A DNA stretch of 64,000 nucleotides, from NCBI RefSeq assembly GCF_022921055.1, contig NZ_CP095069.1, positions 1 through 64,000 of the forward strand, in the 5' to 3' direction. The stretch's first letter is position 1, and each line of letters starts with the position of its first letter. A program made the position numbers and the translations under genes. The notes beneath the pieces were generated by a model. The model was not told where the DNA came from and searched no databases. It saw only the letters and a list, made by a program, of their open reading frames with translations. The DNA is from Hymenobacter volaticus. Its GTDB lineage: Bacteria > Bacteroidota > Bacteroidia > Cytophagales > Hymenobacteraceae. Positions 1 through 64,000 of the stretch are shown here, one piece after another.

Positions 1-675
1 AGCTACGCCACGCTCGATAAAGCAACCGTCGATAAAATTCGGCGTTGGGTAACGGATGGCGGCACACTCATCACCCTGAAAAACGCTTCGGAATGGGCCA
101 TCAAGCAAGGCATCGTAAAAGAGAAACTGTTGATTCCGGCCAGCGCTGGCTGGGCCGATACCACAGCCTTAGCGGTGGCTATAGCCGAAGCCACGCCGCC
201 CACTCCCAAAGCAACTCAGCGACCCAAGAAAAGTGAGCTTCCCTTCGCCAAGCGGGTTGATTTTGTAGAGCAAGAGCAAGAAGGCACCCGCGCCATTGCT
301 GGCTCCATTTACCGAGCCAGCGTGGATCCAACCAACCCAATCGGCTTCGGACTGACCAACCGGCAACTGTTTGTGTTCCGCAACGGCACCACCTTCTTAC
401 GCCCCAGCCGCAACCCCTACGCAACGGTGGCCCAATATGCAGCCGCGCCCCTGGTAAGCGGCTACGTATCACGCAACAATCTGCGACAAATCAGCAACTC
501 GGCGGCCGTCGTGGTTAGCAAGTCGGGAGCGGGCCGGGTGATTCTGTTTGCTGATGACCCAAACTTCCGCCACTACTGGCACGGCACGGACCGCCTTTTC
601 ACCAACGCACTGCTGTTCGGTCCATTGCTCAACCTGCCCACCGGCCCCGACGTGCCAACTGGCGAAGAAGAGTAG
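1..675 (+). CDS. C-terminal part of M14-family zinc carboxypeptidase-like protein (5' truncated)
   Basis: The frame is open from the first base of the window, so the gene begins outside it and only the last 224 residues are visible. The segment resembles the C-terminal, non-catalytic part of the large secreted M14 zinc carboxypeptidases of Bacteroidota. It has a glutamine-amidotransferase-like stretch followed by a conserved end with LVSGYVSRNNL (about residue 152 of the fragment), a VVSKSGAGRVILFADDPNFR-type motif and a final WHGTDRLFTNALLFG. The zinc ligands and catalytic glutamate would lie upstream and cannot be checked. The protein ends in an acidic tail, GEEE, and is followed by two strong hairpins, so it is probably the last gene of its transcript. 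Family assignment is by recognition of the C-terminal pattern and is moderately sure. Confidence 0.65.
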   Translation, partial: SYATLDKATVDKIRRWVTDGGTLITLKNASEWAIKQGIVKEKLLIPASAGWADTTALAVAIAEATPPTPKATQRPKKSELPFAKRVDFVEQEQEGTRAIAGSIYRASVDPTNPIGFGLTNRQLFVFRNGTTFLRPSRNPYATVAQYAAAPLVSGYVSRNNLRQISNSAAVVVSKSGAGRVILFADDPNFRHYWHGTDRLFTNALLFGPLLNLPTGPDVPTGEEE

Positions 676-681
676 TTGGTC

Positions 682-709
682 GTTAGCAGTATCAGAACTG
701 ACTGCTAAC
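682..709. repeat. Inverted repeat, 9-bp perfect stem
   Basis: GTTAGCAGT at 682-690 is the exact reverse complement of ACTGCTAAC at 701-709, with a 10-base loop. It starts seven bases after the carboxypeptidase stop codon and lies just before a longer hairpin, so it probably belongs to the 3' end of that transcript. Confidence 0.6.
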
Positions 710-714
710 ACATA

Positions 715-771
715 ATTTATCCCTTGCTTATTTAGTGGACTTAGCGCCCACTAAATAAGCAAGGGATAAAT
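715..771 (+). terminator. Long perfect hairpin, probable terminator
   Basis: The arms at 715-738 and 748-771 are perfectly complementary over 24 bp, with a 9-base loop. The outer end is A/T rich and is followed by TCTTTT. It lies 40 bases downstream of the carboxypeptidase stop and about 110 bases before the next gene, so it most likely ends the upstream transcript. The arms are unusually long and mismatch-free for a plain intrinsic terminator. Confidence 0.7.
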
Positions 772-880
772 CTTTTCAGTGAATAAGTCCTAGTAGCGTC
801 TAATGATTTACTAACGCGCCGGAAACGGTTCCGCTGCTGGGAATTTAACCTCTCTAATAACTTCCACCGTATACGCTTCC

Positions 881-1084
881 ATGACAGACCTCGCTAGCCT
901 ACAAGCCTTATTGGCCTCCCCTCTGCAGATCAACTACCAAGTTCAAGGTAATGAACAGGGGGCAGCTACCCTCACCATAGAGCCCGACGAGCAGCGCGTA
1001 CTAGGGCCAGCCGGGTCGCAGGTGGTTTACACCTTCGAGAAAGGGAAGTTCGTGAGCATGGAAATCCTGGTGGCTGCCGGCTAG
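881..1084 (+). CDS. Small hypothetical protein, 67 aa
   Basis: A complete ATG-started frame encoding 67 residues. I do not recognise a named family. The sequence begins MTDLASLQALLAS and contains a short beta-rich core (INYQVQGN, ATLTIEPDEQRVLG, SQVVYTFEKGKFVSMEIL). It has no signal peptide, membrane segment or cysteine, so it is expected in the cytoplasm. It stands alone between the hairpin at 715-771 and the sigma-factor gene. Regular codon use and a well-formed alternating strand pattern favour a real gene over a chance frame, but its function is unknown. Confidence 0.5.
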   Translation: MTDLASLQALLASPLQINYQVQGNEQGAATLTIEPDEQRVLGPAGSQVVYTFEKGKFVSMEILVAAG

Positions 1085-1137
1085 GCCTTAAGTCTGCACG
1101 TATGGCTAAGCCTGAATAGGCCCGATCAAGCAACCGA

Positions 1138-1217
1138 TTCAAGCGGTTACGTTTTTTCGATTTCAAGTAGTTACGTTACCCTTCATGGCAAGGCATCTGC
1201 CTTCAAGTAACTGTGCT
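1138..1217. repeat. Short imperfect direct repeats upstream of the sigma-factor gene
   Basis: TTCAAGCGGTTACGTT at 1138-1153 and TTCAAGTAGTTACGTT at 1162-1177 differ at two positions and are spaced 24 bp apart. A weaker third copy, TTCAAGTAACTGTGCT, lies at 1202-1217. The position just ahead of the ECF sigma gene would suit a regulator-binding region, but no factor can be named. Confidence 0.35.
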
Positions 1218-1287
1218 TGAGTATCACGAATCTAACGTAAAATTGTATATTGGTTGCAAATCGTGTCCTCTCAGCATTTTTAGTTCT

Positions 1288-1884
1288 GTGAATTCTTCTT
1301 TTTGCCTGTATGCCGCTTGGACGGACGCCGCTCTACTCGATGCGCTGCGAGAGGATCAAGAGCAGGCTTTTACGGAGATTTATAAGCGCTACTGCTATCG
1401 CTTGTTTACGGTGGCGTACCGGAAGCTCAAGAACTGTGAGGTAGCCGAAGAACTTGTGCAAGACTTATTTGCCGACCTCTGGGCTCGCCGGAGCAGCAAC
1501 CAAATTGAGCAACTAGAGAACTACCTATTTACTGCCATTCGTTATCGAATTATCAATTATATCAAAGCGCAGCAAGTAAAGTCAGGCTACGAGTTGTACT
1601 GCCGGCTAAGCACCAATGAGGCGGATACCGACACTGAAAAATCCCTCGCCTTCAATGATTTAAGCGAGGCCCTGTTGGCGAGCATGCGTAAGTTGCCGGA
1701 GAAGTCAAGGGAGATTTTTCAGCTCAGCCGCCTCGAGCACTATAGTGTATCCGAAATTTCGGTGCGAGTCAAGCTCTCTGAAAAGAGCGTGGAATACCAC
1801 CTAACTAAATCTTTAAAGCTCCTTCGCACTTACCTGCGCGATTATTTGCTGCTGATCTTGCCTCTATTAGTGTGGATACACTAA
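1288..1884 (+). CDS. ECF (FecI-like) RNA polymerase sigma factor
   Basis: Encodes a sigma-70 family ECF factor expected to direct RNA polymerase to the downstream susC/susD pair when released by the FecR partner. Region 2 is visible as EDQEQAFTEIYKRYCYRLF through AEELVQDLFADLWARR. Region 4 is visible as the helix-turn-helix stretch LPEKSREIFQLSRLEHYSVSEISVRVKLSEKSVEYHL. There is no ATG near the expected N-terminus. I chose GTG at 1288 because it leaves about 15 residues before region 2, as in relatives; the frame is also open to a GTG at 1213. A hydrophobic C-terminus (LLLILPLLVWI) is often seen in the Bacteroidota FecI group. The order sigma, anti-sigma, SusC, SusD is the standard cell-surface signalling arrangement. 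Confidence 0.88.
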   Translation: MNSSFCLYAAWTDAALLDALREDQEQAFTEIYKRYCYRLFTVAYRKLKNCEVAEELVQDLFADLWARRSSNQIEQLENYLFTAIRYRIINYIKAQQVKSGYELYCRLSTNEADTDTEKSLAFNDLSEALLASMRKLPEKSREIFQLSRLEHYSVSEISVRVKLSEKSVEYHLTKSLKLLRTYLRDYLLLILPLLVWIH

Positions 1885-2037
1885 GCCGATAATATCCATA
1901 TAGCCAGCAGTTTATCTTTAACGCATTAGCCAAGCACGCAAGCATAAGTAAGTTTTTTCAAAAAAACTTTCAATTGGTTTAGGGGTATCGGCAAGTTCGT
2001 TGACTTGTTAAATAGAACCCCACTAATTCCTGCTAGC

Positions 2038-3090
2038 GTGACGGAGGCTGAATTCCAAAATTTGCTGCAACGGTACCTCGACAACCAATGCACTGCTGAA
2101 GAGCGGGCATCGGTGGAACGCTGGTATGCGCGCTTAGAGGAAGTGGAAGTCCAAACTCTTCGGAGCCAGAATCAAGAAGCAGTGGAAGATGCCATCTGGC
2201 AACGCTTGGTTCGCAGCAAAGCAATACCATCTCAAGGTGCCCGTGTCATTCAACATCCGGCATCCTTCTGGCAAAGTGCCCCACTAAAATGGATGGCTGC
2301 TCTTCTGGTTTTAGGAGCAGCACTTGGATTACTGTTCACTTCAAACCAGTGGCAAGGGGTCCAGCTATCTAGTCAAGTGGCGTCCAACAATGGCTGGATT
2401 ATTCGATACAACCAAACCTCGCAAGTTCAGCGTTTCGTTTTGCCGGATAGCAGCGCTATTACACTGCATCCTGGCAGCCGTTTGCGGTACCAAACAGCTT
2501 TTGTGGGTCCCAGACGAGAGGTATATCTACAAGGCGAAGCCTACTTTAAGGTTCACAAAAATCCAGCACAGCCGTTCCTAGTATTCACGAAGCAAGTGGT
2601 AACTACGGTGTTAGGCACCAGCTTCCGAGTGAAAGCTTATGCTGGCAGCAGCGAAGCGTCAGTTGCAGTCAGAGAGGGCAAGGTAGCTGTGCAAGCTCGT
2701 AAAGATGCAAAGCTTACTGCCACTCCGGCACAACCGGCAAGCAACGGTGTCCTATTGCTCCCCAATGAACAAGTCGTGTACTCGGTAGCCAACCGTCATC
2801 TGCAAAAGCAGCTTGTTACGAAACCTGTAATTCTGCGTCCGCAGAAATTTGAATTCGAGGAACGTCCCGTGGTGGAAGTACTAACGGCCCTTGAGAAAGC
2901 ATACGGAGTAGATATAGTGTACGATCAAGACAAGCTAGCCAGCTGTACCGTCAGCATTTCTTTCGACCGCGAAACGTTGTTCGAAAAACTTGGCTTGCTG
3001 TGCAAATCCTTGGGGGCTCGCTATTCTCTTACCAACGAGAAAATTGTATTCCAAAGCTCGGGCTGCGAATTAAGCTCTTTGAGCAAGTAG
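2038..3090 (+). CDS. FecR-family anti-sigma factor
   Basis: An inner-membrane anti-sigma/sigma-regulator that relays ligand binding at the outer-membrane SusC-type receptor to the neighbouring ECF sigma factor. The N-terminal cytoplasmic segment (LLQRYLDNQCTAEERASVERWY) matches the FecR N-terminal helix bundle. A single membrane helix, WMAALLVLGAALGLLF, follows at about residues 85-100. The periplasmic part has the FecR domain (FVLPDSSAITLHPGSRLRY, then VYLQGEAYFKVHKNPAQPF and VLGTSFRVKAY), and the C-terminal 70 residues resemble DUF4974 (FEFEERPVVEVLTALEKAYGVDI). No ATG is available. GTG at 2038 is preferred because it gives the usual start just before EAEFQNLLQRYL; TTG at 2005 is the alternative. 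Confidence 0.9.
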   Translation: MTEAEFQNLLQRYLDNQCTAEERASVERWYARLEEVEVQTLRSQNQEAVEDAIWQRLVRSKAIPSQGARVIQHPASFWQSAPLKWMAALLVLGAALGLLFTSNQWQGVQLSSQVASNNGWIIRYNQTSQVQRFVLPDSSAITLHPGSRLRYQTAFVGPRREVYLQGEAYFKVHKNPAQPFLVFTKQVVTTVLGTSFRVKAYAGSSEASVAVREGKVAVQARKDAKLTATPAQPASNGVLLLPNEQVVYSVANRHLQKQLVTKPVILRPQKFEFEERPVVEVLTALEKAYGVDIVYDQDKLASCTVSISFDRETLFEKLGLLCKSLGARYSLTNEKIVFQSSGCELSSLSK

Positions 3091-3177
3091 TTGGTTTTCA
3101 ACAGCTGACTCACCACACGTTGCTTAACTCCTAGAGTATTCACTGTTTCTTAAAATTCCCATACCATTCACAGTATT

Positions 3178-6100
3178 ATGAAACATCCAGTACATTTCTC
3201 ACCGCCTGCATGGCCAAAGCTGAAGGTATTATTGCTGCAAAGCGCGCTAGTTGGTTTGCCTGTTAGCTTGGTTACGGCTCAACCCATTCTAGCCGGACAC
3301 CCCGCTGCTCCGGGGCCAAATGCAAGTCGCGCTCAGACCGTTCTAGAGCGCAAAATCACGCTGCAGGTGGAAGGGCAAACTATCAAGGAAACCTTAGCCC
3401 AAATTGCTCGGCAGGCTAATGTCCGCTTCGTGTACAGCCAGCAACGGATAGGAGCAGAGCGCAAAGTAAGCGTGCAGGCTACCGAAGAAAGCTTGTCTGC
3501 AGTACTGGATGAGGTATTGGCACCTCTCAAAATCGAGTACGAAGTTATCAATGGCCGCATAGTTCTTAAAGTGCCCACAGATGCAAACGTTTCCAATGCA
3601 AACGTTTCCCAAGATATTGGGGTCAGTGGCCGGGTAGTCGATAGTAAGGGTGCAGGGCTGCCAGGTGTGACGGTAGTTGTGAAAGGAACTACTACTGGCA
3701 CAAGCACTGGGGCAGATGGTAGCTTCACGCTTCAAGTACCCGAAAACAGCGTACTGGTAGTGAGTTTTGTTGGTTTCACTCGCAAGGAAGTACCAGTAAC
3801 TGGAGCTACCACCAACTTAACTGTAACACTAGCTGAAGATTCGCAGGCCTTGAACGAGGTAGTAGTAATCGGCTACGGTACTGCGCGCAAAAGTGACCTA
3901 ACAGGCGCAGTGGCCTCCGTGAGTAGCGCCCAGCTCACGCAAGTTGCCACCTCCGATCCAGTGCAGTCGTTGCAAGGACGGGTAGCTGGCGTAGAAGTGA
4001 CAGCGAACAGTGGTCAACCGGGCTCCGGCACTCGAATTCGGGTGCGGGGCGTAGGCACCATCAACAACAGCGACCCGCTCTACGTTGTGGACGGTATTCA
4101 AACCAGTGACATCGGGTTTTTGCTACCCGCCGACATCGAGTCAACAGAAATTCTAAAAGATGCTTCGGCTACAGCCATCTATGGCTCACGTGGCGCAAAC
4201 GGTGTAGTGCTCATCACCACCAAACATGGCAAGGCTGGTCAGACGCAGTTCAATGTAACGGGTTATACCGGCTTTCAGCAGATTCGGCGGACGCTGCCCT
4301 TAACCACCGCCGCCGAATACTCGACGCTCGTATCGGAGGCTTTTGCCAACGCCGGGAAACAAGTACCTGATAGTTATAACTCGCTGCTGCAGGATGCTAT
4401 TGCTACCAACGCAAAAGGCATTGATTATCAGGATCTGGTAACGCAGAAGGGCTTGATTACCAACTACAGCTTGTCGGCTTCGGGTGGTACCGAGCAGAAT
4501 CGCTACTTGGTGAGCGGTAGCTACTTTCAGCAAAACGGCATTATCAAGAATTCAGGTTTCAAGAAGTACGTGATTCGGGTGAACGACGACGTGGTGCTCA
4601 CCAAGCGCATCAAGGCGGGCGTGGCGGCCACATTTACGAACAGCAACCAAACGGGCTCTGGCGACGGTCAGGGTGGCTCGCCACCTTACTTGGTGCTGCA
4701 ATACGCCGTGCAATCGAACCCTGTTTTCAACCCGTTTGGCCCCAACGGAACCTACAACGAAGACATCATCACGCGCAACGTGCTGAACGTGCCGCGTTAC
4801 CTCGACGAACAGAAGTACAATAAGACGCAGAACAACAACTTGTTTAGCAGCAGCTACCTTGACATTTCGTTGTTTGAAGGATTGTCGTTCCGCTCTACGT
4901 TCGGCGTGAATTACAACAACAACCACCCTAAAGCCTACCAGCCGCAGTACTACATCGGCCCGGTAGACAACCGGGCCCAGAGCGCACTCATCGAAACGCG
5001 CAGCGAAAACGTTTCGTGGGTGTGGTCGAATTACGCCAACTACAACAAGACCTTCTCCGACAACAGCTCTTTCTCGGCTACCTTAGGCCAGGAGGCGCAG
5101 CGCGGCTTCGGCAACGGCATTTCCATTACGGCCTACAACGTGCCGGCCGATGCCTCCTTGCAATATGCTTCGGCCTCGCGTAGCACCGGCAACGTGGTGC
5201 GCAGTTCGCAGTACGACGGAGGCCTGATATCGTACTTCGGCCGAGCCAACTACAACTTCCGCGACAAGTACTTGGTCACGGGTACGTTACGCTTCGACCA
5301 GACCTCGAAGTTTCTCGGACCGGTGCGCACGGGCACGTTCCCATCGGTAGGCGCTGCTTGGAATATCTCCAATGAGAATTTCCTTAAGGACGTCAACTAC
5401 TTGTCAGTGCTGAAGCTACGAGCCAGCTACGGCCAGGTGGGCAACCAAAACGCTGCCCCTAACTATGGCTACGCCTCGGTGGCGAGCAACAACCAGATCT
5501 ACATATTCAACGGAGCACCAGCTCCCGGTTTGGCCATCACTCGGGTCAACAACCCGGACCTGAAGTGGGAAACAGCTGTTACCACCGACGTGGGCATCGA
5601 TGCCGAGTTGTTCAACAGCCAGCTGACCTTCACGGCCGACTACTACGAGCGGCGCACCCAAGACATGATTGCGCTGTCTCCGGTACCCGACTACTTGGGT
5701 CAGGCTCCCGCTAGCGCCAACGTGGGCTCCCTGCGCAACCGGGGTCTGGAACTGGCCCTGAACTACCGCAATGAGGTGGGCAAGCTGCAATACAACGTGG
5801 GCGTTAACTTCACCAAAATCAACAACGAAGTAACCAGCCTAGGCGGCGGCAACCCCATTGTTGCCGGCACTGTACTCACGCAAATCGGTAACACTACCCT
5901 TACCAGCGTGGGCCGCGAAATAGCCTATTTCTATGGCTTGCAGGCTCAAGGCGTGTTTCACACGCAGGCCGAAATTGACGCCTATACTTTCACAGGTGCC
6001 GATGGAGTGACGAAGCGTGTGCAGCCGGGTGCTGTACCCGGCGATATGCGCTACCAGGATACCAATGGTGACGGCACAATTACGGCCGCCGATAACAAGT

Positions 6101-6636
6101 ACTTGGGCAGCGGCACCCCCGACTTCAGTTACGGCGCTTCGCTGAACCTGAGCTACTCGGGCTTCGATTTCAAGGTCTTGCTGTATGGCGTGGAGGGTGC
6201 CGAAGCTGTGAACGGTGCAGGTTTCCACCTGAACAAGTCCGCCGACTTTGTGGGTGTGTGGAGCAACTTCTATGCGAGCCGCATGGACCGGTGGACGCCC
6301 AGCAACCCCAACAGCAATGAGCCTCGCATCACGTCGAACGATACCAACGGCAACGACCGCCTAAGCAGCCGCCATATAGAAGACGCCAGCTACCTGCGCG
6401 CCCGCAACATGGAACTAGGCTACACGCTACCCCAAGCCTTTTTGGGTAAGGTGAAGGTGAAGGGTGCCCGGGTGTTTGCCTCGGTTGACAACGTGTTTAC
6501 CATCACGGACTACACCGGCTACGACCCCGAAATTTCCACGTCGGCCTCTTACAACGACCCCCTTGCGTACGGCGTCGACTACGGTAACTACCCGCAGGCT
6601 CGCACTTACCGCTTAGGCTTCAATGTGCAGTTTTAA
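3178..6636 (+). CDS. SusC/RagA-type TonB-dependent outer-membrane receptor with STN domain
   Basis: A 1152-residue outer-membrane transporter that imports an unidentified ligand with the SusD lipoprotein encoded next. Domain order: signal peptide (about 1-40); STN signalling domain (about 57-120, KITLQVEGQTIKETLAQIA); carboxypeptidase-regulatory-like beta sandwich (about 150-225, VSGRVVDSKGAGLPGVTVVV); the SusC-type segment NEVVVIGYGTARKSDLTGAV; the TonB plug; then a long beta-barrel ending in RLGFNVQF with a terminal phenylalanine. The STN domain marks it as a signal-transducing receptor, which fits the upstream FecI/FecR pair. A 15-bp tandem duplication at 3581-3610 lies in the linker after the STN domain. 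No enzyme gene accompanies the pair, so the substrate cannot be inferred. Confidence 0.95.
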   Translation: MKHPVHFSPPAWPKLKVLLLQSALVGLPVSLVTAQPILAGHPAAPGPNASRAQTVLERKITLQVEGQTIKETLAQIARQANVRFVYSQQRIGAERKVSVQATEESLSAVLDEVLAPLKIEYEVINGRIVLKVPTDANVSNANVSQDIGVSGRVVDSKGAGLPGVTVVVKGTTTGTSTGADGSFTLQVPENSVLVVSFVGFTRKEVPVTGATTNLTVTLAEDSQALNEVVVIGYGTARKSDLTGAVASVSSAQLTQVATSDPVQSLQGRVAGVEVTANSGQPGSGTRIRVRGVGTINNSDPLYVVDGIQTSDIGFLLPADIESTEILKDASATAIYGSRGANGVVLITTKHGKAGQTQFNVTGYTGFQQIRRTLPLTTAAEYSTLVSEAFANAGKQVPDSYNSLLQDAIATNAKGIDYQDLVTQKGLITNYSLSASGGTEQNRYLVSGSYFQQNGIIKNSGFKKYVIRVNDDVVLTKRIKAGVAATFTNSNQTGSGDGQGGSPPYLVLQYAVQSNPVFNPFGPNGTYNEDIITRNVLNVPRYLDEQKYNKTQNNNLFSSSYLDISLFEGLSFRSTFGVNYNNNHPKAYQPQYYIGPVDNRAQSALIETRSENVSWVWSNYANYNKTFSDNSSFSATLGQEAQRGFGNGISITAYNVPADASLQYASASRSTGNVVRSSQYDGGLISYFGRANYNFRDKYLVTGTLRFDQTSKFLGPVRTGTFPSVGAAWNISNENFLKDVNYLSVLKLRASYGQVGNQNAAPNYGYASVASNNQIYIFNGAPAPGLAITRVNNPDLKWETAVTTDVGIDAELFNSQLTFTADYYERRTQDMIALSPVPDYLGQAPASANVGSLRNRGLELALNYRNEVGKLQYNVGVNFTKINNEVTSLGGGNPIVAGTVLTQIGNTTLTSVGREIAYFYGLQAQGVFHTQAEIDAYTFTGADGVTKRVQPGAVPGDMRYQDTNGDGTITAADNKYLGSGTPDFSYGASLNLSYSGFDFKVLLYGVEGAEAVNGAGFHLNKSADFVGVWSNFYASRMDRWTPSNPNSNEPRITSNDTNGNDRLSSRHIEDASYLRARNMELGYTLPQAFLGKVKVKGARVFASVDNVFTITDYTGYDPEISTSASYNDPLAYGVDYGNYPQARTYRLGFNVQF

Positions 6637-6660
6637 TTAGTCAATTCCCACCTAACTTAT

Positions 6661-8271
6661 ATGAAACCCACTCGCGCCGCTTTGCTCGGCCTACTACTGA
6701 TTACGGTCCTGTCTCCTGGCTGTCAAAGCTTTCTGGACAAAGAACCTCTCGGCACCACCACCCAGGATAATCTTTTTAAAGACGCCGTGAATGCCGTGCA
6801 GGCCGTCAATGCTGTGTACGACGTAGCCGCCTGGGACCAGGGGCCCAAATGGGGTGACCCCAACGGCCAGTACGTGGCCCAGAACTTCGAATGGATGTTT
6901 GGCGACTTAATGACCGATGATTCCGATAAAGGGGGCAGTTCGCCCAGCGACTTTCCTTCCCTTATCGAGCTTAAAACCTGGAATACTCCGTCTAGTAGTC
7001 CAATCATCAACTCGCTTTGGACCCATAGTTTTACGGGTATTGCACGAGCCAACACCGTAATTAACAGCATCGATGCGGGTACCATCGACGAGGCGCTCAA
7101 ATCACGACTGAAGGGCGAAGCCCTGTTCCTACGGGCGTATTTCTACTTCAACCTAGTGAAGCTTTACGGGGGCGTTCCGCTGTTCGAGAAAACGCTAGCA
7201 CCGTCGGAAGCGCGCAACGCAACCCGCGCCACCATCGCTCAGACCTACGCCTTTATCGAGAAGGACCTGAAGGATGCCGCGGCGCTGCTACCTGAAAAAA
7301 GTGCTTATGCGGCCGCTGACCTAGGCCGCGCTACCAAAGGCGCTGCCAACGGCTACTTGGCCCGCGTTATTATGTACCAGTTGGGTACCGTGAACGGCAA
7401 CAACCACACGTGGCAGGAAGTGTATGACATCACCAACACCATCATCGCCTCCAACCAGTACAGCCTACTAGCCAACTACGCAGCCATTCACCAAGAAGTT
7501 GGTGAGAACAGCAGCGAGTCGTTGTTCGAGATTCAGTTTGGATCGGACAACAACGGCTACGGCCCCATTTCGGTGGGCACAACCAGCAATATTTTTCAGA
7601 ACAACCGCAACACGTTTGGCTACGGGTTCAACAACCCCACGCAGAGCTTAGTGGATGAGTTTGAGCCCAACGACCCGCGCCGCGAAGTCACGGTTATCAA
7701 GGACAACGACATTGCGCTGGGTATCCTCAACCGTATCGACCTCACCCAGAACGCCACGGGCTATTTCAACCGCAAGGCGGCTATTCTCAGACCCAATGCC
7801 CCGGAGTCGGGACCTCAAAACGTCCGTAAGATACGCTACGCCGACATCCTACTGATGAAGGCCGAAGCCGCTGCCCAGACCAGCAAACCTGCTGAAGCTG
7901 TAGCCTTGGTCAATCAGGTACGGCGGCGGGCACGCGTTTCCACCCGGCCGCCAGGCACCACGCTGGGCTCCGTAACCTACGAACCCACCAACGCGCCAGC
8001 CAGCACGCTGCCAGACCTGAATATGGGCCTGTCAGGCCAACCCTTGCTGACAGCCATCTGGCATGAGCGCCGGGTGGAATTCGGAGAAGAGTCGCTGCGC
8101 CTTTGGGATTTGATTCGCACGGGGCGCTACATGGGCATCCTGTCACCCGAGGTGCGGGCCCGTGCGCTTTCGCACATAGCCAGCGAACCCTCAGTGAATC
8201 CGACGCCCTTGCTGCCCATTCCCTTGAACGATGCGCAAAGCTGGAATCTGCCGCAAAACCCAGGTTACTAA
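6661..8271 (+). CDS. SusD/RagB-family nutrient-binding outer-membrane lipoprotein
   Basis: The cell-surface lipoprotein partner of the preceding SusC receptor; it caps the barrel and captures ligand. The N-terminus is a lipoprotein signal, LLLITVLSPGCQSFLDKEP, with the lipobox cysteine at residue 21. TPR-like helices typical of the RagB/SusD family are visible in LKGEALFLRAYFYFNLVKLYG at about residue 150 and in the C-terminal region VRKIRYADILLMKAEA, HERRVEFGEESLRLWDLIRTG and LLPIPLNDAQSWN. At 536 residues it has a normal length. The start lies 24 bases after the susC stop, so the two are co-transcribed. A terminator follows at 8330. Confidence 0.94.
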   Translation: MKPTRAALLGLLLITVLSPGCQSFLDKEPLGTTTQDNLFKDAVNAVQAVNAVYDVAAWDQGPKWGDPNGQYVAQNFEWMFGDLMTDDSDKGGSSPSDFPSLIELKTWNTPSSSPIINSLWTHSFTGIARANTVINSIDAGTIDEALKSRLKGEALFLRAYFYFNLVKLYGGVPLFEKTLAPSEARNATRATIAQTYAFIEKDLKDAAALLPEKSAYAAADLGRATKGAANGYLARVIMYQLGTVNGNNHTWQEVYDITNTIIASNQYSLLANYAAIHQEVGENSSESLFEIQFGSDNNGYGPISVGTTSNIFQNNRNTFGYGFNNPTQSLVDEFEPNDPRREVTVIKDNDIALGILNRIDLTQNATGYFNRKAAILRPNAPESGPQNVRKIRYADILLMKAEAAAQTSKPAEAVALVNQVRRRARVSTRPPGTTLGSVTYEPTNAPASTLPDLNMGLSGQPLLTAIWHERRVEFGEESLRLWDLIRTGRYMGILSPEVRARALSHIASEPSVNPTPLLPIPLNDAQSWNLPQNPGY

Positions 8272-8329
8272 GCGGCGTGCTTTTCCGGTCAGCAGTTGAT
8301 CTGACTTACGGATAACGCCTTTTTATACC

Positions 8330-8366
8330 AACGCCCCGTTCTACTACCTGTAGAGCGGGGCGTTTT
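8330..8366 (+). terminator. Intrinsic terminator after the FecI/FecR/SusCD operon
   Basis: Arms 8330-8344 (AACGCCCCGTTCTAC) and 8350-8364 (GTAGAGCGGGGCGTT) pair over 15 bp with one G-T wobble and a 5-base loop, followed by further T residues. It lies 59 bases after the susD stop. Confidence 0.85.
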
Positions 8367-8523
8367 GCTGTTGGTAAGGAAGCGAATTAACTTATCTTCT
8401 ATATGTAGGCTTCAGGCTTGCAACGTAAGTCAGCATGGTTATTCTTTGGTTAAAGTTGGTTGGTACCTTGGGCCAATAGATGGCCAATGACTTCGTTGCG
8501 CCTAATTAGCTTCGCATTCAGTT

Positions 8524-9153
8524 GTGTCTTTAAAACCCTTCTCTCTCGTCGTCGTCTCGCCTCCAGAACAGGTAGCAAATGAGGTGGAGCTTCTAGTTGA
8601 GCTTTTCCGCCAGGGCTTGCTGACGGCGCACATTCGCAAGCCAGACTGGACACTGGCAGAGTTGGAAGCGTACTTGCAGCTTGTTCCGGCCCCTTACCAC
8701 CAGCGGCTTGTGCTGCATTCACACCATAAATTGGCGTTGCGCTATAAACTCAAAGGCATACACTTAACAGAGAAAAGCCGCAGCAAACCAACCACTACCA
8801 CCTTGCTGCGGCAGCTGCGAGGCCAGAGCGTTTCAGCTTCCTTTCATTCTTTGGAGGCCGTAGTGGGACACCGGCGACCCTACGACTACGTTTTTCTGAG
8901 CCCTATCTTTGATAGTACCAGTAAGGCGGATTACCGTAGCAACTTCCGCCTGGAGCAGGTGCAGGAGGCGCTTCGTCGCTGGCAAGGGCGGCGGGGCTAC
9001 ATACCGCAGGTTGTAGCCCTGGGTGGCATTACGCCCCACAACATCCGCCAAGTGCAGCAAGCAGGCTTTGCAGGCGCCGCTGTACTCGGCGGTATCTGGC
9101 AGCAGCCCGACCCACTAGTTGCCTTTCAGCAGTTGCAATCAGAAATCAGCTAG
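8524..9153 (+). CDS. TenI/ThiE-like protein (thiamine phosphate synthase superfamily)
   Basis: A 209-residue protein with the ThiE/TenI TIM-barrel pattern: strands at LVVVSPPEQ, THIRKPDWTLAELEAYL, LVLHSHHKLALRYKLKGIHLTEKS, SASFHSLEAV, YDYVFLSPIFDSTSKADY and VVALGGITPHNIRQVQQAGFAGAAVLGGIW. It lacks the DGVHLGQ(E)D-type pyrophosphate/metal loop of true ThiE; the equivalent stretch reads GIHLTEKSRSK. The operon on the other strand already has a canonical thiE at 12083-12709, so this copy is more likely a TenI-type accessory (thiazole tautomerase-like) or a diverged paralogue. The start is GTG at 8524. Its last 15 bases overlap the end of the convergent thiF-rhodanese gene. Superfamily assignment is firm; exact activity is inferred. 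Confidence 0.75.
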   Translation: MSLKPFSLVVVSPPEQVANEVELLVELFRQGLLTAHIRKPDWTLAELEAYLQLVPAPYHQRLVLHSHHKLALRYKLKGIHLTEKSRSKPTTTTLLRQLRGQSVSASFHSLEAVVGHRRPYDYVFLSPIFDSTSKADYRSNFRLEQVQEALRRWQGRRGYIPQVVALGGITPHNIRQVQQAGFAGAAVLGGIWQQPDPLVAFQQLQSEIS

Positions 9154-10193
9154 GCCGTTTTGCAGCGAGTACACCACCGGAAAGCCCCGGTCCTGCAACA
9201 GCCGGGCGGCCTTGCGGCTGCGCCCGCCCGACTGGCAGTACACGACCACAGGAACGGTAGGCAGCAAACCGTCCAACTGCTCAGTTAAGTTGCCAAGTGG
9301 CAGTAACCGGCCCCGATGTTGTGCCGGGTATGTTCGTGGGGCTCGCGCACGTCTACGAGTTGCAGCGTCTCGCCAGACGTCAACTTCTGCTTTAAGCCCG
9401 TGGCCGTAATTTCTTGCACCACCGGCCCGCACAGTTCCTCGTAATCGGCCAGTGTTGTAAGGTATTGATTGGCTTCTACCGCCAGGAAATTAAAGGTTTG
9501 GAAGCTCATGGTTAAACTACTAAATACAAGCAGCTTGCCTCGTAGCACTTCACCTAGTTGGAGCAGTATCTTCAGTGTTTCGTTGGCCTGAAGCGTACCC
9601 ACAATGCCAGGCAGCACGCCGAGTACGCCAATGTCGGAGCAGCTGGGCATTTCATCAGGGGCAGGCGGCTCGGGGTAGAGGCAGCGGTAAGTGGCACCAC
9701 TCTGATAGTTGAAGACGCTGAGTTGGCCTTCGAACTTGAAAATGGCACCAAACACCAACGGCTTGCCGAGTAGCACGCAAGCATCGTTGACGAGGTAGCG
9801 GGTGGCGAAATTATCGGAGCAGTCTACCACTACATCGTAGTCGGACAGAAGACCTAACGCATTAGCGGCCGTCAAGCGCTGGGGTAGTGGCTGGAACGTA
9901 ACGAAAGGGTTTAGCGCGGCCAATTTGGCGTGCGCAGCTTTTACTTTCAGTTGTCCGACATCGGCAGTGGAGTAGAGCACTTGGCGTTGCAAGTTGCTTT
10001 CGTCCACAGTATCTGCATCGAGTAGGCCGATGGTGCCTACTCCAGCGGCAGTCAAATACTGCAGCACAGGGCACCCTAGTCCGCCGCACCCTACTATCAG
10101 CACCGCGGCGCGGGCTAGCCGCTGCTGGCCTTCCAAGCCGATTTCGGGCAGCATGATATGTCGGGCGTACCGGCTTTGCTCAGCACTGGTCAT
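9139..10193 (-). pseudogene. thiF: ThiF/MoeB-like adenylyltransferase with C-terminal rhodanese domain, frame broken
   Basis: Adenylates the C-terminal glycine of the sulfur carrier ThiS and, through the fused rhodanese, probably hands on sulfur to form the thiocarboxylate. The ThiF/MoeB part is intact: RYARHIMLPEIG, nucleotide-binding loop VLIVGCGGLGCPVLQYL, DADTVDESNLQRQVLY, and VVDCSDNFATRYLVND. The start is ATG at 10193, overlapping the thiH stop as ATGA. The rhodanese domain begins LQLVDVREPHEH, but the frame stops soon after. It continues in another frame as RLLPLGNLTEQLDG to VVVYCQSGGRSRKAARLL, which holds the active-site cysteine. One extra base in the C run at 9311-9314 joins the two parts into a 351-residue protein. 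The break may be an assembly error rather than a real mutation; without the join the protein would lack its rhodanese cysteine. Confidence 0.88.
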
Positions 10194-11311
10194 GGCGTGA
10201 CGGATGTAAGGGCGTGGTCCCAATCTTTCCACACGGGCTCGTAACCCTGGCGCCGAATCATGGCCGCAATTTCAGCGGGGCTGCGCTCGTCGGAAATCTC
10301 GAATTGCTCCAGCGAACTGGGCTCCACGACGTAGCCCCCGGGGTTGGTTTTCGAGCCGGCACTGATCGAGGTGATGCCCAGCCGGATGATATGGTCGCGG
10401 AAGGTTGGCGTTTCGCGGGTTGAAATCGAGAGTTCCACTTCCTCGTTCAGCAACCGGTACGCACAAATCAACTGCACCAGCTCCCGATCCGACATTTCCA
10501 CTTTGGGTTGTAACAGTCCTTCGGCCGGGCGCAGGCGCGGAAACGACAAGCTATACTTGGTTTGCCAGTACGTTTTTTCCAGATAATCGAGGTGCAGGGC
10601 CGTGTAGAAGCTGTCGGTGCGCCAGTCCTCTAACCCAAACAGCACGCCCAGCCCCATTTTGTGTATGCCGGCTCGGCCTAGCCGGTCGGGGGTGTCGAGG
10701 CGGTAATAGAAATTCGACTTCTTGCCTTTGGGATGGTGCTTTTTGTAGTCTTCCTGATGATAGGTTTCCTGATAAACTAGTACCGTCGTCAGTCCTTCCG
10801 TTGCCAACAGTTCGTAATCTGCTTGCTCGAGGGGTTGCACCTCCATAGATAAGTGGGCGAAGTGGGACCGTAAGGTGCGCAGTGCGTTGCGCAGGTACTC
10901 CACGCCAACCGTCTGGTTGGCCTCGCCTGTTACCAGCAGCACATGCTCGTAACCCCAAGCTTTAAGTACAGCAGCTTCTTGCAGGATTTCTACGGTACTC
11001 AGCGTGCGGCGCCGGATATGATTATCGAGGCTGAAGCCACAGTACGTGCAAATATTCTGGCACTCATTCGACAGATACAGCGGCACGTAGAGCTGCACCG
11101 TGTTGCCAAACCGCTTACGGGTGATTTGCGAACTGAGCTGGGCCATTTGCTCGAGGTAGGGCGCAGCGGCCGGCGAAATCAGGGCTTTGAAATCCTCCAA
11201 GTTTCGCTTGGGCGCGCGCAAAGCCAGCTCTACATCGGCGGCCGTTTTGGCGTAGATGCTGTGCTTGGTGGTGTCCCAGGAGTGAGCGTCTAAAACATCG
11301 CGAAAACTCAT
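10190..11311 (-). CDS. thiH: 2-iminoacetate synthase ThiH (radical SAM)
   Basis: Cleaves tyrosine using S-adenosylmethionine to give dehydroglycine (2-iminoacetate), the nitrogen-carbon donor for the thiazole ring, in complex with ThiG. The radical-SAM cluster motif C-x3-C-x2-C is visible as CQNICTYCGF at about residues 84-93. Further family features are ILQEAAVLKAWGYEHVLLVTGE, MEVQPLEQADYELL and YQETYHQEDYKKHHPKGKKS. At 373 residues it matches usual ThiH length. It follows thiG with a single intervening base and overlaps thiF by four bases, so it is translationally coupled to both. Having thiH instead of thiO defines the tyrosine-dependent route. Confidence 0.96.
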   Translation of the reverse strand: MSFRDVLDAHSWDTTKHSIYAKTAADVELALRAPKRNLEDFKALISPAAAPYLEQMAQLSSQITRKRFGNTVQLYVPLYLSNECQNICTYCGFSLDNHIRRRTLSTVEILQEAAVLKAWGYEHVLLVTGEANQTVGVEYLRNALRTLRSHFAHLSMEVQPLEQADYELLATEGLTTVLVYQETYHQEDYKKHHPKGKKSNFYYRLDTPDRLGRAGIHKMGLGVLFGLEDWRTDSFYTALHLDYLEKTYWQTKYSLSFPRLRPAEGLLQPKVEMSDRELVQLICAYRLLNEEVELSISTRETPTFRDHIIRLGITSISAGSKTNPGGYVVEPSSLEQFEISDERSPAEIAAMIRRQGYEPVWKDWDHALTSVTP

Positions 11312-11312
11312 T

Positions 11313-12086
11313 CTAGTCGAGAAAGGCGGTGAGTGGACTACTAGCGGCGGCCTGCGCTAACGGCGAAGCCAAGCGGGCTTCGTAGGCCAGGCGGCCCGCT
11401 TCCACGGCCAGCCGGAACGCTTGGGCCATGGCCACTGGCTGACCAGCCACGGCAATAGCTGTGTTGACCAGCACGGCCGCAGCACCAAGCTCCATAGCCG
11501 CTGCCGCGTGCGAGGGTGCTCCGATACCGGCATCGACTACCACCGGTACTCGGCTTTGATCGATGATGATTTCCAGAAAGTCTCTGGTCAGTAAGCCCTT
11601 ATTGCTGCCAATAGGGGCCCCCAACGGCATGACAGCCGCCACGCCCACTTCCTCCAGCCGTTTGCACAACACCGGATCGGCGTGGACGTAGGGCAACACC
11701 ACAAACCCTAGCTTGACGAGTTGCTCGGCCGCTTGCAGCGTTTCCACGGGGTCGGGCAGCAGGTACTTGGGGTCGGGATGGATTTCCAGCTTCAGCCAGT
11801 TGGTTTCCAAAGCTTCTCGGGCGAGTTGGGCAGCAAATACCGCTTCCTTGGCCGTGCGTACCCCGGAGGTGTTAGGTAGTAGTTGAAACTGCGAATGACT
11901 CAGGTGGCGCAGCAAATCGTCATCAGCCGCCGTGACGTCCACACGCTTCAGGGCCACGGTCACCAGCTCTGAGCCCGAGGCCAGCAGAGCATCTTCCATT
12001 AGGGCAGCCGAGCTGAACTTACCGGTGCCGGTGAAGAGACGCGACGAAAATTGCCGGTCGGCAATAACGAGTGGTTGAGTGCTCAT
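11313..12086 (-). CDS. thiG: Thiazole synthase ThiG
   Basis: Builds the thiamine thiazole phosphate from 1-deoxy-D-xylulose 5-phosphate, 2-iminoacetate from ThiH and sulfur from ThiS thiocarboxylate. The 257-residue TIM barrel shows [12 protein letters not shown] at the N-terminus, the [15 protein letters not shown] segment with the expected Schiff-base lysine (K99), [37 protein letters not shown] and [17 protein letters not shown]. The start overlaps the thiE stop as ATGA, which indicates coupled translation. Nothing unusual is seen. Confidence 0.97.
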
Positions 12087-12695
12087 GAGCGAATAGCTTG
12101 CGGGTGCAACTGTTCCAAGAAAAGGGCGGCCTCGGCTGCCGGCTCAGCGGCATGCGCAATAGCACCCGATACGGCCACTCCGTGTAAGCCCGCTGCCAGA
12201 AGCGCGGGCACATCGGCTATCAAGATGCCGCCAATGGCAATAATGGGAGTGCGTATACCAGCTGCCCGCGCTTGACCTAAGACAGCCTGATAGCCCTCCA
12301 GACCCAGAATTGGGCTTAAGTTCTGCTTGGTGGTAGTGAAGCGAAACGGGCCCATGCCGATGTAGTCCACGCCCGCAACGGCGAGTCGCTGCACGTCCTC
12401 GAACGTGTTGGCCGTCCCCCCAATAATAGGACCAGCACCAAGCAGGGCGCGGGCCTCGGCGGGCGGCATATCTTCTTTGCCAAGGTGCACGCCATCGGCG
12501 CCGATGGTGCGCACTAGTGCCGGATTGTCGTTGATGATGAGCGTGGCCCCGTAGTGCCGGCAGACCTGCTGGGTGGCGCGGGCTACTTCTTCCCACGCAG
12601 CAGCCGGCGTGTTTTTCACGCGCAGCTGCACCCAGCGGACGCCGCCTGCGCAGGCTTGCTCTGCTTGTTCAGCAGAGGCAGCAATAAAATGTAGT

Positions 12696-12709
<14 letters not shown>
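12083..12709 (-). CDS. thiE: Thiamine phosphate synthase ThiE
   Basis: Couples HMP-diphosphate with thiazole phosphate to make thiamine monophosphate. The 208-residue protein carries the canonical motifs lacking in the paralogue at 8524-9153: [32 protein letters not shown] (metal and pyrophosphate binding), [40 protein letters not shown] and [25 protein letters not shown]. The start ATG at 12709 overlaps the end of thiD by 14 bases and its stop overlaps the thiG start, in keeping with one polycistronic message. Confidence 0.96.
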
Positions 12710-15599
<2,890 letters not shown>

Positions 15600-15673
15600 A
15601 TTGATAATCTGCCGATAAACAATAGAGGGCGAGCCCAGCGAGCCCACACGGACGCACTGCTGCTTCAGCTACT

Positions 15674-15746
15674 TTTCCCTTCGCAGGTATCAGCCTGATC
15701 AGGTTCAAAGGGTATCATCTCAGTCCTGGCTAGCAGGACACCCCTA
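15674..15746 (-). ncRNA. TPP (THI-box) riboswitch aptamer
   Basis: Read on the minus strand this contains the conserved thi-box elements in order: GGGGTG, then CTGAGATGATACCC, then GAACCTGATCAGG, then TGATACCTGCGAAGGGAA. These are the pyrimidine-sensing and pyrophosphate-sensing helices of the TPP aptamer. It lies about 95 bases upstream of thiS and so controls the whole thiS-C-D-E-G-H-F operon, lowering expression when thiamine diphosphate is plentiful. No classical terminator hairpin with a U tract is obvious between aptamer and thiS. Confidence 0.95.
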
Positions 15747-15757
15747 AAGTTTACGCC

Positions 15758-16236
15758 CCTAACCTAGCGCATCGCTGGTTGAGTGCCAAATACAAAATTC
15801 GGGCTTCTCCATATGGAGCGTGTAGTGCGGTTCGCGCCAAATAGGAGTATATCTTACAGCCAACTAACTCTTACTCTTTGATTTGCAGCTATGAGGCTTA
15901 ACGTTTTTTAGCGCAAACACGCGTAATCCTGCAAATAGCTTAGCCAACAGAATTGCTTGCCGAACCCAGCTTTTACTTAGAGCATCTCACCTCTACCGTG
16001 TTGGTGCCTCGCGCCGTTACACTGGGTTGGGGCATTGCCCATTGATTCTGATTTAAGACAAGTTTTTAGAAGCAGGATGAGCAAGCTTAATTAAGGTAAA
16101 GAACTTCTTTCCTCACCTAAACAGGCTAGCTACCGGTTGATATACGGCTTTGCGAACAATATGCTCAAACAAAGCAAGCAGCGCTTTTCTTTGCGGTGTG
16201 GCCTTTGGTGTTCCAGGCCTCTTGGCTTTGCTTGCT
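15758..16236. other. Intergenic region between divergent thi operon and DUF4184 gene
   Basis: About 480 bases without a convincing gene. It must hold the promoter of the riboswitch-led thi operon (minus strand) and that of the gene starting at 16237 (plus strand). I could not pick out a clear Bacteroidota -33/-7 pair or a conserved repeat. Confidence 0.4.
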
Positions 16237-16983
16237 ATGCCTTTTACGTTCTCGCATCCCGCGCTTGTATTGCCGCTACTTTATGCCCGTCCGCGCTTCC
16301 GATGGTTATCTACCACCGGCCTGATTGCTGGCAGCATTGCGCCTGATTTCGAGAAGTTTGGGCGGCTCGCAGTAATCAACCAACACAGCCACTCGCTGGC
16401 CAGTATCTTCTATTTTAGCTGCCCGGTAGCCTTACTTTTAGCTTTCCTATTTCACGGACTCGTGCGCCAGCCCTTGCTGGCGCATCTACCGGCAGCAGTG
16501 CAACAACGTTTAGCTCCGTATGGGAATCTGACGTGGGGACCCCACCTACGGACTCATTTTGGCGGTGTGCTGCTGAGCATAGTAGTAGGGGCAGCGCTGC
16601 ACCTGTTTTGGGACAGTTTCACGCACAACAATACCGTTGTCACCGACGTCCTGCCCGCCTTAATGCACTGGATTCAGGTGGGTCCGTGGGCCGGGCCGTG
16701 GGTGCTGGTGCTGGCTTTAATTAGTTCGCTCGTTGGTTTGCTAGTGCAGGGCTGGGCGCTCTGGCGCCTGCCGCGAATTGCAACTGCGCTAGGTCCTACT
16801 CTACGTGCTATGGTCCGCTATTGGGGCACAGTAGTGGCTGTGGCTACTGTGCTGGTAGGAGCGTGGGGACTAGCTGCTAGGCCCGGCTTGGTAAGGATAG
16901 GTTTGGCAGCTATTACCGCTACTCTGCTAGGTCTGGTAGTAGCTTCCTGGCTTTTCAAGGAACGTAATACCGAGGATTCTTAG
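16237..16983 (+). CDS. DUF4184-like integral membrane protein
   Basis: A 248-residue multi-pass membrane protein of the DUF4184 type. ATG at 16237 is chosen because it gives the characteristic N-terminus MPFTFSHPALVLPL; the frame is open further upstream but that part has no family resemblance. Conserved features are LIAGSIAPDFEKF, HSHSLASIFYF and HLFWDSFTHNN, which place histidines and aspartates near membrane helices, as in membrane-bound metal-dependent hydrolase-like proteins. About six hydrophobic segments are visible. Biochemical function of the family is not established. It stands alone, divergent from the thi operon. Confidence 0.75.
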   Translation: MPFTFSHPALVLPLLYARPRFRWLSTTGLIAGSIAPDFEKFGRLAVINQHSHSLASIFYFSCPVALLLAFLFHGLVRQPLLAHLPAAVQQRLAPYGNLTWGPHLRTHFGGVLLSIVVGAALHLFWDSFTHNNTVVTDVLPALMHWIQVGPWAGPWVLVLALISSLVGLLVQGWALWRLPRIATALGPTLRAMVRYWGTVVAVATVLVGAWGLAARPGLVRIGLAAITATLLGLVVASWLFKERNTEDS

Positions 16984-17154
16984 CTTTTTACTCGGTACAC
17001 CCGTGCACTTGAACGCCAGTTGTTTATCCTACATGGCATGCTATATACAAGCGAAAGCGAAGGTTCACCAAGCGTCCAAAAACCACTGAGTTCTTGCTAA
17101 GACAGTGGAGCCTTAGGCAGATAAGGGCGTTATAGTATGAAGGCAACGAACCGT

Positions 17155-17592
17155 TTAGAGGGGGTGCCAGCGAAACTGCTGAAAAAAGACAGTTGTCCCG
17201 TTCCAATAGTTTTGCACGCGTGTAGCGTGCTGGGCGAGGGTAGCATCCCAAGGCCGAGTGTCGGTCTGGTCGGGACGATGCAACAGAAAGCCCCGGTCTG
17301 GACCCCAGTAGCGCACGAATACAGGCCCAGCAAAGTCAGTTCCGTCTTCGAGTTGTAGCCAGTCCATTTCGTAGACACGGTTTCCTTGTCGGTCAGCCAG
17401 TCCGGTGTCTAGCACCAGACGTTGACCTTCCCGAAACCGGCGAATAGCCACGTCTTGCTCGCTTAGCTCAGGCAACTGCAACAGCTGCCGCAACTCGTCA
17501 ACCGTGCCCACAGTCACCTCCTGCATTGTATCGGGCATCGGAGAGGGGAGCCATAATTTGGCACCCTGAAAGGAGGGGTGGATAAGACGCAT
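17155..17592 (-). CDS. Hypothetical protein, 145 aa
   Basis: An open frame with ordinary amino-acid composition that I cannot assign to a family. It has no signal peptide or membrane helix. Recognisable stretches are TVDELRQLLQLPELSEQDVAIRRFREGQRLVLDTGLADRQGNRVYEMDWLQLED-type charged/aromatic segments and a tryptophan-rich C-terminus (QNYWNGTTVFFQQFRWHPL). The start could be the first ATG (17592) or an internal one giving MQEVTVGTVDEL. It is on the same strand as the STAS gene upstream of it, 170 bases away, but nothing shows an operon. Confidence 0.5.
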   Translation of the reverse strand: MRLIHPSFQGAKLWLPSPMPDTMQEVTVGTVDELRQLLQLPELSEQDVAIRRFREGQRLVLDTGLADRQGNRVYEMDWLQLEDGTDFAGPVFVRYWGPDRGFLLHRPDQTDTRPWDATLAQHATRVQNYWNGTTVFFQQFRWHPL

Positions 17593-17762
17593 CAGGAGCA
17601 GGCAGTACGCAGAAGGACAGGCAGAAGCAATTCAGTTCCTGTACGGCCCAATGGCAAAGCTGGTTAAATCAAAAAAGAGTTCTGACCTAGTCATTGCTGC
17701 CTGACAGGAACGCGGTAGCATGTCCCCGGCGGAATTTCTGATTTGAAACCAAGTTGAGCGTA

Positions 17763-18065
17763 CTAAGAGAGCAGGAACAGGTCGTTGAGATGTAGCACCT
17801 GCAAACACCGCTTCAACGTGGGGTTGACGTTGTGCAGCCAAATACTGGCCCCGCTCCGGCGTAGTTGCAGCAACTGCGACACCACATGACTAACTCCAAG
17901 GGTACGCTGGCAGCGCAAAGTTTTGCAATCGACCATCAATTGCACTCGTGGCTTACCAACCAGGGCCTGAGCTAATCGTTCGACATCAACAGCATCCAAA
18001 TCCACGGTAAGCAGGGAGGTGATGGACGCTTGGTTGGAAAGAACAGCAGGAGAAGACGTAGGCAT
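17763..18065 (-). CDS. Single-domain STAS protein (anti-sigma-factor-antagonist-like)
   Basis: A 100-residue cytoplasmic protein with the STAS fold pattern: ITSLLTVDLDAVDVERLAQALV, VQLMVDCKTLRCQRTLGVSHVVSQLLQLRRSGASIWLHNVNPTLKRCLQVLHLNDLF. In SpoIIAA-type proteins a serine or threonine after the central strand is phosphorylated. Here the equivalent region reads CKTLRCQRTLGV, with a threonine available, but phosphorylation cannot be judged. No anti-sigma kinase or phosphatase gene is adjacent, so its partner is unknown. STAS assignment is by strand-helix pattern. Confidence 0.65.
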   Translation of the reverse strand: MPTSSPAVLSNQASITSLLTVDLDAVDVERLAQALVGKPRVQLMVDCKTLRCQRTLGVSHVVSQLLQLRRSGASIWLHNVNPTLKRCLQVLHLNDLFLLS

Positions 18066-18181
18066 AAGGCGTATGGAAGGAGGGGTGGCAACAGCCGAGA
18101 ACAGTTAGCTCAACAGGTGAGTATCATCCTCAAGCGAGTGCCCTTAAAACCATAATCCGGGCCTGTTTGCTCACGCGTTAG

Positions 18182-18209
18182 TACGGGTTTTTCAGGGTGC
18201 AAACCCGTA
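18182..18209. repeat. Inverted repeat in the 18.1-18.4 kb intergenic region
   Basis: TACGGGTTT at 18182-18190 and AAACCCGTA at 18201-18209 are perfect complements with a 10-base loop, followed by ATTTTG on the plus strand. It lies between divergent genes (STAS, minus; membrane protein, plus). It could be a 5'-leader structure or operator; otherwise I see nothing in 18066-18379. Confidence 0.4.
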
Positions 18210-18379
18210 ATTTTGCCTGCGTACTTTTCGCCCGTTGCCAGCTGTGCTTCCCAGATAGCTAAGCAGAACGGTCATTACAGTAGGTAAATGAAGCAAAGTA
18301 GCAGCAACTCAGGTCTCGAAAAACTTCGCCTAGAGGCCTGCGTAGGACGAAAGAAGCTTTTCATCTCTGTTCTTTCCTG

Positions 18380-18814
18380 ATGCGCAACGTCCCTCCGCCA
18401 GCCCAAAGCGTACCCGCTCCTCGGCGTACCCTCGACCTCGTGTCGCCCCGTGCTCATGCTATTATAGACAGACTTTGCTTGCCTGTGCTACTCGGTTGCG
18501 CCGTGTGGGCCGCACGGCGCAGTAAGCCCGCGGCGGCCATTATTCTAGCGCATGCTGTAGGAGAAGGAACGGTAGGCTGTATAACAGATTTTCCAACCAA
18601 CATATGGCCACTGATCAGCTTTCGGGCGCACGTGCGCATCGGCCAAGTGTGCGGCACTAGCTTACTGGCCTTGAGCTACCTACTCCCTGCCACACCACGT
18701 GCCGAGCGCAACGTGGCTATCTTCTGGGGCTTAGTGCCCATCGTACTCAATGGTATCAGCGACATTTCGGGCCTGCCAGCCAAGGAACCTGAACCTGCAA
18801 TACAAGAAGCTTAA
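18380..18814 (+). CDS. Hypothetical integral membrane protein, 144 aa
   Basis: Starts at ATG 18380 with a proline-rich N-terminal tail, then LVSPRAHAIIDRLCLPVLLGCAVWAARRSKPAAAIILAHAVGEGTVG and two later hydrophobic stretches (CGTSLLALSYLLPA, FWGLVPIVLNGISDISGLP), suggesting about four membrane helices. The RAHAIIDR start followed by paired helices recalls small SPW-repeat-like membrane proteins, but the match is weak and I assign no function. It is a lone gene. Confidence 0.55.
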   Translation: MRNVPPPAQSVPAPRRTLDLVSPRAHAIIDRLCLPVLLGCAVWAARRSKPAAAIILAHAVGEGTVGCITDFPTNIWPLISFRAHVRIGQVCGTSLLALSYLLPATPRAERNVAIFWGLVPIVLNGISDISGLPAKEPEPAIQEA

Positions 18815-18918
18815 AACGAGCTAACTGCCCTGACACATTCTCTATCGAGACCAAGGCAAACGTTATTGAAAGGTGGATATACGCTGCTCTCAATAGCCAT
18901 TTCAACACTTGATTGGCA

Positions 18919-19916
18919 CTACAAATCCTTCACGCATCGGAAGCCAACGTGCATGACGGCGGTTTCTGGCGTGCTGCTAGAGCGTCCGGATACACGGTAC
19001 CCGTGGCACCAACTAGGCTCGCAAAGAAAAGAACCGCCCCGTTGGACTCGTTCAGTGGGCAGAGGCATGGCCTTGCTCAGCAAGCTCTCATACGACTGCT
19101 GGTAATTAGCGCACCATTCCCACAGGTTGCCGGCCATGTCGGTTAGGCCTAAGGGCGAGGAGCCGAACGTGCCGACCGGTGCCGCCCAGTGAAAGCCGTC
19201 AGTTCGCTGGTCGTGGTCCGGGAATTGACCGTTCCAGGTGTTAGCTAAGGGGTTGCCGTTTGCTGTTAAATCGTTGCCAAAGGAATAGAGGTTGCGGCTG
19301 TTGGTGCCGTTGCGGGCCGCGTGTTCCCACTCAATTTCATCGGGCAGGCGCTTGCCGGCCCACTTGGCGTACGCCTGCGCGTCGTTCCACGATACCTGCG
19401 CTACTGGCTGGTTGGCCGCGGCTGGTCCGGCTTTTGGCCCGTAAGGATAGCGCCAATTAGCCCCTTCGACTAGTCCCCACTGCTTGGTTGTATCACTGAA
19501 AACCCCAGCGTTGCCGAATTTTTCGGCCTCGGTCTGATAGCTCGTTGCTTGCACAAACTCTCGAAATTGCCCAACTGTTACCTCGTGCTGGTCCATGAGG
19601 AAGGGTTTGACTAGCACCCAAAACGTAGGCTTTTCCTGCTCTAAGCCCGTATCGGAACCAATCTGTGTGTAGCCGCCAGGCACGTATACCATGCCCGCCG
19701 GCAGTGTAGCCGGGGCCGGCCAACCAGCGCCGGTTTTTGCGTGGGTTCCGCTGTAAAAATGGTAATGGTAGGCGAGTAAGTGAATTGCTCGGGCTCATCT
19801 GCTTGGCAGGCAGCAAAAGCTAATGCCAAAACGCTCAACAGCAGTCTACAGCCAGCAGCGCGCTTTGGTACAAGCGAGAAGCAGGTGTCAAGATCAGTTG
19901 AATTTCGTTTCGTCAT
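18919..19916 (-). pseudogene. Lipoprotein formylglycine-generating enzyme (SUMF1/FGE family), frame broken
   Basis: Oxidises the active-site cysteine of sulfatases to formylglycine. The catalytic part is complete: MVYVPGGYTQIGSD, the FGE-sulfatase core with PVAQVSWNDAQAYAKWAGKRLPDEIEWE and LGLTDMAGNLWEWC, then GGSFLCEPSWCHGYRV, where C-x4-C matches the two copper/redox cysteines of true FGE (as in human CHRSYC), and the ending VGFRC. Upstream, in another frame, ATG 19916 starts a lipoprotein signal (LLLSVLALAFAACQAD). One extra base in the T run at 19734-19738 joins it through GAGWPAPATLPAG to the core, 332 residues in all. So it is probably a lipid-anchored maturase read just after the sulfatase gene at 19988-21709. 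The break may be a sequence error. Confidence 0.85.
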
Positions 19917-19987
19917 GAGGCAGTTAGCTCAAATAAGAGTGTAAAGCTTGTTTTGACTCCAGCGAAGTTGCCAGCAAGGTCTTAAAG

Positions 19988-21709
19988 TTACTGCGGCTTG
20001 GTTGGCCCAGGAAACACTTGGTACTGTTCAGCCAGCTTATGCCAGCGCTGGCTCATGGTAGTTACCCGTTCGGGATACTGTGCGGCTAGATTGGTGGTTT
20101 CCGAGCGGTTAACTTTCAAATCGTACAGTTCCCAAGGGCTGTTTTCGCTCAGGCGCACAATTTTCCAGTCTTGCTGCCGCAGCGCGGCCGCTCCAAAATG
20201 CTCCCAGAACAGTTCCGGATGCAGTCGTTGGGTTAGGGCCTTGGCAGAAGTCAGTAAGGGGACAAAGCTTTTGCCGGGACTAGGCGTAATCTGGCGGCCC
20301 TGGAAGGTGGTGGGGTAGGGGGCCTTGGCTAAATCCAGACAGGTACGCATCATGTCAATTACGTGTACCGGTTCGCGCACCAAGCGGCCGGGTTGCTGCA
20401 CGCCCCCAGGCCAATGCACTAACAGCGGCGTGGCAATGCCGCCTTCGTGCTGCTTAGCTTTGTAATAACGAAATGGCGTGTTGAGAGCGTGAGCCCAGAT
20501 TTCACCAATTCCTGCATGCACCAGCTCGCCGCCGGGCAACACCTGTTTCTGCTTCGGAAATACCACCGCGCGGTTGTCGCGGGTGCTGCCGGCCCGGTCG
20601 AAGCCCGGCCCAAACTCGGTTGGATCTTCCGAGCTGGCTCCGTTATCGGACAGAAACAGGATGACGGTGTTGTCGTACTGCTTGGTGCGCTTGAGTTCGG
20701 CAATCAACTGCCCGATGCTCTGATCCATACGGTCGACCATGGCCGCGTGCACGGCCATGGCCCGCGCGTCCCACTCGCGGGTTGGGTTCAAAGCCCAATC
20801 TTGCTTGGGAAACATGAACTCCGGCAGCGGCGTGGTAGCCGGGTCGAACAGCTTTAAGTCGACTAGCCGCTTGTAGCGCTTCTGCCGCAGCACCTGCCAC
20901 CCTTCCTTGTAGACGTTTTCGTACTTCTTGATGTCTTCGGGCAAGGCCTGCACCGGCCAGTGCGGCGCAGTGTACGCTACATACAGAAAGAAGGGATTGT
21001 CCTTTTTAGTGAACTGCTTCACAAACGCAGTGGCGGAGTCGCCGATGGCATTGGTGTAGTAGAAGTCTTTGGGCACCTTCTGCACTGGCGTGGATCCAGA
21101 TACCAAACTGAACGGATCGAAGTAATCAACCACGCCCCAAATGGTACCGTAATACTTCTCGAAACCACGCCCAGTTGGATACGTGTTGCGAGCGGCAAAA
21201 TCGCCGTATTCGGCTTGGTGGCTTAGCCATTTCAATTGCTCGGCAGCGTCTTTGCGTGGCACCGTTTCAGAGATGTGCCATTTGCCTACCATTCCGGTTT
21301 GGTAGCCGGTTGCGCGCAAAGCCTCTGCAATGGTTACGGTATGCTCGTTGAGGGTGCCCACGTAGCCTGGAGCACCTTCATTGAACGTCATTTTGCCGAT
21401 GCCCGCTTGGTGTGGGTACAATCCCGTGAGCATGGAAGCGCGCGTAGGGCAGCACCGTCCCGCATTGTAGCAGGCAGTGAAGCGCAGTCCCTCACTAGCT
21501 AACTTGTCTAGGTTTGGCGTACTGATTTCGCCGCCGTAGCAGCCCAAATCCGAGTAGCCCAAGTCATCGGCCATTATCACCAGAATGTTGGGGCGCTTTA
21601 CTCCGGCCGACGGCGAAAACGTCAGCGCACTAACACCGGCCAGCCCTACCAGGCTCACCAAAGCCGCCACTACCCCATAAGCCAATTGTCGAGTGGTTCT
21701 TAATCGCAT
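19988..21709 (-). CDS. Type I arylsulfatase
   Basis: A 573-residue exported sulfatase that hydrolyses sulfate esters. An N-terminal hydrophobic segment, VVAALVSLVGLAGVSALTF, gives export. The alkaline-phosphatase/sulfatase fold begins RPNILVIMADDLGYSDLGCYGG with metal-binding aspartates, followed by the signature C-x-P-x-R as CCPTRASMLTGLYPHQAG; Cys86 is the residue to be converted to formylglycine. Later metal and active-site stretches are GKWHIS, FLYVAYTAPHWPVQ and ILFLSDNGASSEDP. The C-terminus (WELYDLKVNRSETTNLA) is typical of the family. The FGE gene lies 71 bases downstream on the same strand, which supplies the needed maturase. The substrate cannot be told from the sequence. Confidence 0.94.
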   Translation of the reverse strand: MRLRTTRQLAYGVVAALVSLVGLAGVSALTFSPSAGVKRPNILVIMADDLGYSDLGCYGGEISTPNLDKLASEGLRFTACYNAGRCCPTRASMLTGLYPHQAGIGKMTFNEGAPGYVGTLNEHTVTIAEALRATGYQTGMVGKWHISETVPRKDAAEQLKWLSHQAEYGDFAARNTYPTGRGFEKYYGTIWGVVDYFDPFSLVSGSTPVQKVPKDFYYTNAIGDSATAFVKQFTKKDNPFFLYVAYTAPHWPVQALPEDIKKYENVYKEGWQVLRQKRYKRLVDLKLFDPATTPLPEFMFPKQDWALNPTREWDARAMAVHAAMVDRMDQSIGQLIAELKRTKQYDNTVILFLSDNGASSEDPTEFGPGFDRAGSTRDNRAVVFPKQKQVLPGGELVHAGIGEIWAHALNTPFRYYKAKQHEGGIATPLLVHWPGGVQQPGRLVREPVHVIDMMRTCLDLAKAPYPTTFQGRQITPSPGKSFVPLLTSAKALTQRLHPELFWEHFGAAALRQQDWKIVRLSENSPWELYDLKVNRSETTNLAAQYPERVTTMSQRWHKLAEQYQVFPGPTKPQ

Positions 21710-21883
21710 AGGAGAGGAATGAAATGAAGCCGGCTGCTAGAATGCCCATCGTCGTCAAGATGGTCAGTGAGCGGGGAATAGGAAAGGTGTATGTAAGTTA
21801 AATAAGCAGGCGCGTCGCTGTCAATCAAGTTTTACAGGCACTTACCCCTGCTTTAGGTACACATAACAGGGTCAGGGTTCCAC

Positions 21884-22582
21884 TCAGCGCCGCTCACTAC
21901 TGCCCAAAGGATACGTTTCCAGCACGAGGGTATTGGGGGCTCGGTGGTACCAATCATTATACACCAGTTCGAGCGCCTCGACTCTGAATGACCCAAATAA
22001 ATAGTGTTGATAGGCTGCTACCTTTTCTATTAGGCGTGCGGGGTCCCGTAGTGGGGAGCGAAATCGAATTACTGTGGAGTGTGCTGTTTGCAACTGATAA
22101 CGCTCATCCATAGACTGGGACAGTCCAATCTGCTGAAAGAAGCTTCTGACCTGCTCCCGTAGCTGCACTAATCCTTCATCGGCCGGCGTGCCTTGCAGAA
22201 TAACAGCCCTAGCAGAAGCTGTTATCCCGGTGTAGGTTACCGTAAACGGTTCGCTAGCTTGTAGACTGGCACGCACGGCTTGCTGGTAGACAGCAGGCTC
22301 AACGGTTTCTAAAGTAAAGCCGGGGTAGCAGGAGATAACAGAGGAGATTGTTAGATGAAGATCTGAAGCAGGATAGTAGTATTGTTCGGGCTCGATTTCG
22401 CGAAAATTGGCTAGCATCTGCTCAACCCTTGTCGCAATGGGTGCGGGCAGTTTGGCCCGTAGCGTGAGGCCCCGCCGATCATCCTGTAGCGTATGAAGTT
22501 GGGAGTCGAGTTGCGTCTCTCCGCGTGCTAGGTGTCGGAACGCATCTAGGCGCATGGTGTCGTAATAGTCTTGCAGGTTCAT
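21884..22582 (-). CDS. 2H phosphoesterase superfamily protein (2'-5' RNA ligase-like)
   Basis: A 232-residue cytoplasmic protein carrying two H-x-T/S-x motifs, DLHLTISSV at about residue 72 and TAHSTVIRF at about residue 167, the catalytic pair of the 2H phosphoesterase/LigT superfamily. The spacing and the surrounding strands (FTVTYTGITASARAVILQG, VEALELVYNDWYHRAPNTLVLETYPL) agree. Such enzymes act on cyclic or 2'-5' phosphodiester bonds, but the substrate of this branch is unknown. It is a single gene upstream of the sulfatase on the same strand, separated by 174 bases. Confidence 0.78.
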   Translation of the reverse strand: MNLQDYYDTMRLDAFRHLARGETQLDSQLHTLQDDRRGLTLRAKLPAPIATRVEQMLANFREIEPEQYYYPASDLHLTISSVISCYPGFTLETVEPAVYQQAVRASLQASEPFTVTYTGITASARAVILQGTPADEGLVQLREQVRSFFQQIGLSQSMDERYQLQTAHSTVIRFRSPLRDPARLIEKVAAYQHYLFGSFRVEALELVYNDWYHRAPNTLVLETYPLGSSERR

Positions 22583-23012
22583 GCTGGACTCGGCTTGAAG
22601 AAGAAAGGACGTTACTTGCTGCTTACCAGCGGATGATTAGATTCTTGTTTGGTATTGCGCTTCGCCAGCTGGGTTGCGCAGGCTGCCAAGCAATAGACGC
22701 TTCCACAGCTCTGCGTGCGTAAACCGTGGCCGATGCCACCAAGGTAGTTTACAACGTGCTTGTTTTCGAGCGAAAAACGCCGAAGCAGCAACAAGCTAGG
22801 GGTAGCTGGTTGCACGGCGTATCGGCTTGCTCTTCTAATGTGCGCCACCCAATTGCACTGCGGAGAGTGGCGGCCAAAGACAATGAATCGGCGGCTGAAG
22901 GTAACGCGCGCTGCATCCTCGCTAGGCACCTTTGCAACGGCTAGTGTTTGTCTGCTAATTAGGGCAGAAAAGCTAGCATTCTGCATCATATACCCGTTTT
23001 TTACTCTCGCTT
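22583..23012. other. Intergenic region, no convincing gene
   Basis: About 430 bases between divergent genes. Frames open on either strand are short or low-quality and look like shadow frames. It should hold promoters for the 2H phosphoesterase (minus) and the NTF2-like gene (plus). Confidence 0.4.
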
Positions 23013-23453
23013 ATGCCTACCTCTTCACAAGCTCTCGACACGCGTCAGCTGGTAAAACAGTATTTGCACGCCCTCTCTGCCCGGGATGTACCCGCCCTGC
23101 TCGCCTGCTTCGCTGATACAGTTGATTGGAACATTCCTGGCGTCCGAGAACTAGCTCCGTGGCTGGGGCCACGGCACACCCGAGACGAAATTGCGGATTT
23201 CTATGCTCAGCTTTTCGAGCAAACCGAGCCGGTTACTGCACAGTTGGATTACCTAGTGGTGGACGGCCCCGTTGCTGTCGTAACAGGCAGCTTCTCCACC
23301 ATCATGACCCGGACCAATCGGCTGTTTTCTTCTCACTTATGCTTGCAGTTGGTATTTGAAGCAGATAAAATCACGCACTATCGCTTGTTCGAAGACACGC
23401 TGGCTTTGGCTAGAGCCTTGGAGGTCAATCCAATTGCTCGGGAGCAACAATAA
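23013..23453 (+). CDS. NTF2-like (SnoaL-type) protein
   Basis: A 146-residue protein with the cone-shaped NTF2/SnoaL pattern: TRQLVKQYLHALSARDVPALLACFADTVDWNIPG, an acidic helix RDEIADFYAQLFEQTEP, then strands VDGPVAVVTGSFSTI, FSSHLCLQLVFEADKITHYRLFEDT. Members include ketosteroid-isomerase-like enzymes and binding proteins, and the sequence alone does not say which. It lies 155 bases upstream of an AraC regulator and SDR on the same strand. Confidence 0.8.
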   Translation: MPTSSQALDTRQLVKQYLHALSARDVPALLACFADTVDWNIPGVRELAPWLGPRHTRDEIADFYAQLFEQTEPVTAQLDYLVVDGPVAVVTGSFSTIMTRTNRLFSSHLCLQLVFEADKITHYRLFEDTLALARALEVNPIAREQQ

Positions 23454-23607
23454 GACAGCAGTTGCAAATGTGAGCTGTGAAGTCTGCTACAGTGAGCGTA
23501 CTGCTATAGCTGGTTGTTAGGAGCTGGCTTTGAGCACGGAAAGCGTTGCTTTTGGGGCCACGAGCAACGAGCATTACCTTTGAATTTCACAAAGGAAAGT
23601 AGCTCCC

Positions 23608-24537
23608 ATGAAAGCCACCTCGCTCGAACAACTATGCCAGCATCTGACCACCGGTACGGCAACCGAGCTCAGTGCTCTATTGCCAAGTGGAATCCAAGGT
23701 GAGATAGGGCACTTCAATGTATTCAGCCTCGCTGACCTTATGCCGAGTAGCAGCGAGAAGCCGCCTACTCCGTATGACTGCCGGACGTTCTACAAAATCA
23801 GCTTGCTGCAAGGACGCAGTCGGGTTGAGTACGCCAACCAAGTCTTGGACCTAGAGCAGAACACATTGCTGTTCTCCACGCCTAAAGTGCCTTTTCAATG
23901 GCTACCACTAGGTCCTAGTCTGAAAGGAGAATTTTGCGTGTTTACCGCTGATTTTCTGACCCCATCTAAGAGCGGAGTGACTTTGGAGGAGTTACCTATC
24001 TTCACCAAAAGCACTTATCCTGCCGTGCGCCTGTCCGAAACGCAAGCAGCCAGAGTGCAGATGATTTTCCAGCAGATGCAGGAAGAAATGGCATCCGACT
24101 ACGCTTACAAGTACGATTTGCTGCGCACTTACACGCTGGAACTGATCCATTTCGGCCAGAAGCTACAGCCCGTCACGGCCCTACACCCGGCTCACAATGC
24201 CGCCGCGCGGGTAACCTCCCTATTTGTGGAGCTATTAGAGCGGCAGTTTCCGCTGGAAACCCCGCAGCAACAACTACGCCTGCGCACGGCCAAAGACTAC
24301 GCCGACCAACTGGCCGTGCACGTCAATCACCTCAACAAGGTGCTCAAGGAAACCACCGGTCTTACCACCACCGACCTCATCGGGGGCCGCTTGGTGCAGG
24401 AAGCCAAGATCCTGCTACGGCATACCGACTGGACTATCTCGCAAATTGCTGACAGCCTCGGGTTTGCTGATGTGGCGCACTTTTCCAACTTCTTTAAGCG
24501 CCAAACCTCGTTGGCCCCGGGGACTTTTCGAGTTTAG
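23608..24537 (+). CDS. AraC-family transcriptional regulator
   Basis: A 309-residue activator-type regulator. The N-terminal 200 residues form a cupin-like sensor (YKISLLQGRSRVEYANQVLDLEQNTLLFSTPKVPFQW). The C-terminal 100 residues hold two helix-turn-helix motifs: ADQLAVHVNHLNKVLKETTGLTTTDLIGGRL and WTISQIADSLGFADVAHFSNFFKRQTSLAPGTFR, the second being the AraC signature. The SDR gene starts 105 bases downstream on the same strand and is the obvious candidate target or partner. Confidence 0.92.
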   Translation: MKATSLEQLCQHLTTGTATELSALLPSGIQGEIGHFNVFSLADLMPSSSEKPPTPYDCRTFYKISLLQGRSRVEYANQVLDLEQNTLLFSTPKVPFQWLPLGPSLKGEFCVFTADFLTPSKSGVTLEELPIFTKSTYPAVRLSETQAARVQMIFQQMQEEMASDYAYKYDLLRTYTLELIHFGQKLQPVTALHPAHNAAARVTSLFVELLERQFPLETPQQQLRLRTAKDYADQLAVHVNHLNKVLKETTGLTTTDLIGGRLVQEAKILLRHTDWTISQIADSLGFADVAHFSNFFKRQTSLAPGTFRV

Positions 24538-24642
24538 GCAATGATGTGAATTTTACAAACAATGGATTGACCTTCACAAACACCCCGCCGCTTGCTTTCC
24601 AGACCTTTGTCATGTACTTATTACCCTGCAAAGCAAGTCAAC

Positions 24643-25395
24643 ATGACAACTTCGAAAATTGCCCTCGTTACCGGCGGCAGCCGTGGCATCGGCAAAAACA
24701 TTGCGCTGAGTTTAGCTGCAAAAGGCATTGGCGTACTACTCACTTACCATAGCAACCACACCGAAGCAACAGCCACGGTAGCTGAAATTGAAGCCCTTGG
24801 GCAGCACGCGGTAGCCCTGCAACTCGACACAAGGAATACGCAAAGCTTCGACACCTTTTTTACCGAGGTCAGGGCGGCCCTGCAAGCCACTTTTGGTACA
24901 GACCGTTTCAACTTTTTAATCAACAATGCGGGCACTAGCCTGAATGCACCTTTCGCCGAAACCACGGAAGCGCAGTTCGACGATATGCTCAACATTCACC
25001 TCAAGGGCGTATACTTTCTCACCCAAAAGGCCCTGCCCTTGCTGCAGGATGGGGGGCGCATCATCAACATGTCGTCGGCGGTGACGCGACACTCGTTTGC
25101 GGGCGCTTCGGCCTACGCCATTATGAAAGGAGCCATTGACGTCTTTACGCGGTATTTGGCCTTGGAACTCGGTAGCCGGGGTATAGCAGCCAACGTTGTA
25201 GCGCCGGGGGCAGTATTTGGTGGGGGCGCCATGGAAGACACACCAGAAATACGGGCCTATGTGGCCGGAATTACGGCCCTAGGCCGGGTAGCCCTTCCCG
25301 AAGATATTGGGGGTGTCGTCGCCTTTCTGTGCACTCAGGAAGCAGGCTGGCTAAATGGGCAGCGCCTAGAACTAACGGGTGGCATGAGCTTGTAA
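24643..25395 (+). CDS. Short-chain dehydrogenase/reductase
   Basis: A 250-residue classical SDR oxidoreductase. ATG at 24643 gives MTTSKIALVTGGSRGIGKNIA, with the TGxxxGIG cofactor motif immediately at the start; upstream open sequence is unlikely to be translated. The NNAG motif is in FLINNAGTSLNAP, the catalytic serine in IINMSSAVTRHS, and the Y-x3-K pair in SAYAIMKGAIDVF. The C-terminus LNGQRLELTGGMSL is typical. A threonine-asparagine pattern after strand 2 (TYHSNHTEA) rather than an acidic residue fits NADPH use. Its substrate is unknown; the AraC gene upstream probably regulates it. Confidence 0.93.
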   Translation: MTTSKIALVTGGSRGIGKNIALSLAAKGIGVLLTYHSNHTEATATVAEIEALGQHAVALQLDTRNTQSFDTFFTEVRAALQATFGTDRFNFLINNAGTSLNAPFAETTEAQFDDMLNIHLKGVYFLTQKALPLLQDGGRIINMSSAVTRHSFAGASAYAIMKGAIDVFTRYLALELGSRGIAANVVAPGAVFGGGAMEDTPEIRAYVAGITALGRVALPEDIGGVVAFLCTQEAGWLNGQRLELTGGMSL

Positions 25396-25420
25396 CCTAC
25401 AACGCTTCAACCTTCACCTT

Positions 25421-26979
25421 TTACAGCTTGAATGCTTGGCCTGGGAACGTTGGGTCCTCGTAAAGAGGAGCTAATTGCTTCACTTGGCTTACCGAGTCGA
25501 AAACCAGAGCTTGGCGCCACGCTGGTGCGTACATCGGCCAGTCGGCTCCGGGCGTGCCCGTGGCTATGAAGCGCACCCAGCGCTGGTGCATTTGCCGGGA
25601 CAAGGCGCGCGCAGTTTCGGACTTGGTAGCAGCAGGCCCTAACGTGTTCCAAACGTAGCCTATTTCTTGGGCATGCACTGGGCCGGTGCCCCCGGAGACT
25701 GGTAATCGAAACGGTAGAGCCACACCGGCTGGCGGGCTTGCGCCAGCGCGTCCGCCAGCCGGTAGGAGGCCAGCCGGTAGAGGTAGTCGGTTGTGGTGCG
25801 CAGCCAAGCCTGGTCGGCAGGCTGGGTTTGGCGAGCCTGTTGATAGGCCTGCCATACGTGGTCGCCGTTGGCTCCAAATAAGGCCGTGAGCACCTCGGGG
25901 TTGGGCTCACGCAGCTCGGGCCAAAAGCCCATAAACAAAGCCGCTTCGTCTCGATTGGTGCCTATCAGCGCGCGCGGGGCATCTCGACTTGGGTGCGCTA
26001 AATATGTGAAGGGCATCTCGGGAATAGTGATGCCATCGTGCACAGGCCCAAAGAGCTGCAAGCCGCTGGGGCCAGCTGTTATCTTTTGCTGTGCCCGCAT
26101 CAGGATGGCAGTAGGCAAAGTGAGCAGTTGGTTGGCCTGATCGGGTCGCAGGTGCAGAGCGGCAAGCAGCCGGGCCGTAACGATAGCAGCAGTAGTGGTG
26201 TCGCGCACTGATTGCACTCCGCCGCTTTCCAGTATCACTTGCTTGAATAGACCACTAGCAGCAGGGGTCACCAACAAAGCACTCACCAGTTTGGCGCCCG
26301 CCGATTCGCCCATGACAGTAACCCGGGTGGGGTCGCCACCGAAGGCGGCAATATTCGTATGCACCCAGCGCAGAGCCGCCACCGCGTCTAGCAGGCCCGC
26401 GTTGCCCGATTGGCGGTATGTTGGACCAAGCAGGTGCCGTAGCTGTAAGAAACCTAAGCTGCCAAGCCGGTAGTTGATGCTAACGGCAACGATGCTGTCC
26501 TGACGCGCAAAGTTGGGACCCGGAAAATCGTCGCCGGACCCACCGGTAAAGCTGCCACCGTGCACCCACACCACGACGGGCTTACGACGGGCAGCCTTTA
26601 CCGAAGGCGTCCATACGTTCAGGGTCAGGCAGTTTTCTTGACCGAGCAGGCTAGTATCGCGGTTTTGCGCTGCTCTCGCCCCAAATGCTGTAGCCAACCG
26701 CACCCCGGTCCAAGGTGCAAGCGGCTGGGGTGGTAGAAAGCGCCCTTTTCCTACCGGCGACGCGGCGTAGGCTATTCCTTTGAATGATATCAAGCCTGTA
26801 GCATCGCGGGTGCCTTGCAAGCGCCCAGCCTGCGTCTGGCAGATGGGGCCAGCTTCCGGCACAGAAGGCACGGCCTCACTCGACAGCAGCCAGCAGCCAG
26901 CTAACAGAGATAGTTTTAGACCCTTAAGCAGGTGCTGTGCAGTAAAGTGAGACTTAAAAAAAGTGGCGGGAGCTAGCAT
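25421..26979 (-). pseudogene. Type-B carboxylesterase, frame broken near the C-terminus
   Basis: A secreted alpha/beta-hydrolase of the carboxylesterase type B family. Visible are an N-terminal signal (LKLSLLAGCWLLSSEAVPS), QTQAGRLQGTRD, VVVWVHGGSFTGGSGDDFPG (oxyanion region), the nucleophile elbow VMGESAGAK, and GTNRDEAALF near the acid residue. The frame ends at about 25660, after FDYQSPGAPAQCMPKK. The expected C-terminal part with the catalytic histidine (PVHAQEIGYVW) continues in another frame to a stop at 25421. One extra base in the C run at 25689-25693 gives SPGGTGPVHAQEIGYVW and a protein of 519 residues. The break removes the catalytic histidine unless it is a sequencing error, which I think likely. 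Confidence 0.85.
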
Positions 26980-27289
26980 ACAGAAAGGCAACGAACCGTC
27001 GGACGATGAAATACGCGGCTAATATGGCAACAAACTGCCACGCACAAGCCGCCAGCAATAGGGTTATTGTGCTTGCGCTAGTGACACGTAATCAATGATA
27101 CGGCTAGTTTGCTGTCCCTAAACCTTACTTGCTAAGCCAATATGCCACAATCGAAGCGCTGACGCTTAATTGCCTGCGGCGCAGTCAAGCTGCTACTTCA
27201 CGTCTTTTCTAGCCGGGCCGCCCTAGCCAAAGCTCTACCTAGCAGTTTCTACCTTAGCGGGGTAAGGAGCATAATGTATCGCTGCGCGC
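26980..27289. other. Intergenic region between divergent genes
   Basis: About 310 bases separating the carboxylesterase (minus) from the adenosine-deaminase-family gene (plus). Both promoters should lie here. I see no strong repeat, hairpin or small gene. Confidence 0.4.
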
Positions 27290-28348
27290 ATGAAGCCTAT
27301 TTTCACGTCTCACCCTCTCGAACCTACCTTGGCCGCGCGACTGCGCGCCATGCCCAAAGTTGAAATCCATGTGCATTTAGAAGGGGCGGCCGATGCGGCT
27401 ACTGTATGGGAAATGGCCCGCCGCAATAATCTGCCGTTGCCTGCCCAGACCCTCGCCGATTGGGAGGCGTTTTATGAATTCCAGGATTTCGCGCACTTCG
27501 TGCAGGTGTGGTACTTGGCAACGCGCAGCTTGCGTACGGCCGAGGATTACGCGTGGCTAGTAGAACGGTTTGTCCACCAACAAGCCGCGCAAAATATCCG
27601 CTATTCCGAGGCTTTTTTCAGCCCGCAGCTGCACTTCGACCGAGACCTGACACCCACCCAATTGCTAGATGCGCTGGAGCAGGGCGCGCAGGCTGGGGAA
27701 GCAGCTACCGGTAGCCGGGTGCGCTTTCTGGTTGATTTGGACCGCAGCCGCGGAGCCGATGATTCGGCGGAAGCAGCTTTGCAGTTTGCATTGGCCGGAC
27801 GGGCACGTAACGGGTTGTTTCTGGGCCTGAGCATTGGCGGGCCCGAAGTAGGCTACCCGCCGGAGCTTTTCACTGACCTTTTTGCTCGCGCCCGGACCGC
27901 TGGTTTGCGCATCGTAGCCCACGCCGGCGAAACAACTGGTCCAGCTAGCGTGTGGGGCGCTTTGCGCAGTCTGCATGCCGAGCGCATCGGCCACGGCATT
28001 AGTGCCCTCGACGACCCGACCCTGCTAGCCGAATTGCACCACACCCAAACGCCGCTCGACGTGTCGCCTACTAGCAACTATTGCCTTAAGGTAGTCCCCA
28101 CCGACCAGCCCCACCCGATCCGGCAGTTACTTGAAGCCAGGGTGCTCGTTACGCTCAATTCCGACGACCCACCCATGTTTTCCACCGACTTAGTTAATGA
28201 ATACTACACTTTGGCCCAGCAAGGATTTACGTGGCCGGAGCTGTGGCAGCTAAACCTAAATACCTTGGAAGCCAGCTTTCTACCCGCCGAAGAAAAAGCT
28301 CTTTTGCGGCGGCAGTGGCAGCAGTTTTCCCAAAGCATTGAAGAATAG
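27290..28348 (+). CDS. Adenosine deaminase family protein
   Basis: A 352-residue zinc-dependent amidohydrolase-fold deaminase. Metal and catalytic motifs: PKVEIHVHLEGA with His27 and His29, LSIGGPEVGYPPELF, IVAHAGETTGP with the metal-binding histidine and catalytic glutamate, RIGHGISA and TLNSDDPPMF with the final aspartate pair. The HLEG form of the first motif is seen more in adenine or aminodeoxyfutalosine deaminases than in classical adenosine deaminase (HLDG), so the exact substrate is open. It is a lone gene that converges with the GH20 gene; a hairpin lies between them. Confidence 0.88.
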   Translation: MKPIFTSHPLEPTLAARLRAMPKVEIHVHLEGAADAATVWEMARRNNLPLPAQTLADWEAFYEFQDFAHFVQVWYLATRSLRTAEDYAWLVERFVHQQAAQNIRYSEAFFSPQLHFDRDLTPTQLLDALEQGAQAGEAATGSRVRFLVDLDRSRGADDSAEAALQFALAGRARNGLFLGLSIGGPEVGYPPELFTDLFARARTAGLRIVAHAGETTGPASVWGALRSLHAERIGHGISALDDPTLLAELHHTQTPLDVSPTSNYCLKVVPTDQPHPIRQLLEARVLVTLNSDDPPMFSTDLVNEYYTLAQQGFTWPELWQLNLNTLEASFLPAEEKALLRRQWQQFSQSIEE

Positions 28349-28376
28349 TCCATTCGATAAGGCAGTACATAAAGAA

Positions 28377-28406
28377 ACCTCCTGCCACGGGTACCGGGCA
28401 GGAGGT
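28377..28406. terminator. Terminator hairpin between convergent genes
   Basis: ACCTCCTGCC at 28377-28386 pairs perfectly with GGCAGGAGGT at 28397-28406, with a 10-base loop. Read on the minus strand the stem is followed by TTCTTT, so it best serves the GH20 transcript; it also lies 29 bases after the deaminase stop. Confidence 0.75.
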
Positions 28407-28445
28407 CGAGAAATGGTTCAGTGGAACTTGATAGCCTATAAAGGA

Positions 28446-30316
28446 CTACTTGATTAGCAGCTCCGTTGGTGGACTTTTGCGGCCATTGGGCGCTACGGTT
28501 ACCGCCCGCACAGTAATCTGCCGGCTTTGGGGCACCGTAAACGGCTTGGTGTAGAGTTCGGTGGTTTCGTCGGGCATCTTCCCATCCAAAGTATAGCGAA
28601 TCTGCGAGCCTGGCACTAGGGTACGAAGCGTCAACACGGTTTTGTTGCCTTGCTTAACTACACTGGCGCTGTCTAGACCTAAGGGTTCGGGCACGCGGTA
28701 GTTGATTTTCTTGGCATCGAGGCGGGCAAATTGCTGACCCATACGGGGCAAGAAAGCATCGTAGCTTTTCAGGGCGGCGGGCGTCCAGGCTACTTCGGCG
28801 GCGGCCATAAAGCGCGGGAACAGCATGTACTCCGCTTTTTCTGGGGTCGTGATGTACTCGGTCCACATGTTGGCCCTACACCCATAATATGCTTTTGCTG
28901 CTCGGGCGTGAGTTCTTTGGGTAGCGGGTTGTAGGAATACACTTTCGCCAAAGGCAAGTAACCGCCAATCATGAGCGGCTCGTAGGGGCTGTGCGGCTGC
29001 GGGTTCTGACCGTAATCAAGGTAGAGGTTGGTGGTAGGCGTCATCACCACGTCGTGGCCGTGCTGGGCGGCCTCGATGCCGCCTTTCTCACCGCGCCAAC
29101 TCATCACCGTGGCGCTTGGCGCGATGCCGCCTTCCAGGATTTCATCCCAGCCAATCAGCTTTTTGCCCTTGCCTTCCAAGAATTTCTCGATGCGACGGTT
29201 AAACCAGCCTTGCACCTTTTCCACATCGGTGAAGCCTTCGCGCTTCATAATTTCTTGCACCGCCGCGCTTTCTTTCCAACGGGCTTTTGGGGCCTCATCA
29301 CCACCAATGTGAATGTACTTGCCCGGAAACAAGGCACTTACTTCGGTCAGCACATTCTCAAAGAACTGAAAGGTCGGCTCGGTGGGACACACAATATCCT
29401 CATTAACGCCCCACTTAGTCCAGGTTTGATAGGGCCCCGGCTTGCAAGCCAATTCGGGATACGCCGCCAGAATAGCTACCGAGTGGCCCGGCATTTCTAT
29501 TTCCGGCACAATAGTGACGTAGCGCTTCTGGGCATAGGCTATCACGTCCTTGATTTGCTCTTGGGTGTAGAAGCCCCCGTAAGGCGTGCCGTCGTACTTG
29601 AAGTCGGCTGGCGTTTTCATCTGTTGCTGCGCGCCAAGCAAGGTTTCCGAACGGAAGGCGCTGATTTCCGTGAGCTTCGGGTACTTCTTGATTTCGATGC
29701 GCCATCCCTGGTCGTCGGTCAGGTGCCAATGAAACGTATTCATCTTGTAAGCGGCCAAAAAGTCGATGTACTTCTTGACAAACGACACCGGAAAGAAATG
29801 GCGGCACACGTCGAGCATGCCCCCACGCCATTGAAAAGCGGGTTGGTCGGTGATGCGCACGTAAGGCACCTTGGCGGTAGCCGCGGCGCGGGGTGGCAGT
29901 AGTTGCAACAACGTCTGGGTGCCATAAAACAGCCCTGGTCCACCCGCCGCTGTAATCTTGACGCCCCCCTTATCGACCACAAGCTGGTAGGCTTCAGGAC
30001 TGGTTGTGGCGGCAGTAGCGAGGACGATTTGGGCCGTTTGGCGGTTGGTGGTGAGCGTGACCGTTTTGCCAAGCGGTGTTAGCATGCCTTGCAGCAGGGT
30101 GGCCACGTTGCGCTCAGCCGGGCTAACGGCGTACACGTTTATTTTTTGGGGCAGTACGTAGGTGGCGGCGTAGGCTTTGACCTCCCGTGGCAGGGGTACC
30201 AGCCCGAGGCTTTGCGCGGATATTTCTGATCCTTGGGCCAGCGCTATCTGGCTAGTTAATAGACCTGTGGCTAGCAGCCCGCATACCCGGGCTTTCAATG
30301 TAAGGTTAAAGAGCAT
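28446..30316 (-). pseudogene. Beta-N-acetylhexosaminidase (GH20), frame broken
   Basis: Removes terminal N-acetylglucosamine from chitin oligosaccharides or glycans. Signal peptide at 1-28 (LLATGLLTSQIALAQG), a GH20b-like N-terminal domain, then the catalytic barrel: FQWRGGMLDVCRHFFP, FHWHLTDDQGWRIEIKKYP, VPEIEMPGHSVAILAAYPEL and HIGGDEAPKARW with the catalytic Asp340-Glu341 pair. The frame ends after HIMGVGPTC, while the rest of the barrel and a C-terminal chitobiase-like domain (WTEYITTPEKAEYML, then IRYTLDGKMPDETTELY) continue in another frame to 28446. One extra base in the C run at 28874-28876 restores GVGANMWTEY and a 623-residue enzyme. The gene follows susD after a terminator, at the end of the chitin locus. 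Confidence 0.9.
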
Positions 30317-30426
30317 GCAGAGCTAAACTTGAAAATGAAGTGAGCGGCGGAGTGAGAATAGGAGAAGGGTAGTAACCGTATTACCCGCGCAGGGCGACAC
30401 TGTACTTCCTCTCCTTGGACTGTAAA

Positions 30427-30468
30427 GTAAAAGAAGCTTACACTACCTCGCAGTGAAGCTTCTTTTAC
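30427..30468 (-). terminator. Terminator after susD of the chitin locus
   Basis: The arms 30427-30444 and 30452-30468 pair over 17 bp with a single bulged A (GTAAAAGAAGCTT is shared by both arms in inverted form). On the minus strand it begins 23 bases after the susD stop and ends in a run of T. It separates susC/susD from the GH20 gene. Confidence 0.8.
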
Positions 30469-30490
30469 AATCAATTCAGAAAAGGTTAAC

Positions 30491-32068
30491 TTACTTGTCC
30501 CACCATACCCGGCCCGTTAGGTTATCACCACCCGTTACGGCGCCGCTGGCGGCGCGGTAGTTGTTGGGGTTGGAGGTGATTTCCGCAGTTGGGTAAGGGA
30601 AGCGGCGCGGAATCTGCCCACTGGTTGCGTTGTTGGGATACGATACTGGCGTGAGTACCGGGATGCCAGTGCGGCGCCAGTTCGACCACGACTCGTAGAA
30701 ATCTAGCAAGGTGTTGGTGTGGGCCCAATACTGCGTGTTAATCATTTGCAAGCCATTGCCAGCGTTGTAAGGATGCGCAGCCAGGTAAGTGGTAGCCTCC
30801 GCCGCGGGGATGGTCAATGCTGCATCGTATTGGCTGAGGCAGGTTATAGCAGCCGTTACGCCCGCATTGTAGTGCGCCACGGCGCTACCCAGGCCCCAGC
30901 GCTGTGCAGCCTCTGCTAGCAGCAGTTCCGACTCGGCATACGTCAGCACGAACGTCGGACCATTGCGCTTGATCATGCCCGGGCTCGGCGACGAATAGTC
31001 GGGAATTGAGGTGTAATCAGGCGCTGTCGACACATCGTATGCGGGCCGGCCACTTAAGTCCCGGCCATTAGGCAAACCCTTTTGCGCCGCGAAAGTGGCT
31101 ATAGGCGTCTGGCTCGGAGTTTTGGTGGCATCGCTGGTGTAGAGCCGCGTAACTGCGATTCGAGTTAGGCGCGGGTCGTTGTTGGTTTTCAGGTAGTCAA
31201 TGAAAGTCTTCGACCATTTCACGTAGTAGTGTTCCTGACCACCGTCGCCGAGCAGTACTTGGCTGTTGCGGTTCTGGGTGGTGCGTCCGCCAACCGCGTC
31301 GTGCAGCACAATGGCGTTGTCGGCGTTGCTTTGCATGGTTTTACCCTGCACCTGGGTGGCGTACTGCTTAGCAGTGGCCTCATTTACCTTGGTTAGGCGC
31401 ATGGCCATGCGCAAAATCAACGAATTGCCGAACCGCTGCCACTGCTCGATGTTGCCTTTGAAAAACACATCGTTGGCCGAAATGTCAGCTGCCGGATCGA
31501 GGGCCGCGGTGGCTTCGCTCACTTCCTTCAACAAGTCGGTGTAGATGTCTTCCTGCTTGTCGTACTTCGGGGTGATGACGCCGGTGTAGTAGCCTTGACC
31601 CGCCTCCACATACGGCACGTCGCCGTAGAGGTCAGTGATGCGCTCCATGATCAAAGCCCGCATGATGCGCGCCATCTGGTGCAGGTTTTTGTACTGCGGC
31701 TTGTTGCGGGTTTGCTCCACCAAGTCAGTTACCGACTTCACTTGCTCGCTGTAGCTTTTCTCCCAGTAAGCGGCCGTATAGCCCTCGTTGAGCAAGTATT
31801 TGTCGCCGGCCCAATAGCTGATCACCGTGGCCATGCCCTGCACAAACATCGAGCAGTGAATCAGATTGGCGCGCCAGGTTTCGTAAGCAAAGTCAGTACT
31901 GCCCGTGTACGTAAGCTGCGACTGCGTGAGCAAGTAATTGGCATCAAACGAGCTTTGGGTATAAGTCGCTGGATTGGTGTTGACGTCTTCGAAATTGTCG
32001 GTACAGCTACTGGCCAGCAACAGGGCGGCACTGGCTAGCACGGCATGTTTTGGAAATATGCTTTTCAT
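30491..32068 (-). CDS. SusD-like outer-membrane lipoprotein (SusD-like_2 type)
   Basis: Ligand-binding lipoprotein partner of the SusC receptor at 32114-35170. The start is ATG at 32068 (MKSIFPKHAVLASAALLLASSC), with the lipobox cysteine at residue 22; the upstream open frame adds no signal features. The sequence FEDVNTNPATYTQSSFDANYLL and the region LHQMARIMRALIMERITDLYGDVPYVEAGQG are characteristic of the SusD/RagB group with the SusD-like_2 layout. It ends with the usual WSNWRRTGIPVL and PRRFPYPTAEITSN segments. It follows susC by 45 bases. The presence of GH18, GH20 and a GlcNAc catabolic gene nearby suggests chitin oligosaccharides as ligand. Confidence 0.92.
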   Translation of the reverse strand: MKSIFPKHAVLASAALLLASSCTDNFEDVNTNPATYTQSSFDANYLLTQSQLTYTGSTDFAYETWRANLIHCSMFVQGMATVISYWAGDKYLLNEGYTAAYWEKSYSEQVKSVTDLVEQTRNKPQYKNLHQMARIMRALIMERITDLYGDVPYVEAGQGYYTGVITPKYDKQEDIYTDLLKEVSEATAALDPAADISANDVFFKGNIEQWQRFGNSLILRMAMRLTKVNEATAKQYATQVQGKTMQSNADNAIVLHDAVGGRTTQNRNSQVLLGDGGQEHYYVKWSKTFIDYLKTNNDPRLTRIAVTRLYTSDATKTPSQTPIATFAAQKGLPNGRDLSGRPAYDVSTAPDYTSIPDYSSPSPGMIKRNGPTFVLTYAESELLLAEAAQRWGLGSAVAHYNAGVTAAITCLSQYDAALTIPAAEATTYLAAHPYNAGNGLQMINTQYWAHTNTLLDFYESWSNWRRTGIPVLTPVSYPNNATSGQIPRRFPYPTAEITSNPNNYRAASGAVTGGDNLTGRVWWDK

Positions 32069-32113
32069 AAAGAGGTAAGTCGTTGAAGTGAACCGGTTGG
32101 ACAAGCACGAGCC

Positions 32114-35100
32114 CTAGAACTTGGCGCTCAAGTTGAGGCCCAGCGTCCGGGATGGTGGCACGCCACCTAGCTCCAAACCTTGCGAGAAGGCGTTGTAGCT
32201 GCCCTCGGGGTCGATGTTGTCGGTTAGGCGCCGGATGAAAAACAGGTTCCGAGCTACCAAACTCAGCGTCAGTCGCTGCACTTTGTTGTTGAACAGCGCA
32301 CTCGGGAATGAATAGCCCAGCGTTAACTGCCGCAGCTTGATAAAGCTAGCGTCCTGCACAAACTGCTTGGAGACGTTGTTGGCCAAGGTGCCGTAATAGG
32401 TGGCGGCGTCCACGTTGTCAGGCCCGAAAGTGCCCTCCCGGTTCTCCAGCGTTTCCTTGCGCAATCCGAAGATCGTGGCGTAGTAGTCGGTAGCCGAGAA
32501 GATCTTAGCGCCAAATTTCCCGTCGATCAGCACGCCCAGGTTGAAGCGTTTGTAGGTGAAATCGTTGCTCCAGCCGCCGGTCCAGGGGTGAAAGGCGGTG
32601 CCGAACGCCGTCAAATTGCCCCGCGCCGGTGTGCCATTGGGCGTCAGCGCAATGCTACCATCGGTGTTGTACTTGTAGTCGTATGCCAGCACTTGGCCGA
32701 AGGGCTTGTCTACCAGTTGCCCCACGAAACCTACGCCCGAACGCGAGGTAGCGTACACCGACTGTGTTTGGCCAGCGGCCAGTGAAATAACAGTGCTCTT
32801 GTTGTAGGCAGTATTAAACGACGAAGTCCAGGTGAAGTCGGTGGTTTTCACGGGCACCACGGTCAGCAGCATTTCTACGCCCTTGTTTTCTAATTCGCCC
32901 GCATTCAATACCGCACCCGAATAGCCAGATGTTATAGAGGAAGGCGCGTTTACAATCTCGTTGGTTGACTTCTTTTTATAGAAAGTCAAGTCCAGGCGCA
33001 CGCGGCTCTCGGCAAAACCGAGTTCGGTACCGAACTCAATTTCTGAGGCCTCTGAAGCTAGTAGGCCGCGGTTCGGAATATTAGCATTGTCGGGGTTGCC
33101 GAACGGTATGCCCAGCAGCGTCGACGACGACAGGGCATAACTCAGCTGCGTCTGGTAGGGATTGGTAGCCTGCCCCACTTTCGAATAGCCGGCCCGGAGC
33201 TTACCGAACGTCAGGAACTGAGGCTTCCAAAGCTCGGTAAACACAAACGAGCCGCTTACCCCTGGATACGTGGTGCTCAGGTCGTTGTCAACGCCGGGCG
33301 TGGCCAGCGTCGAAAACCAGTCGCGCCGGAGAGTGGCCGTCAGGAACAGAAACTCCCGATACGAGAAGTCCACCGAGCCGTACACCGACTGGATTTCCTG
33401 ATCGCTGAAAATGGGGAGCACCGACCGGGTTTTGGTGTTGCCAAGGGTGTTGATGCCGAAAATGGCGAAATCGGTACCGAAATTCTGGAAGCCTTCCTGC
33501 TTAGTGCGGCGGTAGCTGGCCCCTAGGTTAGGGGTGAACGAGAAATCTTCCCCAACCGTGAAGGTCTTGCCGACCAGCCCGTCGGCGTTGAGGTCAGTAA
33601 ACCGCGATGTTATTTCGGTGAGGCTACCCAGCGGACGGTAGGCCGTGCCGGAAGGAGTTACGTTGGTGATACGGTCCGAATACGCGTCGCGCCCAACCCG
33701 GCCCTGAAAAAACAAGCCGTTGTCAAGCGTATAGCGTGCTGACACCGACGAGAGCAGCCGCTCACGGTTGGTGTTGTTGACGAACTTGTTGGCCGCAAAG
33801 TAGGGGTTGGTATTATATACGTTGCCCGTATTGAAGGTCAGTTCGTTGCCATCTGGTTTAGTGCCCGGCTGCAAAGTGCGCACGTCCAAGCTGGTTGGTA
33901 GGAACGCTACGTTAAAGTTGGCGTTGCCTGCTCCGTCCGACAGAATCGGCCGGTTTTTGGCTTGCTCCAAAATGTAGTTGGCGCGCGCGTCAATGGTTAA
34001 GTGCTTGAACGGGTCAAACGTGCCTACAAAGTTGAACGTCTGCCGGTCGAGGCGCGAGTTCGGCACTACGGCTTTGTTGGACAAGTCGCTAGCCGACAAC
34101 CGGACCGAGCCCCCAGTGAAGCTTTTGTTGAAGGCGAGCGTATTAGTAAAGCTGCCCCCGTCGCGGTAGAAGTTGCGGATGTTGTCTTTCTGCGCCACGT
34201 AGGGCCGCTCTGTCCCATCAAATTGCACCACGTTGGAGCCATCGAGACGGCCGCCCCAGCTGGAGTTGCCCGATGTAGCGGCGGCGGTTGCCGAGGTGGG
34301 CTTCAGGTTGTTGGACCCTTGGCCGTATTCGTACTGCCAATCGGTAAGGTTGAACACCCGCTGCACCACATAGTTGCTGTTGAACTCCAGGCCGTCGTTG
34401 CCTTTGGCGCTTTTGGTGGTAATCAGAATTACGCCCGCCTTGGCCCGGTAGCCATATAGCGCCGACGCTGCGGCTCCCTTCAGCACCGAAATCGACTCGA
34501 TGTCGTCGGGGTTGATGTTGGAAATAGGGTCGCCGAAATCGGGAGCGTTGTCGTACTGGCCGCCGCTGTTGCCGATGGTCGCGCCAGCGCCGCCGCTAGG
34601 CTGGCTTTCTACTGGCACCCCGTTGATGACGTACAACGGCTGGTTGGTTTGGTTGAGGCTGGAGGCACCCCGAATAATCACGTTGCTCGACGAACCCGGT
34701 CCGCCCGAAGTGGAGTTTACGTTCAAGCCCGCCACTTTACCTACCAGCGAGTTAGCTACGTTGGTTTCGCGGGCTTCCGTGAGTGAGGTGCCTTTGATTT
34801 CAGTTACCGAGTAGCCCAGCGTTCTGCGGTCACGCGCCACGTTCAGGGCTGTTACCACTACTTCATTGAGCGTCTGGGCACTTTCAACCAGCGAAACGTC
34901 GATAACGGCTTGCGAACCTACAGCAACCGTTTTGGAATCGTACCCAATAGACGAGAAAACGAGCGTGGCATTGTCGGGCACGGAAATGGAATAGCCTCCA
35001 TCCGCATTCGTGCTAAGGCCCTGCTGAGTACCCTGCACAATAACAGTAACCCCCGGCAGTGCGCCCCCTTTCGAGTCGGTTACCTTGCCGGATACCGTTT

Positions 35101-35170
35101 TGGTTTGCGCCTGTGCTAAGCTGTGCAAGCCTAATACTGGCAGTAAAGTAAGCCAAGTAGATCTGTTCAT
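32114..35170 (-). CDS. SusC/RagA-type TonB-dependent outer-membrane receptor
   Basis: A 1018-residue outer-membrane importer, presumably for chitin oligosaccharides. Signal peptide at 1-21 (LLPVLGLHSLAQA), then directly the carboxypeptidase-regulatory-like domain (VSGKVTDSKGGALPGVTVIVQGT), the SusC motif LNEVVVTALNVARDRRTLGY, the plug (NVANSLVGKVAGLNVNSTSG, VIIRGASSLN, LYVINGVPV) and a barrel ending RTLGLNLSAKF with a terminal phenylalanine. Unlike the receptor at 3178-6636 it has no STN domain, and no FecI/FecR pair is adjacent. Control is therefore more likely through the LacI-type regulator; a copy of its likely operator lies about 510 bases upstream. Confidence 0.95.
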   Translation of the reverse strand: MNRSTWLTLLPVLGLHSLAQAQTKTVSGKVTDSKGGALPGVTVIVQGTQQGLSTNADGGYSISVPDNATLVFSSIGYDSKTVAVGSQAVIDVSLVESAQTLNEVVVTALNVARDRRTLGYSVTEIKGTSLTEARETNVANSLVGKVAGLNVNSTSGGPGSSSNVIIRGASSLNQTNQPLYVINGVPVESQPSGGAGATIGNSGGQYDNAPDFGDPISNINPDDIESISVLKGAAASALYGYRAKAGVILITTKSAKGNDGLEFNSNYVVQRVFNLTDWQYEYGQGSNNLKPTSATAAATSGNSSWGGRLDGSNVVQFDGTERPYVAQKDNIRNFYRDGGSFTNTLAFNKSFTGGSVRLSASDLSNKAVVPNSRLDRQTFNFVGTFDPFKHLTIDARANYILEQAKNRPILSDGAGNANFNVAFLPTSLDVRTLQPGTKPDGNELTFNTGNVYNTNPYFAANKFVNNTNRERLLSSVSARYTLDNGLFFQGRVGRDAYSDRITNVTPSGTAYRPLGSLTEITSRFTDLNADGLVGKTFTVGEDFSFTPNLGASYRRTKQEGFQNFGTDFAIFGINTLGNTKTRSVLPIFSDQEIQSVYGSVDFSYREFLFLTATLRRDWFSTLATPGVDNDLSTTYPGVSGSFVFTELWKPQFLTFGKLRAGYSKVGQATNPYQTQLSYALSSSTLLGIPFGNPDNANIPNRGLLASEASEIEFGTELGFAESRVRLDLTFYKKKSTNEIVNAPSSITSGYSGAVLNAGELENKGVEMLLTVVPVKTTDFTWTSSFNTAYNKSTVISLAAGQTQSVYATSRSGVGFVGQLVDKPFGQVLAYDYKYNTDGSIALTPNGTPARGNLTAFGTAFHPWTGGWSNDFTYKRFNLGVLIDGKFGAKIFSATDYYATIFGLRKETLENREGTFGPDNVDAATYYGTLANNVSKQFVQDASFIKLRQLTLGYSFPSALFNNKVQRLTLSLVARNLFFIRRLTDNIDPEGSYNAFSQGLELGGVPPSRTLGLNLSAKF

Positions 35171-35681
35171 AGATTTCAGACGACTATTTTGTGATTAGAA
35201 AACGCGGCGGGACAACTTCAAAAGCAAGATTTCCGAAGAAATTCAGCCGGTTTCGACAAAAGGCAGGCTGAAACCGGATACACAGAGAGTGTCTTCGCCT
35301 CAAAGCGAAGGGAAATAGAATATCTAAGACCAGACCCGAAAGCCTAGCGCCAAGCAATGCAATGACCTATTCTAGCAGCCTGAGCAGGAAACAGGCTGGC
35401 ACTTTTTATCAATAAAGCCCGCACCAAGTGCGGTAACTATACCTCTTAGCTTGAGGAGCTAAATGGAGCGTTGCAAACAGAGTAGCTGTCGTTGTTAGAG
35501 TGACAATGATGCGATACTTATTATCCTCAGAATCTGCTTGATCGTAGCCAAGCGGCGTACGATTGTTTTAAGCTGAGGGCCCCAACTCTTTTATGATGGC
35601 AAATAAGATTATTCAAACACTTAATTGACCACCTGTTCCAAACATACTGGTCTAGTCTGTGGAAAGCAAGTAGTTAAAGAA

Positions 35682-35703
35682 AAAAATGTGTGCGCACACG
35701 CAA
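35682..35703. promoter_or_regulatory. Putative operator of the LacI-type regulator (copy 1)
   Basis: Centred on the perfect 12-bp palindrome GTGTGCGCACAC at 35688-35699. The surrounding 22 bases are identical to those at 40485-40506 in the nagB/lacI gap. It lies upstream of susC and downstream of GH18 on the coding strand, which fits control of susC/susD. Confidence 0.65.
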
Positions 35704-35718
35704 GAAAATTTTACATGA

Positions 35719-35735
35719 GTTGCCGCACACGCAAC
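35719..35735. promoter_or_regulatory. Secondary operator-like site next to copy 1
   Basis: GTTGCCGCACACGCAAC carries the right half of the operator core (GCACACGCAA) and GTTGC/GCAAC complementary ends. It lies about 31 bases from the first site centre to centre, about three helical turns, and a similar weak second site accompanies copy 2. Confidence 0.45.
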
Positions 35736-35959
35736 TGCCTTTCACCAAGCACTTATTAGCACGTTCTAAGGCTTTTAAATCGATTTCTATGTTAACGCAA
35801 AAAGTATTCAGGTTTTTGCGATATAACTTTTCATAAATACCTGTGATTGGACGGTTTTCCTTTCAAATTAGACTAGGCTAGGAAACCTTGCCCTTAGTAA
35901 TGGCTTAGTTTCGCTCATGCTGTATACAGCTTAAACCAGAAGCATCAATCCTACCATGG

Positions 35960-36889
35960 CTAGTGAGTAGCAGGCTTTGTTGGAGCACGGCGCCGTACTT
36001 CCTCATGGATAGCTGAAAGCAGAGAGGTAGCACCAACTGCATCCTGCGACAGCTCCCAGATCATAATTCCACTGGCTTGATCCAAGGCCAGTTTGGTTTT
36101 GCTTTTGATCGTGGGCAAGCCGTTGTAGCCGACCCCGGAAAACAAATCCATCTTCGGGTCGGCACCTTGAGCTAGTAAGGCTGTAAACGCCACACCACCA
36201 GGCTGACCGTAAAAAGGCACACCCAATACCGTTTTGTTAACCGGCAAACCGCGTCCCTTCCAATAAGCGAGGGTTTGCACTGCGTCGGCATAGGTTGAGT
36301 GAGTTGGCGCTGGAGCGTCGTAAGCCATAATGTTCATGAAGTCGACGCAGTCGAACACACTGCTTGCTATGCCGGGCCCGGCCCAAGTGCCGCCCGCTAT
36401 TGCGGCTGTGAGCAGCTTACCTTGAGGACGAAGCTGCGCGGCTAATTGCTGCATCAAAGTGGCATAGCCGCTGGCTGTGCGTGCATCCGGGTGCTCCCAG
36501 TCCATATCAATACCATCGAGCTGGTATTCCTGCGCCAAACGCACCAAGTTGGTAACGAAAACGCTGGTAAGAGCTGAGTTGGCTCCGATAGAATCGAAGG
36601 CACTGTGGTTGCCATCATGCCAGCCACCCACCGAGACGAGTACCCGCACTTTGGCAGCGTGGGCGGCTTTTACTAGTTGTCTGAGTTTATCGGGATTCTG
36701 CATAGGCTCTAAACCACCGGTAGCAGTGGGATGCACAAAAGCGTAGTTGACGTGCGTGAGCTGAGCGAGCTGCGCCGGATTAATGTCGCCGCGCCAAGAC
36801 GGTAAGTAGCCCACCACCCGAAACTGGCCCTGCACCACCCTAGCTTGCAGCAGTAGGCAAGTCACTAGTAACCACAGTATTCTTTTCAT
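35960..36889 (-). CDS. Glycoside hydrolase family 18 (chitinase-like)
   Basis: A 309-residue secreted GH18 enzyme expected to cleave chitin or chitin oligosaccharides. ATG at 36889 gives a signal peptide (MKRILWLLVTCLLLQARVVQG). The barrel motifs are FRVVGYLPSWRG, THVNYAFVHP, VRVLVSVGGWHDG and the catalytic D-x2-D-x-D-x-E as DGIDMDWEHP with the acid/base Glu132, then VDFMNIMAYDA and VLGVPFYGQ. Only the catalytic domain is present, with no chitin-binding module. It starts 11 bases after the transporter stop codon, so the two are in one operon. Confidence 0.93.
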   Translation of the reverse strand: MKRILWLLVTCLLLQARVVQGQFRVVGYLPSWRGDINPAQLAQLTHVNYAFVHPTATGGLEPMQNPDKLRQLVKAAHAAKVRVLVSVGGWHDGNHSAFDSIGANSALTSVFVTNLVRLAQEYQLDGIDMDWEHPDARTASGYATLMQQLAAQLRPQGKLLTAAIAGGTWAGPGIASSVFDCVDFMNIMAYDAPAPTHSTYADAVQTLAYWKGRGLPVNKTVLGVPFYGQPGGVAFTALLAQGADPKMDLFSGVGYNGLPTIKSKTKLALDQASGIMIWELSQDAVGATSLLSAIHEEVRRRAPTKPATH

Positions 36890-36900
36890 AAGGTACTGGC

Positions 36901-38185
36901 TTAAGCGGTGGGTACGGCGTGCTTCACGGGTTTCTGCGTTTGGTAGGCATGTCCTTTCAAGGCGAAAAACAGCACATACAGATAGCACGGCACTAGCAGC
37001 AAATACGCCTGCTGCAACCCAATACTTTCGCTGAGTTTGCCATAGATGTACGGCAGCACTGCTCCACCCCCAATACCCATAATCAACAGGGCCGAACCTC
37101 GTTCTGTGAAGCTACCTAGACCTTTAATGCCCAGCGGGAAAATAGCGGGCCACATCAGCGAATTAGCCAGCCCGAGCAAAGCCACGAACAGCACCGACGT
37201 GTAGCCGTGAGTGAACACCACGCCCCCTGTGAACACCACGCCCACCAGAGCGCAAATCCGAAGGGCCATCTGCTGAGTCACGTACCGTGGAATGGCCCAA
37301 ATGCCCACGCAGTACCCAACCAGCATGGCTATCAGCGTGAGAGAAGTGAAGTTGCGAGCTATATCGAGGCTAATGCCCTGCGAGCGGCCATACTGACTGA
37401 TGGTGTCACCGGCAATCACCTCGACACCAACACAGCAAAAAATAGCGCCCACCCCAGCAGTAGATGTGGAAAGTGCCAGATGCTACCCGCCGGCTCTAGC
37501 GCACTAACTTCTGCTGCGTCCGGCTGCGTGGCAATCTCCGGCAAGCCCGACAGCCTAATCAACAGCGCGAGTACCAGTAGTGCCCCGGCCATCACCACGT
37601 AAGGAAAAACTACCCGGTCGGCTAACTCTTGCAGCAGTTCGGCTTTGGCAGCTGGCGAAATTGCTTTGGCCAGTTGGCCTTCTAACTCGGTAGCTCCCTT
37701 CAATACAACTGCACCTATTAGCACTGGACTAAGGGCTCCGGCTACTTTATTACAGATACCTAGGATACTAATGCGTTGGGCCGCACTTTCTATAGGCCCC
37801 AAAATGCTCGCGTACGGGTTGGATGCCGTTTGCAACAACGCTAGTCCTGCTCCTTGCACAAACAAGCCCGAGAGAAAGAGAGGAAACGACCGAATCTGCG
37901 CCGCCGGCACAAATACGAGCGCGCCCCCTGCCATTACTACCAAGCCGAGGGCCATGCCATTCTTGAACCCTGTTTTTTGCAGGATCAGCGAGGAAGGAAT
38001 CGCCAGAAAGACGTAGGCAATGTAAAAGGCAAACGTAACCAGCAGGGCCTGCGAATAGGTTAGTTCGCAGGCAATTTTCAGAAAGGGTATCAGCGTGCCG
38101 TTCAGCCAGGTGATAAACCCAAAAATGAAAAAAAGCGCGCCAATAATAGCCAGCGGGGGATAACGGACTCTCTAGCGTTGCTCAT
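36901..38185 (-). pseudogene. FucP-like MFS sugar transporter (GlcNAc permease candidate), two frame breaks
   Basis: A 12-helix inner-membrane symporter of the fucose/glucose-galactose (FHS) group; in this setting the likely substrate is N-acetylglucosamine or chitobiose. Typical motifs: LFFIFGFITWLNGTLIPFLK, ALLVTFAFYIAYVFLAIPSS, LFVQGAGLALLQTASNPYASILGP, VEVIAGDTISQYGRSQGI and LVGYCVGIWAIPRYV. The reading frame changes twice. The ATG at 38185 (MSNARESVIP) joins the body if one base is added to the G run at 38155-38159. The N- and C-terminal halves join at GVGAIFCCVGVEV if one base is added to the C run at 37452-37455. The joined protein has 428 residues, the normal length. Two breaks of the same kind in one otherwise conserved gene suggest sequence error. 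Confidence 0.87.
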
Positions 38186-38268
38186 TCGTAGTCAGACGGT
38201 TATGGGTAGCATTGTGTTTGCCTGTTGGCGGCACGACATCAAGCGCAAAACGGATATACCTCACCTGT

Positions 38269-38300
38269 CTAGCGCAGCATAGCATGCTATGCCGCGCTAG
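38269..38300. repeat. Near-perfect palindrome between nagB fusion and transporter
   Basis: CTAGCGC at 38269 and GCGCTAG ending at 38300 flank GCATAGCATGCTATGC; the only mismatch is A opposite C. It forms a 15-pair stem around a small loop and lies between the nagB-fusion stop and the transporter start, so it may limit read-through or protect the mRNA end. There is no clear T tract. Confidence 0.6.
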
Positions 38301-38328
38301 TTCAGTTGCTTTCTTTCAGTGGAATGTG

Positions 38329-40245
38329 CTAGAATCGGTGCCGCACGAATGCCTCGATGGCTTCGTATTCCGTGAGCCCCAGCTGATCGTAGAGCTTGGC
38401 GGTGGCGTGGTTGCGGTCTTCGGAGCGCTGCCAGAACTCGCGTTTGTCGTTGCCGGGGAATACGGCGCTATCTTTCTGCGACTGGTGCTTGAAGATGGCT
38501 TTACGCTTGCGCATCAACTCTTCGGGGCTAATGGGCACGGCCATCTCAATTTCCTCGACGTCCCATTCCTGCCAGGCGCCCCGGTACAGCCACAGGTAGC
38601 AGTCATCAAGCCATGCTTCCTTGCCCTTAAGGCGGCCGAGGGCCGCAAAAATGGCATCCAGGCACACGCGGTGGGTACCGTGGGGGTCACGCAAGTCGCC
38701 GGCCGCAAAAATTTGGTGCGGCTGAATTTCTTGCAGGATATCAACAACGGCTTGAATGTCGGCTTCGCCTAAGGGTTTTTTCTTTACCTGCCCTGTTTCG
38801 TAGAAGGGCATGTTCATGAAGTGTACGTTCTGTTCTTTTACGCCGCAAAAGCGGCATGCTGCTGCAGCTTCGCCTCGCCGGATCAGCGCCTTAATTTCTT
38901 GCACCAACGCGCTGTCTTCTTCACCAAGCTTTTTGTGCTTGAGAAACTCCACTACCTCAGCGTGTTGCTGCTGCATAGTTTCCACTCCCACGTTCAGCTT
39001 TTCCGCAAAGCCTAACGCAAAGTCGGCGTAGCGGCGCGCATCGTCGTCGAAGACAGCTAAGTTACCCGAGGTCTGATAAGCTACATGGACGTCGTGGCCC
39101 TGATCAACCAAGCGCAGCAGCGTACCACCCATTGAAATAACGTCGTCGTCGGGGTGGGGGCTGAAAATCAACGACCGTTTCAGTGCCGGCGCTGCCCGCT
39201 CAGGACGCTGCGTATCGTTGGAATTGGGTTTGCCACCCGGCCAACCCGTAATCGTGTGCTGAATGGTATTAAATACCTTGATGTTCAAGGCATAAGCATT
39301 ACCCGCTTCGGCTAGCAAGTCGCTTAAGCTGCCGTCCTTGTAATCCTCGTCGGTGAGTTTGAGAATGGGTTTATGCATCTTCAAGCTCAGCCAAATCACG
39401 GCTCGCCGGATTAGATTGTCGTCCCACAAGCACATGCCCACCAACCAAGGAGTTTTGATGCGAGTAAGCTCTAGGGCTGCCCATTTATCTACCACTACTT
39501 GCACGTGGGGGTGCTGTTGCAGAAAAGAAGCGGGCACCTCATCGGAGATCTTGCCTTCCACGGTTTCCTGCAGGATTTTGGCTTTGCCCTCGCCCCAAGC
39601 TAGCAAGATAATTTGCCGGGCCTTCATGATGGTGCCCACCCCCATGGTTAGCGCCCGTAGCGGCACATACTCTTCCTTGATGAAGTCTTTGGCGGCATCG
39701 GTGATAGTCAGTGGGTCGAGCTTTACCAGCCGGGTAGCCGAATTGATTGAGGAGCCTGGTTCGTTGAAACCAATGTGGCCGGTTCGCCCAATACCGAGCA
39801 ATTGCAGATCCAACCCGCCGCAAGCTTTGATCTGTTGCTCGTAAGCCAAGCAGTACTCTTTTACCTTTTCCACTGGCAAGGTGCCGTCCGGAATGTGAAT
39901 GTTTTCGGGCAGGATGTCGATGTGGTTGAAAAGCTGTTCGTGCATGAAATGCACGTAGCTCTGCAACTCATCGGGCTGCATGGGATAGTACTCGTCTAGG
40001 TTGAAAGTGACTACGTTGGCAAAACTCAACCCTTCCTCCCGGTGCAAGCGAATAAGTTCTTTGTATACACCAATAGGTGAGGAACCGGTGGCTAGCCCCA
40101 GTACGGCTTGTTCGCCTTTTTCCTGTTTGCTGCGGATTAACTCGGCAATTTCGTAAGCCACACTGACTGCGCCTTCCGCAGGGTCTTCGAAAATAGTTAC
40201 CGGCAGCTTCTCAAAGGTGGTCTCCGGATAATGTAAAACTTCCAT
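38329..40245 (-). CDS. nagB: Glucosamine-6-phosphate deaminase fused to a PIG-L/LmbE deacetylase domain
   Basis: The N-terminal 265 residues are NagB: VLGLATGSSPIGVYKELIRLH, VVTFNLDEYYPM, LLGIGRTGHIGFNEPGS and PASFLQQHPHVQVVVDKWAA, converting glucosamine 6-phosphate to fructose 6-phosphate and ammonia. After a linker of about 90 residues a second domain begins SLIFSPHPDDDVISMGGTLLRL, the metal-binding PHPDD motif of PIG-L/LmbE N-acetylglucosamine deacetylases, followed by GDLRDPHGTHRVCLDAI with the further histidine ligand. The total of 638 residues matches a fusion known in Bacteroidota. No separate nagA is in the window, so the second domain may supply a deacetylation, but its substrate is unproven. 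The gene is divergent from the LacI-type regulator. Confidence 0.93.
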   Translation of the reverse strand: MEVLHYPETTFEKLPVTIFEDPAEGAVSVAYEIAELIRSKQEKGEQAVLGLATGSSPIGVYKELIRLHREEGLSFANVVTFNLDEYYPMQPDELQSYVHFMHEQLFNHIDILPENIHIPDGTLPVEKVKEYCLAYEQQIKACGGLDLQLLGIGRTGHIGFNEPGSSINSATRLVKLDPLTITDAAKDFIKEEYVPLRALTMGVGTIMKARQIILLAWGEGKAKILQETVEGKISDEVPASFLQQHPHVQVVVDKWAALELTRIKTPWLVGMCLWDDNLIRRAVIWLSLKMHKPILKLTDEDYKDGSLSDLLAEAGNAYALNIKVFNTIQHTITGWPGGKPNSNDTQRPERAAPALKRSLIFSPHPDDDVISMGGTLLRLVDQGHDVHVAYQTSGNLAVFDDDARRYADFALGFAEKLNVGVETMQQQHAEVVEFLKHKKLGEEDSALVQEIKALIRRGEAAAACRFCGVKEQNVHFMNMPFYETGQVKKKPLGEADIQAVVDILQEIQPHQIFAAGDLRDPHGTHRVCLDAIFAALGRLKGKEAWLDDCYLWLYRGAWQEWDVEEIEMAVPISPEELMRKRKAIFKHQSQKDSAVFPGNDKREFWQRSEDRNHATAKLYDQLGLTEYEAIEAFVRHRF

Positions 40246-40484
40246 AGCTGGTTTTCGAGTTTAAAAATCAGGGTTTTAAGAACGAAGCAGGAAGGTCCCG
40301 TGCGGGAAAAAATAGATGGCCGCGGTAGCGCTGGCAACGGAGAGCATGCTGACCTGAGAAAACAAGTCACACGGGTAAAGACGACAGTTCAAACGTCGTC
40401 GCGTAACTGGACTTTGGTAAGCCGTAGAGATTGGGTTGATTCAAACGTAATCACCTCATTATTATAAAGCAAATAAATAAATGG

Positions 40485-40506
40485 AAAAATGTGTGCGCAC
40501 ACGCAA
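40485..40506. promoter_or_regulatory. Putative operator of the LacI-type regulator (copy 2)
   Basis: Contains GTGTGCGCACAC at 40491-40502 and is identical over 22 bases to the site at 35682-35703. It lies in the 494-base gap between divergent nagB (start 40245) and lacI-like (start 40740), a natural place for control of both. Confidence 0.7.
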
Positions 40507-40521
40507 ATTAAATTCGAGGGA

Positions 40522-40535
40522 GTGGGCGCACACGC
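40522..40535. promoter_or_regulatory. Secondary operator-like site next to copy 2
   Basis: GTGGGCGCACACGC differs from the operator core at one position and lies 31 bases from it, the same arrangement as the pair near 35.7 kb. Apart from these two sites I see nothing specific in 40246-40739. Confidence 0.5.
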
Positions 40536-40739
40536 ATTCTAAGTAATGGGATAGGATTACAAGAAGACTTTTTCTTAAGTTTAGAAATAAACCTAGGCGA
40601 CAGCATGCATAGTAAGTAAATTTGGGAGGTCTGAACCTCTACGCACCCTGAGGGCCCCTATACGGCGCCACTTTTTTGGGTTACGCTGGTACTCTATCAA
40701 AGGATAAGGCAGACTTTTCATTACTGGCAGAAAGCAATT

Positions 40740-41816
40740 ATGAGCAAGAACGGAGTGCGGCTGAAGGACATCGCAGCCAAGGCTAACGTGTCGGTGGGCA
40801 CAGTCGACCGGGTGCTGCATAACCGCGGCCGCGTGGCCGAGGATGTGCGCCAGAAGGTACTGCACATGATGCAGGAACTTGCCTATGAGCCCAACTTGCT
40901 GGCCCGCACGCTCGGAGCCAACCGCTCCTACCGCCTTGCCGTGCTCCACCCCGACCACACACTCGACCCTTATTGGGATGCTCCTTGGCGCGGTATTGCT
41001 CAGGCCGCCCGTGAGCTGCAATCCTACGGTATCAGCGTACTCAGCTTCCCCTACGTCCTGAGCCAGGTAGATTCCTTCCGCCAGCAGGCACAAGCCGCTA
41101 CCGACGCACAGCCCGACGGTATTCTGCTGGCCCCTTTGTTCTATCGCGAGGCGCTACACTTTTTTACCCTCTGGCAACAGGCGCAGATTCCCTACGTGTT
41201 GTTTAACACGCACATCGCCGAGGCGCAGGCCTTAAGCTATGTGGGCCAGGACTCATACCAGAGTGGGGTACTGGCTGGCAAGCTGCTACAGCTGGGCCAA
41301 TCGGCGCCAGCCACTTTCCTGATCGCCCACATCGGCGAGGATACGGCTAATGCTGTGCACATCACAGAAAAAGAGCGCGGCTTCCGCGACTACTTTGCCC
41401 GGCTGACGCCGGAGACAACTGCGGGCGGTAGCTACACGCTGCGCCGCCTCGAACTGCCTGACCCGAGTGAAGCCGCCTTTGCCCGCCAACTCACGGCGCT
41501 ACTCGACGAGCCAGCGGACCAGTTGCAGGGTATCTTCGTGAGCACGTCTAAGGCTTATGCTCTTGCTCCTTACCTGCAGGCATACCACCGCGAGCACCTA
41601 CGCCTAGTGGGTTATGACCTACTCGAGCAAAATATAGCGTTTCTGCACGAGAACGTGATTGACTTTTTGATCAATCAGAATCCGCAGCAGCAGGGCTACC
41701 GGGGCCTGTACGCACTGGCCGACCAGCTTGTCTTCAAGAAGCCAGTGGGTTCGATCCAAAACCTTCCCCTCGACATCATCACCAAGGAGAACGTGCACTA
41801 CTATCTCGACAAGTAG
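40740..41816 (+). CDS. LacI-family transcriptional regulator
   Basis: A 358-residue regulator likely to sense a chitin-derived sugar and control the surrounding locus. The N-terminal helix-turn-helix is textbook: VRLKDIAAKANVSVGTVDRVLHNRGRVAEDVRQKVLHMMQELAYEPNLLARTL, including the hinge helix. The rest is a periplasmic-binding-protein-like sensor (YRLAVLHPDHTLDPYWDAPWRGIAQAARELQSYGISV, DGILLAPLFYREA, FLIAHIGEDTANAVHITEKERGFRDYF, LRLVGYDLLEQNIAFL). The start is ATG at 40740. The palindromic sites at 40485-40535 lie about 205-255 bases upstream. The DNA target is inferred from their position. Confidence 0.93.
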   Translation: MSKNGVRLKDIAAKANVSVGTVDRVLHNRGRVAEDVRQKVLHMMQELAYEPNLLARTLGANRSYRLAVLHPDHTLDPYWDAPWRGIAQAARELQSYGISVLSFPYVLSQVDSFRQQAQAATDAQPDGILLAPLFYREALHFFTLWQQAQIPYVLFNTHIAEAQALSYVGQDSYQSGVLAGKLLQLGQSAPATFLIAHIGEDTANAVHITEKERGFRDYFARLTPETTAGGSYTLRRLELPDPSEAAFARQLTALLDEPADQLQGIFVSTSKAYALAPYLQAYHREHLRLVGYDLLEQNIAFLHENVIDFLINQNPQQQGYRGLYALADQLVFKKPVGSIQNLPLDIITKENVHYYLDK

Positions 41817-41861
41817 AGCGGCCTATTTTATCCTCGCTTGCAACATCCATAGTCAACTAGC

Positions 41862-41904
41862 AAACACAAAGAGCCGGCCTCGGATGGGCCGGCTCTTTGT
41901 GTTT
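41862..41904. terminator. Bidirectional terminator
   Basis: The arms 41862-41879 and 41887-41904 are perfect complements over 18 bp (AAACACAAAGAGCCGGCC and its reverse complement) with a 7-base loop. The lacI-like and NmrA-like genes converge here, and the A/T ends of both arms fit termination in either direction. Confidence 0.9.
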
Positions 41905-41919
41905 AGGCGTTACTAGTGG

Positions 41920-42798
41920 TTAAAAAGCTGCAGCAAACTCCTTGGCAAAATCGGCTAGCTTCACTTTGCCCATGACTGGCTTATGTATTTCGTAGTCCTC
42001 GCCTAACTTGCCACTATGGATGCTAGCGTACAATTCCACTACGCCAGCGGCCGCTGGGGCCGGCACTCCGTTTTGCTCTAATGCTCCTTGCATTTGCTGG
42101 TCGGTAAAGGTTAACCACTGCAAATCAGGCTTACCAATAGCCGCCCCTAAAACGCGCGCTGCTTCACTGCATGTGCATTCATCACTGGAAACGTAGCGCA
42201 CGTGCTGGCCCACAGTACTAAGAGTCGTTAGCTCTTCGGCGGCCGCGGAAGCAATATCGCGCGGGTGGACCATAGCCACTTTATCGTCGCCCCCATAGTT
42301 GGCGCCAATGAAGCCTTGCGCTTTGATCATGCCCACGAAGCCATATAGGTTGGTATAGAAGGAAGTTGGTCGTAGGTGGGTAAGGGCCACATCCGCTAGC
42401 TTGTTGAGAATAGTCTCTACATGGTGCGAGCCAAGAATAGGACCGGTGCCTTTGTCTAAGTGGGCACCCCAACTGCTAAGGCCAACCACCCGCTTAACGC
42501 CTGTTTGCTGAATGGCATGTGCGTAGTTGTGGGCTAGTCGGCTGTAGTAGGCTACCTGATTGGGCTCAGTGAAATTGGGCGGTATCATTACGTACACAGC
42601 ATCGGCTCCGGTGAAAGCAGACGTCAGAAAAGCCACGTCTTCCAGTGAACCGATAGCAGTGGCAGCGCCTAAAGCCTCAATCTCTGGTTGCTTGCCTGGT
42701 TTGCTGCTGATTACTGTAACCGCATGCCCTTTCTCAACGAGCACTTGTGTTAGCGGTTTACTAATGTTTCCTAATGAGCCTGTTACAACAATTTTCAT
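41920..42798 (-). CDS. NmrA-like NAD(P)-binding reductase
   Basis: A 292-residue atypical SDR of the NmrA/QOR2 type. ATG at 42798 gives MKIVVTGSLGNISKPLTQVLVEKGHAVTVISSKP with the Rossmann glycine motif at the start; the open frame further upstream runs through the operator palindrome and is not likely coding. GADAVYVMIPPNF, VKRVVGLSSWGAH and LTHLRPTSFYTNLYG are typical of the family, which includes quinone reductases and redox-sensing regulators. The catalytic Y-x3-K pair of classical SDRs is not evident, as usual in this family. A 39-bp palindrome lies 23 bases upstream of the start and probably puts it under the divergent TetR regulator. Confidence 0.87.
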   Translation of the reverse strand: MKIVVTGSLGNISKPLTQVLVEKGHAVTVISSKPGKQPEIEALGAATAIGSLEDVAFLTSAFTGADAVYVMIPPNFTEPNQVAYYSRLAHNYAHAIQQTGVKRVVGLSSWGAHLDKGTGPILGSHHVETILNKLADVALTHLRPTSFYTNLYGFVGMIKAQGFIGANYGGDDKVAMVHPRDIASAAAEELTTLSTVGQHVRYVSSDECTCSEAARVLGAAIGKPDLQWLTFTDQQMQGALEQNGVPAPAAAGVVELYASIHSGKLGEDYEIHKPVMGKVKLADFAKEFAAAF

Positions 42799-42820
42799 GG
42801 GGAGTGATGATGCGGTTTGG

Positions 42821-42859
42821 AGTTGTAAGTATACTATACAGTATAGTATACTTACAACT
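42821..42859. promoter_or_regulatory. Perfect 39-bp palindrome, putative TetR operator
   Basis: The 19-base arm at 42821-42839 is the exact reverse complement of 42841-42859, with a single central base at 42840. The core has nested repeats of GTATAC and TATAC. It lies between the divergent NmrA-like gene (start 42798) and the TetR gene (start 43071), close to the NmrA start, so it most likely overlaps that promoter. Confidence 0.8.
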
Positions 42860-43070
42860 GTAGCACCATAAATGTTTACTGCTATTGTACTAGCAGTTTT
42901 GCTGGCCGCTGTTCCATAGATCGGTAGTCCCAACAAGAGAGGCTATTTTTGCTTGGCTGGGTTTCGTTGGCAAACAGTCCTACTTGCTGCATCAGACAGT
43001 ATTAGCATAGTACCTTACCCAATAGCGCGAAGCCCAGCGGCAAGCGGCATATTATTCAATAACTACTAGG

Positions 43071-43688
43071 ATGGCCAAACGCGGTGTCGAGCTTCGGAAT
43101 CAGATGATACATGCTGCCAAGGCTGTATTCCTAGAAGTTGGCTTCGAGCGGGCATCCATGGACCGGATTGCTGAACACGCAAACACCACCAAACGCACTC
43201 TGTACGCCCACTTTATAAGCAAGGAAAACTTGTTCTTGGCAGTATTCGATTTGGTGTTGGAACTGCAGCTAGACCATTTGAAGGAGCCAGCTGACTACGC
43301 CACCGATACTGAACAGGCTTTGGTCCTGTTCTGCGCTCACTTTCTAGAAACAATCTTGTCAAGCAAACCCCTGCGTTTGTGTCGCTTGGGTATCACTGAA
43401 GCCGAGCGGTTTCCGCAGGGCTCTGTACGCCTACACGAGGCATTGTTTGAAACTGCACAAGCGCGCATAGCTCTGTTTCTGGAGTCTCGGCTGACGATAG
43501 AAACCGGTGTGAGTCAGCAATTGGCTCAACTGCTGCTAGGTCAACTGCTATATCCGCGCTACACACGTGCGCTATTTGGCCTAGTAGAACCCACTGCGAG
43601 TTGGTCTGACGACTTAGGCGCCAGCCCGGTTATAGACGTAACTCCCATTCGCAACACGATAGTATCGATCATCCCAGTGCTTAAATAA
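43071..43688 (+). CDS. TetR-family transcriptional regulator
   Basis: A 205-residue repressor-type protein. The N-terminal helix-turn-helix reads NQMIHAAKAVFLEVGFERASMDRIAEHANTTKRTLYAHFISKENLFLAVFD, a strong TetR_N match. The C-terminal 140 residues form the helical ligand-binding domain, with VLFCAHFLETILSSKPLRLCRLGITEAERFPQ resembling the TetR C-terminal group found with AcrR-like regulators. It is divergent from the NmrA-like gene with the 39-bp palindrome between them. A very long hairpin terminator lies 160 bases downstream. Confidence 0.93.
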   Translation: MAKRGVELRNQMIHAAKAVFLEVGFERASMDRIAEHANTTKRTLYAHFISKENLFLAVFDLVLELQLDHLKEPADYATDTEQALVLFCAHFLETILSSKPLRLCRLGITEAERFPQGSVRLHEALFETAQARIALFLESRLTIETGVSQQLAQLLLGQLLYPRYTRALFGLVEPTASWSDDLGASPVIDVTPIRNTIVSIIPVLK

Positions 43689-43846
43689 TAGTCGAGGCAA
43701 CTTTTAGCCTCAATCAGATACAAGCATTTGCTACTATATCCACTACTACCAGGGCTCACACCTCGTCGCCGACTTCATACCGATAGATTTACTTACGCAG
43801 AATTAATATTAGCAATTAATAAGGCTCAGCACCTCGTGCAGTCGAA

Positions 43847-43909
43847 AGCCCCAACCAAACAAAAGCCTCTGGAGCAGCTTGCTCTAGAGGCTTTTGTTTG
43901 GTTGGGGCT
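43847..43909. terminator. Very long terminator hairpin
   Basis: A perfect 24-bp stem (43847-43870 with 43886-43909) is extended by a G-T wobble and five more pairs (GAGCA with TGCTC) around a 3-base loop. It is followed by CTTTG on the plus strand and lies between the convergent TetR and SDR genes, just before the SDR stop codon. Confidence 0.85.
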
Positions 43910-43915
43910 CTTTGT

Positions 43916-44797
43916 CTAGCTAGCGAAATAGTGTCCCTGCTCTAAATCTTCCAGTAGCCCTACACGAGTTGGGTGCCAATCCAACCACTGTTGGGTAAGT
44001 GCGCTGGAAGCCGCTAGATCCATGCTCGCGAAGCGTGCAATCCAGTTGAAATGTTCTGTCGCTTCCTCCACCGATTTCGACGCTACTGGTACATTCAGGT
44101 GCCGGCCGATTATATCAGCTAGGTCACGTAGCGAAATTCCTTCATCGGCTACCCCGTGGTAGCATGCTCCAGCTGGGGCTTTTTCTAGCGCCAACCGAAA
44201 CAAATGGGCGGCATCGAGCCGGTGTACGGCTGGCCAGCGGTTCAATCCTTCTCCGATATAGGCCGCCTCACCTTTTTGCCGAGCCACTTCAATGAGATAA
44301 GGAACGAAGCCGTGGTCACCCTGGTCGTGCACCGACGCGGCCAGCCGTACCACCGACGCGCGCACGCCCTGCGGAACTAAGGCTAGCGCCGCTTGCTCCG
44401 ATGTGCGGGCTCCGCTAGTAGGCACATCTTGCTCGGTGGCTATGCGGCCTTCAGGGAATCCGGCCAGACCCGAAGTCACAACCAGCGGCCGATTGGAACC
44501 AACCAATATGCTGCCCATTGCCTCAATGGCACGTTGATCAGTGACAGCCGCAGCTTGATACTGCGAGAAGTCGTGGATAAAGGCCAGGTGGATAACACCA
44601 TCAGTAGTGCTAGCTCCGTGTTTCAAACTGTCGAGGTCATTTAGGTCGCCTCGTAGCACTTCAGCTCCGGCCGCTGTCAATGCTTGTGCTGACTTGTCGG
44701 AGCGAGCTAGGCCTAGCACTTGATAGCCGGCTTGCAACAATTCCTGCACCACGGCTGAGCCAACAAAACCTGATGCCCCCGTCACAAAAACTTTCAT
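43916..44797 (-). CDS. NAD-dependent epimerase/dehydratase-like SDR
   Basis: A 293-residue extended SDR. ATG at 44797 gives MKVFVTGASGFVGSAVVQELLQAGYQVLGLARS, with the TGxxGxxG cofactor motif. VEVLRGDLNDLDSLKHG and GVIHLAFIHDFSQY follow as expected. The usual active-site Y-x3-K is not obvious; the region after PLVVTSGLAGFPEGR has a serine-threonine rich stretch (SGARTSEQAALAL) instead of tyrosine-lysine. Catalytic activity is therefore uncertain. The C-terminus has GVADEGISLRDLADIIGRHLNVPV. The stop lies just after the terminator at 43847-43909. Confidence 0.88.
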   Translation of the reverse strand: MKVFVTGASGFVGSAVVQELLQAGYQVLGLARSDKSAQALTAAGAEVLRGDLNDLDSLKHGASTTDGVIHLAFIHDFSQYQAAAVTDQRAIEAMGSILVGSNRPLVVTSGLAGFPEGRIATEQDVPTSGARTSEQAALALVPQGVRASVVRLAASVHDQGDHGFVPYLIEVARQKGEAAYIGEGLNRWPAVHRLDAAHLFRLALEKAPAGACYHGVADEGISLRDLADIIGRHLNVPVASKSVEEATEHFNWIARFASMDLAASSALTQQWLDWHPTRVGLLEDLEQGHYFAS

Positions 44798-45219
44798 AAC
44801 TGATTTGCTTAAAGAATGATACTTCCTGCACAAAGGTCAGCAGCACGCCTTGCTATCCATTGCGCCAAGCAAACCATCTACTGTAGAATTCAAACAATCA
44901 GGTCGTTTAGAAAGCTAGGTAGTAGGCACTATTTATTGATAGTAAGCAGGATTTGTACTGTGTGCATCAACAAACAAGATGATAATGGATGTTGGCTTAA
45001 GTCTACATTTGATATGCATCTACTTATTCGACTTATCATCACGGATGATTTCGCTGCTCATCGATCACAAAAAGCTCTCATTGCATTATTGCTAAGCAAA
45101 TACAGCTAGCATCTGTACACTATTAAAACCTTAAATATCAACCTTCAAGACGTGTAGCATTAGGGTTTTACACATATCTTATAGCCATTTCCAACTATAC
45201 CTGCTTACCCTAGTTCTGT
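44798..45219. other. A/T-rich intergenic region
   Basis: About 420 bases with no supportable gene. One 97-codon frame on the plus strand has a composition unlike the neighbours and is probably noncoding. No notable repeat was seen. The promoters of the flanking divergent genes should be here. Confidence 0.45.
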
Positions 45220-45633
45220 ATGCCGACCAGCACCAAACATGCTGCCTATTTTGAAAACGCTATTGGTCGGATTACCGAGCATCCGGAAGGGTATGCTTTC
45301 GTTCTGTACTACAACGTGCCCCGACAACTCAATGACTTACGGGCTTTGCTGATGCATCTAGGTCAACTATTGCTGCGGCGCGGGTGGCACCGTATTCTAG
45401 TGGACATGTACTCGATTCAGCCCCTAACCGAGCCGGAAAAAGCTATGCTAGCCAAGGAATGGTATGGAGGCGTAATTGCGCGGCCCCAGCGGATATGCAC
45501 AGCATTTATAATGGCGAAAGATGCGGTTACTCGGCTTTCCATCCGCGAAATCCAGATTTATGCTCGTAAGCAGAACGACTCCAATGCTTTCCAAAGCTTA
45601 GACGAGGCCCGCGCCTATTTAATTACCTGTTAA
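45220..45633 (+). CDS. Hypothetical protein, 137 aa (possible STAS/SpoIIAA-like fold)
   Basis: A cytoplasmic protein with no signal or membrane segment. The alternation IGRITEHPEGYAFVLYYNVPRQLNDLRALLMHLGQLLLRRGWHRILVDMYSIQPLTEPEKAMLAKEWY recalls the short SpoIIAA/STAS-like proteins common in Bacteroidota, with the strand-loop HRILVDMYSIQPLT in the place of the phospho-acceptor loop. The end (FQSLDEARAYLITC) also fits the last helix of that fold. I do not assign a function. It converges with the histidine kinase gene at 45717-47102. Confidence 0.6.
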   Translation: MPTSTKHAAYFENAIGRITEHPEGYAFVLYYNVPRQLNDLRALLMHLGQLLLRRGWHRILVDMYSIQPLTEPEKAMLAKEWYGGVIARPQRICTAFIMAKDAVTRLSIREIQIYARKQNDSNAFQSLDEARAYLITC

Positions 45634-45716
45634 GTGCTCGGTTATCACTGAGTTGATAGGAAAGTACTCTTCAAGCCGATAGATATGCTATGCAGGCTAG
45701 CTTGGCAACTCGGCAG

Positions 45717-47102
45717 CTACGCTTTTGGCAACTTAGCTTCTACTGTTGCTGGAAACTCCAACCGAAAAACGCTGCCAACACTTTCTACCGATTGCACCTG
45801 AATGCTGCCTTTGTGTAGGTGCATAATTTGCTTGGCTAAGCTCAAGCCTATGCCTGACCCGTTTGGATGCGTGGTGAAAAATGGAATGAAAATGCTGTCC
45901 AACAAGTCAGCGGGGATGCCAGTGCCGTTATCTACAACTTCGAGAACAACCTGTTCTTTCTCCCCCATCCTCGCCAGCAACTGAATCTGCGGATAAGGGC
46001 GTCCTTCTACTGCGTGCGTAGCATTGAGAATCAAGTTGATCAGCACTTGTTCCATCAAGCGGCTATCGGCTTGTAGCAGCAAATCAGGGGGGTGCACGGA
46101 AATTAGCAGTTCAGTACGCTGCTCCGTGAGTTGACGCGTCAGTAAGGCCTGAATGCTATTAAACAGCTCCTGCACGTAAATAGTGGTCAGCAGCGGCGTA
46201 GTGATTTTGCTGAAATTGCGGTATACCTGGGCAAAATTCAGTAGGCCTTCGCTGCGGTGCTGAATGATGCTGATACCTTCTTCCACATCATCGAGCAAAT
46301 CGGGGTCGTAGCCGAGCGGCTCGGTGGCTTTCTGTTTTTCCAGACGCACATGACGACGTAGGGTATCGGCCAACGACGCAATGGGAGCCACTGAATTCAT
46401 GATTTCGTGGGTCATAACCCGTAGCAACTTTTGCCAGGCCTCGGTTTCGGTTTCGTCTAACGCATGGCTCACATTCTTGAAAGCAATAAGTGTGAAGTTG
46501 CGGCCTTGCAGTTTAAACGATGTGGCCGAGAGCAGCAGCTGCATGGTTTTTTGCTCCACCGTGAGTTTCACTATCACCGGGCTGCCGGGCGCAAGCTGCA
46601 TAATAGCGTGGTAGAGCACCGCATGGCGTTTTTGCAGCGCGTGAATATTGCGCAGGTAAGGCAGTTCAAGTGTTTGTTTAAACGACTCATTTACCCACTC
46701 TACATGCCCTTCTGCATCGTAGGAAATAATGCCGGTATCTATTAGCTCCAGCACCGTTTGCAGGTAGGTGAACTGCGCCTCTTTTTCTGCGCTGAGCTGC
46801 CGAAACGTGCTGTTGATTTGGTTGAAGGCTTGGTGGAGTTGCTTGAGGGAAGGATTGGTGTGCTCTTCGTTGAAGTGCTGGGAAAAGTCCCGGTATTTTA
46901 CCGCCAGAATAAAACTCGCCAACTCTTTGTTACTGCGGGTCACGTAGCGGGCCAGCTCCAGTACCAGCGCAATAATCAGGAAGCCAGCGAATAGTGCTAG
47001 GACGTACGAAGCCCGGTTCATGTAATACACTGCCCCATACAGCAACGCAAACAGCCCCAGGAGCCGAAGAAAAATGCCGATTTCGAGCCGTTTAAAGGTC
47101 AT
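45717..47102 (-). CDS. NtrB-type membrane sensor histidine kinase
   Basis: A 461-residue two-component sensor. Two N-terminal membrane helices (FLRLLGLFALLYGAVYYM and VLALFAGFLIIALVLELA, about residues 11-50) are joined by a very short loop. A linker and a PAS-like region (QTVLELIDTGIISYDAEGHVEWVNES) follow. The phospho-acceptor His232 lies in RVMTHEIMNSVAPI, and the ATPase domain has NLILNATHAVEG, VVDNGTGIPADLLDSIF and GSGIGLSLAKQIMHLH. There is almost no periplasmic sensor, so it probably reads the membrane or cytoplasm. Its start overlaps the end of the response regulator gene by 11 bases, so the two are coupled and work as a pair. Confidence 0.94.
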   Translation of the reverse strand: MTFKRLEIGIFLRLLGLFALLYGAVYYMNRASYVLALFAGFLIIALVLELARYVTRSNKELASFILAVKYRDFSQHFNEEHTNPSLKQLHQAFNQINSTFRQLSAEKEAQFTYLQTVLELIDTGIISYDAEGHVEWVNESFKQTLELPYLRNIHALQKRHAVLYHAIMQLAPGSPVIVKLTVEQKTMQLLLSATSFKLQGRNFTLIAFKNVSHALDETETEAWQKLLRVMTHEIMNSVAPIASLADTLRRHVRLEKQKATEPLGYDPDLLDDVEEGISIIQHRSEGLLNFAQVYRNFSKITTPLLTTIYVQELFNSIQALLTRQLTEQRTELLISVHPPDLLLQADSRLMEQVLINLILNATHAVEGRPYPQIQLLARMGEKEQVVLEVVDNGTGIPADLLDSIFIPFFTTHPNGSGIGLSLAKQIMHLHKGSIQVQSVESVGSVFRLEFPATVEAKLPKA

Positions 47103-48474
47103 GTTTTTCGAGGCGACGGTAAAGGGCAGTGCGCGTGATACCGAGTTCTTTGGCAGCTTTAGTGATGTTGCCGTTGTGGCGCTCGATGACGCGCAGAATT
47201 GTGTTCTTTTCCACTTCTTGCAGTTGCAAAGGACCGTCGGTGTACTCTGTCAGTGCGTGGCCGAACGCAGGCAATGGCAACTCCATAGCCGAGAAGCTGA
47301 AATCTTGGGGGCGTAGCACGTTGCCCTCGGCCAGGATGACGGCCCGCTCCACCGCGTGTTGTAGCTCCCGGATATTGCCAGGCCAACTGTGCTGCTTTAG
47401 CTTTTTGAAGGTAGTTGACTCAAATTCTGGAACGGCTTTGTGGTTGCGAGCCGCGTACAGGGCCGCAAAATGCTTGGCTAGTAGCAACACGTCGTCGCCC
47501 CGCTCGCGTAGCGGGGGCAAGGTAATTTCGACGGTGTTGATTCGGTAGATTAAATCTTTACGAAACTGACTTTTAGCTGCCAACTCGTAAAGCGGCGCGT
47601 TAGTGGCCGAGATAAGTCGGATATCAACGGGCACTGGCACGTTGCTGCCCAGCGGAATCACCTGCCGGTTTTGCAGAACCGTCAGGAGTTTGGCCTGCTG
47701 CGGCAGCGAGATATTACCGATTTCATCTAGAAACAATGTGCCGGTAGAAGCCGCTTCGAAGCGTCCGATTCGGTCGTCCTTGGCATCTGTAAACGAGCCT
47801 TTTTTGTGGCCGAAAAGTTCGCTTTCAAAGATGCCTTCGCTCATAGCGGCTAAGTCAGCTGTGATAAAGGGTTTGCTGGCTCGAAATGACCGTTGATGCA
47901 AGGCTTTTGCTACCAGTTCTTTGCCGGTGCCGTTTTCGCCGAGCAAGAGCACGTTGGCTTCGGTGGGCGCCACTTTCTCGATTTTATGAAATAGCTCTTG
48001 CATGAGCTCGGAGTTGCCCAAGATGGCATCATCCGCAAAGGAGCCCGGCCGTTTGGGCTGACTACTAGCAAGGCCGCTTTTACGAGTTTTCTGCTGCAAC
48101 GCGGCCTTTAGGGTTTCCAGTAACTTTTCGTTGTGCCAAGGTTTAACGATGAAGTCGGTGGCGCCGGCCTTCAACGAGCGCACCGCCGTGCTGACTTCGC
48201 CGTGCGCCGTAATCATAATCACGGTGGCGTCTTTGTCGCGTTCCAGGATGCGGCTGAGCCAATATAGGCCTTCGTTGCCGGTGCCTAGGTTGCTTTTGAA
48301 GTTCATGTCCAAGAAGACAACATCGAACGTTTGCCGGCTCAGCACCGAAAGCAAGTTTTCCGGATTCTTCTCCGTCACGACTTCTTGCACCTCGTTTTTG
48401 AGCAGCATCTTGACCGCAAACAGCACATCCCGGTCGTCGTCAACTACAAGCACGCGCGCTTTACTGGAAGCCAT
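47092..48474 (-). CDS. NtrC-family sigma-54-dependent response regulator
   Basis: ATG at 48474 gives MASSKARVLVVDDDRDVLFAVKML, a receiver domain with phospho-acceptor Asp56 in VVFLDMNF and conserved lysine in FIVKPW. The AAA+ domain has Walker A LLLGENGTGKELVAK, Walker B LFLDEIGNI and the sigma-54 contact loop as GSFTDA in place of canonical GAFTGA. The C-terminus is a Fis-type helix-turn-helix (ERHNGNITKAAKELGITRTALYRRLEKHDL). At 460 residues the layout is complete. The gene is divergent from the efflux/ABC operon starting at 48878, and a sigma-54-like promoter with upstream repeats lies in the gap. These genes are the natural targets. Confidence 0.95.
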   Translation of the reverse strand: MASSKARVLVVDDDRDVLFAVKMLLKNEVQEVVTEKNPENLLSVLSRQTFDVVFLDMNFKSNLGTGNEGLYWLSRILERDKDATVIMITAHGEVSTAVRSLKAGATDFIVKPWHNEKLLETLKAALQQKTRKSGLASSQPKRPGSFADDAILGNSELMQELFHKIEKVAPTEANVLLLGENGTGKELVAKALHQRSFRASKPFITADLAAMSEGIFESELFGHKKGSFTDAKDDRIGRFEAASTGTLFLDEIGNISLPQQAKLLTVLQNRQVIPLGSNVPVPVDIRLISATNAPLYELAAKSQFRKDLIYRINTVEITLPPLRERGDDVLLLAKHFAALYAARNHKAVPEFESTTFKKLKQHSWPGNIRELQHAVERAVILAEGNVLRPQDFSFSAMELPLPAFGHALTEYTDGPLQLQEVEKNTILRVIERHNGNITKAAKELGITRTALYRRLEKHDL

Positions 48475-48709
48475 TAGAACTGTTGCGAATGAGGGATGAA
48501 AAATGGGTAGTAGTCTAGCCAAGAGCGCCTTACCTGAAAAGCAATAGCGTCAAAAGTTGTCACGCTAAGCTTAGCAAAGCTAGCGGTTCATGCAGGTGCT
48601 TACTCGGATAGATACTAAGTACTCGAATACCCACCACAAACTGTACTAATTTACAAAAACGCCCTTCGCAGCTCGCTAGGCGAGTTTTCAGGCAGGTAGC
48701 TACTTTAAA

Positions 48710-48749
48710 TGTATCAGTACCGGACAATGTAGTGTATCGAAACCGAACA
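48710..48749. promoter_or_regulatory. Tandem repeats, putative upstream activating sites
   Basis: TGTATCAGTACCGGACA at 48710-48726 and TGTATCGAAACCGAACA at 48733-48749 agree at 13 of 17 positions and are spaced 23 bp, about two helical turns. They lie about 65-100 bases upstream of the sigma-54-like promoter, the normal place for NtrC-type enhancer sites. Confidence 0.5.
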
Positions 48750-48810
48750 GTTTTGCCTCAGGGCAAGCCGGATTCTTATTCAACCAGCTGATTAACAGCG
48801 TATTATTTAG

Positions 48811-48826
48811 CTGGCACAATCCTTAC
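48811..48826 (+). promoter_or_regulatory. rpoN-dependent: Putative sigma-54 (-24/-12) promoter
   Basis: CTGGCACAATCCTTAC matches the consensus GG-N10-GC spacing exactly: GG at 48813-48814, ten bases, then AC where GC is expected. The -24 half (TGGCAC) is perfect; the -12 half has one change (TTAC for TTGC). It would put the transcript start about 40 bases ahead of the ATG at 48878. The divergent gene encodes a sigma-54 activator. Confidence 0.55.
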
Positions 48827-48877
48827 GGTGTACATATCGAAAGCAGTTGTGAGGGCATACAACGCATTTCGAGAATC

Positions 48878-50137
48878 ATGGACGTACCTATTCAAAAGAA
48901 AACCTGGACCACCCGCAAGCTGCTACTGTTAGCTGGCCTTGTGCTTGTGATGGGCCTGTTGGTAGCAAGCTTTTTCTCTACGGCTGGTCCCACCAAGCTA
49001 AACGTGGACCCCGAGCGCCTTACAATCAGCACGGTCACTAAGGGCGCTTTTCAGGAATTTATTCCTATTGATGGGACGGTGATGCCCATCAAAACCATTT
49101 ATCTGGATGCAACCGAGGGCGGTACGGTGAAGAATATTCTGGTGGAAGATGGCGCGACGCTTACTCCCGGTCAACCCATCATCGAACTGACCAACACCGA
49201 TTTGCAGCTGGAAATGGTAAACCGCGAAACGGCCGTGTTCGACCTGATGAACAACCTGCAGGACACCCGCAACCTGATGCGGCAAAACCGCATTCAGCAA
49301 CTCAACCAACTGGCCGATATTGACTACCAACTCAAAGAAGCTAAACGCATTTACGAGCTCAACAAAACGCTCTACGAGCAGAAGGTTGTTTCGCGGCAAG
49401 AATTCAACCAAAGCCAGAATAACTACCAATACCAGGTGCGCAAGCAACAGCTCACTCGGCAAAACCTGCAACAAGATTCGGTGGCTATGCGTCAGCAAAT
49501 CAACCAAATGCAGGAGTCGGTGGGGCGTATGCAAAGCAACCTCGCTTTGATGCGCAAGAAGATGGATGACCTTACCATTAAGGCGCCGGTGGCCGGGCGT
49601 ATCACTTCCTTGAATGCCGAAATCGGGGAGTCGAAGGCGCGTGGACAGCGGATCGGCCAGCTCGATATGCTCAACGGCTTGAAAGTGCGCGCCAACATCG
49701 ATGAATACTATATCTCGCGCATTTTTCCGGGGCAGAAAGGTGAGTTTGTGCTTGACGGCAAAACCTACGCGCTCAGCGTAAAGAAGATCTACACGCAAGT
49801 GACCAAGGGCCTGCAAGTGGACATGGAATTTGTGGGCAAAGTGCCAGAAGGCATGCGCCGCGGCCAAACCTTGCAAGTACGCCTTGCTCTTAGTGACCAA
49901 ACACAAGCAGTGCTGGTGCCCAAAGGCGGCTTCAACCAGAAAACCGGCGGCAACTGGATTTTCAAAGTGAACGAGGGCGGCACGAAAGCCTACAAAGCCG
50001 ATATCCGCCTGGGCCGCCAGAATCCGGAATACTACGAAGTGCTAGAGGGCCTCAAGCCCGGCGACAAAGTGGTGACGTCCAGCTACGAAGGCTACGAAGA
50101 CATGGGCGAACTAGTGCTTAACGACAAGAAAGACTAA
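48878..50137 (+). CDS. HlyD/MacA-type membrane-fusion protein
   Basis: A 419-residue periplasmic adaptor linking the inner-membrane ABC permeases to an outer-membrane channel. N-terminal membrane anchor LLLLAGLVLVMGLLVASFF (about 14-32), a biotinyl-lipoyl-like half (TVKNILVEDGATLTPGQPIIEL), a long coiled-coil hairpin of about 120 residues (around 105-225, rich in Q, N, L), the second lipoyl half (DDLTIKAPVAGRITSLNAEIGE) and beta-barrel/proximal domains. The start is ATG at 48878. It is the first gene of a plus-strand run with the ATPase (50 bases away) and the permeases, and it follows a sigma-54-like promoter. Confidence 0.92.
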   Translation: MDVPIQKKTWTTRKLLLLAGLVLVMGLLVASFFSTAGPTKLNVDPERLTISTVTKGAFQEFIPIDGTVMPIKTIYLDATEGGTVKNILVEDGATLTPGQPIIELTNTDLQLEMVNRETAVFDLMNNLQDTRNLMRQNRIQQLNQLADIDYQLKEAKRIYELNKTLYEQKVVSRQEFNQSQNNYQYQVRKQQLTRQNLQQDSVAMRQQINQMQESVGRMQSNLALMRKKMDDLTIKAPVAGRITSLNAEIGESKARGQRIGQLDMLNGLKVRANIDEYYISRIFPGQKGEFVLDGKTYALSVKKIYTQVTKGLQVDMEFVGKVPEGMRRGQTLQVRLALSDQTQAVLVPKGGFNQKTGGNWIFKVNEGGTKAYKADIRLGRQNPEYYEVLEGLKPGDKVVTSSYEGYEDMGELVLNDKKD

Positions 50138-50187
50138 CGGGCAGCTCTTAGCTATAACTTGAATCAACCAGTTCAATTCGCAGCACC

Positions 50188-50877
50188 ATGATCAATATTG
50201 AAAACCTGGAAAAGGTATACCGCACGGAAGAGGTCGAAACCAAAGCCCTGAACAAGGTATCCCTCGTGGTGAACGAGGGCGAGTTTGTGGCCATCATGGG
50301 TCCCTCGGGGTGCGGAAAGTCCACTTTGCTGAACATCATTGGCTTATTGGACGAGCCCGATGGGGGCAGCATCAAGTTTGCCGGAACGGAAATAGCGCAT
50401 TACACCGAGCGCAAACGAGCCGACTTGCGCAAGAGGAACCTCGGTTTTGTGTTCCAGAGCTTCAACCTGATCGACGAGCTGACGGTGGTGGAGAACGTGG
50501 AGCTGCCCCTGATTTATCTGGGGATGAGTGCTACTGAGCGTAAGCAAAAAGTAGATAAAGTACTCGAGAAGATGCAGATCATGCACCGCCGCAACCACTT
50601 CCCGCAGCAGCTTTCGGGTGGGCAGCAGCAGCGGGTAGCCGTAGCCCGGGCCGTGATTAACTCGCCGCGCCTGATCCTAGCCGACGAACCTACTGGTAAC
50701 CTTGATTCGAGCAATGGCAACGAAGTGATGGAATTGCTCACCGAACTCAACGAAGCCGGCACCACCATCATCATGGTGACGCACTCCGAGCACGATGCCC
50801 GCTATGCCCACCGCGTTATCCGCCTGCTCGACGGCGAGGTGGTGATGGAGAACGTGCACAAGCAGTTCACCGCCTGA
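50188..50877 (+). CDS. ABC transporter ATP-binding protein (MacB/LolD type)
   Basis: A 229-residue ATPase powering the adjacent permeases. Motifs: Walker [10 protein letters not shown] (about residues 38-46), Q-loop in [22 protein letters not shown], signature [15 protein letters not shown], Walker [13 protein letters not shown] and H-loop [15 protein letters not shown]. The length and the SFNLIDELT element are typical of MacB/LolD-type mechanotransmission ABC systems. The start is ATG at 50188. It is the only ATPase beside three permease genes. Confidence 0.96.
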
Positions 50878-50938
50878 GTTTCGGGCTTCTATTGCATTGG
50901 CGGCATCTTGATTCTATTTATACCTAAGGCTTAGCGGC

Positions 50939-53308
50939 ATGATTTGGCATTCCCTGCTCCTGATTTACCGCAACTTCAAGCGGTTCAAGACCACGTTTTT
51001 TATCAACCTGATTGGGCTATCCACGGGATTGGCGTGTGCCTTAGCGGTGTACCTGTGGGTGAACGATGAGTTGAGCTTCGATAAGTACCACGCCACCGAC
51101 AGCCGGCTTTTCCGGGTGATGGAAAACGTGCGTACCGATCAAGGCATAAACACCCGTTGGGGCACTCATCCGCTTCTGGCCGAGGCGCTGGTGGAAGAAA
51201 TGCCGGAAATTGAATCCGCCGCCACCGTTACGCCTCCCGGTTTCTTCCCTCAGTTCACGCTAGTAGGGGCAAACAAGAATGTGCGGGCCGTGGGGAAATA
51301 CGCGGCTGAAAACTTCTTCAGCCTCTTCACTTATCCGCTCGTTCAAGGCGATGCTAATCGGGTATTAGCAAACAAATCAGCCATTGTGCTTTCCCAAGAA
51401 ATGGCAATTGCGCTGTTCGGCACGCCCCAAAATGCTATGGGAAAGTCGGTGGAGTGGCAGATGGGGATGGCGGATCTGAAGCAGACCTGTATTGTCTCGG
51501 GCGTGTTTGGGCCCATTCCGCCTAATTCCACTGAGCGGTTTGATTTCGTGCTGACCTTCGATGCTTTCAAGGACATCATGAAGATGGGGCAGCGAATAAC
51601 CTGGGAAGATGATGGGCCTTTTCACACTTATATCGTGCTAAAGGAAGGCACCAATACCGCCCAATTTAACAGCAAAATTGCAAAGCTATTGCAGGGCAAA
51701 AGTGCCAAGAATAAGAGCCGTACGCTTTTCGTAGAGCCATATTCCGATGCGTACCTGTACGGCGAATTTGAAAACGGAGCGCACGCGGGCGGACGAATCC
51801 AGTACGTTAGGTTGTTTTCGGCCATAGCCTTGTTTGTACTACTGATTGCCTGCATCAATTTCATGAACCTGGCTACGGCCAAGGCCACGCGCCGGGTAAA
51901 GGAAATTGGGGTCCGGAAAACGTTGGGTGCCAGCCGGGCAGCGTTGGTTATGCATTTCCTGGCCGAATCCGTGCTAATGTCGTTGCTGGCCTTGCTCGTG
52001 GCCGTTATGCTGGTGCAGTTGGTATTGCCGCAGTTCAATGAAATTACCGGTAAGCAGCTAGCCCTAGAGCTGAGTCTTAAGAGCGTTGGAGCTTTTCTAG
52101 GTATTGCCTTGCTGGCGGGGTTGCTAGCGGGTAGCTACCCGGCTTTCTACTTGTCGGGGTTCAAGCCTGCCACGGTATTCAGGGGCACGCTCCGCAATTC
52201 GATGGCCGACCTTTGGACGCGTAAGGGCTTGGTGGTGTTTCAGTTCGCGTTGTCGGTGCTCTTCATCGTTTGCGTGCTGGTGGTGCATCGGCAAGTTGCT
52301 TTCGTGCAGAGCAAGGACTTGGGATATGATAAGAACAACATCATCTATTTCGAAACGGCGGGTAAGTCTGCGCAACAACCCGTGGCGTTCCTTGCCGAGC
52401 TAAAGCGGCTGCCGGGGGTACTGAATGCGTCGGGTATGTGGGGATCTTTCGTGGTGGTCGGCCCCCAAGGAATGGGGCCACAGCTAGAGTGGGGAGGCCG
52501 CAAAATACCCGTCAACAACTTAGGCGTGAACTACGACATGCTGGAAACGCTTGGGATTCAGATAAAGGCGGGTCGCAGCTTCTCCCGGCAGTTTCGCTCC
52601 GATAGCCTAAAGATTATCGTCAACGAAGCGCTGGTAGCAACGTTGGGCATGCAAAATCCGGTAGGTAAAGTCTTGGGTAAGGCGCAAATTGTGGGCGTAG
52701 CCAAGAATTTTCACTACGAGTCGCTCCACGAAAAAGTAGAGCCGTTTATCTTCCGGCTGGAGCCGCAGGCCGCTGGCACTGTGCTCGTTAAGCTTGCCCC
52801 AGGCCGCGAGCAAGAGACCATCAAACTGCTCCAGCAATTTTACCGGCAGTTCAACCCTGGCCTCACGCTGGATTATCATTTTTTGGATGCCGACTACCAA
52901 GCGCAATATGCCTCGGAGCGGCGCATAGCGGTGCTGTCCCGATACTTTGCGGGTTTGGCAATTGTTATTTCCTGCTTGGGTTTGTTGGGTTTGACAGCTT
53001 TCACAGCCGAAAGAAGGCGCAAGGAAATAGGCGTGCGCAAAGTGTTGGGCGCTAGCGAATTCAGTATTGTTTACTTGCTGTCGAGCGACCTTACCAAACT
53101 AGTCGTCGTGGCTATTATCCTGGCTTTGCCCATCAGCTACCTCGTGGTAAGCCAGTGGCTCAACAGCTTCGAATATCGCATAGCGCTGCACTTCTGGTAC
53201 TTCTTGGCGGCTGGTCTACTGGCGCTGCTGGTGGCGTGGCTCACGGTTGGTACGCAAGCCGTTCGAGCGGCCCGTGTCGCTCCGGCGCTCTGTCTGCGAG
53301 ACGAGTAA
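50939..53308 (+). CDS. MacB-like ABC permease, 789 aa
   Basis: A FtsX/MacB-type permease of the double-length Bacteroidota kind. It begins IWHSLLLIYRNFKRFKTTFFINLIGLSTGLACALAVYLWVNDELSFDKYH, with the first membrane helix and the MacB periplasmic domain. The first FtsX block is LFSAIALFVLLIACINFMNLATAKATRRVKEIGVRKTLGASRAALV. The second is AGLAIVISCLGLLGLTAFTAERRRKEIGVRKVLGASEFSIVYLLSSDLTKLVVV. Such proteins carry no ATPase and do not transport through a pore but work with the adaptor. The gene starts 61 bases after the ATPase gene. It is the first of three homologous tandem permeases. Confidence 0.93.
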   Translation: MIWHSLLLIYRNFKRFKTTFFINLIGLSTGLACALAVYLWVNDELSFDKYHATDSRLFRVMENVRTDQGINTRWGTHPLLAEALVEEMPEIESAATVTPPGFFPQFTLVGANKNVRAVGKYAAENFFSLFTYPLVQGDANRVLANKSAIVLSQEMAIALFGTPQNAMGKSVEWQMGMADLKQTCIVSGVFGPIPPNSTERFDFVLTFDAFKDIMKMGQRITWEDDGPFHTYIVLKEGTNTAQFNSKIAKLLQGKSAKNKSRTLFVEPYSDAYLYGEFENGAHAGGRIQYVRLFSAIALFVLLIACINFMNLATAKATRRVKEIGVRKTLGASRAALVMHFLAESVLMSLLALLVAVMLVQLVLPQFNEITGKQLALELSLKSVGAFLGIALLAGLLAGSYPAFYLSGFKPATVFRGTLRNSMADLWTRKGLVVFQFALSVLFIVCVLVVHRQVAFVQSKDLGYDKNNIIYFETAGKSAQQPVAFLAELKRLPGVLNASGMWGSFVVVGPQGMGPQLEWGGRKIPVNNLGVNYDMLETLGIQIKAGRSFSRQFRSDSLKIIVNEALVATLGMQNPVGKVLGKAQIVGVAKNFHYESLHEKVEPFIFRLEPQAAGTVLVKLAPGREQETIKLLQQFYRQFNPGLTLDYHFLDADYQAQYASERRIAVLSRYFAGLAIVISCLGLLGLTAFTAERRRKEIGVRKVLGASEFSIVYLLSSDLTKLVVVAIILALPISYLVVSQWLNSFEYRIALHFWYFLAAGLLALLVAWLTVGTQAVRAARVAPALCLRDE

Positions 53309-53384
53309 AACCAGGCTCCACATAGCCCAGAACCAGGTTTTCATACTGCACGAAAAGGTTACTTTCCTTTTACGCTTCTCTCCT

Positions 53385-55799
53385 ATGTTCAAGAACTATC
53401 TGAAAATCGCCTACCGGAACCTTGTTCGGCATAAGGGTTTTTCGTTTCTCAACATTGCCGGTTTGGCCCTTGGACTCACGGCGTGTTTGCTGATCGGGCT
53501 GTTTGTGTTCGATGAGTTGCAGTACGACAAGGCTATTCCGGAGGGCAACCAGGTGTATCGGGTGTACACCGAATACACTAAAAACGAAGCGCTGGAAACC
53601 TTCGCGGTGGTTCCGCCCATGTTTGCTTCTACCATGAAGCAGGAGTTCCCGGAGGTACAGCAAACCACGCGTATCCTAATGAATTCGTCGGTTAGTTTGT
53701 TTGAAGTGGGGGACAAGAAAATCTACCTGGAAAACGGACTGATTGCGGATTCCACGTTTTTCGAAGTTTTTCCGCTGCCTTTCAAATACGGCTCCGCCAA
53801 CCAAGCCTTGGCCGGAACTCGGTCTATCGTGCTGGCCGAGGACGTCGCTAAAACGCTTTTCAACGACGAAGACGCCGTAGGCAAAGAACTGAAAATCAGC
53901 AAAACGACTTTCGTGGTGAAGGGAGTGCTGCGCAACAGCCTCTCGAAATTCCATTTGAAAGTGAATTACGTGCTGCCGATGGTAGCAGCCGAAATACCAG
54001 CCGAGCGGATGAAAAGCTGGGGGTGGCAACAGTTTTACACCTACGTGAAGCTAAAGCCCGGAACCGATGCCCAGCAAACCCAAGCGAAGCTGCAGGATTA
54101 CATCGTGCGGAAAGTCCGGAACCTCGACAAAAAGGACCCCATCACCTTCGTTCCGTTTCTGCAACGCCTCACCGACATCCACTTACACTCGGCTAGCTTC
54201 AAATACGACCTAGCCGTGCGCGGCAACATCACCTACGTGAAAGCGCTTAGCCTTATTGCCGCCTTCGTACTGCTCATTGCCTGCTTCAACTTCGTGAACC
54301 TAGCCACGGCGAAGTCGATGCAGCGCGCCAAGGAAGTAGGCATCCGCAAAACGATTGGGGCCAGTCAGCAGCAACTCATGCTGCAATTCCTGATAGAAAC
54401 GGTGCTGCTGACTTTTGTTAGCGTGTTAGTGGCCGCAGTTCTCACTTCCCTGGTGCTGCCTACACTCAACGAGTTCACGGGCAAGGACATGTCGTTTAAC
54501 CTCCTTGCCAAGCCAATTATCCCGTTGCTACTGCTAATTCTGACGGTAGTGGTCGGGCTGGTAGCGGGATTCTACCCGGCTCTGGTGCTGTCTGGCTTCC
54601 AACCCATCAAGGTATTGAAGCGCTCCGTAGCGAGTGAGGGCATGTTCGGGCGGGTACAGTGGCTGCGCCACGGGTTGATTGTGGTGCAGTTCTCGCTCTC
54701 GATCTTCCTGATAGTAAGCGCCATTGTGGTCTTTCTGCAGGTTGACTACCTGCACAACAAAGACCTGGGATTCAACCGAGAACAAATCATGTTTTTCCCG
54801 ATGCGCGGCGAGAACATGACCAAGAGCTACGAGGCATTTAAGAGCGAACTGCTTGAAACGCCGGGCGTAGCAGCGGTTTCCATTGGCTATGGCTTTCCGG
54901 GCGATGCCGTGGCCGGCGACGCGATTATAGTTCCGATAAAAGGGGAGCAGAAGCATTATCCGGTTACCCAACTGATGGTGGATTATGACTATATCAAAAC
55001 CTTGGGGCTACAGCTGATCGCCGGCCGGGATTTCGCCAAAGAGTTGACCACCGATAAAGATCATGCTTTCATTATCAATGAAACGGCGGTGAAGGAGTTA
55101 GGCTTTGGCACACCTGAACAGGCTATGGGCAAAGCACTTTGGTGGGATATAAAACCCGATTCTCTTAAGAAAGGACAAGTCATTGGGGTGGTAAAAGACT
55201 TCCACTACAAGAGCCTGTACGACCGGGTGGAACCCGCCGTGCTGCACATCAACCCAGCCGATTACTGGAAAGTAGCCGTCAAGTTGAAGGGTGAAAACAT
55301 AGGTAGCACCATCAGTGGCGTGAAGGAAGTATGGAGCAAATTCTCCCCTGATTATCCTATCGATTACAAGTTCTTGGACGATAATTTCACGCAGATGTAC
55401 CAGGCCGAAGACAAGCTAAAGTCACTGCTTTGGGTGTTCACTACGGTAGCCGTATTTGTGGGCTGCCTTGGGTTGTTTGGGTTAGCTACTTACGCGGCCG
55501 AACGTCGGAAAAAGGAAATAGGTATCCGCAAAGTACTAGGGGCCAACACGTCTACCATTGTGGCGCTGCTGTCGAAAGAATTTCTGAAGCTGGTACTGGT
55601 AGCCTCCGTTATTGCTTTTCCGGTGGCGTGGATGGTCATGCGTAAGTGGCTGGAAGACTTTGCGTACCGCATCAATTTTCCGCTGTGGGTGTTCCTGGCA
55701 GCTGGGCTGGCCGCCGTAGCGGTGGCTTTCCTCACAATTAGTTACCAGGCTATTAAGGCGGCTACCACCAACCCCATTCAGAACTTAAGAGCCGAGTAA
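53385..55799 (+). CDS. MacB-like ABC permease, 804 aa
   Basis: The second of three related permeases. ATG at 53385 is chosen because it gives MFKNYLKIAYRNLVRHKGFSFLNIAGLALGLTACLLIGLFVFDELQYDK, the family N-terminus; the frame is open to 53247, but that would overlap the previous gene. The first FtsX block is LIAAFVLLIACFNFVNLATAKSMQRAKEVGIRKTIGASQQQLMLQFLIETVLL. The second is VFVGCLGLFGLATYAAERRKKEIGIRKVLGANTSTIVALLSKEFLKLVLVA. The gap after the preceding stop is 76 bases, without a terminator, so transcription is likely continuous. Confidence 0.93.
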   Translation: MFKNYLKIAYRNLVRHKGFSFLNIAGLALGLTACLLIGLFVFDELQYDKAIPEGNQVYRVYTEYTKNEALETFAVVPPMFASTMKQEFPEVQQTTRILMNSSVSLFEVGDKKIYLENGLIADSTFFEVFPLPFKYGSANQALAGTRSIVLAEDVAKTLFNDEDAVGKELKISKTTFVVKGVLRNSLSKFHLKVNYVLPMVAAEIPAERMKSWGWQQFYTYVKLKPGTDAQQTQAKLQDYIVRKVRNLDKKDPITFVPFLQRLTDIHLHSASFKYDLAVRGNITYVKALSLIAAFVLLIACFNFVNLATAKSMQRAKEVGIRKTIGASQQQLMLQFLIETVLLTFVSVLVAAVLTSLVLPTLNEFTGKDMSFNLLAKPIIPLLLLILTVVVGLVAGFYPALVLSGFQPIKVLKRSVASEGMFGRVQWLRHGLIVVQFSLSIFLIVSAIVVFLQVDYLHNKDLGFNREQIMFFPMRGENMTKSYEAFKSELLETPGVAAVSIGYGFPGDAVAGDAIIVPIKGEQKHYPVTQLMVDYDYIKTLGLQLIAGRDFAKELTTDKDHAFIINETAVKELGFGTPEQAMGKALWWDIKPDSLKKGQVIGVVKDFHYKSLYDRVEPAVLHINPADYWKVAVKLKGENIGSTISGVKEVWSKFSPDYPIDYKFLDDNFTQMYQAEDKLKSLLWVFTTVAVFVGCLGLFGLATYAAERRKKEIGIRKVLGANTSTIVALLSKEFLKLVLVASVIAFPVAWMVMRKWLEDFAYRINFPLWVFLAAGLAAVAVAFLTISYQAIKAATTNPIQNLRAE

Positions 55800-55883
55800 A
55801 GCTAGGCCGGTCAGCACCGGCAGCCGGCTTGGTTCACTCCTACTGTTCCGTCATTAGTTTTCTGTTCATCCATAGCTGTTGTC

Positions 55884-58304
55884 ATGCTTCAGAACTATCT
55901 CAAAATCGCGTTGCGTAAGTTGTGGCGCAACAAGGCTTTTTCAGCTATCAATATTTTCGGGCTGGCTATTGGCCTCGCTACTTGCCTGATGATTATGCTG
56001 TTCGTGCAAAACGAGTTAAGCTACGACCGCTATAACGATAAGGCTGACCGCATTGTGCGCGTGGTGTTTCGAGGTTCGGTGCAGGGACAGAAGATGAAAG
56101 AGGCGAATGTGATGCCGCCGGTAGCCCGAACATTGCAAACAGAATATCCGGAAGTGCAGGCTGCTACTCGCCTGCGGGAAGGCGGTAGCCCCCGGATCAG
56201 CTACGGAGACAAGTCGTTCAAGGAAAGCAGCGTGGCCCTGGTGGACTCCAACTTCTTTCAGGTTTTCACCATTCCTTTGTTGCAGGGCGACGCCAAAACA
56301 GCGTTAGTTCAGCCCTACACGGTGGTTCTTTCGCAAGCCACTGCCCGCAAGTACTTTGGCAACGTGAATCCCATTGGCAAGGTGTTGACCTTCAAAGAAT
56401 GGAACCACTCCTGCAAAGTGACGGGCATTTTCGATAAGGTGCCGGCCAACTCACATTTCCATTTCGATATTTTCGCGGCTCTTGCTAGCAACCCGGAAGC
56501 CAAAGCCTCGTCATGGATGACCTCCAATTACTTCACCTACTTGGTGCTGCCAGAGGGTTACGACTATAAAAAGCTGGAGGCGAAACTGCCGCAGGTGGTC
56601 GACAAATATCTGGGTCCGCAGTTGCAGAAAGCGGTGGGCATGAGTTTCCAGCAGTTCCGGCAAAAAGGCAACGACTTAGGGCTGTTCCTGCAACCGCTCA
56701 CCGACATTCACTTGCGGTCCGATTTCACTGGCAATCTGGAAGCCGGCGGTGATGTGCGCTACGTATACATCTTCAGCTCGATTGCCGGGTTTGTGCTGCT
56801 CATTGCCTGCATCAATTTCATGAATCTTTCTACGGCTGGCGCCTCTAAGCGGGCCCGGGAGGTAGGCGTCCGGAAAGTGTTGGGGTCACTGCAAAGCCAG
56901 TTGGTTGGGCAGTTTCTGCTCGAATCCGTTCTGCTGACGCTGGTTTCTTTGATGCTAGCCGTAGTATTTGTGGCCGTAGCGCTACCCGTTTTCAACGACT
57001 TGGCCCAAAAACAGCTCACGTTCGACCTCATGGCTACTTGGTGGCTGTTGCCAGGTTTGGTGCTGTTCGGAGTGCTCATTGGGGTTTTTGCGGGCAGTTA
57101 CCCGGCCTTTTTCCTTTCTTCCTTCAATCCGGTGGCAGTGCTCAAGGGCAAGATCACTTCCGGTAAAGGCAGCTTAGGCTTACGGAGCGGTTTGGTTGTG
57201 TTTCAGTTCTGCATTTCCATCATACTGATGGTTAGCACGCTGGTCGTGTATCAGCAGCTTGAATACATTCAAAGCAAGAAGCTTGGCTACGACAAAGACC
57301 ACGTGCTGGTGCTGCCGGAAACCAATCTGCTGGGCAAGCACGCCGAAACGTTTCGGCAGCAGCTCCTGCAAGACCCGCGGGTGGTAAGTGTAAGCACCTC
57401 GGGTTACTTGCCCGCCGGCCAGACGTATTCCAACAACTTCCTGGTTTCCACCGACGACAATCCTACGCAGCTGCTGAAGGTACTTCGCTACGAAGTCGAC
57501 CCGCAGTACCTCCCCACGCTTGGCATTCAACTGACAACGGGCCGCAACTTTTCAACACGCCATTCCACCGATTCGACGGCTGTTATCTTGAATGAAACGG
57601 CTGCCAAGACGTTCGGCTGGGACAAAAACGACTTGAGCCATACCATATCCAACGCTGATAACCAGGGGCACAAAGTCACCTACCGAGTTATTGGCGTCAT
57701 CAAAGACTTTCATTTCAAATCTTTGCACGAACCCATCACCCCCCTAATCATGACGCTGGCTAACAGCTCGGGCGCCGTGATTGTGAAAGTGAAAGGCGCG
57801 GATCTGGCTGGCCTGGTGACGACATTGAAAGAGCAGTGGATGAAGTTTTCACCGGAAGAGCCATTCTCATACTCGTTTTTGGATGAGCGCTTCATGCAAA
57901 CTTACGAGGCCGAAAGAAAGCTAGGGCGCATTCTTTACCTCTTCGCCGGGCTCACCGTGTTGGTTGCTTGCCTGGGTTTATTTGGACTGGCAACGTTTAC
58001 AGCTGAGCAACGCACCAAAGAAATTGGCATCCGCAAGGTACTTGGCGCTTCAGTTACTAATATTGTTTCGCTGCTCTCCAAGGATTTCCTTAAGCTGGTT
58101 GTCGTGGCCAACGTAGTGGCGTGGCCGCTGGCCTGGTGGGCCATGCACCGCTGGCTGCAAGATTTTGCTTACCGCATTAACGTGAGTTGGTGGGTGTTTG
58201 TCTTGGTCGGCGCAGCAGCACTCCTGATTGCGCTGGTCACGGTGAGCGTGCAAGCAGTGCGGGCCGCTGCGGCCAACCCTATCAAAAACCTACGCGTCAA
58301 TTAA
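55884..58304 (+). CDS. MacB-like ABC permease, 806 aa
   Basis: The third tandem permease, starting MLQNYLKIALRKLWRNKAFSAINIFGLAIGLATCLMIMLFVQNELSYDRY, with the periplasmic domain (VQAATRLREGGSPRISYGDKSFKES) and FtsX blocks SIAGFVLLIACINFMNLSTAGASKRAREVGVRKVLGSLQSQLVGQFLLESVLL and VLVACLGLFGLATFTAEQRTKEIGIRKVLGASVTNIVSLLSKDFLKLVVVA. It ends VSVQAVRAAAANPIKNLRVN. A terminator hairpin follows at 58375, so this is the last gene of the operon. Confidence 0.93.
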   Translation: MLQNYLKIALRKLWRNKAFSAINIFGLAIGLATCLMIMLFVQNELSYDRYNDKADRIVRVVFRGSVQGQKMKEANVMPPVARTLQTEYPEVQAATRLREGGSPRISYGDKSFKESSVALVDSNFFQVFTIPLLQGDAKTALVQPYTVVLSQATARKYFGNVNPIGKVLTFKEWNHSCKVTGIFDKVPANSHFHFDIFAALASNPEAKASSWMTSNYFTYLVLPEGYDYKKLEAKLPQVVDKYLGPQLQKAVGMSFQQFRQKGNDLGLFLQPLTDIHLRSDFTGNLEAGGDVRYVYIFSSIAGFVLLIACINFMNLSTAGASKRAREVGVRKVLGSLQSQLVGQFLLESVLLTLVSLMLAVVFVAVALPVFNDLAQKQLTFDLMATWWLLPGLVLFGVLIGVFAGSYPAFFLSSFNPVAVLKGKITSGKGSLGLRSGLVVFQFCISIILMVSTLVVYQQLEYIQSKKLGYDKDHVLVLPETNLLGKHAETFRQQLLQDPRVVSVSTSGYLPAGQTYSNNFLVSTDDNPTQLLKVLRYEVDPQYLPTLGIQLTTGRNFSTRHSTDSTAVILNETAAKTFGWDKNDLSHTISNADNQGHKVTYRVIGVIKDFHFKSLHEPITPLIMTLANSSGAVIVKVKGADLAGLVTTLKEQWMKFSPEEPFSYSFLDERFMQTYEAERKLGRILYLFAGLTVLVACLGLFGLATFTAEQRTKEIGIRKVLGASVTNIVSLLSKDFLKLVVVANVVAWPLAWWAMHRWLQDFAYRINVSWWVFVLVGAAALLIALVTVSVQAVRAAAANPIKNLRVN

Positions 58305-58374
58305 GCGGCTGACACTAAACTCAGGTTGAAACGCTGCAAAACTTAGTGAAGCCTATTTCGCTTCCTGGCTACAA

Positions 58375-58403
58375 AAAAAGCCCCTCACTAGAAGGGGCTT
58401 TTT
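58375..58403. terminator. Bidirectional terminator between convergent efflux operons
   Basis: AAAAAGCCCCT at 58375-58385 pairs perfectly with AGGGGCTTTTT at 58393-58403 across a 7-base loop. The T run on either strand suits termination of both the permease operon (plus) and the RND operon (minus). Confidence 0.92.
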
Positions 58404-58456
58404 GCTGTTGTGCTTTTTCTTGCCTGTATCGGAGACGGGGCAAGAACAGGCGTTAC

Positions 58457-59899
58457 TTATTGCTTCCAACCACCACCTAATGCCCGATATACATTAATCG
58501 TAGCGTTCAGTTGCTGCATTTTGGTTTCAATCAAATCGAACTTCGACTCCAAGGCGTCGCGCTGCGTGAACAACACTTCGGTATAGTCGGCTCTGGCGGA
58601 GCGGAACAGGCTGCTAGAAATCGTGCTCGATTGGTTGAGGGCCTGTACGGCCTTGGCTTTCTCGTCGTAGCTCTGGGCCAGGTTATTGATGTTGGCAAGC
58701 TGATTGGCTACCTCCACGTAGGCGTTAAGTATGGTCCGCTCGTAGTTGTACACTGCCTGCGTCTGCACGGCGTTGGCGTTGCCGTACACCGCTTTGATGC
58801 CATTGCGGTTAACCAAAGGCGCTACCAAATCACCGGCCAAAGAGTACAGCATGGATTCAGGCGTGGAGAACAACAAGCCAGGCTTGAAAGCGGCGAACCC
58901 TGCGGTGCCGGTGATGCGTAGCGCTGGATAAAAGTTGGCTCGGGCCACCTTCACGTCCAGTTTTGTAGCCGCCAATTGCTGTTCGGCCTGCCGGATATCG
59001 GGTCGGTTTTGCAACAGTTGCGCCGGAACTCCTGCCTGCACAACAGTCGGCACCAAATCGTTGAACGAGTCGGAGTTGCGCACTATTGGTCGCGGATACC
59101 GGCCCACCAAGAAGTTGATCCAGTTTTCGGTTTCCACAATGCGCTGCTGTATGTTGTACTGCAGGCTGCGGGTGTTGTGCACCTGCGCTTCAAAGCGTTG
59201 GACTGCCAACTCCGTCACGCGGGCCGACTCCTTTTGCAGCTTCACCAGTTCTAGGGCATTGCTTTGCAACTCGATGTTCTGCCGAGTGATGGCCAACTGG
59301 TTGTCGAGCGCCAGCAGTTCGTAATAGGAATTGGCAATTTCGGCAATCAGGTTGGTGACTGTGAAATTCCGGCCTTCAACGGTTGCTAGGTACCGGTTGG
59401 CGGCTGCGGCGCGGGCGTTGCGCAACTTATGCCAGATGTCCACTTCCCAGCTAGCCACCGCCCCAATCTGGTAGTTTGGCAACGGGTCGGGCGTGCGCTT
59501 ATCGTGCTGGATGTTGATGTTTTCCTCCGTGGCGCCTTGTAGCGTGTACCGCCCCGGGCGCTCGGCTTCGGCCTTGGCACCCAAGCCCACAAAAGGCAGG
59601 TACTCGCCTTTTCTGATTTGCACTTCGTTGCGGGCAATCTGGATTTCCTGCAGGGCGATATTGAGCTCCTGATTGTTTTGCAGCGCCGTATCAATCAGGG
59701 CAATCAGGTTCGGATCGGTGAAAAACTGTTTCCACCGAAGCGTGGCGGTGCTGGTTGTATCCTTAGCAGTGGCGGTGGAGTAGCTAGCCGGCACGTTGCG
59801 GCTCTCTTTTCTTGCCACCAACCCCGGCGTTGTACACGCCGCTGCTGCTACCGCTAGAAGGGCCGCGCTCAGGCTTTGATAAATACGTTTCTTAAGCAT
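58457..59899 (-). CDS. NodT-family outer-membrane efflux lipoprotein (TolC-like)
   Basis: The outer-membrane channel of the RND pump encoded just upstream. ATG at 59899 (MLKKRIYQSLSAALLAVAAAACTTPG) gives a lipoprotein signal with the cysteine at residue 22; the frame also opens at 59917. Two outer-membrane efflux repeats are visible, the first around LIALIDTALQNNQELNIALQEIQIARNEVQIRKGEYLPFVGLGA and the second around LLQNRPDIRQAEQQLAATKLDVKVARANFYPALRITG, with QNRPDIRQAEQ a hallmark of the NodT group. Its start overlaps the RND pump stop by eight bases. At 480 residues it has a normal length. Confidence 0.93.
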   Translation of the reverse strand: MLKKRIYQSLSAALLAVAAAACTTPGLVARKESRNVPASYSTATAKDTTSTATLRWKQFFTDPNLIALIDTALQNNQELNIALQEIQIARNEVQIRKGEYLPFVGLGAKAEAERPGRYTLQGATEENINIQHDKRTPDPLPNYQIGAVASWEVDIWHKLRNARAAAANRYLATVEGRNFTVTNLIAEIANSYYELLALDNQLAITRQNIELQSNALELVKLQKESARVTELAVQRFEAQVHNTRSLQYNIQQRIVETENWINFLVGRYPRPIVRNSDSFNDLVPTVVQAGVPAQLLQNRPDIRQAEQQLAATKLDVKVARANFYPALRITGTAGFAAFKPGLLFSTPESMLYSLAGDLVAPLVNRNGIKAVYGNANAVQTQAVYNYERTILNAYVEVANQLANINNLAQSYDEKAKAVQALNQSSTISSSLFRSARADYTEVLFTQRDALESKFDLIETKMQQLNATINVYRALGGGWKQ

Positions 59900-62800
59900 G
59901 AGTCTCAACTTCTTCAACTAAAACATGCGGCTCGAATTCTGAGAGGGGGTGCTCGTTTTCATCCCCAATTAGTTTGCGGCCGGCGGCAAGAGTGCCAAAA
60001 ATGTAATACAGGCCGGGCACAATGATTACCCCGAAAACGGTACCGAACAGCATTCCACCTAGGGCCGACGTACCAATAGTGCGGTTGCCAATAGCCCCGG
60101 CGCCGGTAGCCAACACCAGCGGAATCAGGCCGGCAATAAAGGCGAACGAGGTCATCAGAATCGGGCGGAAACGGACCTTAGCGCCTTCAATAGCCGCATC
60201 ACGGATCGACATGCCTTCCTCGTGCTTCTGCACCGCAAATTCCACGATCAGTACGGCGTTCTTACCAAGCAGACCCACCAGCATCACCAAGCCGACTTGG
60301 GCGTAGATGTTATTGGCCAGGCCCAGCGTTTTGATGAGCAGGAACGAGCCGAAGATACCCGCCGGCAAAGACAAGATGACGGCCAGCGGCAACAAGAAGC
60401 TTTCGTACTGCGCGGCTAGCACCAAGTACACGAAGGCTAACACCACCAAGAAGATATAGATGGCCTCGTTACCGCGCGACACCTCGTCTTTCGACAAGCC
60501 ACCCCAGTCGATGTCGTAGCCACGGGGCAGGGTTTTCTTGGCTACTTCCTGTACTGCTTTGAGGGCCTCACCCGAGCTGTAACCCGCGGCAGCGTCGCCG
60601 CGAATGGAGGCCGTGGGGTACATGTTGTAGCGGTTGATTTCGTTGGCACCCTGGCCTTTCACGATTTTCATGAAGGCTGAAAACGGCACCATCTCGCCCT
60701 TGTCGTTTTTCACCCACATGTCCAGAATGTCCTTGGGCAAGCGGCGGTACTCCGGCGAAGCCTGCACAAACACCTTGAAGAAGCGCTGGTACTTGATAAA
60801 GCCCAACTCGTAGGTCGAGCCTACCATGATGCTTAGCGTGTTCATGGCATTGCCAATGCTCACGCCTTTCTGCATAGCCAACTGGTTGTCGATCTGCAGC
60901 TCGTATTGCGGATAGTTAGCCGAGAAGAAGGTAAACAGGCCAGCTAGTTCCTTGCGCTTTTTCAACTCGGCCATGAAGTCCTCGTTCACCTTTTCCAGTG
61001 CCTTGTAGTCGCCGGTGCTGGTTTTGTCGAGCAACTGCAGCTGGAAACCACCTGCCGCGCCGTAGCCGGGTACTGCCGGTGGCTCGAAGAATTCGATGGT
61101 CGCGCCGGGAATTTCCTTGGCCTTTTTCTCTAGGTTCTCCACGATGTCGTGGATGGACTCCTTACGCTCATGCCACGGCTTGAGGTTGATGAGCAGCGTA
61201 CCGGCGTTGGAGCCGCGGCCTTCGGTGAGTACCTCGTAACCAGCCAAGCTCGAAATGCTTTCAATGCCCGGCACATTTTCTGCAAGCTTCGAGAGCTGTT
61301 GCGACAAGGCGTTGGTGCGTTCTAGCGTTGAGCCGGGCGGCGTCTGAATAATGGCATAGAGCATGCCTTGGTCCTCGGCCGGGATGAAGCCTGTAGGCAG
61401 CGTCGACGAGATGCCGAAGATGCCCACCCCAAAGGCAAGCAGAATAGCGAAGGTGAACACGCGGCGGTCCACCACTTTTTCCAACAGGGTGGTGTAGCGG
61501 CCGGTCAGGCGCTCAAACCCGCGGTTAAACCAGTCGATGAAGCGGTTGATGGGCGTCTTCTTGCGGGGCTGGCCGTGCGTGTTCTTCAGAATCATGGCGC
61601 ACAGCACCGGCGTCAAGGTCAAGGCCACAATACCGGAAATGACAATAGACGAGGCCATCGTAATCGAGAACTGGCGGTAGAAAATACCCACCGGACCGCT
61701 CATGAAGGCTACCGGCACAAATACGGCCGTCATCAGGATGGTAATGGCGATGATAGCACCGCTGATTTCGCCCACTACCTCGCGCACCGCTCCGTAGGGC
61801 GATAGGTGCTTTTCTTCCATCTTGGCGTGCACCGCTTCCACGACCACAATGGCATCGTCGACCACAATACCGATGGCCAGCACCAGCGCAAACAGCGTAA
61901 TCATGTTGATGGTCATCCCGAATGCCTGCATGGCAATGAAGGCACCGACCAATGACACCGGCACGGCAATAATCGGGATGAGCGTACTGCGCCAGTCGCC
62001 GAGGAACAGGAACACCACCAGGGCTACCAGAATAAAGGCATCGCGCAGGGTATGAATTACGTTCTCTGTGGAGGCGTCGAGGAAGTTCGACACGTCGTAG
62101 CTGATCTTGTAGTCCATGCCGGGCGGCATGGTTTTCTTCAATTCTTCGAGCTTGGCTTTCACACTCTTAATCACCTCACTAGCGTTCGAGCCGTAGGTTT
62201 GCTTGAGCATAATAGCCGCCGAAGGATAGCCATCTAGGTTGGAATAGATGTCGTAGAACTCCGAGCCCAGCTCCACATTGGCTACGTCCTTGAGGCGCAG
62301 CGTTTCGCCGTTGGAGTTGGCCTTGATGATGACGTTCTTATACTCCTCCACGTCATTGAAGCGGCCTTTATACGTCAGCACGTATTCCAGTGCTGAAGCC
62401 TCTTTACCATCCGAGCGGCCGATACGGCCCGGCGAGCCGATAACGCTCTGGTCATTCAGGGCCTCCATCACGTCGTCAACGGACAGATTGTAGGCGCGCA
62501 TGCGGTCCGGCTTCAGCCACACGCGCATGGCGTACTGGCGGCTACCCAAGATGCTGGCCCGGCCAATACCGTCGATACGCTGAATTTCGGGTAGCATGTT
62601 CACCCCAGCGAAGTTGAAGAGGTACCGCATGTCGGTATTCTTGTCTTTGCTGTAGAGGTTCACATACATCAGCATGTTCGGCACCACGCGGTTTACCACT
62701 ACGCCTTCACGCTGCACCAACACCGGCAAACGGTTCAGAATCTGCGCGATACGGGTGTTTACGTTCACCACCGCTTGCTCGGGGTCAGTACCTAGCTTGA

Positions 62801-63080
62801 AGACGATCTGAATGTTGGCTTCCCCGGCGCTAACTGCGTCGGAGGTCATGTACTTCATGCCCGGCACACCGTTAATGGCCTGCTCGAGCGGGATAAGCAC
62901 CGATTCGGTCAGCACCTTAGCGCTGGCGCCCGGATACGCCGTGCTCACCATTACCATGGGCGGCGAAATCTCCGGGAATTGGGACGTGGGCAGGGTATTG
63001 ATGGCCAGAATACCCAGGAACATGATTACCACCGATATAACGATGGCAAACACGGGGCGGCGAAGGAATCTACTGAACAT
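59892..63080 (-). CDS. RND-family HAE1-type efflux pump, inner-membrane subunit (AcrB-like)
   Basis: A 1062-residue proton-driven inner-membrane exporter. The N-terminus is FLRRPVFAIVISVVIMFLGILAINTLPTSQFPEISPP, followed by the periplasmic porter region (STAYPGASAKVLTESVLIPLEQAINGVPGM). The proton relay with paired aspartates is at LVLAIGIVVDDAIVVVEAVHAKM in helix 4, with the lysine-bearing helix in GLLGKNAVLIVEFAVQKHEEGMSIRDAA. The internal repeat around NLSVDDVMEALNDQS and PTGFIPAEDQGMLYAIIQTPPG is typical of AcrB. It lies after the adaptor gene and overlaps the outer-membrane component, so all three form one operon on the minus strand. Confidence 0.95.
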   Translation of the reverse strand: MFSRFLRRPVFAIVISVVIMFLGILAINTLPTSQFPEISPPMVMVSTAYPGASAKVLTESVLIPLEQAINGVPGMKYMTSDAVSAGEANIQIVFKLGTDPEQAVVNVNTRIAQILNRLPVLVQREGVVVNRVVPNMLMYVNLYSKDKNTDMRYLFNFAGVNMLPEIQRIDGIGRASILGSRQYAMRVWLKPDRMRAYNLSVDDVMEALNDQSVIGSPGRIGRSDGKEASALEYVLTYKGRFNDVEEYKNVIIKANSNGETLRLKDVANVELGSEFYDIYSNLDGYPSAAIMLKQTYGSNASEVIKSVKAKLEELKKTMPPGMDYKISYDVSNFLDASTENVIHTLRDAFILVALVVFLFLGDWRSTLIPIIAVPVSLVGAFIAMQAFGMTINMITLFALVLAIGIVVDDAIVVVEAVHAKMEEKHLSPYGAVREVVGEISGAIIAITILMTAVFVPVAFMSGPVGIFYRQFSITMASSIVISGIVALTLTPVLCAMILKNTHGQPRKKTPINRFIDWFNRGFERLTGRYTTLLEKVVDRRVFTFAILLAFGVGIFGISSTLPTGFIPAEDQGMLYAIIQTPPGSTLERTNALSQQLSKLAENVPGIESISSLAGYEVLTEGRGSNAGTLLINLKPWHERKESIHDIVENLEKKAKEIPGATIEFFEPPAVPGYGAAGGFQLQLLDKTSTGDYKALEKVNEDFMAELKKRKELAGLFTFFSANYPQYELQIDNQLAMQKGVSIGNAMNTLSIMVGSTYELGFIKYQRFFKVFVQASPEYRRLPKDILDMWVKNDKGEMVPFSAFMKIVKGQGANEINRYNMYPTASIRGDAAAGYSSGEALKAVQEVAKKTLPRGYDIDWGGLSKDEVSRGNEAIYIFLVVLAFVYLVLAAQYESFLLPLAVILSLPAGIFGSFLLIKTLGLANNIYAQVGLVMLVGLLGKNAVLIVEFAVQKHEEGMSIRDAAIEGAKVRFRPILMTSFAFIAGLIPLVLATGAGAIGNRTIGTSALGGMLFGTVFGVIIVPGLYYIFGTLAAGRKLIGDENEHPLSEFEPHVLVEEVETHA

Positions 63081-63113
63081 TATCTAGTTGTTCGTGGCTG
63101 TGATGAGGTGCCT

Positions 63114-64000
63114 CTATTCAGAGTACACTTTCAGGTGCGAGATAACCGACTTCGGTTCTTGGTACTTGAAGCTGATTTTGTCCCCGTCTTTCACTTTGCG
63201 GATGCCTTCCAGCATGATTTTGTCGTCTGCTTTCAGACCCGAAGAGATGATGTAGAGGTCCGGCATTTCCGATGCCACCACCACTTCCGTCTGGTGCACC
63301 ACGTTCTTCTTGTCCACCACGTACACGAACTTCTTCTCGAGCACCTCGAACGTGGCTTTCTGTGGCACAATCAGGGCGTGCTTAAGCGGCACTGTCATCA
63401 GCACGCTGCCGGTTTCGCCGTTGCGGAGCAGCCCTTTAGGGTTGGGGAAAGTGGCTCGAAAGGCAATGTTGCCGGTTTCATTGTTGAAGTCGGCCTCGAT
63501 GGTTTGCACTACGCCAGTCTCGTCGAATACCTCGTTGTTGGCCATCCGTAGTTTAACGTGCATGTTGTTGCCGGTCTGTGCGTGGGCCTTATAAGACAGA
63601 TACTCCGCTTCCGGCACGTTGTAGTACACCCACATCTTGCTGTTATCCGAAAGAGTTGTCAGCAAGTCGCCCTCGTCAACCAAGCTACCCAACCGAGCCT
63701 GGAAGTGGTCCATGATGCCACTGAATGGCGCTTTGATGGCCGTGAATTGCAGGTGCGTTTGTGCCAACGACACTTCGGCTTGCGCTTTGTCGAGCTTGGC
63801 TTGGGCCAAGGCTAACTCGTTGGGTGACACCACGTTGTTGTCGGCTAGCTTCTTGGTGTTCTGATACTCGATGTTGACGAACTTGGCTTCGGCCTGCGAT
63901 TTTTTCAATTCTGCCTGATAGAGCATCGGCATGATCTGAAACATCATCTGTCCTTTTTCAACGTACTGTCCCTCGTCTACAAAAATCTTCTGCAGATAAC
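63114..64000 (-). CDS. RND efflux membrane-fusion protein (AcrA-like), 5' end outside the window
   Basis: The periplasmic adaptor of the RND pump; the visible part starts mid-protein and reads through the last base of the window, so the N-terminal signal is missing. Visible are the coiled-coil hairpin (LYQAELKKSQAEAKFVNIEYQNTKKLADNNVVSPNELALAQAKLDKAQAEVSLAQTHL), the second lipoyl half (TAIKAPFSGIMDHFQARLGSLVDEGDLL), the beta-barrel (NMHVKLRMANNEVFDETGVVQTIEADF, GSVLMTVPLKHALIVPQKATFEV) and the proximal domain ending SVISHLKVYSE. Its stop lies about 33 bases ahead of the pump gene. Confidence 0.92.
   Translation of the reverse strand, partial: YLQKIFVDEGQYVEKGQMMFQIMPMLYQAELKKSQAEAKFVNIEYQNTKKLADNNVVSPNELALAQAKLDKAQAEVSLAQTHLQFTAIKAPFSGIMDHFQARLGSLVDEGDLLTTLSDNSKMWVYYNVPEAEYLSYKAHAQTGNNMHVKLRMANNEVFDETGVVQTIEADFNNETGNIAFRATFPNPKGLLRNGETGSVLMTVPLKHALIVPQKATFEVLEKKFVYVVDKKNVVHQTEVVVASEMPDLYIISSGLKADDKIMLEGIRKVKDGDKISFKYQEPKSVISHLKVYSE

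Follow-up and report, generated by a model that had tools for sequence, protein, structure and literature searches.

Most descriptions of SusCD control in Bacteroidota involve two-component hybrids, SusR-like proteins or ECF/anti-sigma pairs. The ChiUL of Flavobacterium johnsoniae, which like the Hymenobacter locus described here combines GH18, GH20, NagB, SusCD and an inner-membrane transporter, is under the two-component system CusSR, whereas the Hymenobacter locus has a LacI-type protein (PMC5127042). NanR of Bacteroides thetaiotaomicron is likewise a Bacteroidota regulator of GlcNAc use, but it is a ROK-family protein for sialic acid/GlcNAc and not a LacI (PMC3878776). Tandem-operator LacI regulons (RafR, ScrR and others; Ravcheev 2014, PMC4052901) likewise have CG-centred even palindromes and paired sites, at distances near 22 or 32 bp with a peak at 32 bp, which that study interprets as cooperative dimers. 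Bacteroides is one taxonomic group in that study, and NagR is not mentioned in its main text; its distances run to start codons, whereas here there is a fixed distance to a predicted promoter. Pairs of LacI sites about 32 bp apart are not new; what is new is the promoter geometry.

LacI-family proteins are also described at upstream positions comparable to those found here. Activating CcpA reportedly binds 14 bp upstream of the -35 box, and AraQ/MalR1 lies 15-16 bp upstream of it at two proposed activation sites (eno, pyk), a placement (14-16 bp) shared by the Hymenobacter arrangement; other proposed AraQ sites lie 33-35 bp upstream, and genes with activator-like sites were not significantly changed in an araQ mutant (PMC6882875). 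Those regulators serve Gram-positive central metabolism, with AraQ activation not confirmed by the mutant, whereas the present case is a single local chitin locus that combines SusCD with a Bacteroidota promoter. At gal P1, GalR occupies a site at -60.5, on the face of the promoter and similar in position to that seen here, and represses through contact with polymerase; its looping additionally involves HU and a +53.5 internal operator, whereas no internal site was seen here (PMC4693257). Searches of the open-licence PMC literature turned up neither a description of the present regulator nor a Bacteroidota activator of the LacI type.

Gene content of the locus

The window is the 64,000-nucleotide stretch of Hymenobacter volaticus DNA that was analysed. 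Its chitin/GlcNAc locus (28446-41816) contains the following genes:

28446..30316, minus strand, GH20 beta-N-acetylhexosaminidase (PF00728 in both pieces)
30491..32104, minus strand, SusD-like lipoprotein (PF12771, PF12741)
32114..35170, minus strand, SusC-type TonB-dependent transporter (TIGR04056, 551.6 bits)
35960..36892, minus strand, GH18 chitinase-family protein (PF00704, 135.3 bits)
36901..37955, minus strand, MFS sugar transporter, gluP/NagP-like (split at least into ORFs 36901-37452 and 37416-37955, which overlap and differ in frame)
38329..40245, minus strand, NagB-LmbE/PIG-L fusion (NF002557, 1060.7 bits; PF01182, PF02585)
40740..41816, plus strand, LacI/GalR-family regulator of 358 aa (PF00356, PF13407)

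Pfam and NCBIfam models identified GH20, SusD, SusC, GH18, the NagB-LmbE fusion and LacI, all of which had been named in the first-pass annotation. That annotation also proposed a FucP-like transporter; the product is indeed a sugar transporter, but the gluP and NagP models score higher than fucP. Its counterpart in the sister genome L060 is a single 428-aa ORF. The GH20 frame is broken near 28790-28868 and, like the transporter, split into overlapping ORFs of different frames. For GH18, the start at 36892 is taken from the sister genome (36988 in the ORF list). The fusion protein joins a glucosamine-6-phosphate deaminase to a deacetylase-like domain, with the motifs HPDDD and DPHGTH present.

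The SusC/SusD pair adjoins glycoside hydrolases (TIGR04056, PF12771, PF00704, PF00728), as in a SusCD polysaccharide utilisation locus. Neither an adjacent anti-sigma factor nor an STN domain on SusC, the marks of FecI/FecR-controlled SusCD, was found: a search covering the FecR half of the pair gave five FecR genes genome-wide and none beside SusCD, the nearest being about 30 kb off on the same contig (C9:2416), and Pfam showed no STN signalling domain in SusC (E up to 0.001). The earlier suggestion that this SusCD works without a FecI/FecR pair is thus upheld for FecR. CusSR-type two-component genes were not recognised among the ORFs of 28446-41816 (ORF list, Pfam). A sensor-kinase/NtrC-type pair, named by eye, lies outside the locus at 45717-48522.

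Operators and predicted promoters

Two intergenic regions, one upstream of susC and one separating nagB from lacI, carry the putative regulatory elements:

35639..35646, minus strand, susC -7 element TATGTTTG (predicted; 41 nt from the palindrome)
35667..35669, minus strand, susC -33 element TTG (predicted)
35682..35703, minus strand, proximal operator of the susC promoter (core 35688-35699)
35719..35730, minus strand, susC distal operator, weak (31 bp from its proximal partner; 3 mismatches)
40442..40449, minus strand, nagB -7 element TACGTTTG (TAnnTTTG; predicted; 41 nt from the palindrome)
40470..40472, minus strand, nagB -33 element TTG (predicted)
40485..40506, minus strand, proximal operator of the nagB promoter (core 40491-40502; conserved in genus loci)
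40522..40533, minus strand, nagB distal operator (31 bp from its proximal partner, same orientation; 1 mismatch)

The 22-mer AAAAATGTGTGCGCACACGCAA of the two proximal operators had been reported to occur only at these two places, and a scan of the whole 7.1-Mb genome returned the same two copies. Its 12-bp core is an even palindrome with a central CG (halves GTGTGC and GCACAC), as expected of LacI/GalR operators, and has exactly three exact copies genome-wide, where uniform base composition predicts about 0.42. The third copy (C1:1704900), inside a 271-residue open frame with a MerR-type helix-turn-helix recognised by eye, has different flanks, so the full 22-mer occurs only twice. With one mismatch allowed, the core has 11 genomic matches and the reversed pattern has 10; such sites therefore mean little by themselves and, showing no excess, were rejected as added regulon members. 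Seven of these places lie outside the window, five of them inside long open frames, the exceptions being C1:3495832 and C2:252679. The former is upstream of an ORF that is PorV-like by eye.

Promoters were predicted from the Bacteroidota -33/-7 consensus, and start sites are likewise expected positions. At both promoters the palindrome lies 18 nt from TTG and 41 nt from TAnnTTTG, and the operator pair lies upstream, at about -59 and -90 from the expected start. The second site claimed about 31 bases beyond each 22-mer is at exactly 31 bp in both cases. This operator-upstream-of-promoter arrangement is kept in 33 of 35 genus loci and in some homologues in other Bacteroidota. Over 58 promoter rows from those 33 loci, the gap to the -7 box is 41 nt in 36, 40 in 13, 42 in six and 39 in one; the other two rows (L065 and L066; gaps 37 and 38) are wrong-strand picks whose true reading is 41. 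The site is thus in a class I-like position, upstream of the -35/-33 box with a gap of 39-42 nt (mode 41) to the predicted -7 element. Fifty rows have a partner with at most 3 mismatches; the tandem sites are 30-33 bp apart in all of these and 31 bp apart in 37, which corresponds to the conserved pairing at about 32 bp of tandem-operator LacI regulons (n = 58 rows). A single site replaces the pair in six of the 58 rows, all on the susC side (the two wrong-strand rows set aside), and the proximal site is degenerate in two of the 35 loci (G009, G023). The weakened form TGCGTGTGCGG is the genus consensus for the susC distal operator.

Alignment of 21 susC and 24 nagB leaders revealed no third conserved operator over or downstream of the promoters. 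The susC leader, about 460 nt from the predicted transcription start, shows little conservation past the promoter in the 21-leader alignment save a short AAAAGTCTTATT-like block, and was rejected on this ground as a conserved RNA. Before lacI, TAnnTTTG was found 36-51 nt from the start in 12 of 30 loci, elsewhere in eight (-123 in the window) and not at all in ten. In those 12 loci this box is remote from the operators, which makes a role of the pair at lacI improbable there, and autoregulation from the same pair is unlikely for many loci.

The regulator and its link to the operator

The protein encoded at 40740..41816 has a LacI-type N-terminal helix-turn-helix (PF00356, 55.8 bits; cut-off 27), with recognition helix VSVGTVDRV, and an effector domain resembling sugar-binding proteins (PF13407, 115.8 bits; cut-off 35.1). 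In its structure model (pLDDT 87) a hinge helix is predicted at residues 53-59 with pLDDT below 50, and the model contains no tetramerisation helix, the chain ending at residue 358 directly after the sugar-binding domain. Foldseek gave 3gbv as best match, followed by sugar-binding proteins; these are general sugar-binding folds (3gbv, GanP) that indicate no ligand, and the search was dropped as a guide to the effector.

LacI orthologues (68-87% identity) are present in 35 of 120 genus genomes, the window genome included. The composite of operator, 39-42 nt and TAnnTTTG occurs in 27 of these 35 against one of the 85 others (Fisher p about 1e-18, kinship ignored), with 49 matches in the 120 genomes against three for the reversed pattern and at most two marked promoters per genome. 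Of these matches, 47 fall within the stretch that carries the regulator; one of the other two precedes a susC on another contig (G037), and one is internal to an ORF in G040, a genome that lacks the LacI orthologue. Paired matches at the expected distance number 22, 17 in Hymenobacter and five elsewhere (L235, L239, L256, L274, L298). Pattern matches in G040 and G270 fall inside long open frames, and no LacI was detectable within 1.5 kb of the matches in G289, G301, G348 and G451, one further G289 match being left out. The perfect 12-bp palindrome is common to 24 of 30 orthologous loci, while for a paralogous LacI (30 loci) no 12-bp CG-centred palindrome was common to more than three, a control for chance palindromes and not for geometry.

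Residue 19 of the recognition helix tracks the operator core, Val going mostly with GTGTGCGCACAC and Lys with GTGTTCGA[A/G]CAC (site form GTGTTCGAACAC). Eighty named Bacteroidota loci were compared, with residue 19 readable in 77. A GTG..CG..CAC site was found in 22 of 24 Val19 loci (13 of the 24 being Hymenobacter), TTCGA in none; five of the six Lys19 loci, all Dyadobacter, have a site, always TTCGA[A/G]. L146, a Lys19 homologue that adds one genus more, from the window's family, agrees and keeps the geometry. Such sites are scarcer with Thr (6/29), Ala (2/7), Ile (1/3) or Pro (1/4). The link between regulator and operator is now strong, and orthologue footprinting, presence/absence and helix covariation support the first-pass reading of a genuine regulon made up of one regulator, one operator and nearby targets.

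Direction of control

Sequence comparison shows the operator's identity, its link to the regulator and its fixed promoter geometry. For operon extents, polymerase contact, direction of control and ligand, we infer the following. The 40740-41816 protein would be a dedicated LacI/GalR-type regulator of the chitin/GlcNAc locus, controlling one promoter for the nagB fusion, transporter and GH18 and another for susC, susD and GH20. Two dimers would sit side by side on palindromes 31 bp apart, or three helical turns, upstream of a Bacteroidota sigma-ABfr promoter and centred at about -59 and -90. The proximal dimer would touch RNA polymerase, most likely its alpha C-terminal domain, on the A/T-rich DNA that separates the operator from the -33 box, and the likeliest result would be activation once a chitin- or GlcNAc-derived sugar is bound. 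This explanation as a whole is somewhat favoured.

Since both promoters have the sites upstream at a constant spacing, the regulator may switch genes on rather than block them, and plain occlusion is not a likely mechanism; a steric block is unlikely. Most LacI-family sugar regulators are repressors, and the -33/-7 boxes match the consensus so well that the promoters may not need help. The same regulator, operators and targets could accordingly be read, as a less probable alternative, with the upstream dimer stalling polymerase by contact until a GlcNAc-derived sugar releases it. GalR bound at OE inhibits P1 by contact (PMC4693257), but the position also fits reported LacI-family activation (PMC6882875), and the aligned leaders have no operator copy over or downstream of the promoters; we consider activation more likely than contact repression. 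The first-pass annotation had suggested a cooperative or looped complex. Two dimers on one DNA face are plausible, 31 bp being near the known 32-bp peak. A LacI tetramer that loops DNA, whether across a tandem pair or from one promoter to the other (they share the operator and are 4.8 kb apart), is very improbable, since 31 bp is short for a loop and the predicted protein lacks a tetramerisation helix.

A different protein might read the sites and the neighbouring LacI be incidental; the genome encodes 13 further LacI-family matches. Against this, presence and absence agree across the 120 genomes, helix and operator covary, and G104, with the same type of nagB fusion (85%), has neither LacI orthologue nor composite; we give another reader hardly any credence. 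The regulon could also be wider, with N-glycan use as a further target through an intergenic near-match on C2 that is flanked by an asparaginase gene and a ROK kinase/GH92 mannosidase pair (names given by eye from ORFs). The site GTGTGCGCGCAC at L012:9680 and similar sites in G057 and G039 speak for it, but a similar site is present in just three of 27 close (at least 73%) asparaginase loci, the C2 site lacks the operator-promoter spacing, and one-mismatch sites are at chance level genome-wide. It is a weak candidate, and the wider regulon is improbable.

Implications

A dedicated LacI activating from tandem upstream operators would offer a compact, readable alternative for SusCD control: one protein, one operator and two promoters of identical geometry. 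NagA scored over its family cut-off in all but 15 of the 35 LacI-positive genomes. On a bolder and less likely reading, a whole LacI clade in some Bacteroidota may have turned into promoter-upstream activators with tandem operators, replacing the usual two-component and ECF/anti-sigma logic of SusCD loci; in the present locus NagB-LmbE would then both deacetylate and deaminate GlcNAc-6-phosphate, making NagA dispensable. The system comes with natural operator and recognition-helix variants. It would allow a clean test of LacI-family activation at sigma-ABfr promoters, and might serve as a chitin-sensing switch in bacteria for which genetic tools are scarce.

Gene content of the locus

The window covers the opening 64 kb of contig C9 (114 kb), one of the 10 contigs of a 7.1-Mb genome. 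ORFs and family profiles place genes for a NagB-LmbE fusion, an MFS transporter, GH18, SusC, SusD and GH20 on the minus strand of 28446-41816, with a LacI-type regulator gene divergent from nagB.

Selected genes of the locus
28446-30316, minus strand: GH20 gene, split into overlapping or adjacent ORFs
36901-37955, minus strand: MFS transporter gene, split into overlapping or adjacent ORFs
38329-40245, minus strand: gene for a fusion of NagB with a deacetylase-like LmbE/PIG-L domain

A carboxylesterase-like gene (25421-26991) and a GH2 mannosidase-like gene on contig C2 (fetched locus L012:4288-6898), both named by eye, are split into overlapping or adjacent ORFs as well. The occurrence of several broken genes in one assembly suggests indel errors, and the transporter gene is unbroken in the sister genome; gene decay is a possible alternative cause of the broken GH20, transporter, carboxylesterase-like and GH2 genes. 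At 45717-48522, 4 kb past lacI, are ORFs that resemble genes for a sensor kinase and for a response regulator of the NtrC type.

NagA scores above the family cut-off in 43 of 120 genomes of the genus and is present in the window genome (C7:110724). Among the 35 genomes with an orthologue of the regulator, 20 have NagA and 15, two of them partial (G028, 82% complete; G005, 94%), have none above the cut-off. The NagB fusion is found in 111 of the 120 genomes at a loose threshold, some by weak matches only. Because its LmbE domain retains HPDDD and DPHGTH motifs, which we take to be metal-binding, the sequence suggests that the fusion may stand in for NagA; a second fusion type (~64%), which adjoins NagA in several genomes such as G059 and G014, counts against this role.

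Operator sites and promoter geometry

The first-pass annotation had confined an exact 22-mer to the front of susC (35682-35703) and the nagB/lacI gap (40485-40506), which a whole-genome scan bears out: its 12-bp palindromic core has only three genomic copies, the third of them with different flanks, so the 22-mer occurs at no other place. The second site claimed beside each copy is also there, 31 bp on at both promoters, with one mismatch at nagB and three at susC. On the transcribed strand, both predicted promoters read palindrome, 18 nt, TTG, 20 nt, TAnnTTTG; the sigma-ABfr consensus is given as TAnnTTTG at -7 and TTTG near -33 (PMC7366714). With the -7 box beginning near -12, the predicted starts would centre the operators at about -59 and -90. 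The leader from the predicted susC start site to the start codon is ~460 nt (35170-35640); long susC leaders are found in relatives as well, and their alignment reveals poor sequence conservation. lacI may have its own -7 box (TAAATTTG, 40617-40624, plus strand), which is distant from the operators.

A scripted listing yielded 58 promoter rows from 33 of the 35 genus loci. The gap between palindrome and -7 box is 41 nt in 36 rows, 40 in 13, 42 in six and 39 in one; the rows with gaps of 37 and 38 (L066 and L065) took the wrong strand, and the true gap is 41. TTG lies 23 nt from the -7 box wherever it was placed at 16-19 (54 of 58 rows). A partner site with at most three mismatches accompanies the palindrome in 50 rows; the spacing is 31 bp in 37 of them, 32 in eight, 30 in four and 33 in one; the eight rows lacking it are two wrong-strand rows and six susC-side promoters. 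The two loci outside the 33 (G009 and G023) have an intact distal and a degenerate proximal palindrome.

Conservation and association with the regulator

Orthologues of the regulator (68-87% identity) occur in 35 of 120 genus genomes including the window genome, and the surrounding region was fetched for the remaining 34. Most orthologue loci have the palindrome, exact or near-exact, both in the nagB/lacI gap and ~400-610 nt ahead of susC. A perfect 12-bp palindrome is common to 24 of 30 orthologous loci; in a control with 30 loci of one paralogous LacI protein, no 12-bp CG-centred palindrome is common to more than three. Seven loci (L081, L082, L083, L101, L105, L106 and L107), in whose fetched stretch no nagB fusion was found, have the regulator beside a different SusCD pair (~40-44% identity) and all contain at least one operator-type site. 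Four genomes (G018, G054, G056 and G116) have neither a detectable transporter between nagB and GH18 nor, with one mismatch allowed, a susC-side site, as if the nagB promoter drove the whole run.

The composite GTGTNCGNNCAC-N39-42-TAnnTTTG, searched in the 120 genomes, is present in 28: 27 of the 35 LacI-positive genomes and one of the 85 LacI-negative ones; the sole LacI-negative match (G040) lies inside a long open frame. There are 49 matches versus three for the reversed pattern, and no genome has more than two. Of the 49, 47 map to the window or to stretches fetched around the regulator; one G037 match is on a small separate contig, ahead of a susC with 79% identity. Eight LacI-positive genomes are missed: six retain the geometry with a changed core base or a -7 box ending in TTTA, and two are G009 and G023. 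G104 encodes a nagB fusion of the same type (85%) and has neither a LacI orthologue nor a composite match. Across the order, the composite occurs in 25 of 390 genomes, and its matches include loci of homologues from other genera (49-58% identity); two matches are in coding sequence and chance-like, and LacI was not detected within the fetched 1.5 kb in four matching genomes.

A one-mismatch site at C2:252679 (L012:9680) is flanked by an asparaginase gene on one side and by a ROK kinase/GH92 pair on the other. This asparaginase-gap site also exists in G057 and G039, without the operator-promoter spacing. In G039 (L061, L159), the asparaginase gene is at most 1 kb from the LacI gene on the same contig; therefore, N-glycan genes and regulator are neighbours there.

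Recognition-helix covariation

Residue 19 of the recognition helix is readable in 77 of 80 named Bacteroidota loci. Among 24 Val19 loci, 22 have a GTG..CG..CAC site within ~1 kb upstream and none has TTCGA; five of the six Lys19 loci, all from Dyadobacter, have a site, in every case TTCGAA or TTCGAG. Any GTG..CG..CAC-type site is found in only six of 29 Thr19, two of seven Ala19, one of three Ile19 and one of four Pro19 loci, and in none of four loci with single other residues. The locus of an additional Lys19 homologue, from a different genus within the window's family, contains GTGTTCGAACAC and GTGTTCGAGCAC at a spacing of 31 bp, 40 nt from a -7 box. In the 80 loci, 33 palindromes lie 38-43 nt ahead of TAnnTTTG, and a tandem partner accompanies 22 (17 of which are in Hymenobacter); twelve other distance windows contain 2-17 palindromes, 0-4 with a partner. 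Covariation and distance preference link the LacI protein to the site more strongly than gene proximity by itself. More distant Val19 homologues (43-48%; L285, L286, L289, L290, L293 and L296) have a palindrome near the lacI start, so a different use of the operator is possible in them.

Mode of control

The regulator model has a LacI fold comprising an HTH, a hinge helix (predicted with low confidence) and a sugar-binding domain; the tetramerisation helix is absent from the predicted C-terminus. Two regulator dimers would sit side by side on the tandem sites, three helical turns apart. Inter-site distances in the LacI family are reported to peak at 13, 22 and 32 bp, the latter two read as cooperative binding, and a dimer pair three turns apart, like the one predicted here, is already known from the LacI regulons of Ravcheev and colleagues (PMC4052901). 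The unusual part is the operator position upstream of the promoter. Since leader alignments revealed no third operator copy over or below either promoter, the layout does not suggest blocking of the core promoter.

By analogy, we lean towards activation by the upstream regulator. The reported site of CcpA as an activator is 14 bp upstream of -35, and those of AraQ/MalR1 at eno and pyk are 15-16 bp upstream, close to the 18 nt measured here from the 12-bp core; eno and pyk are described as not significantly changed in an araQ mutant (PMC6882875). Contact repression from the same upstream position is the less likely alternative; its reported precedent is gal P1, which GalR represses in this way from -60.5 (PMC4693257).

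The chitin locus of F. johnsoniae is described as controlled by a two-component system (PMC5127042) and the GlcNAc genes of B. thetaiotaomicron are attributed to a regulator of the ROK family (PMC3878776), whereas the window locus carries a LacI-type regulator, of which no published account was found in searches of open-licence PMC articles. Judging from the target genes only, its ligand may be a GlcNAc-derived sugar. The parts of this system are of known kinds; what is new is their combination and the fixed upstream geometry.
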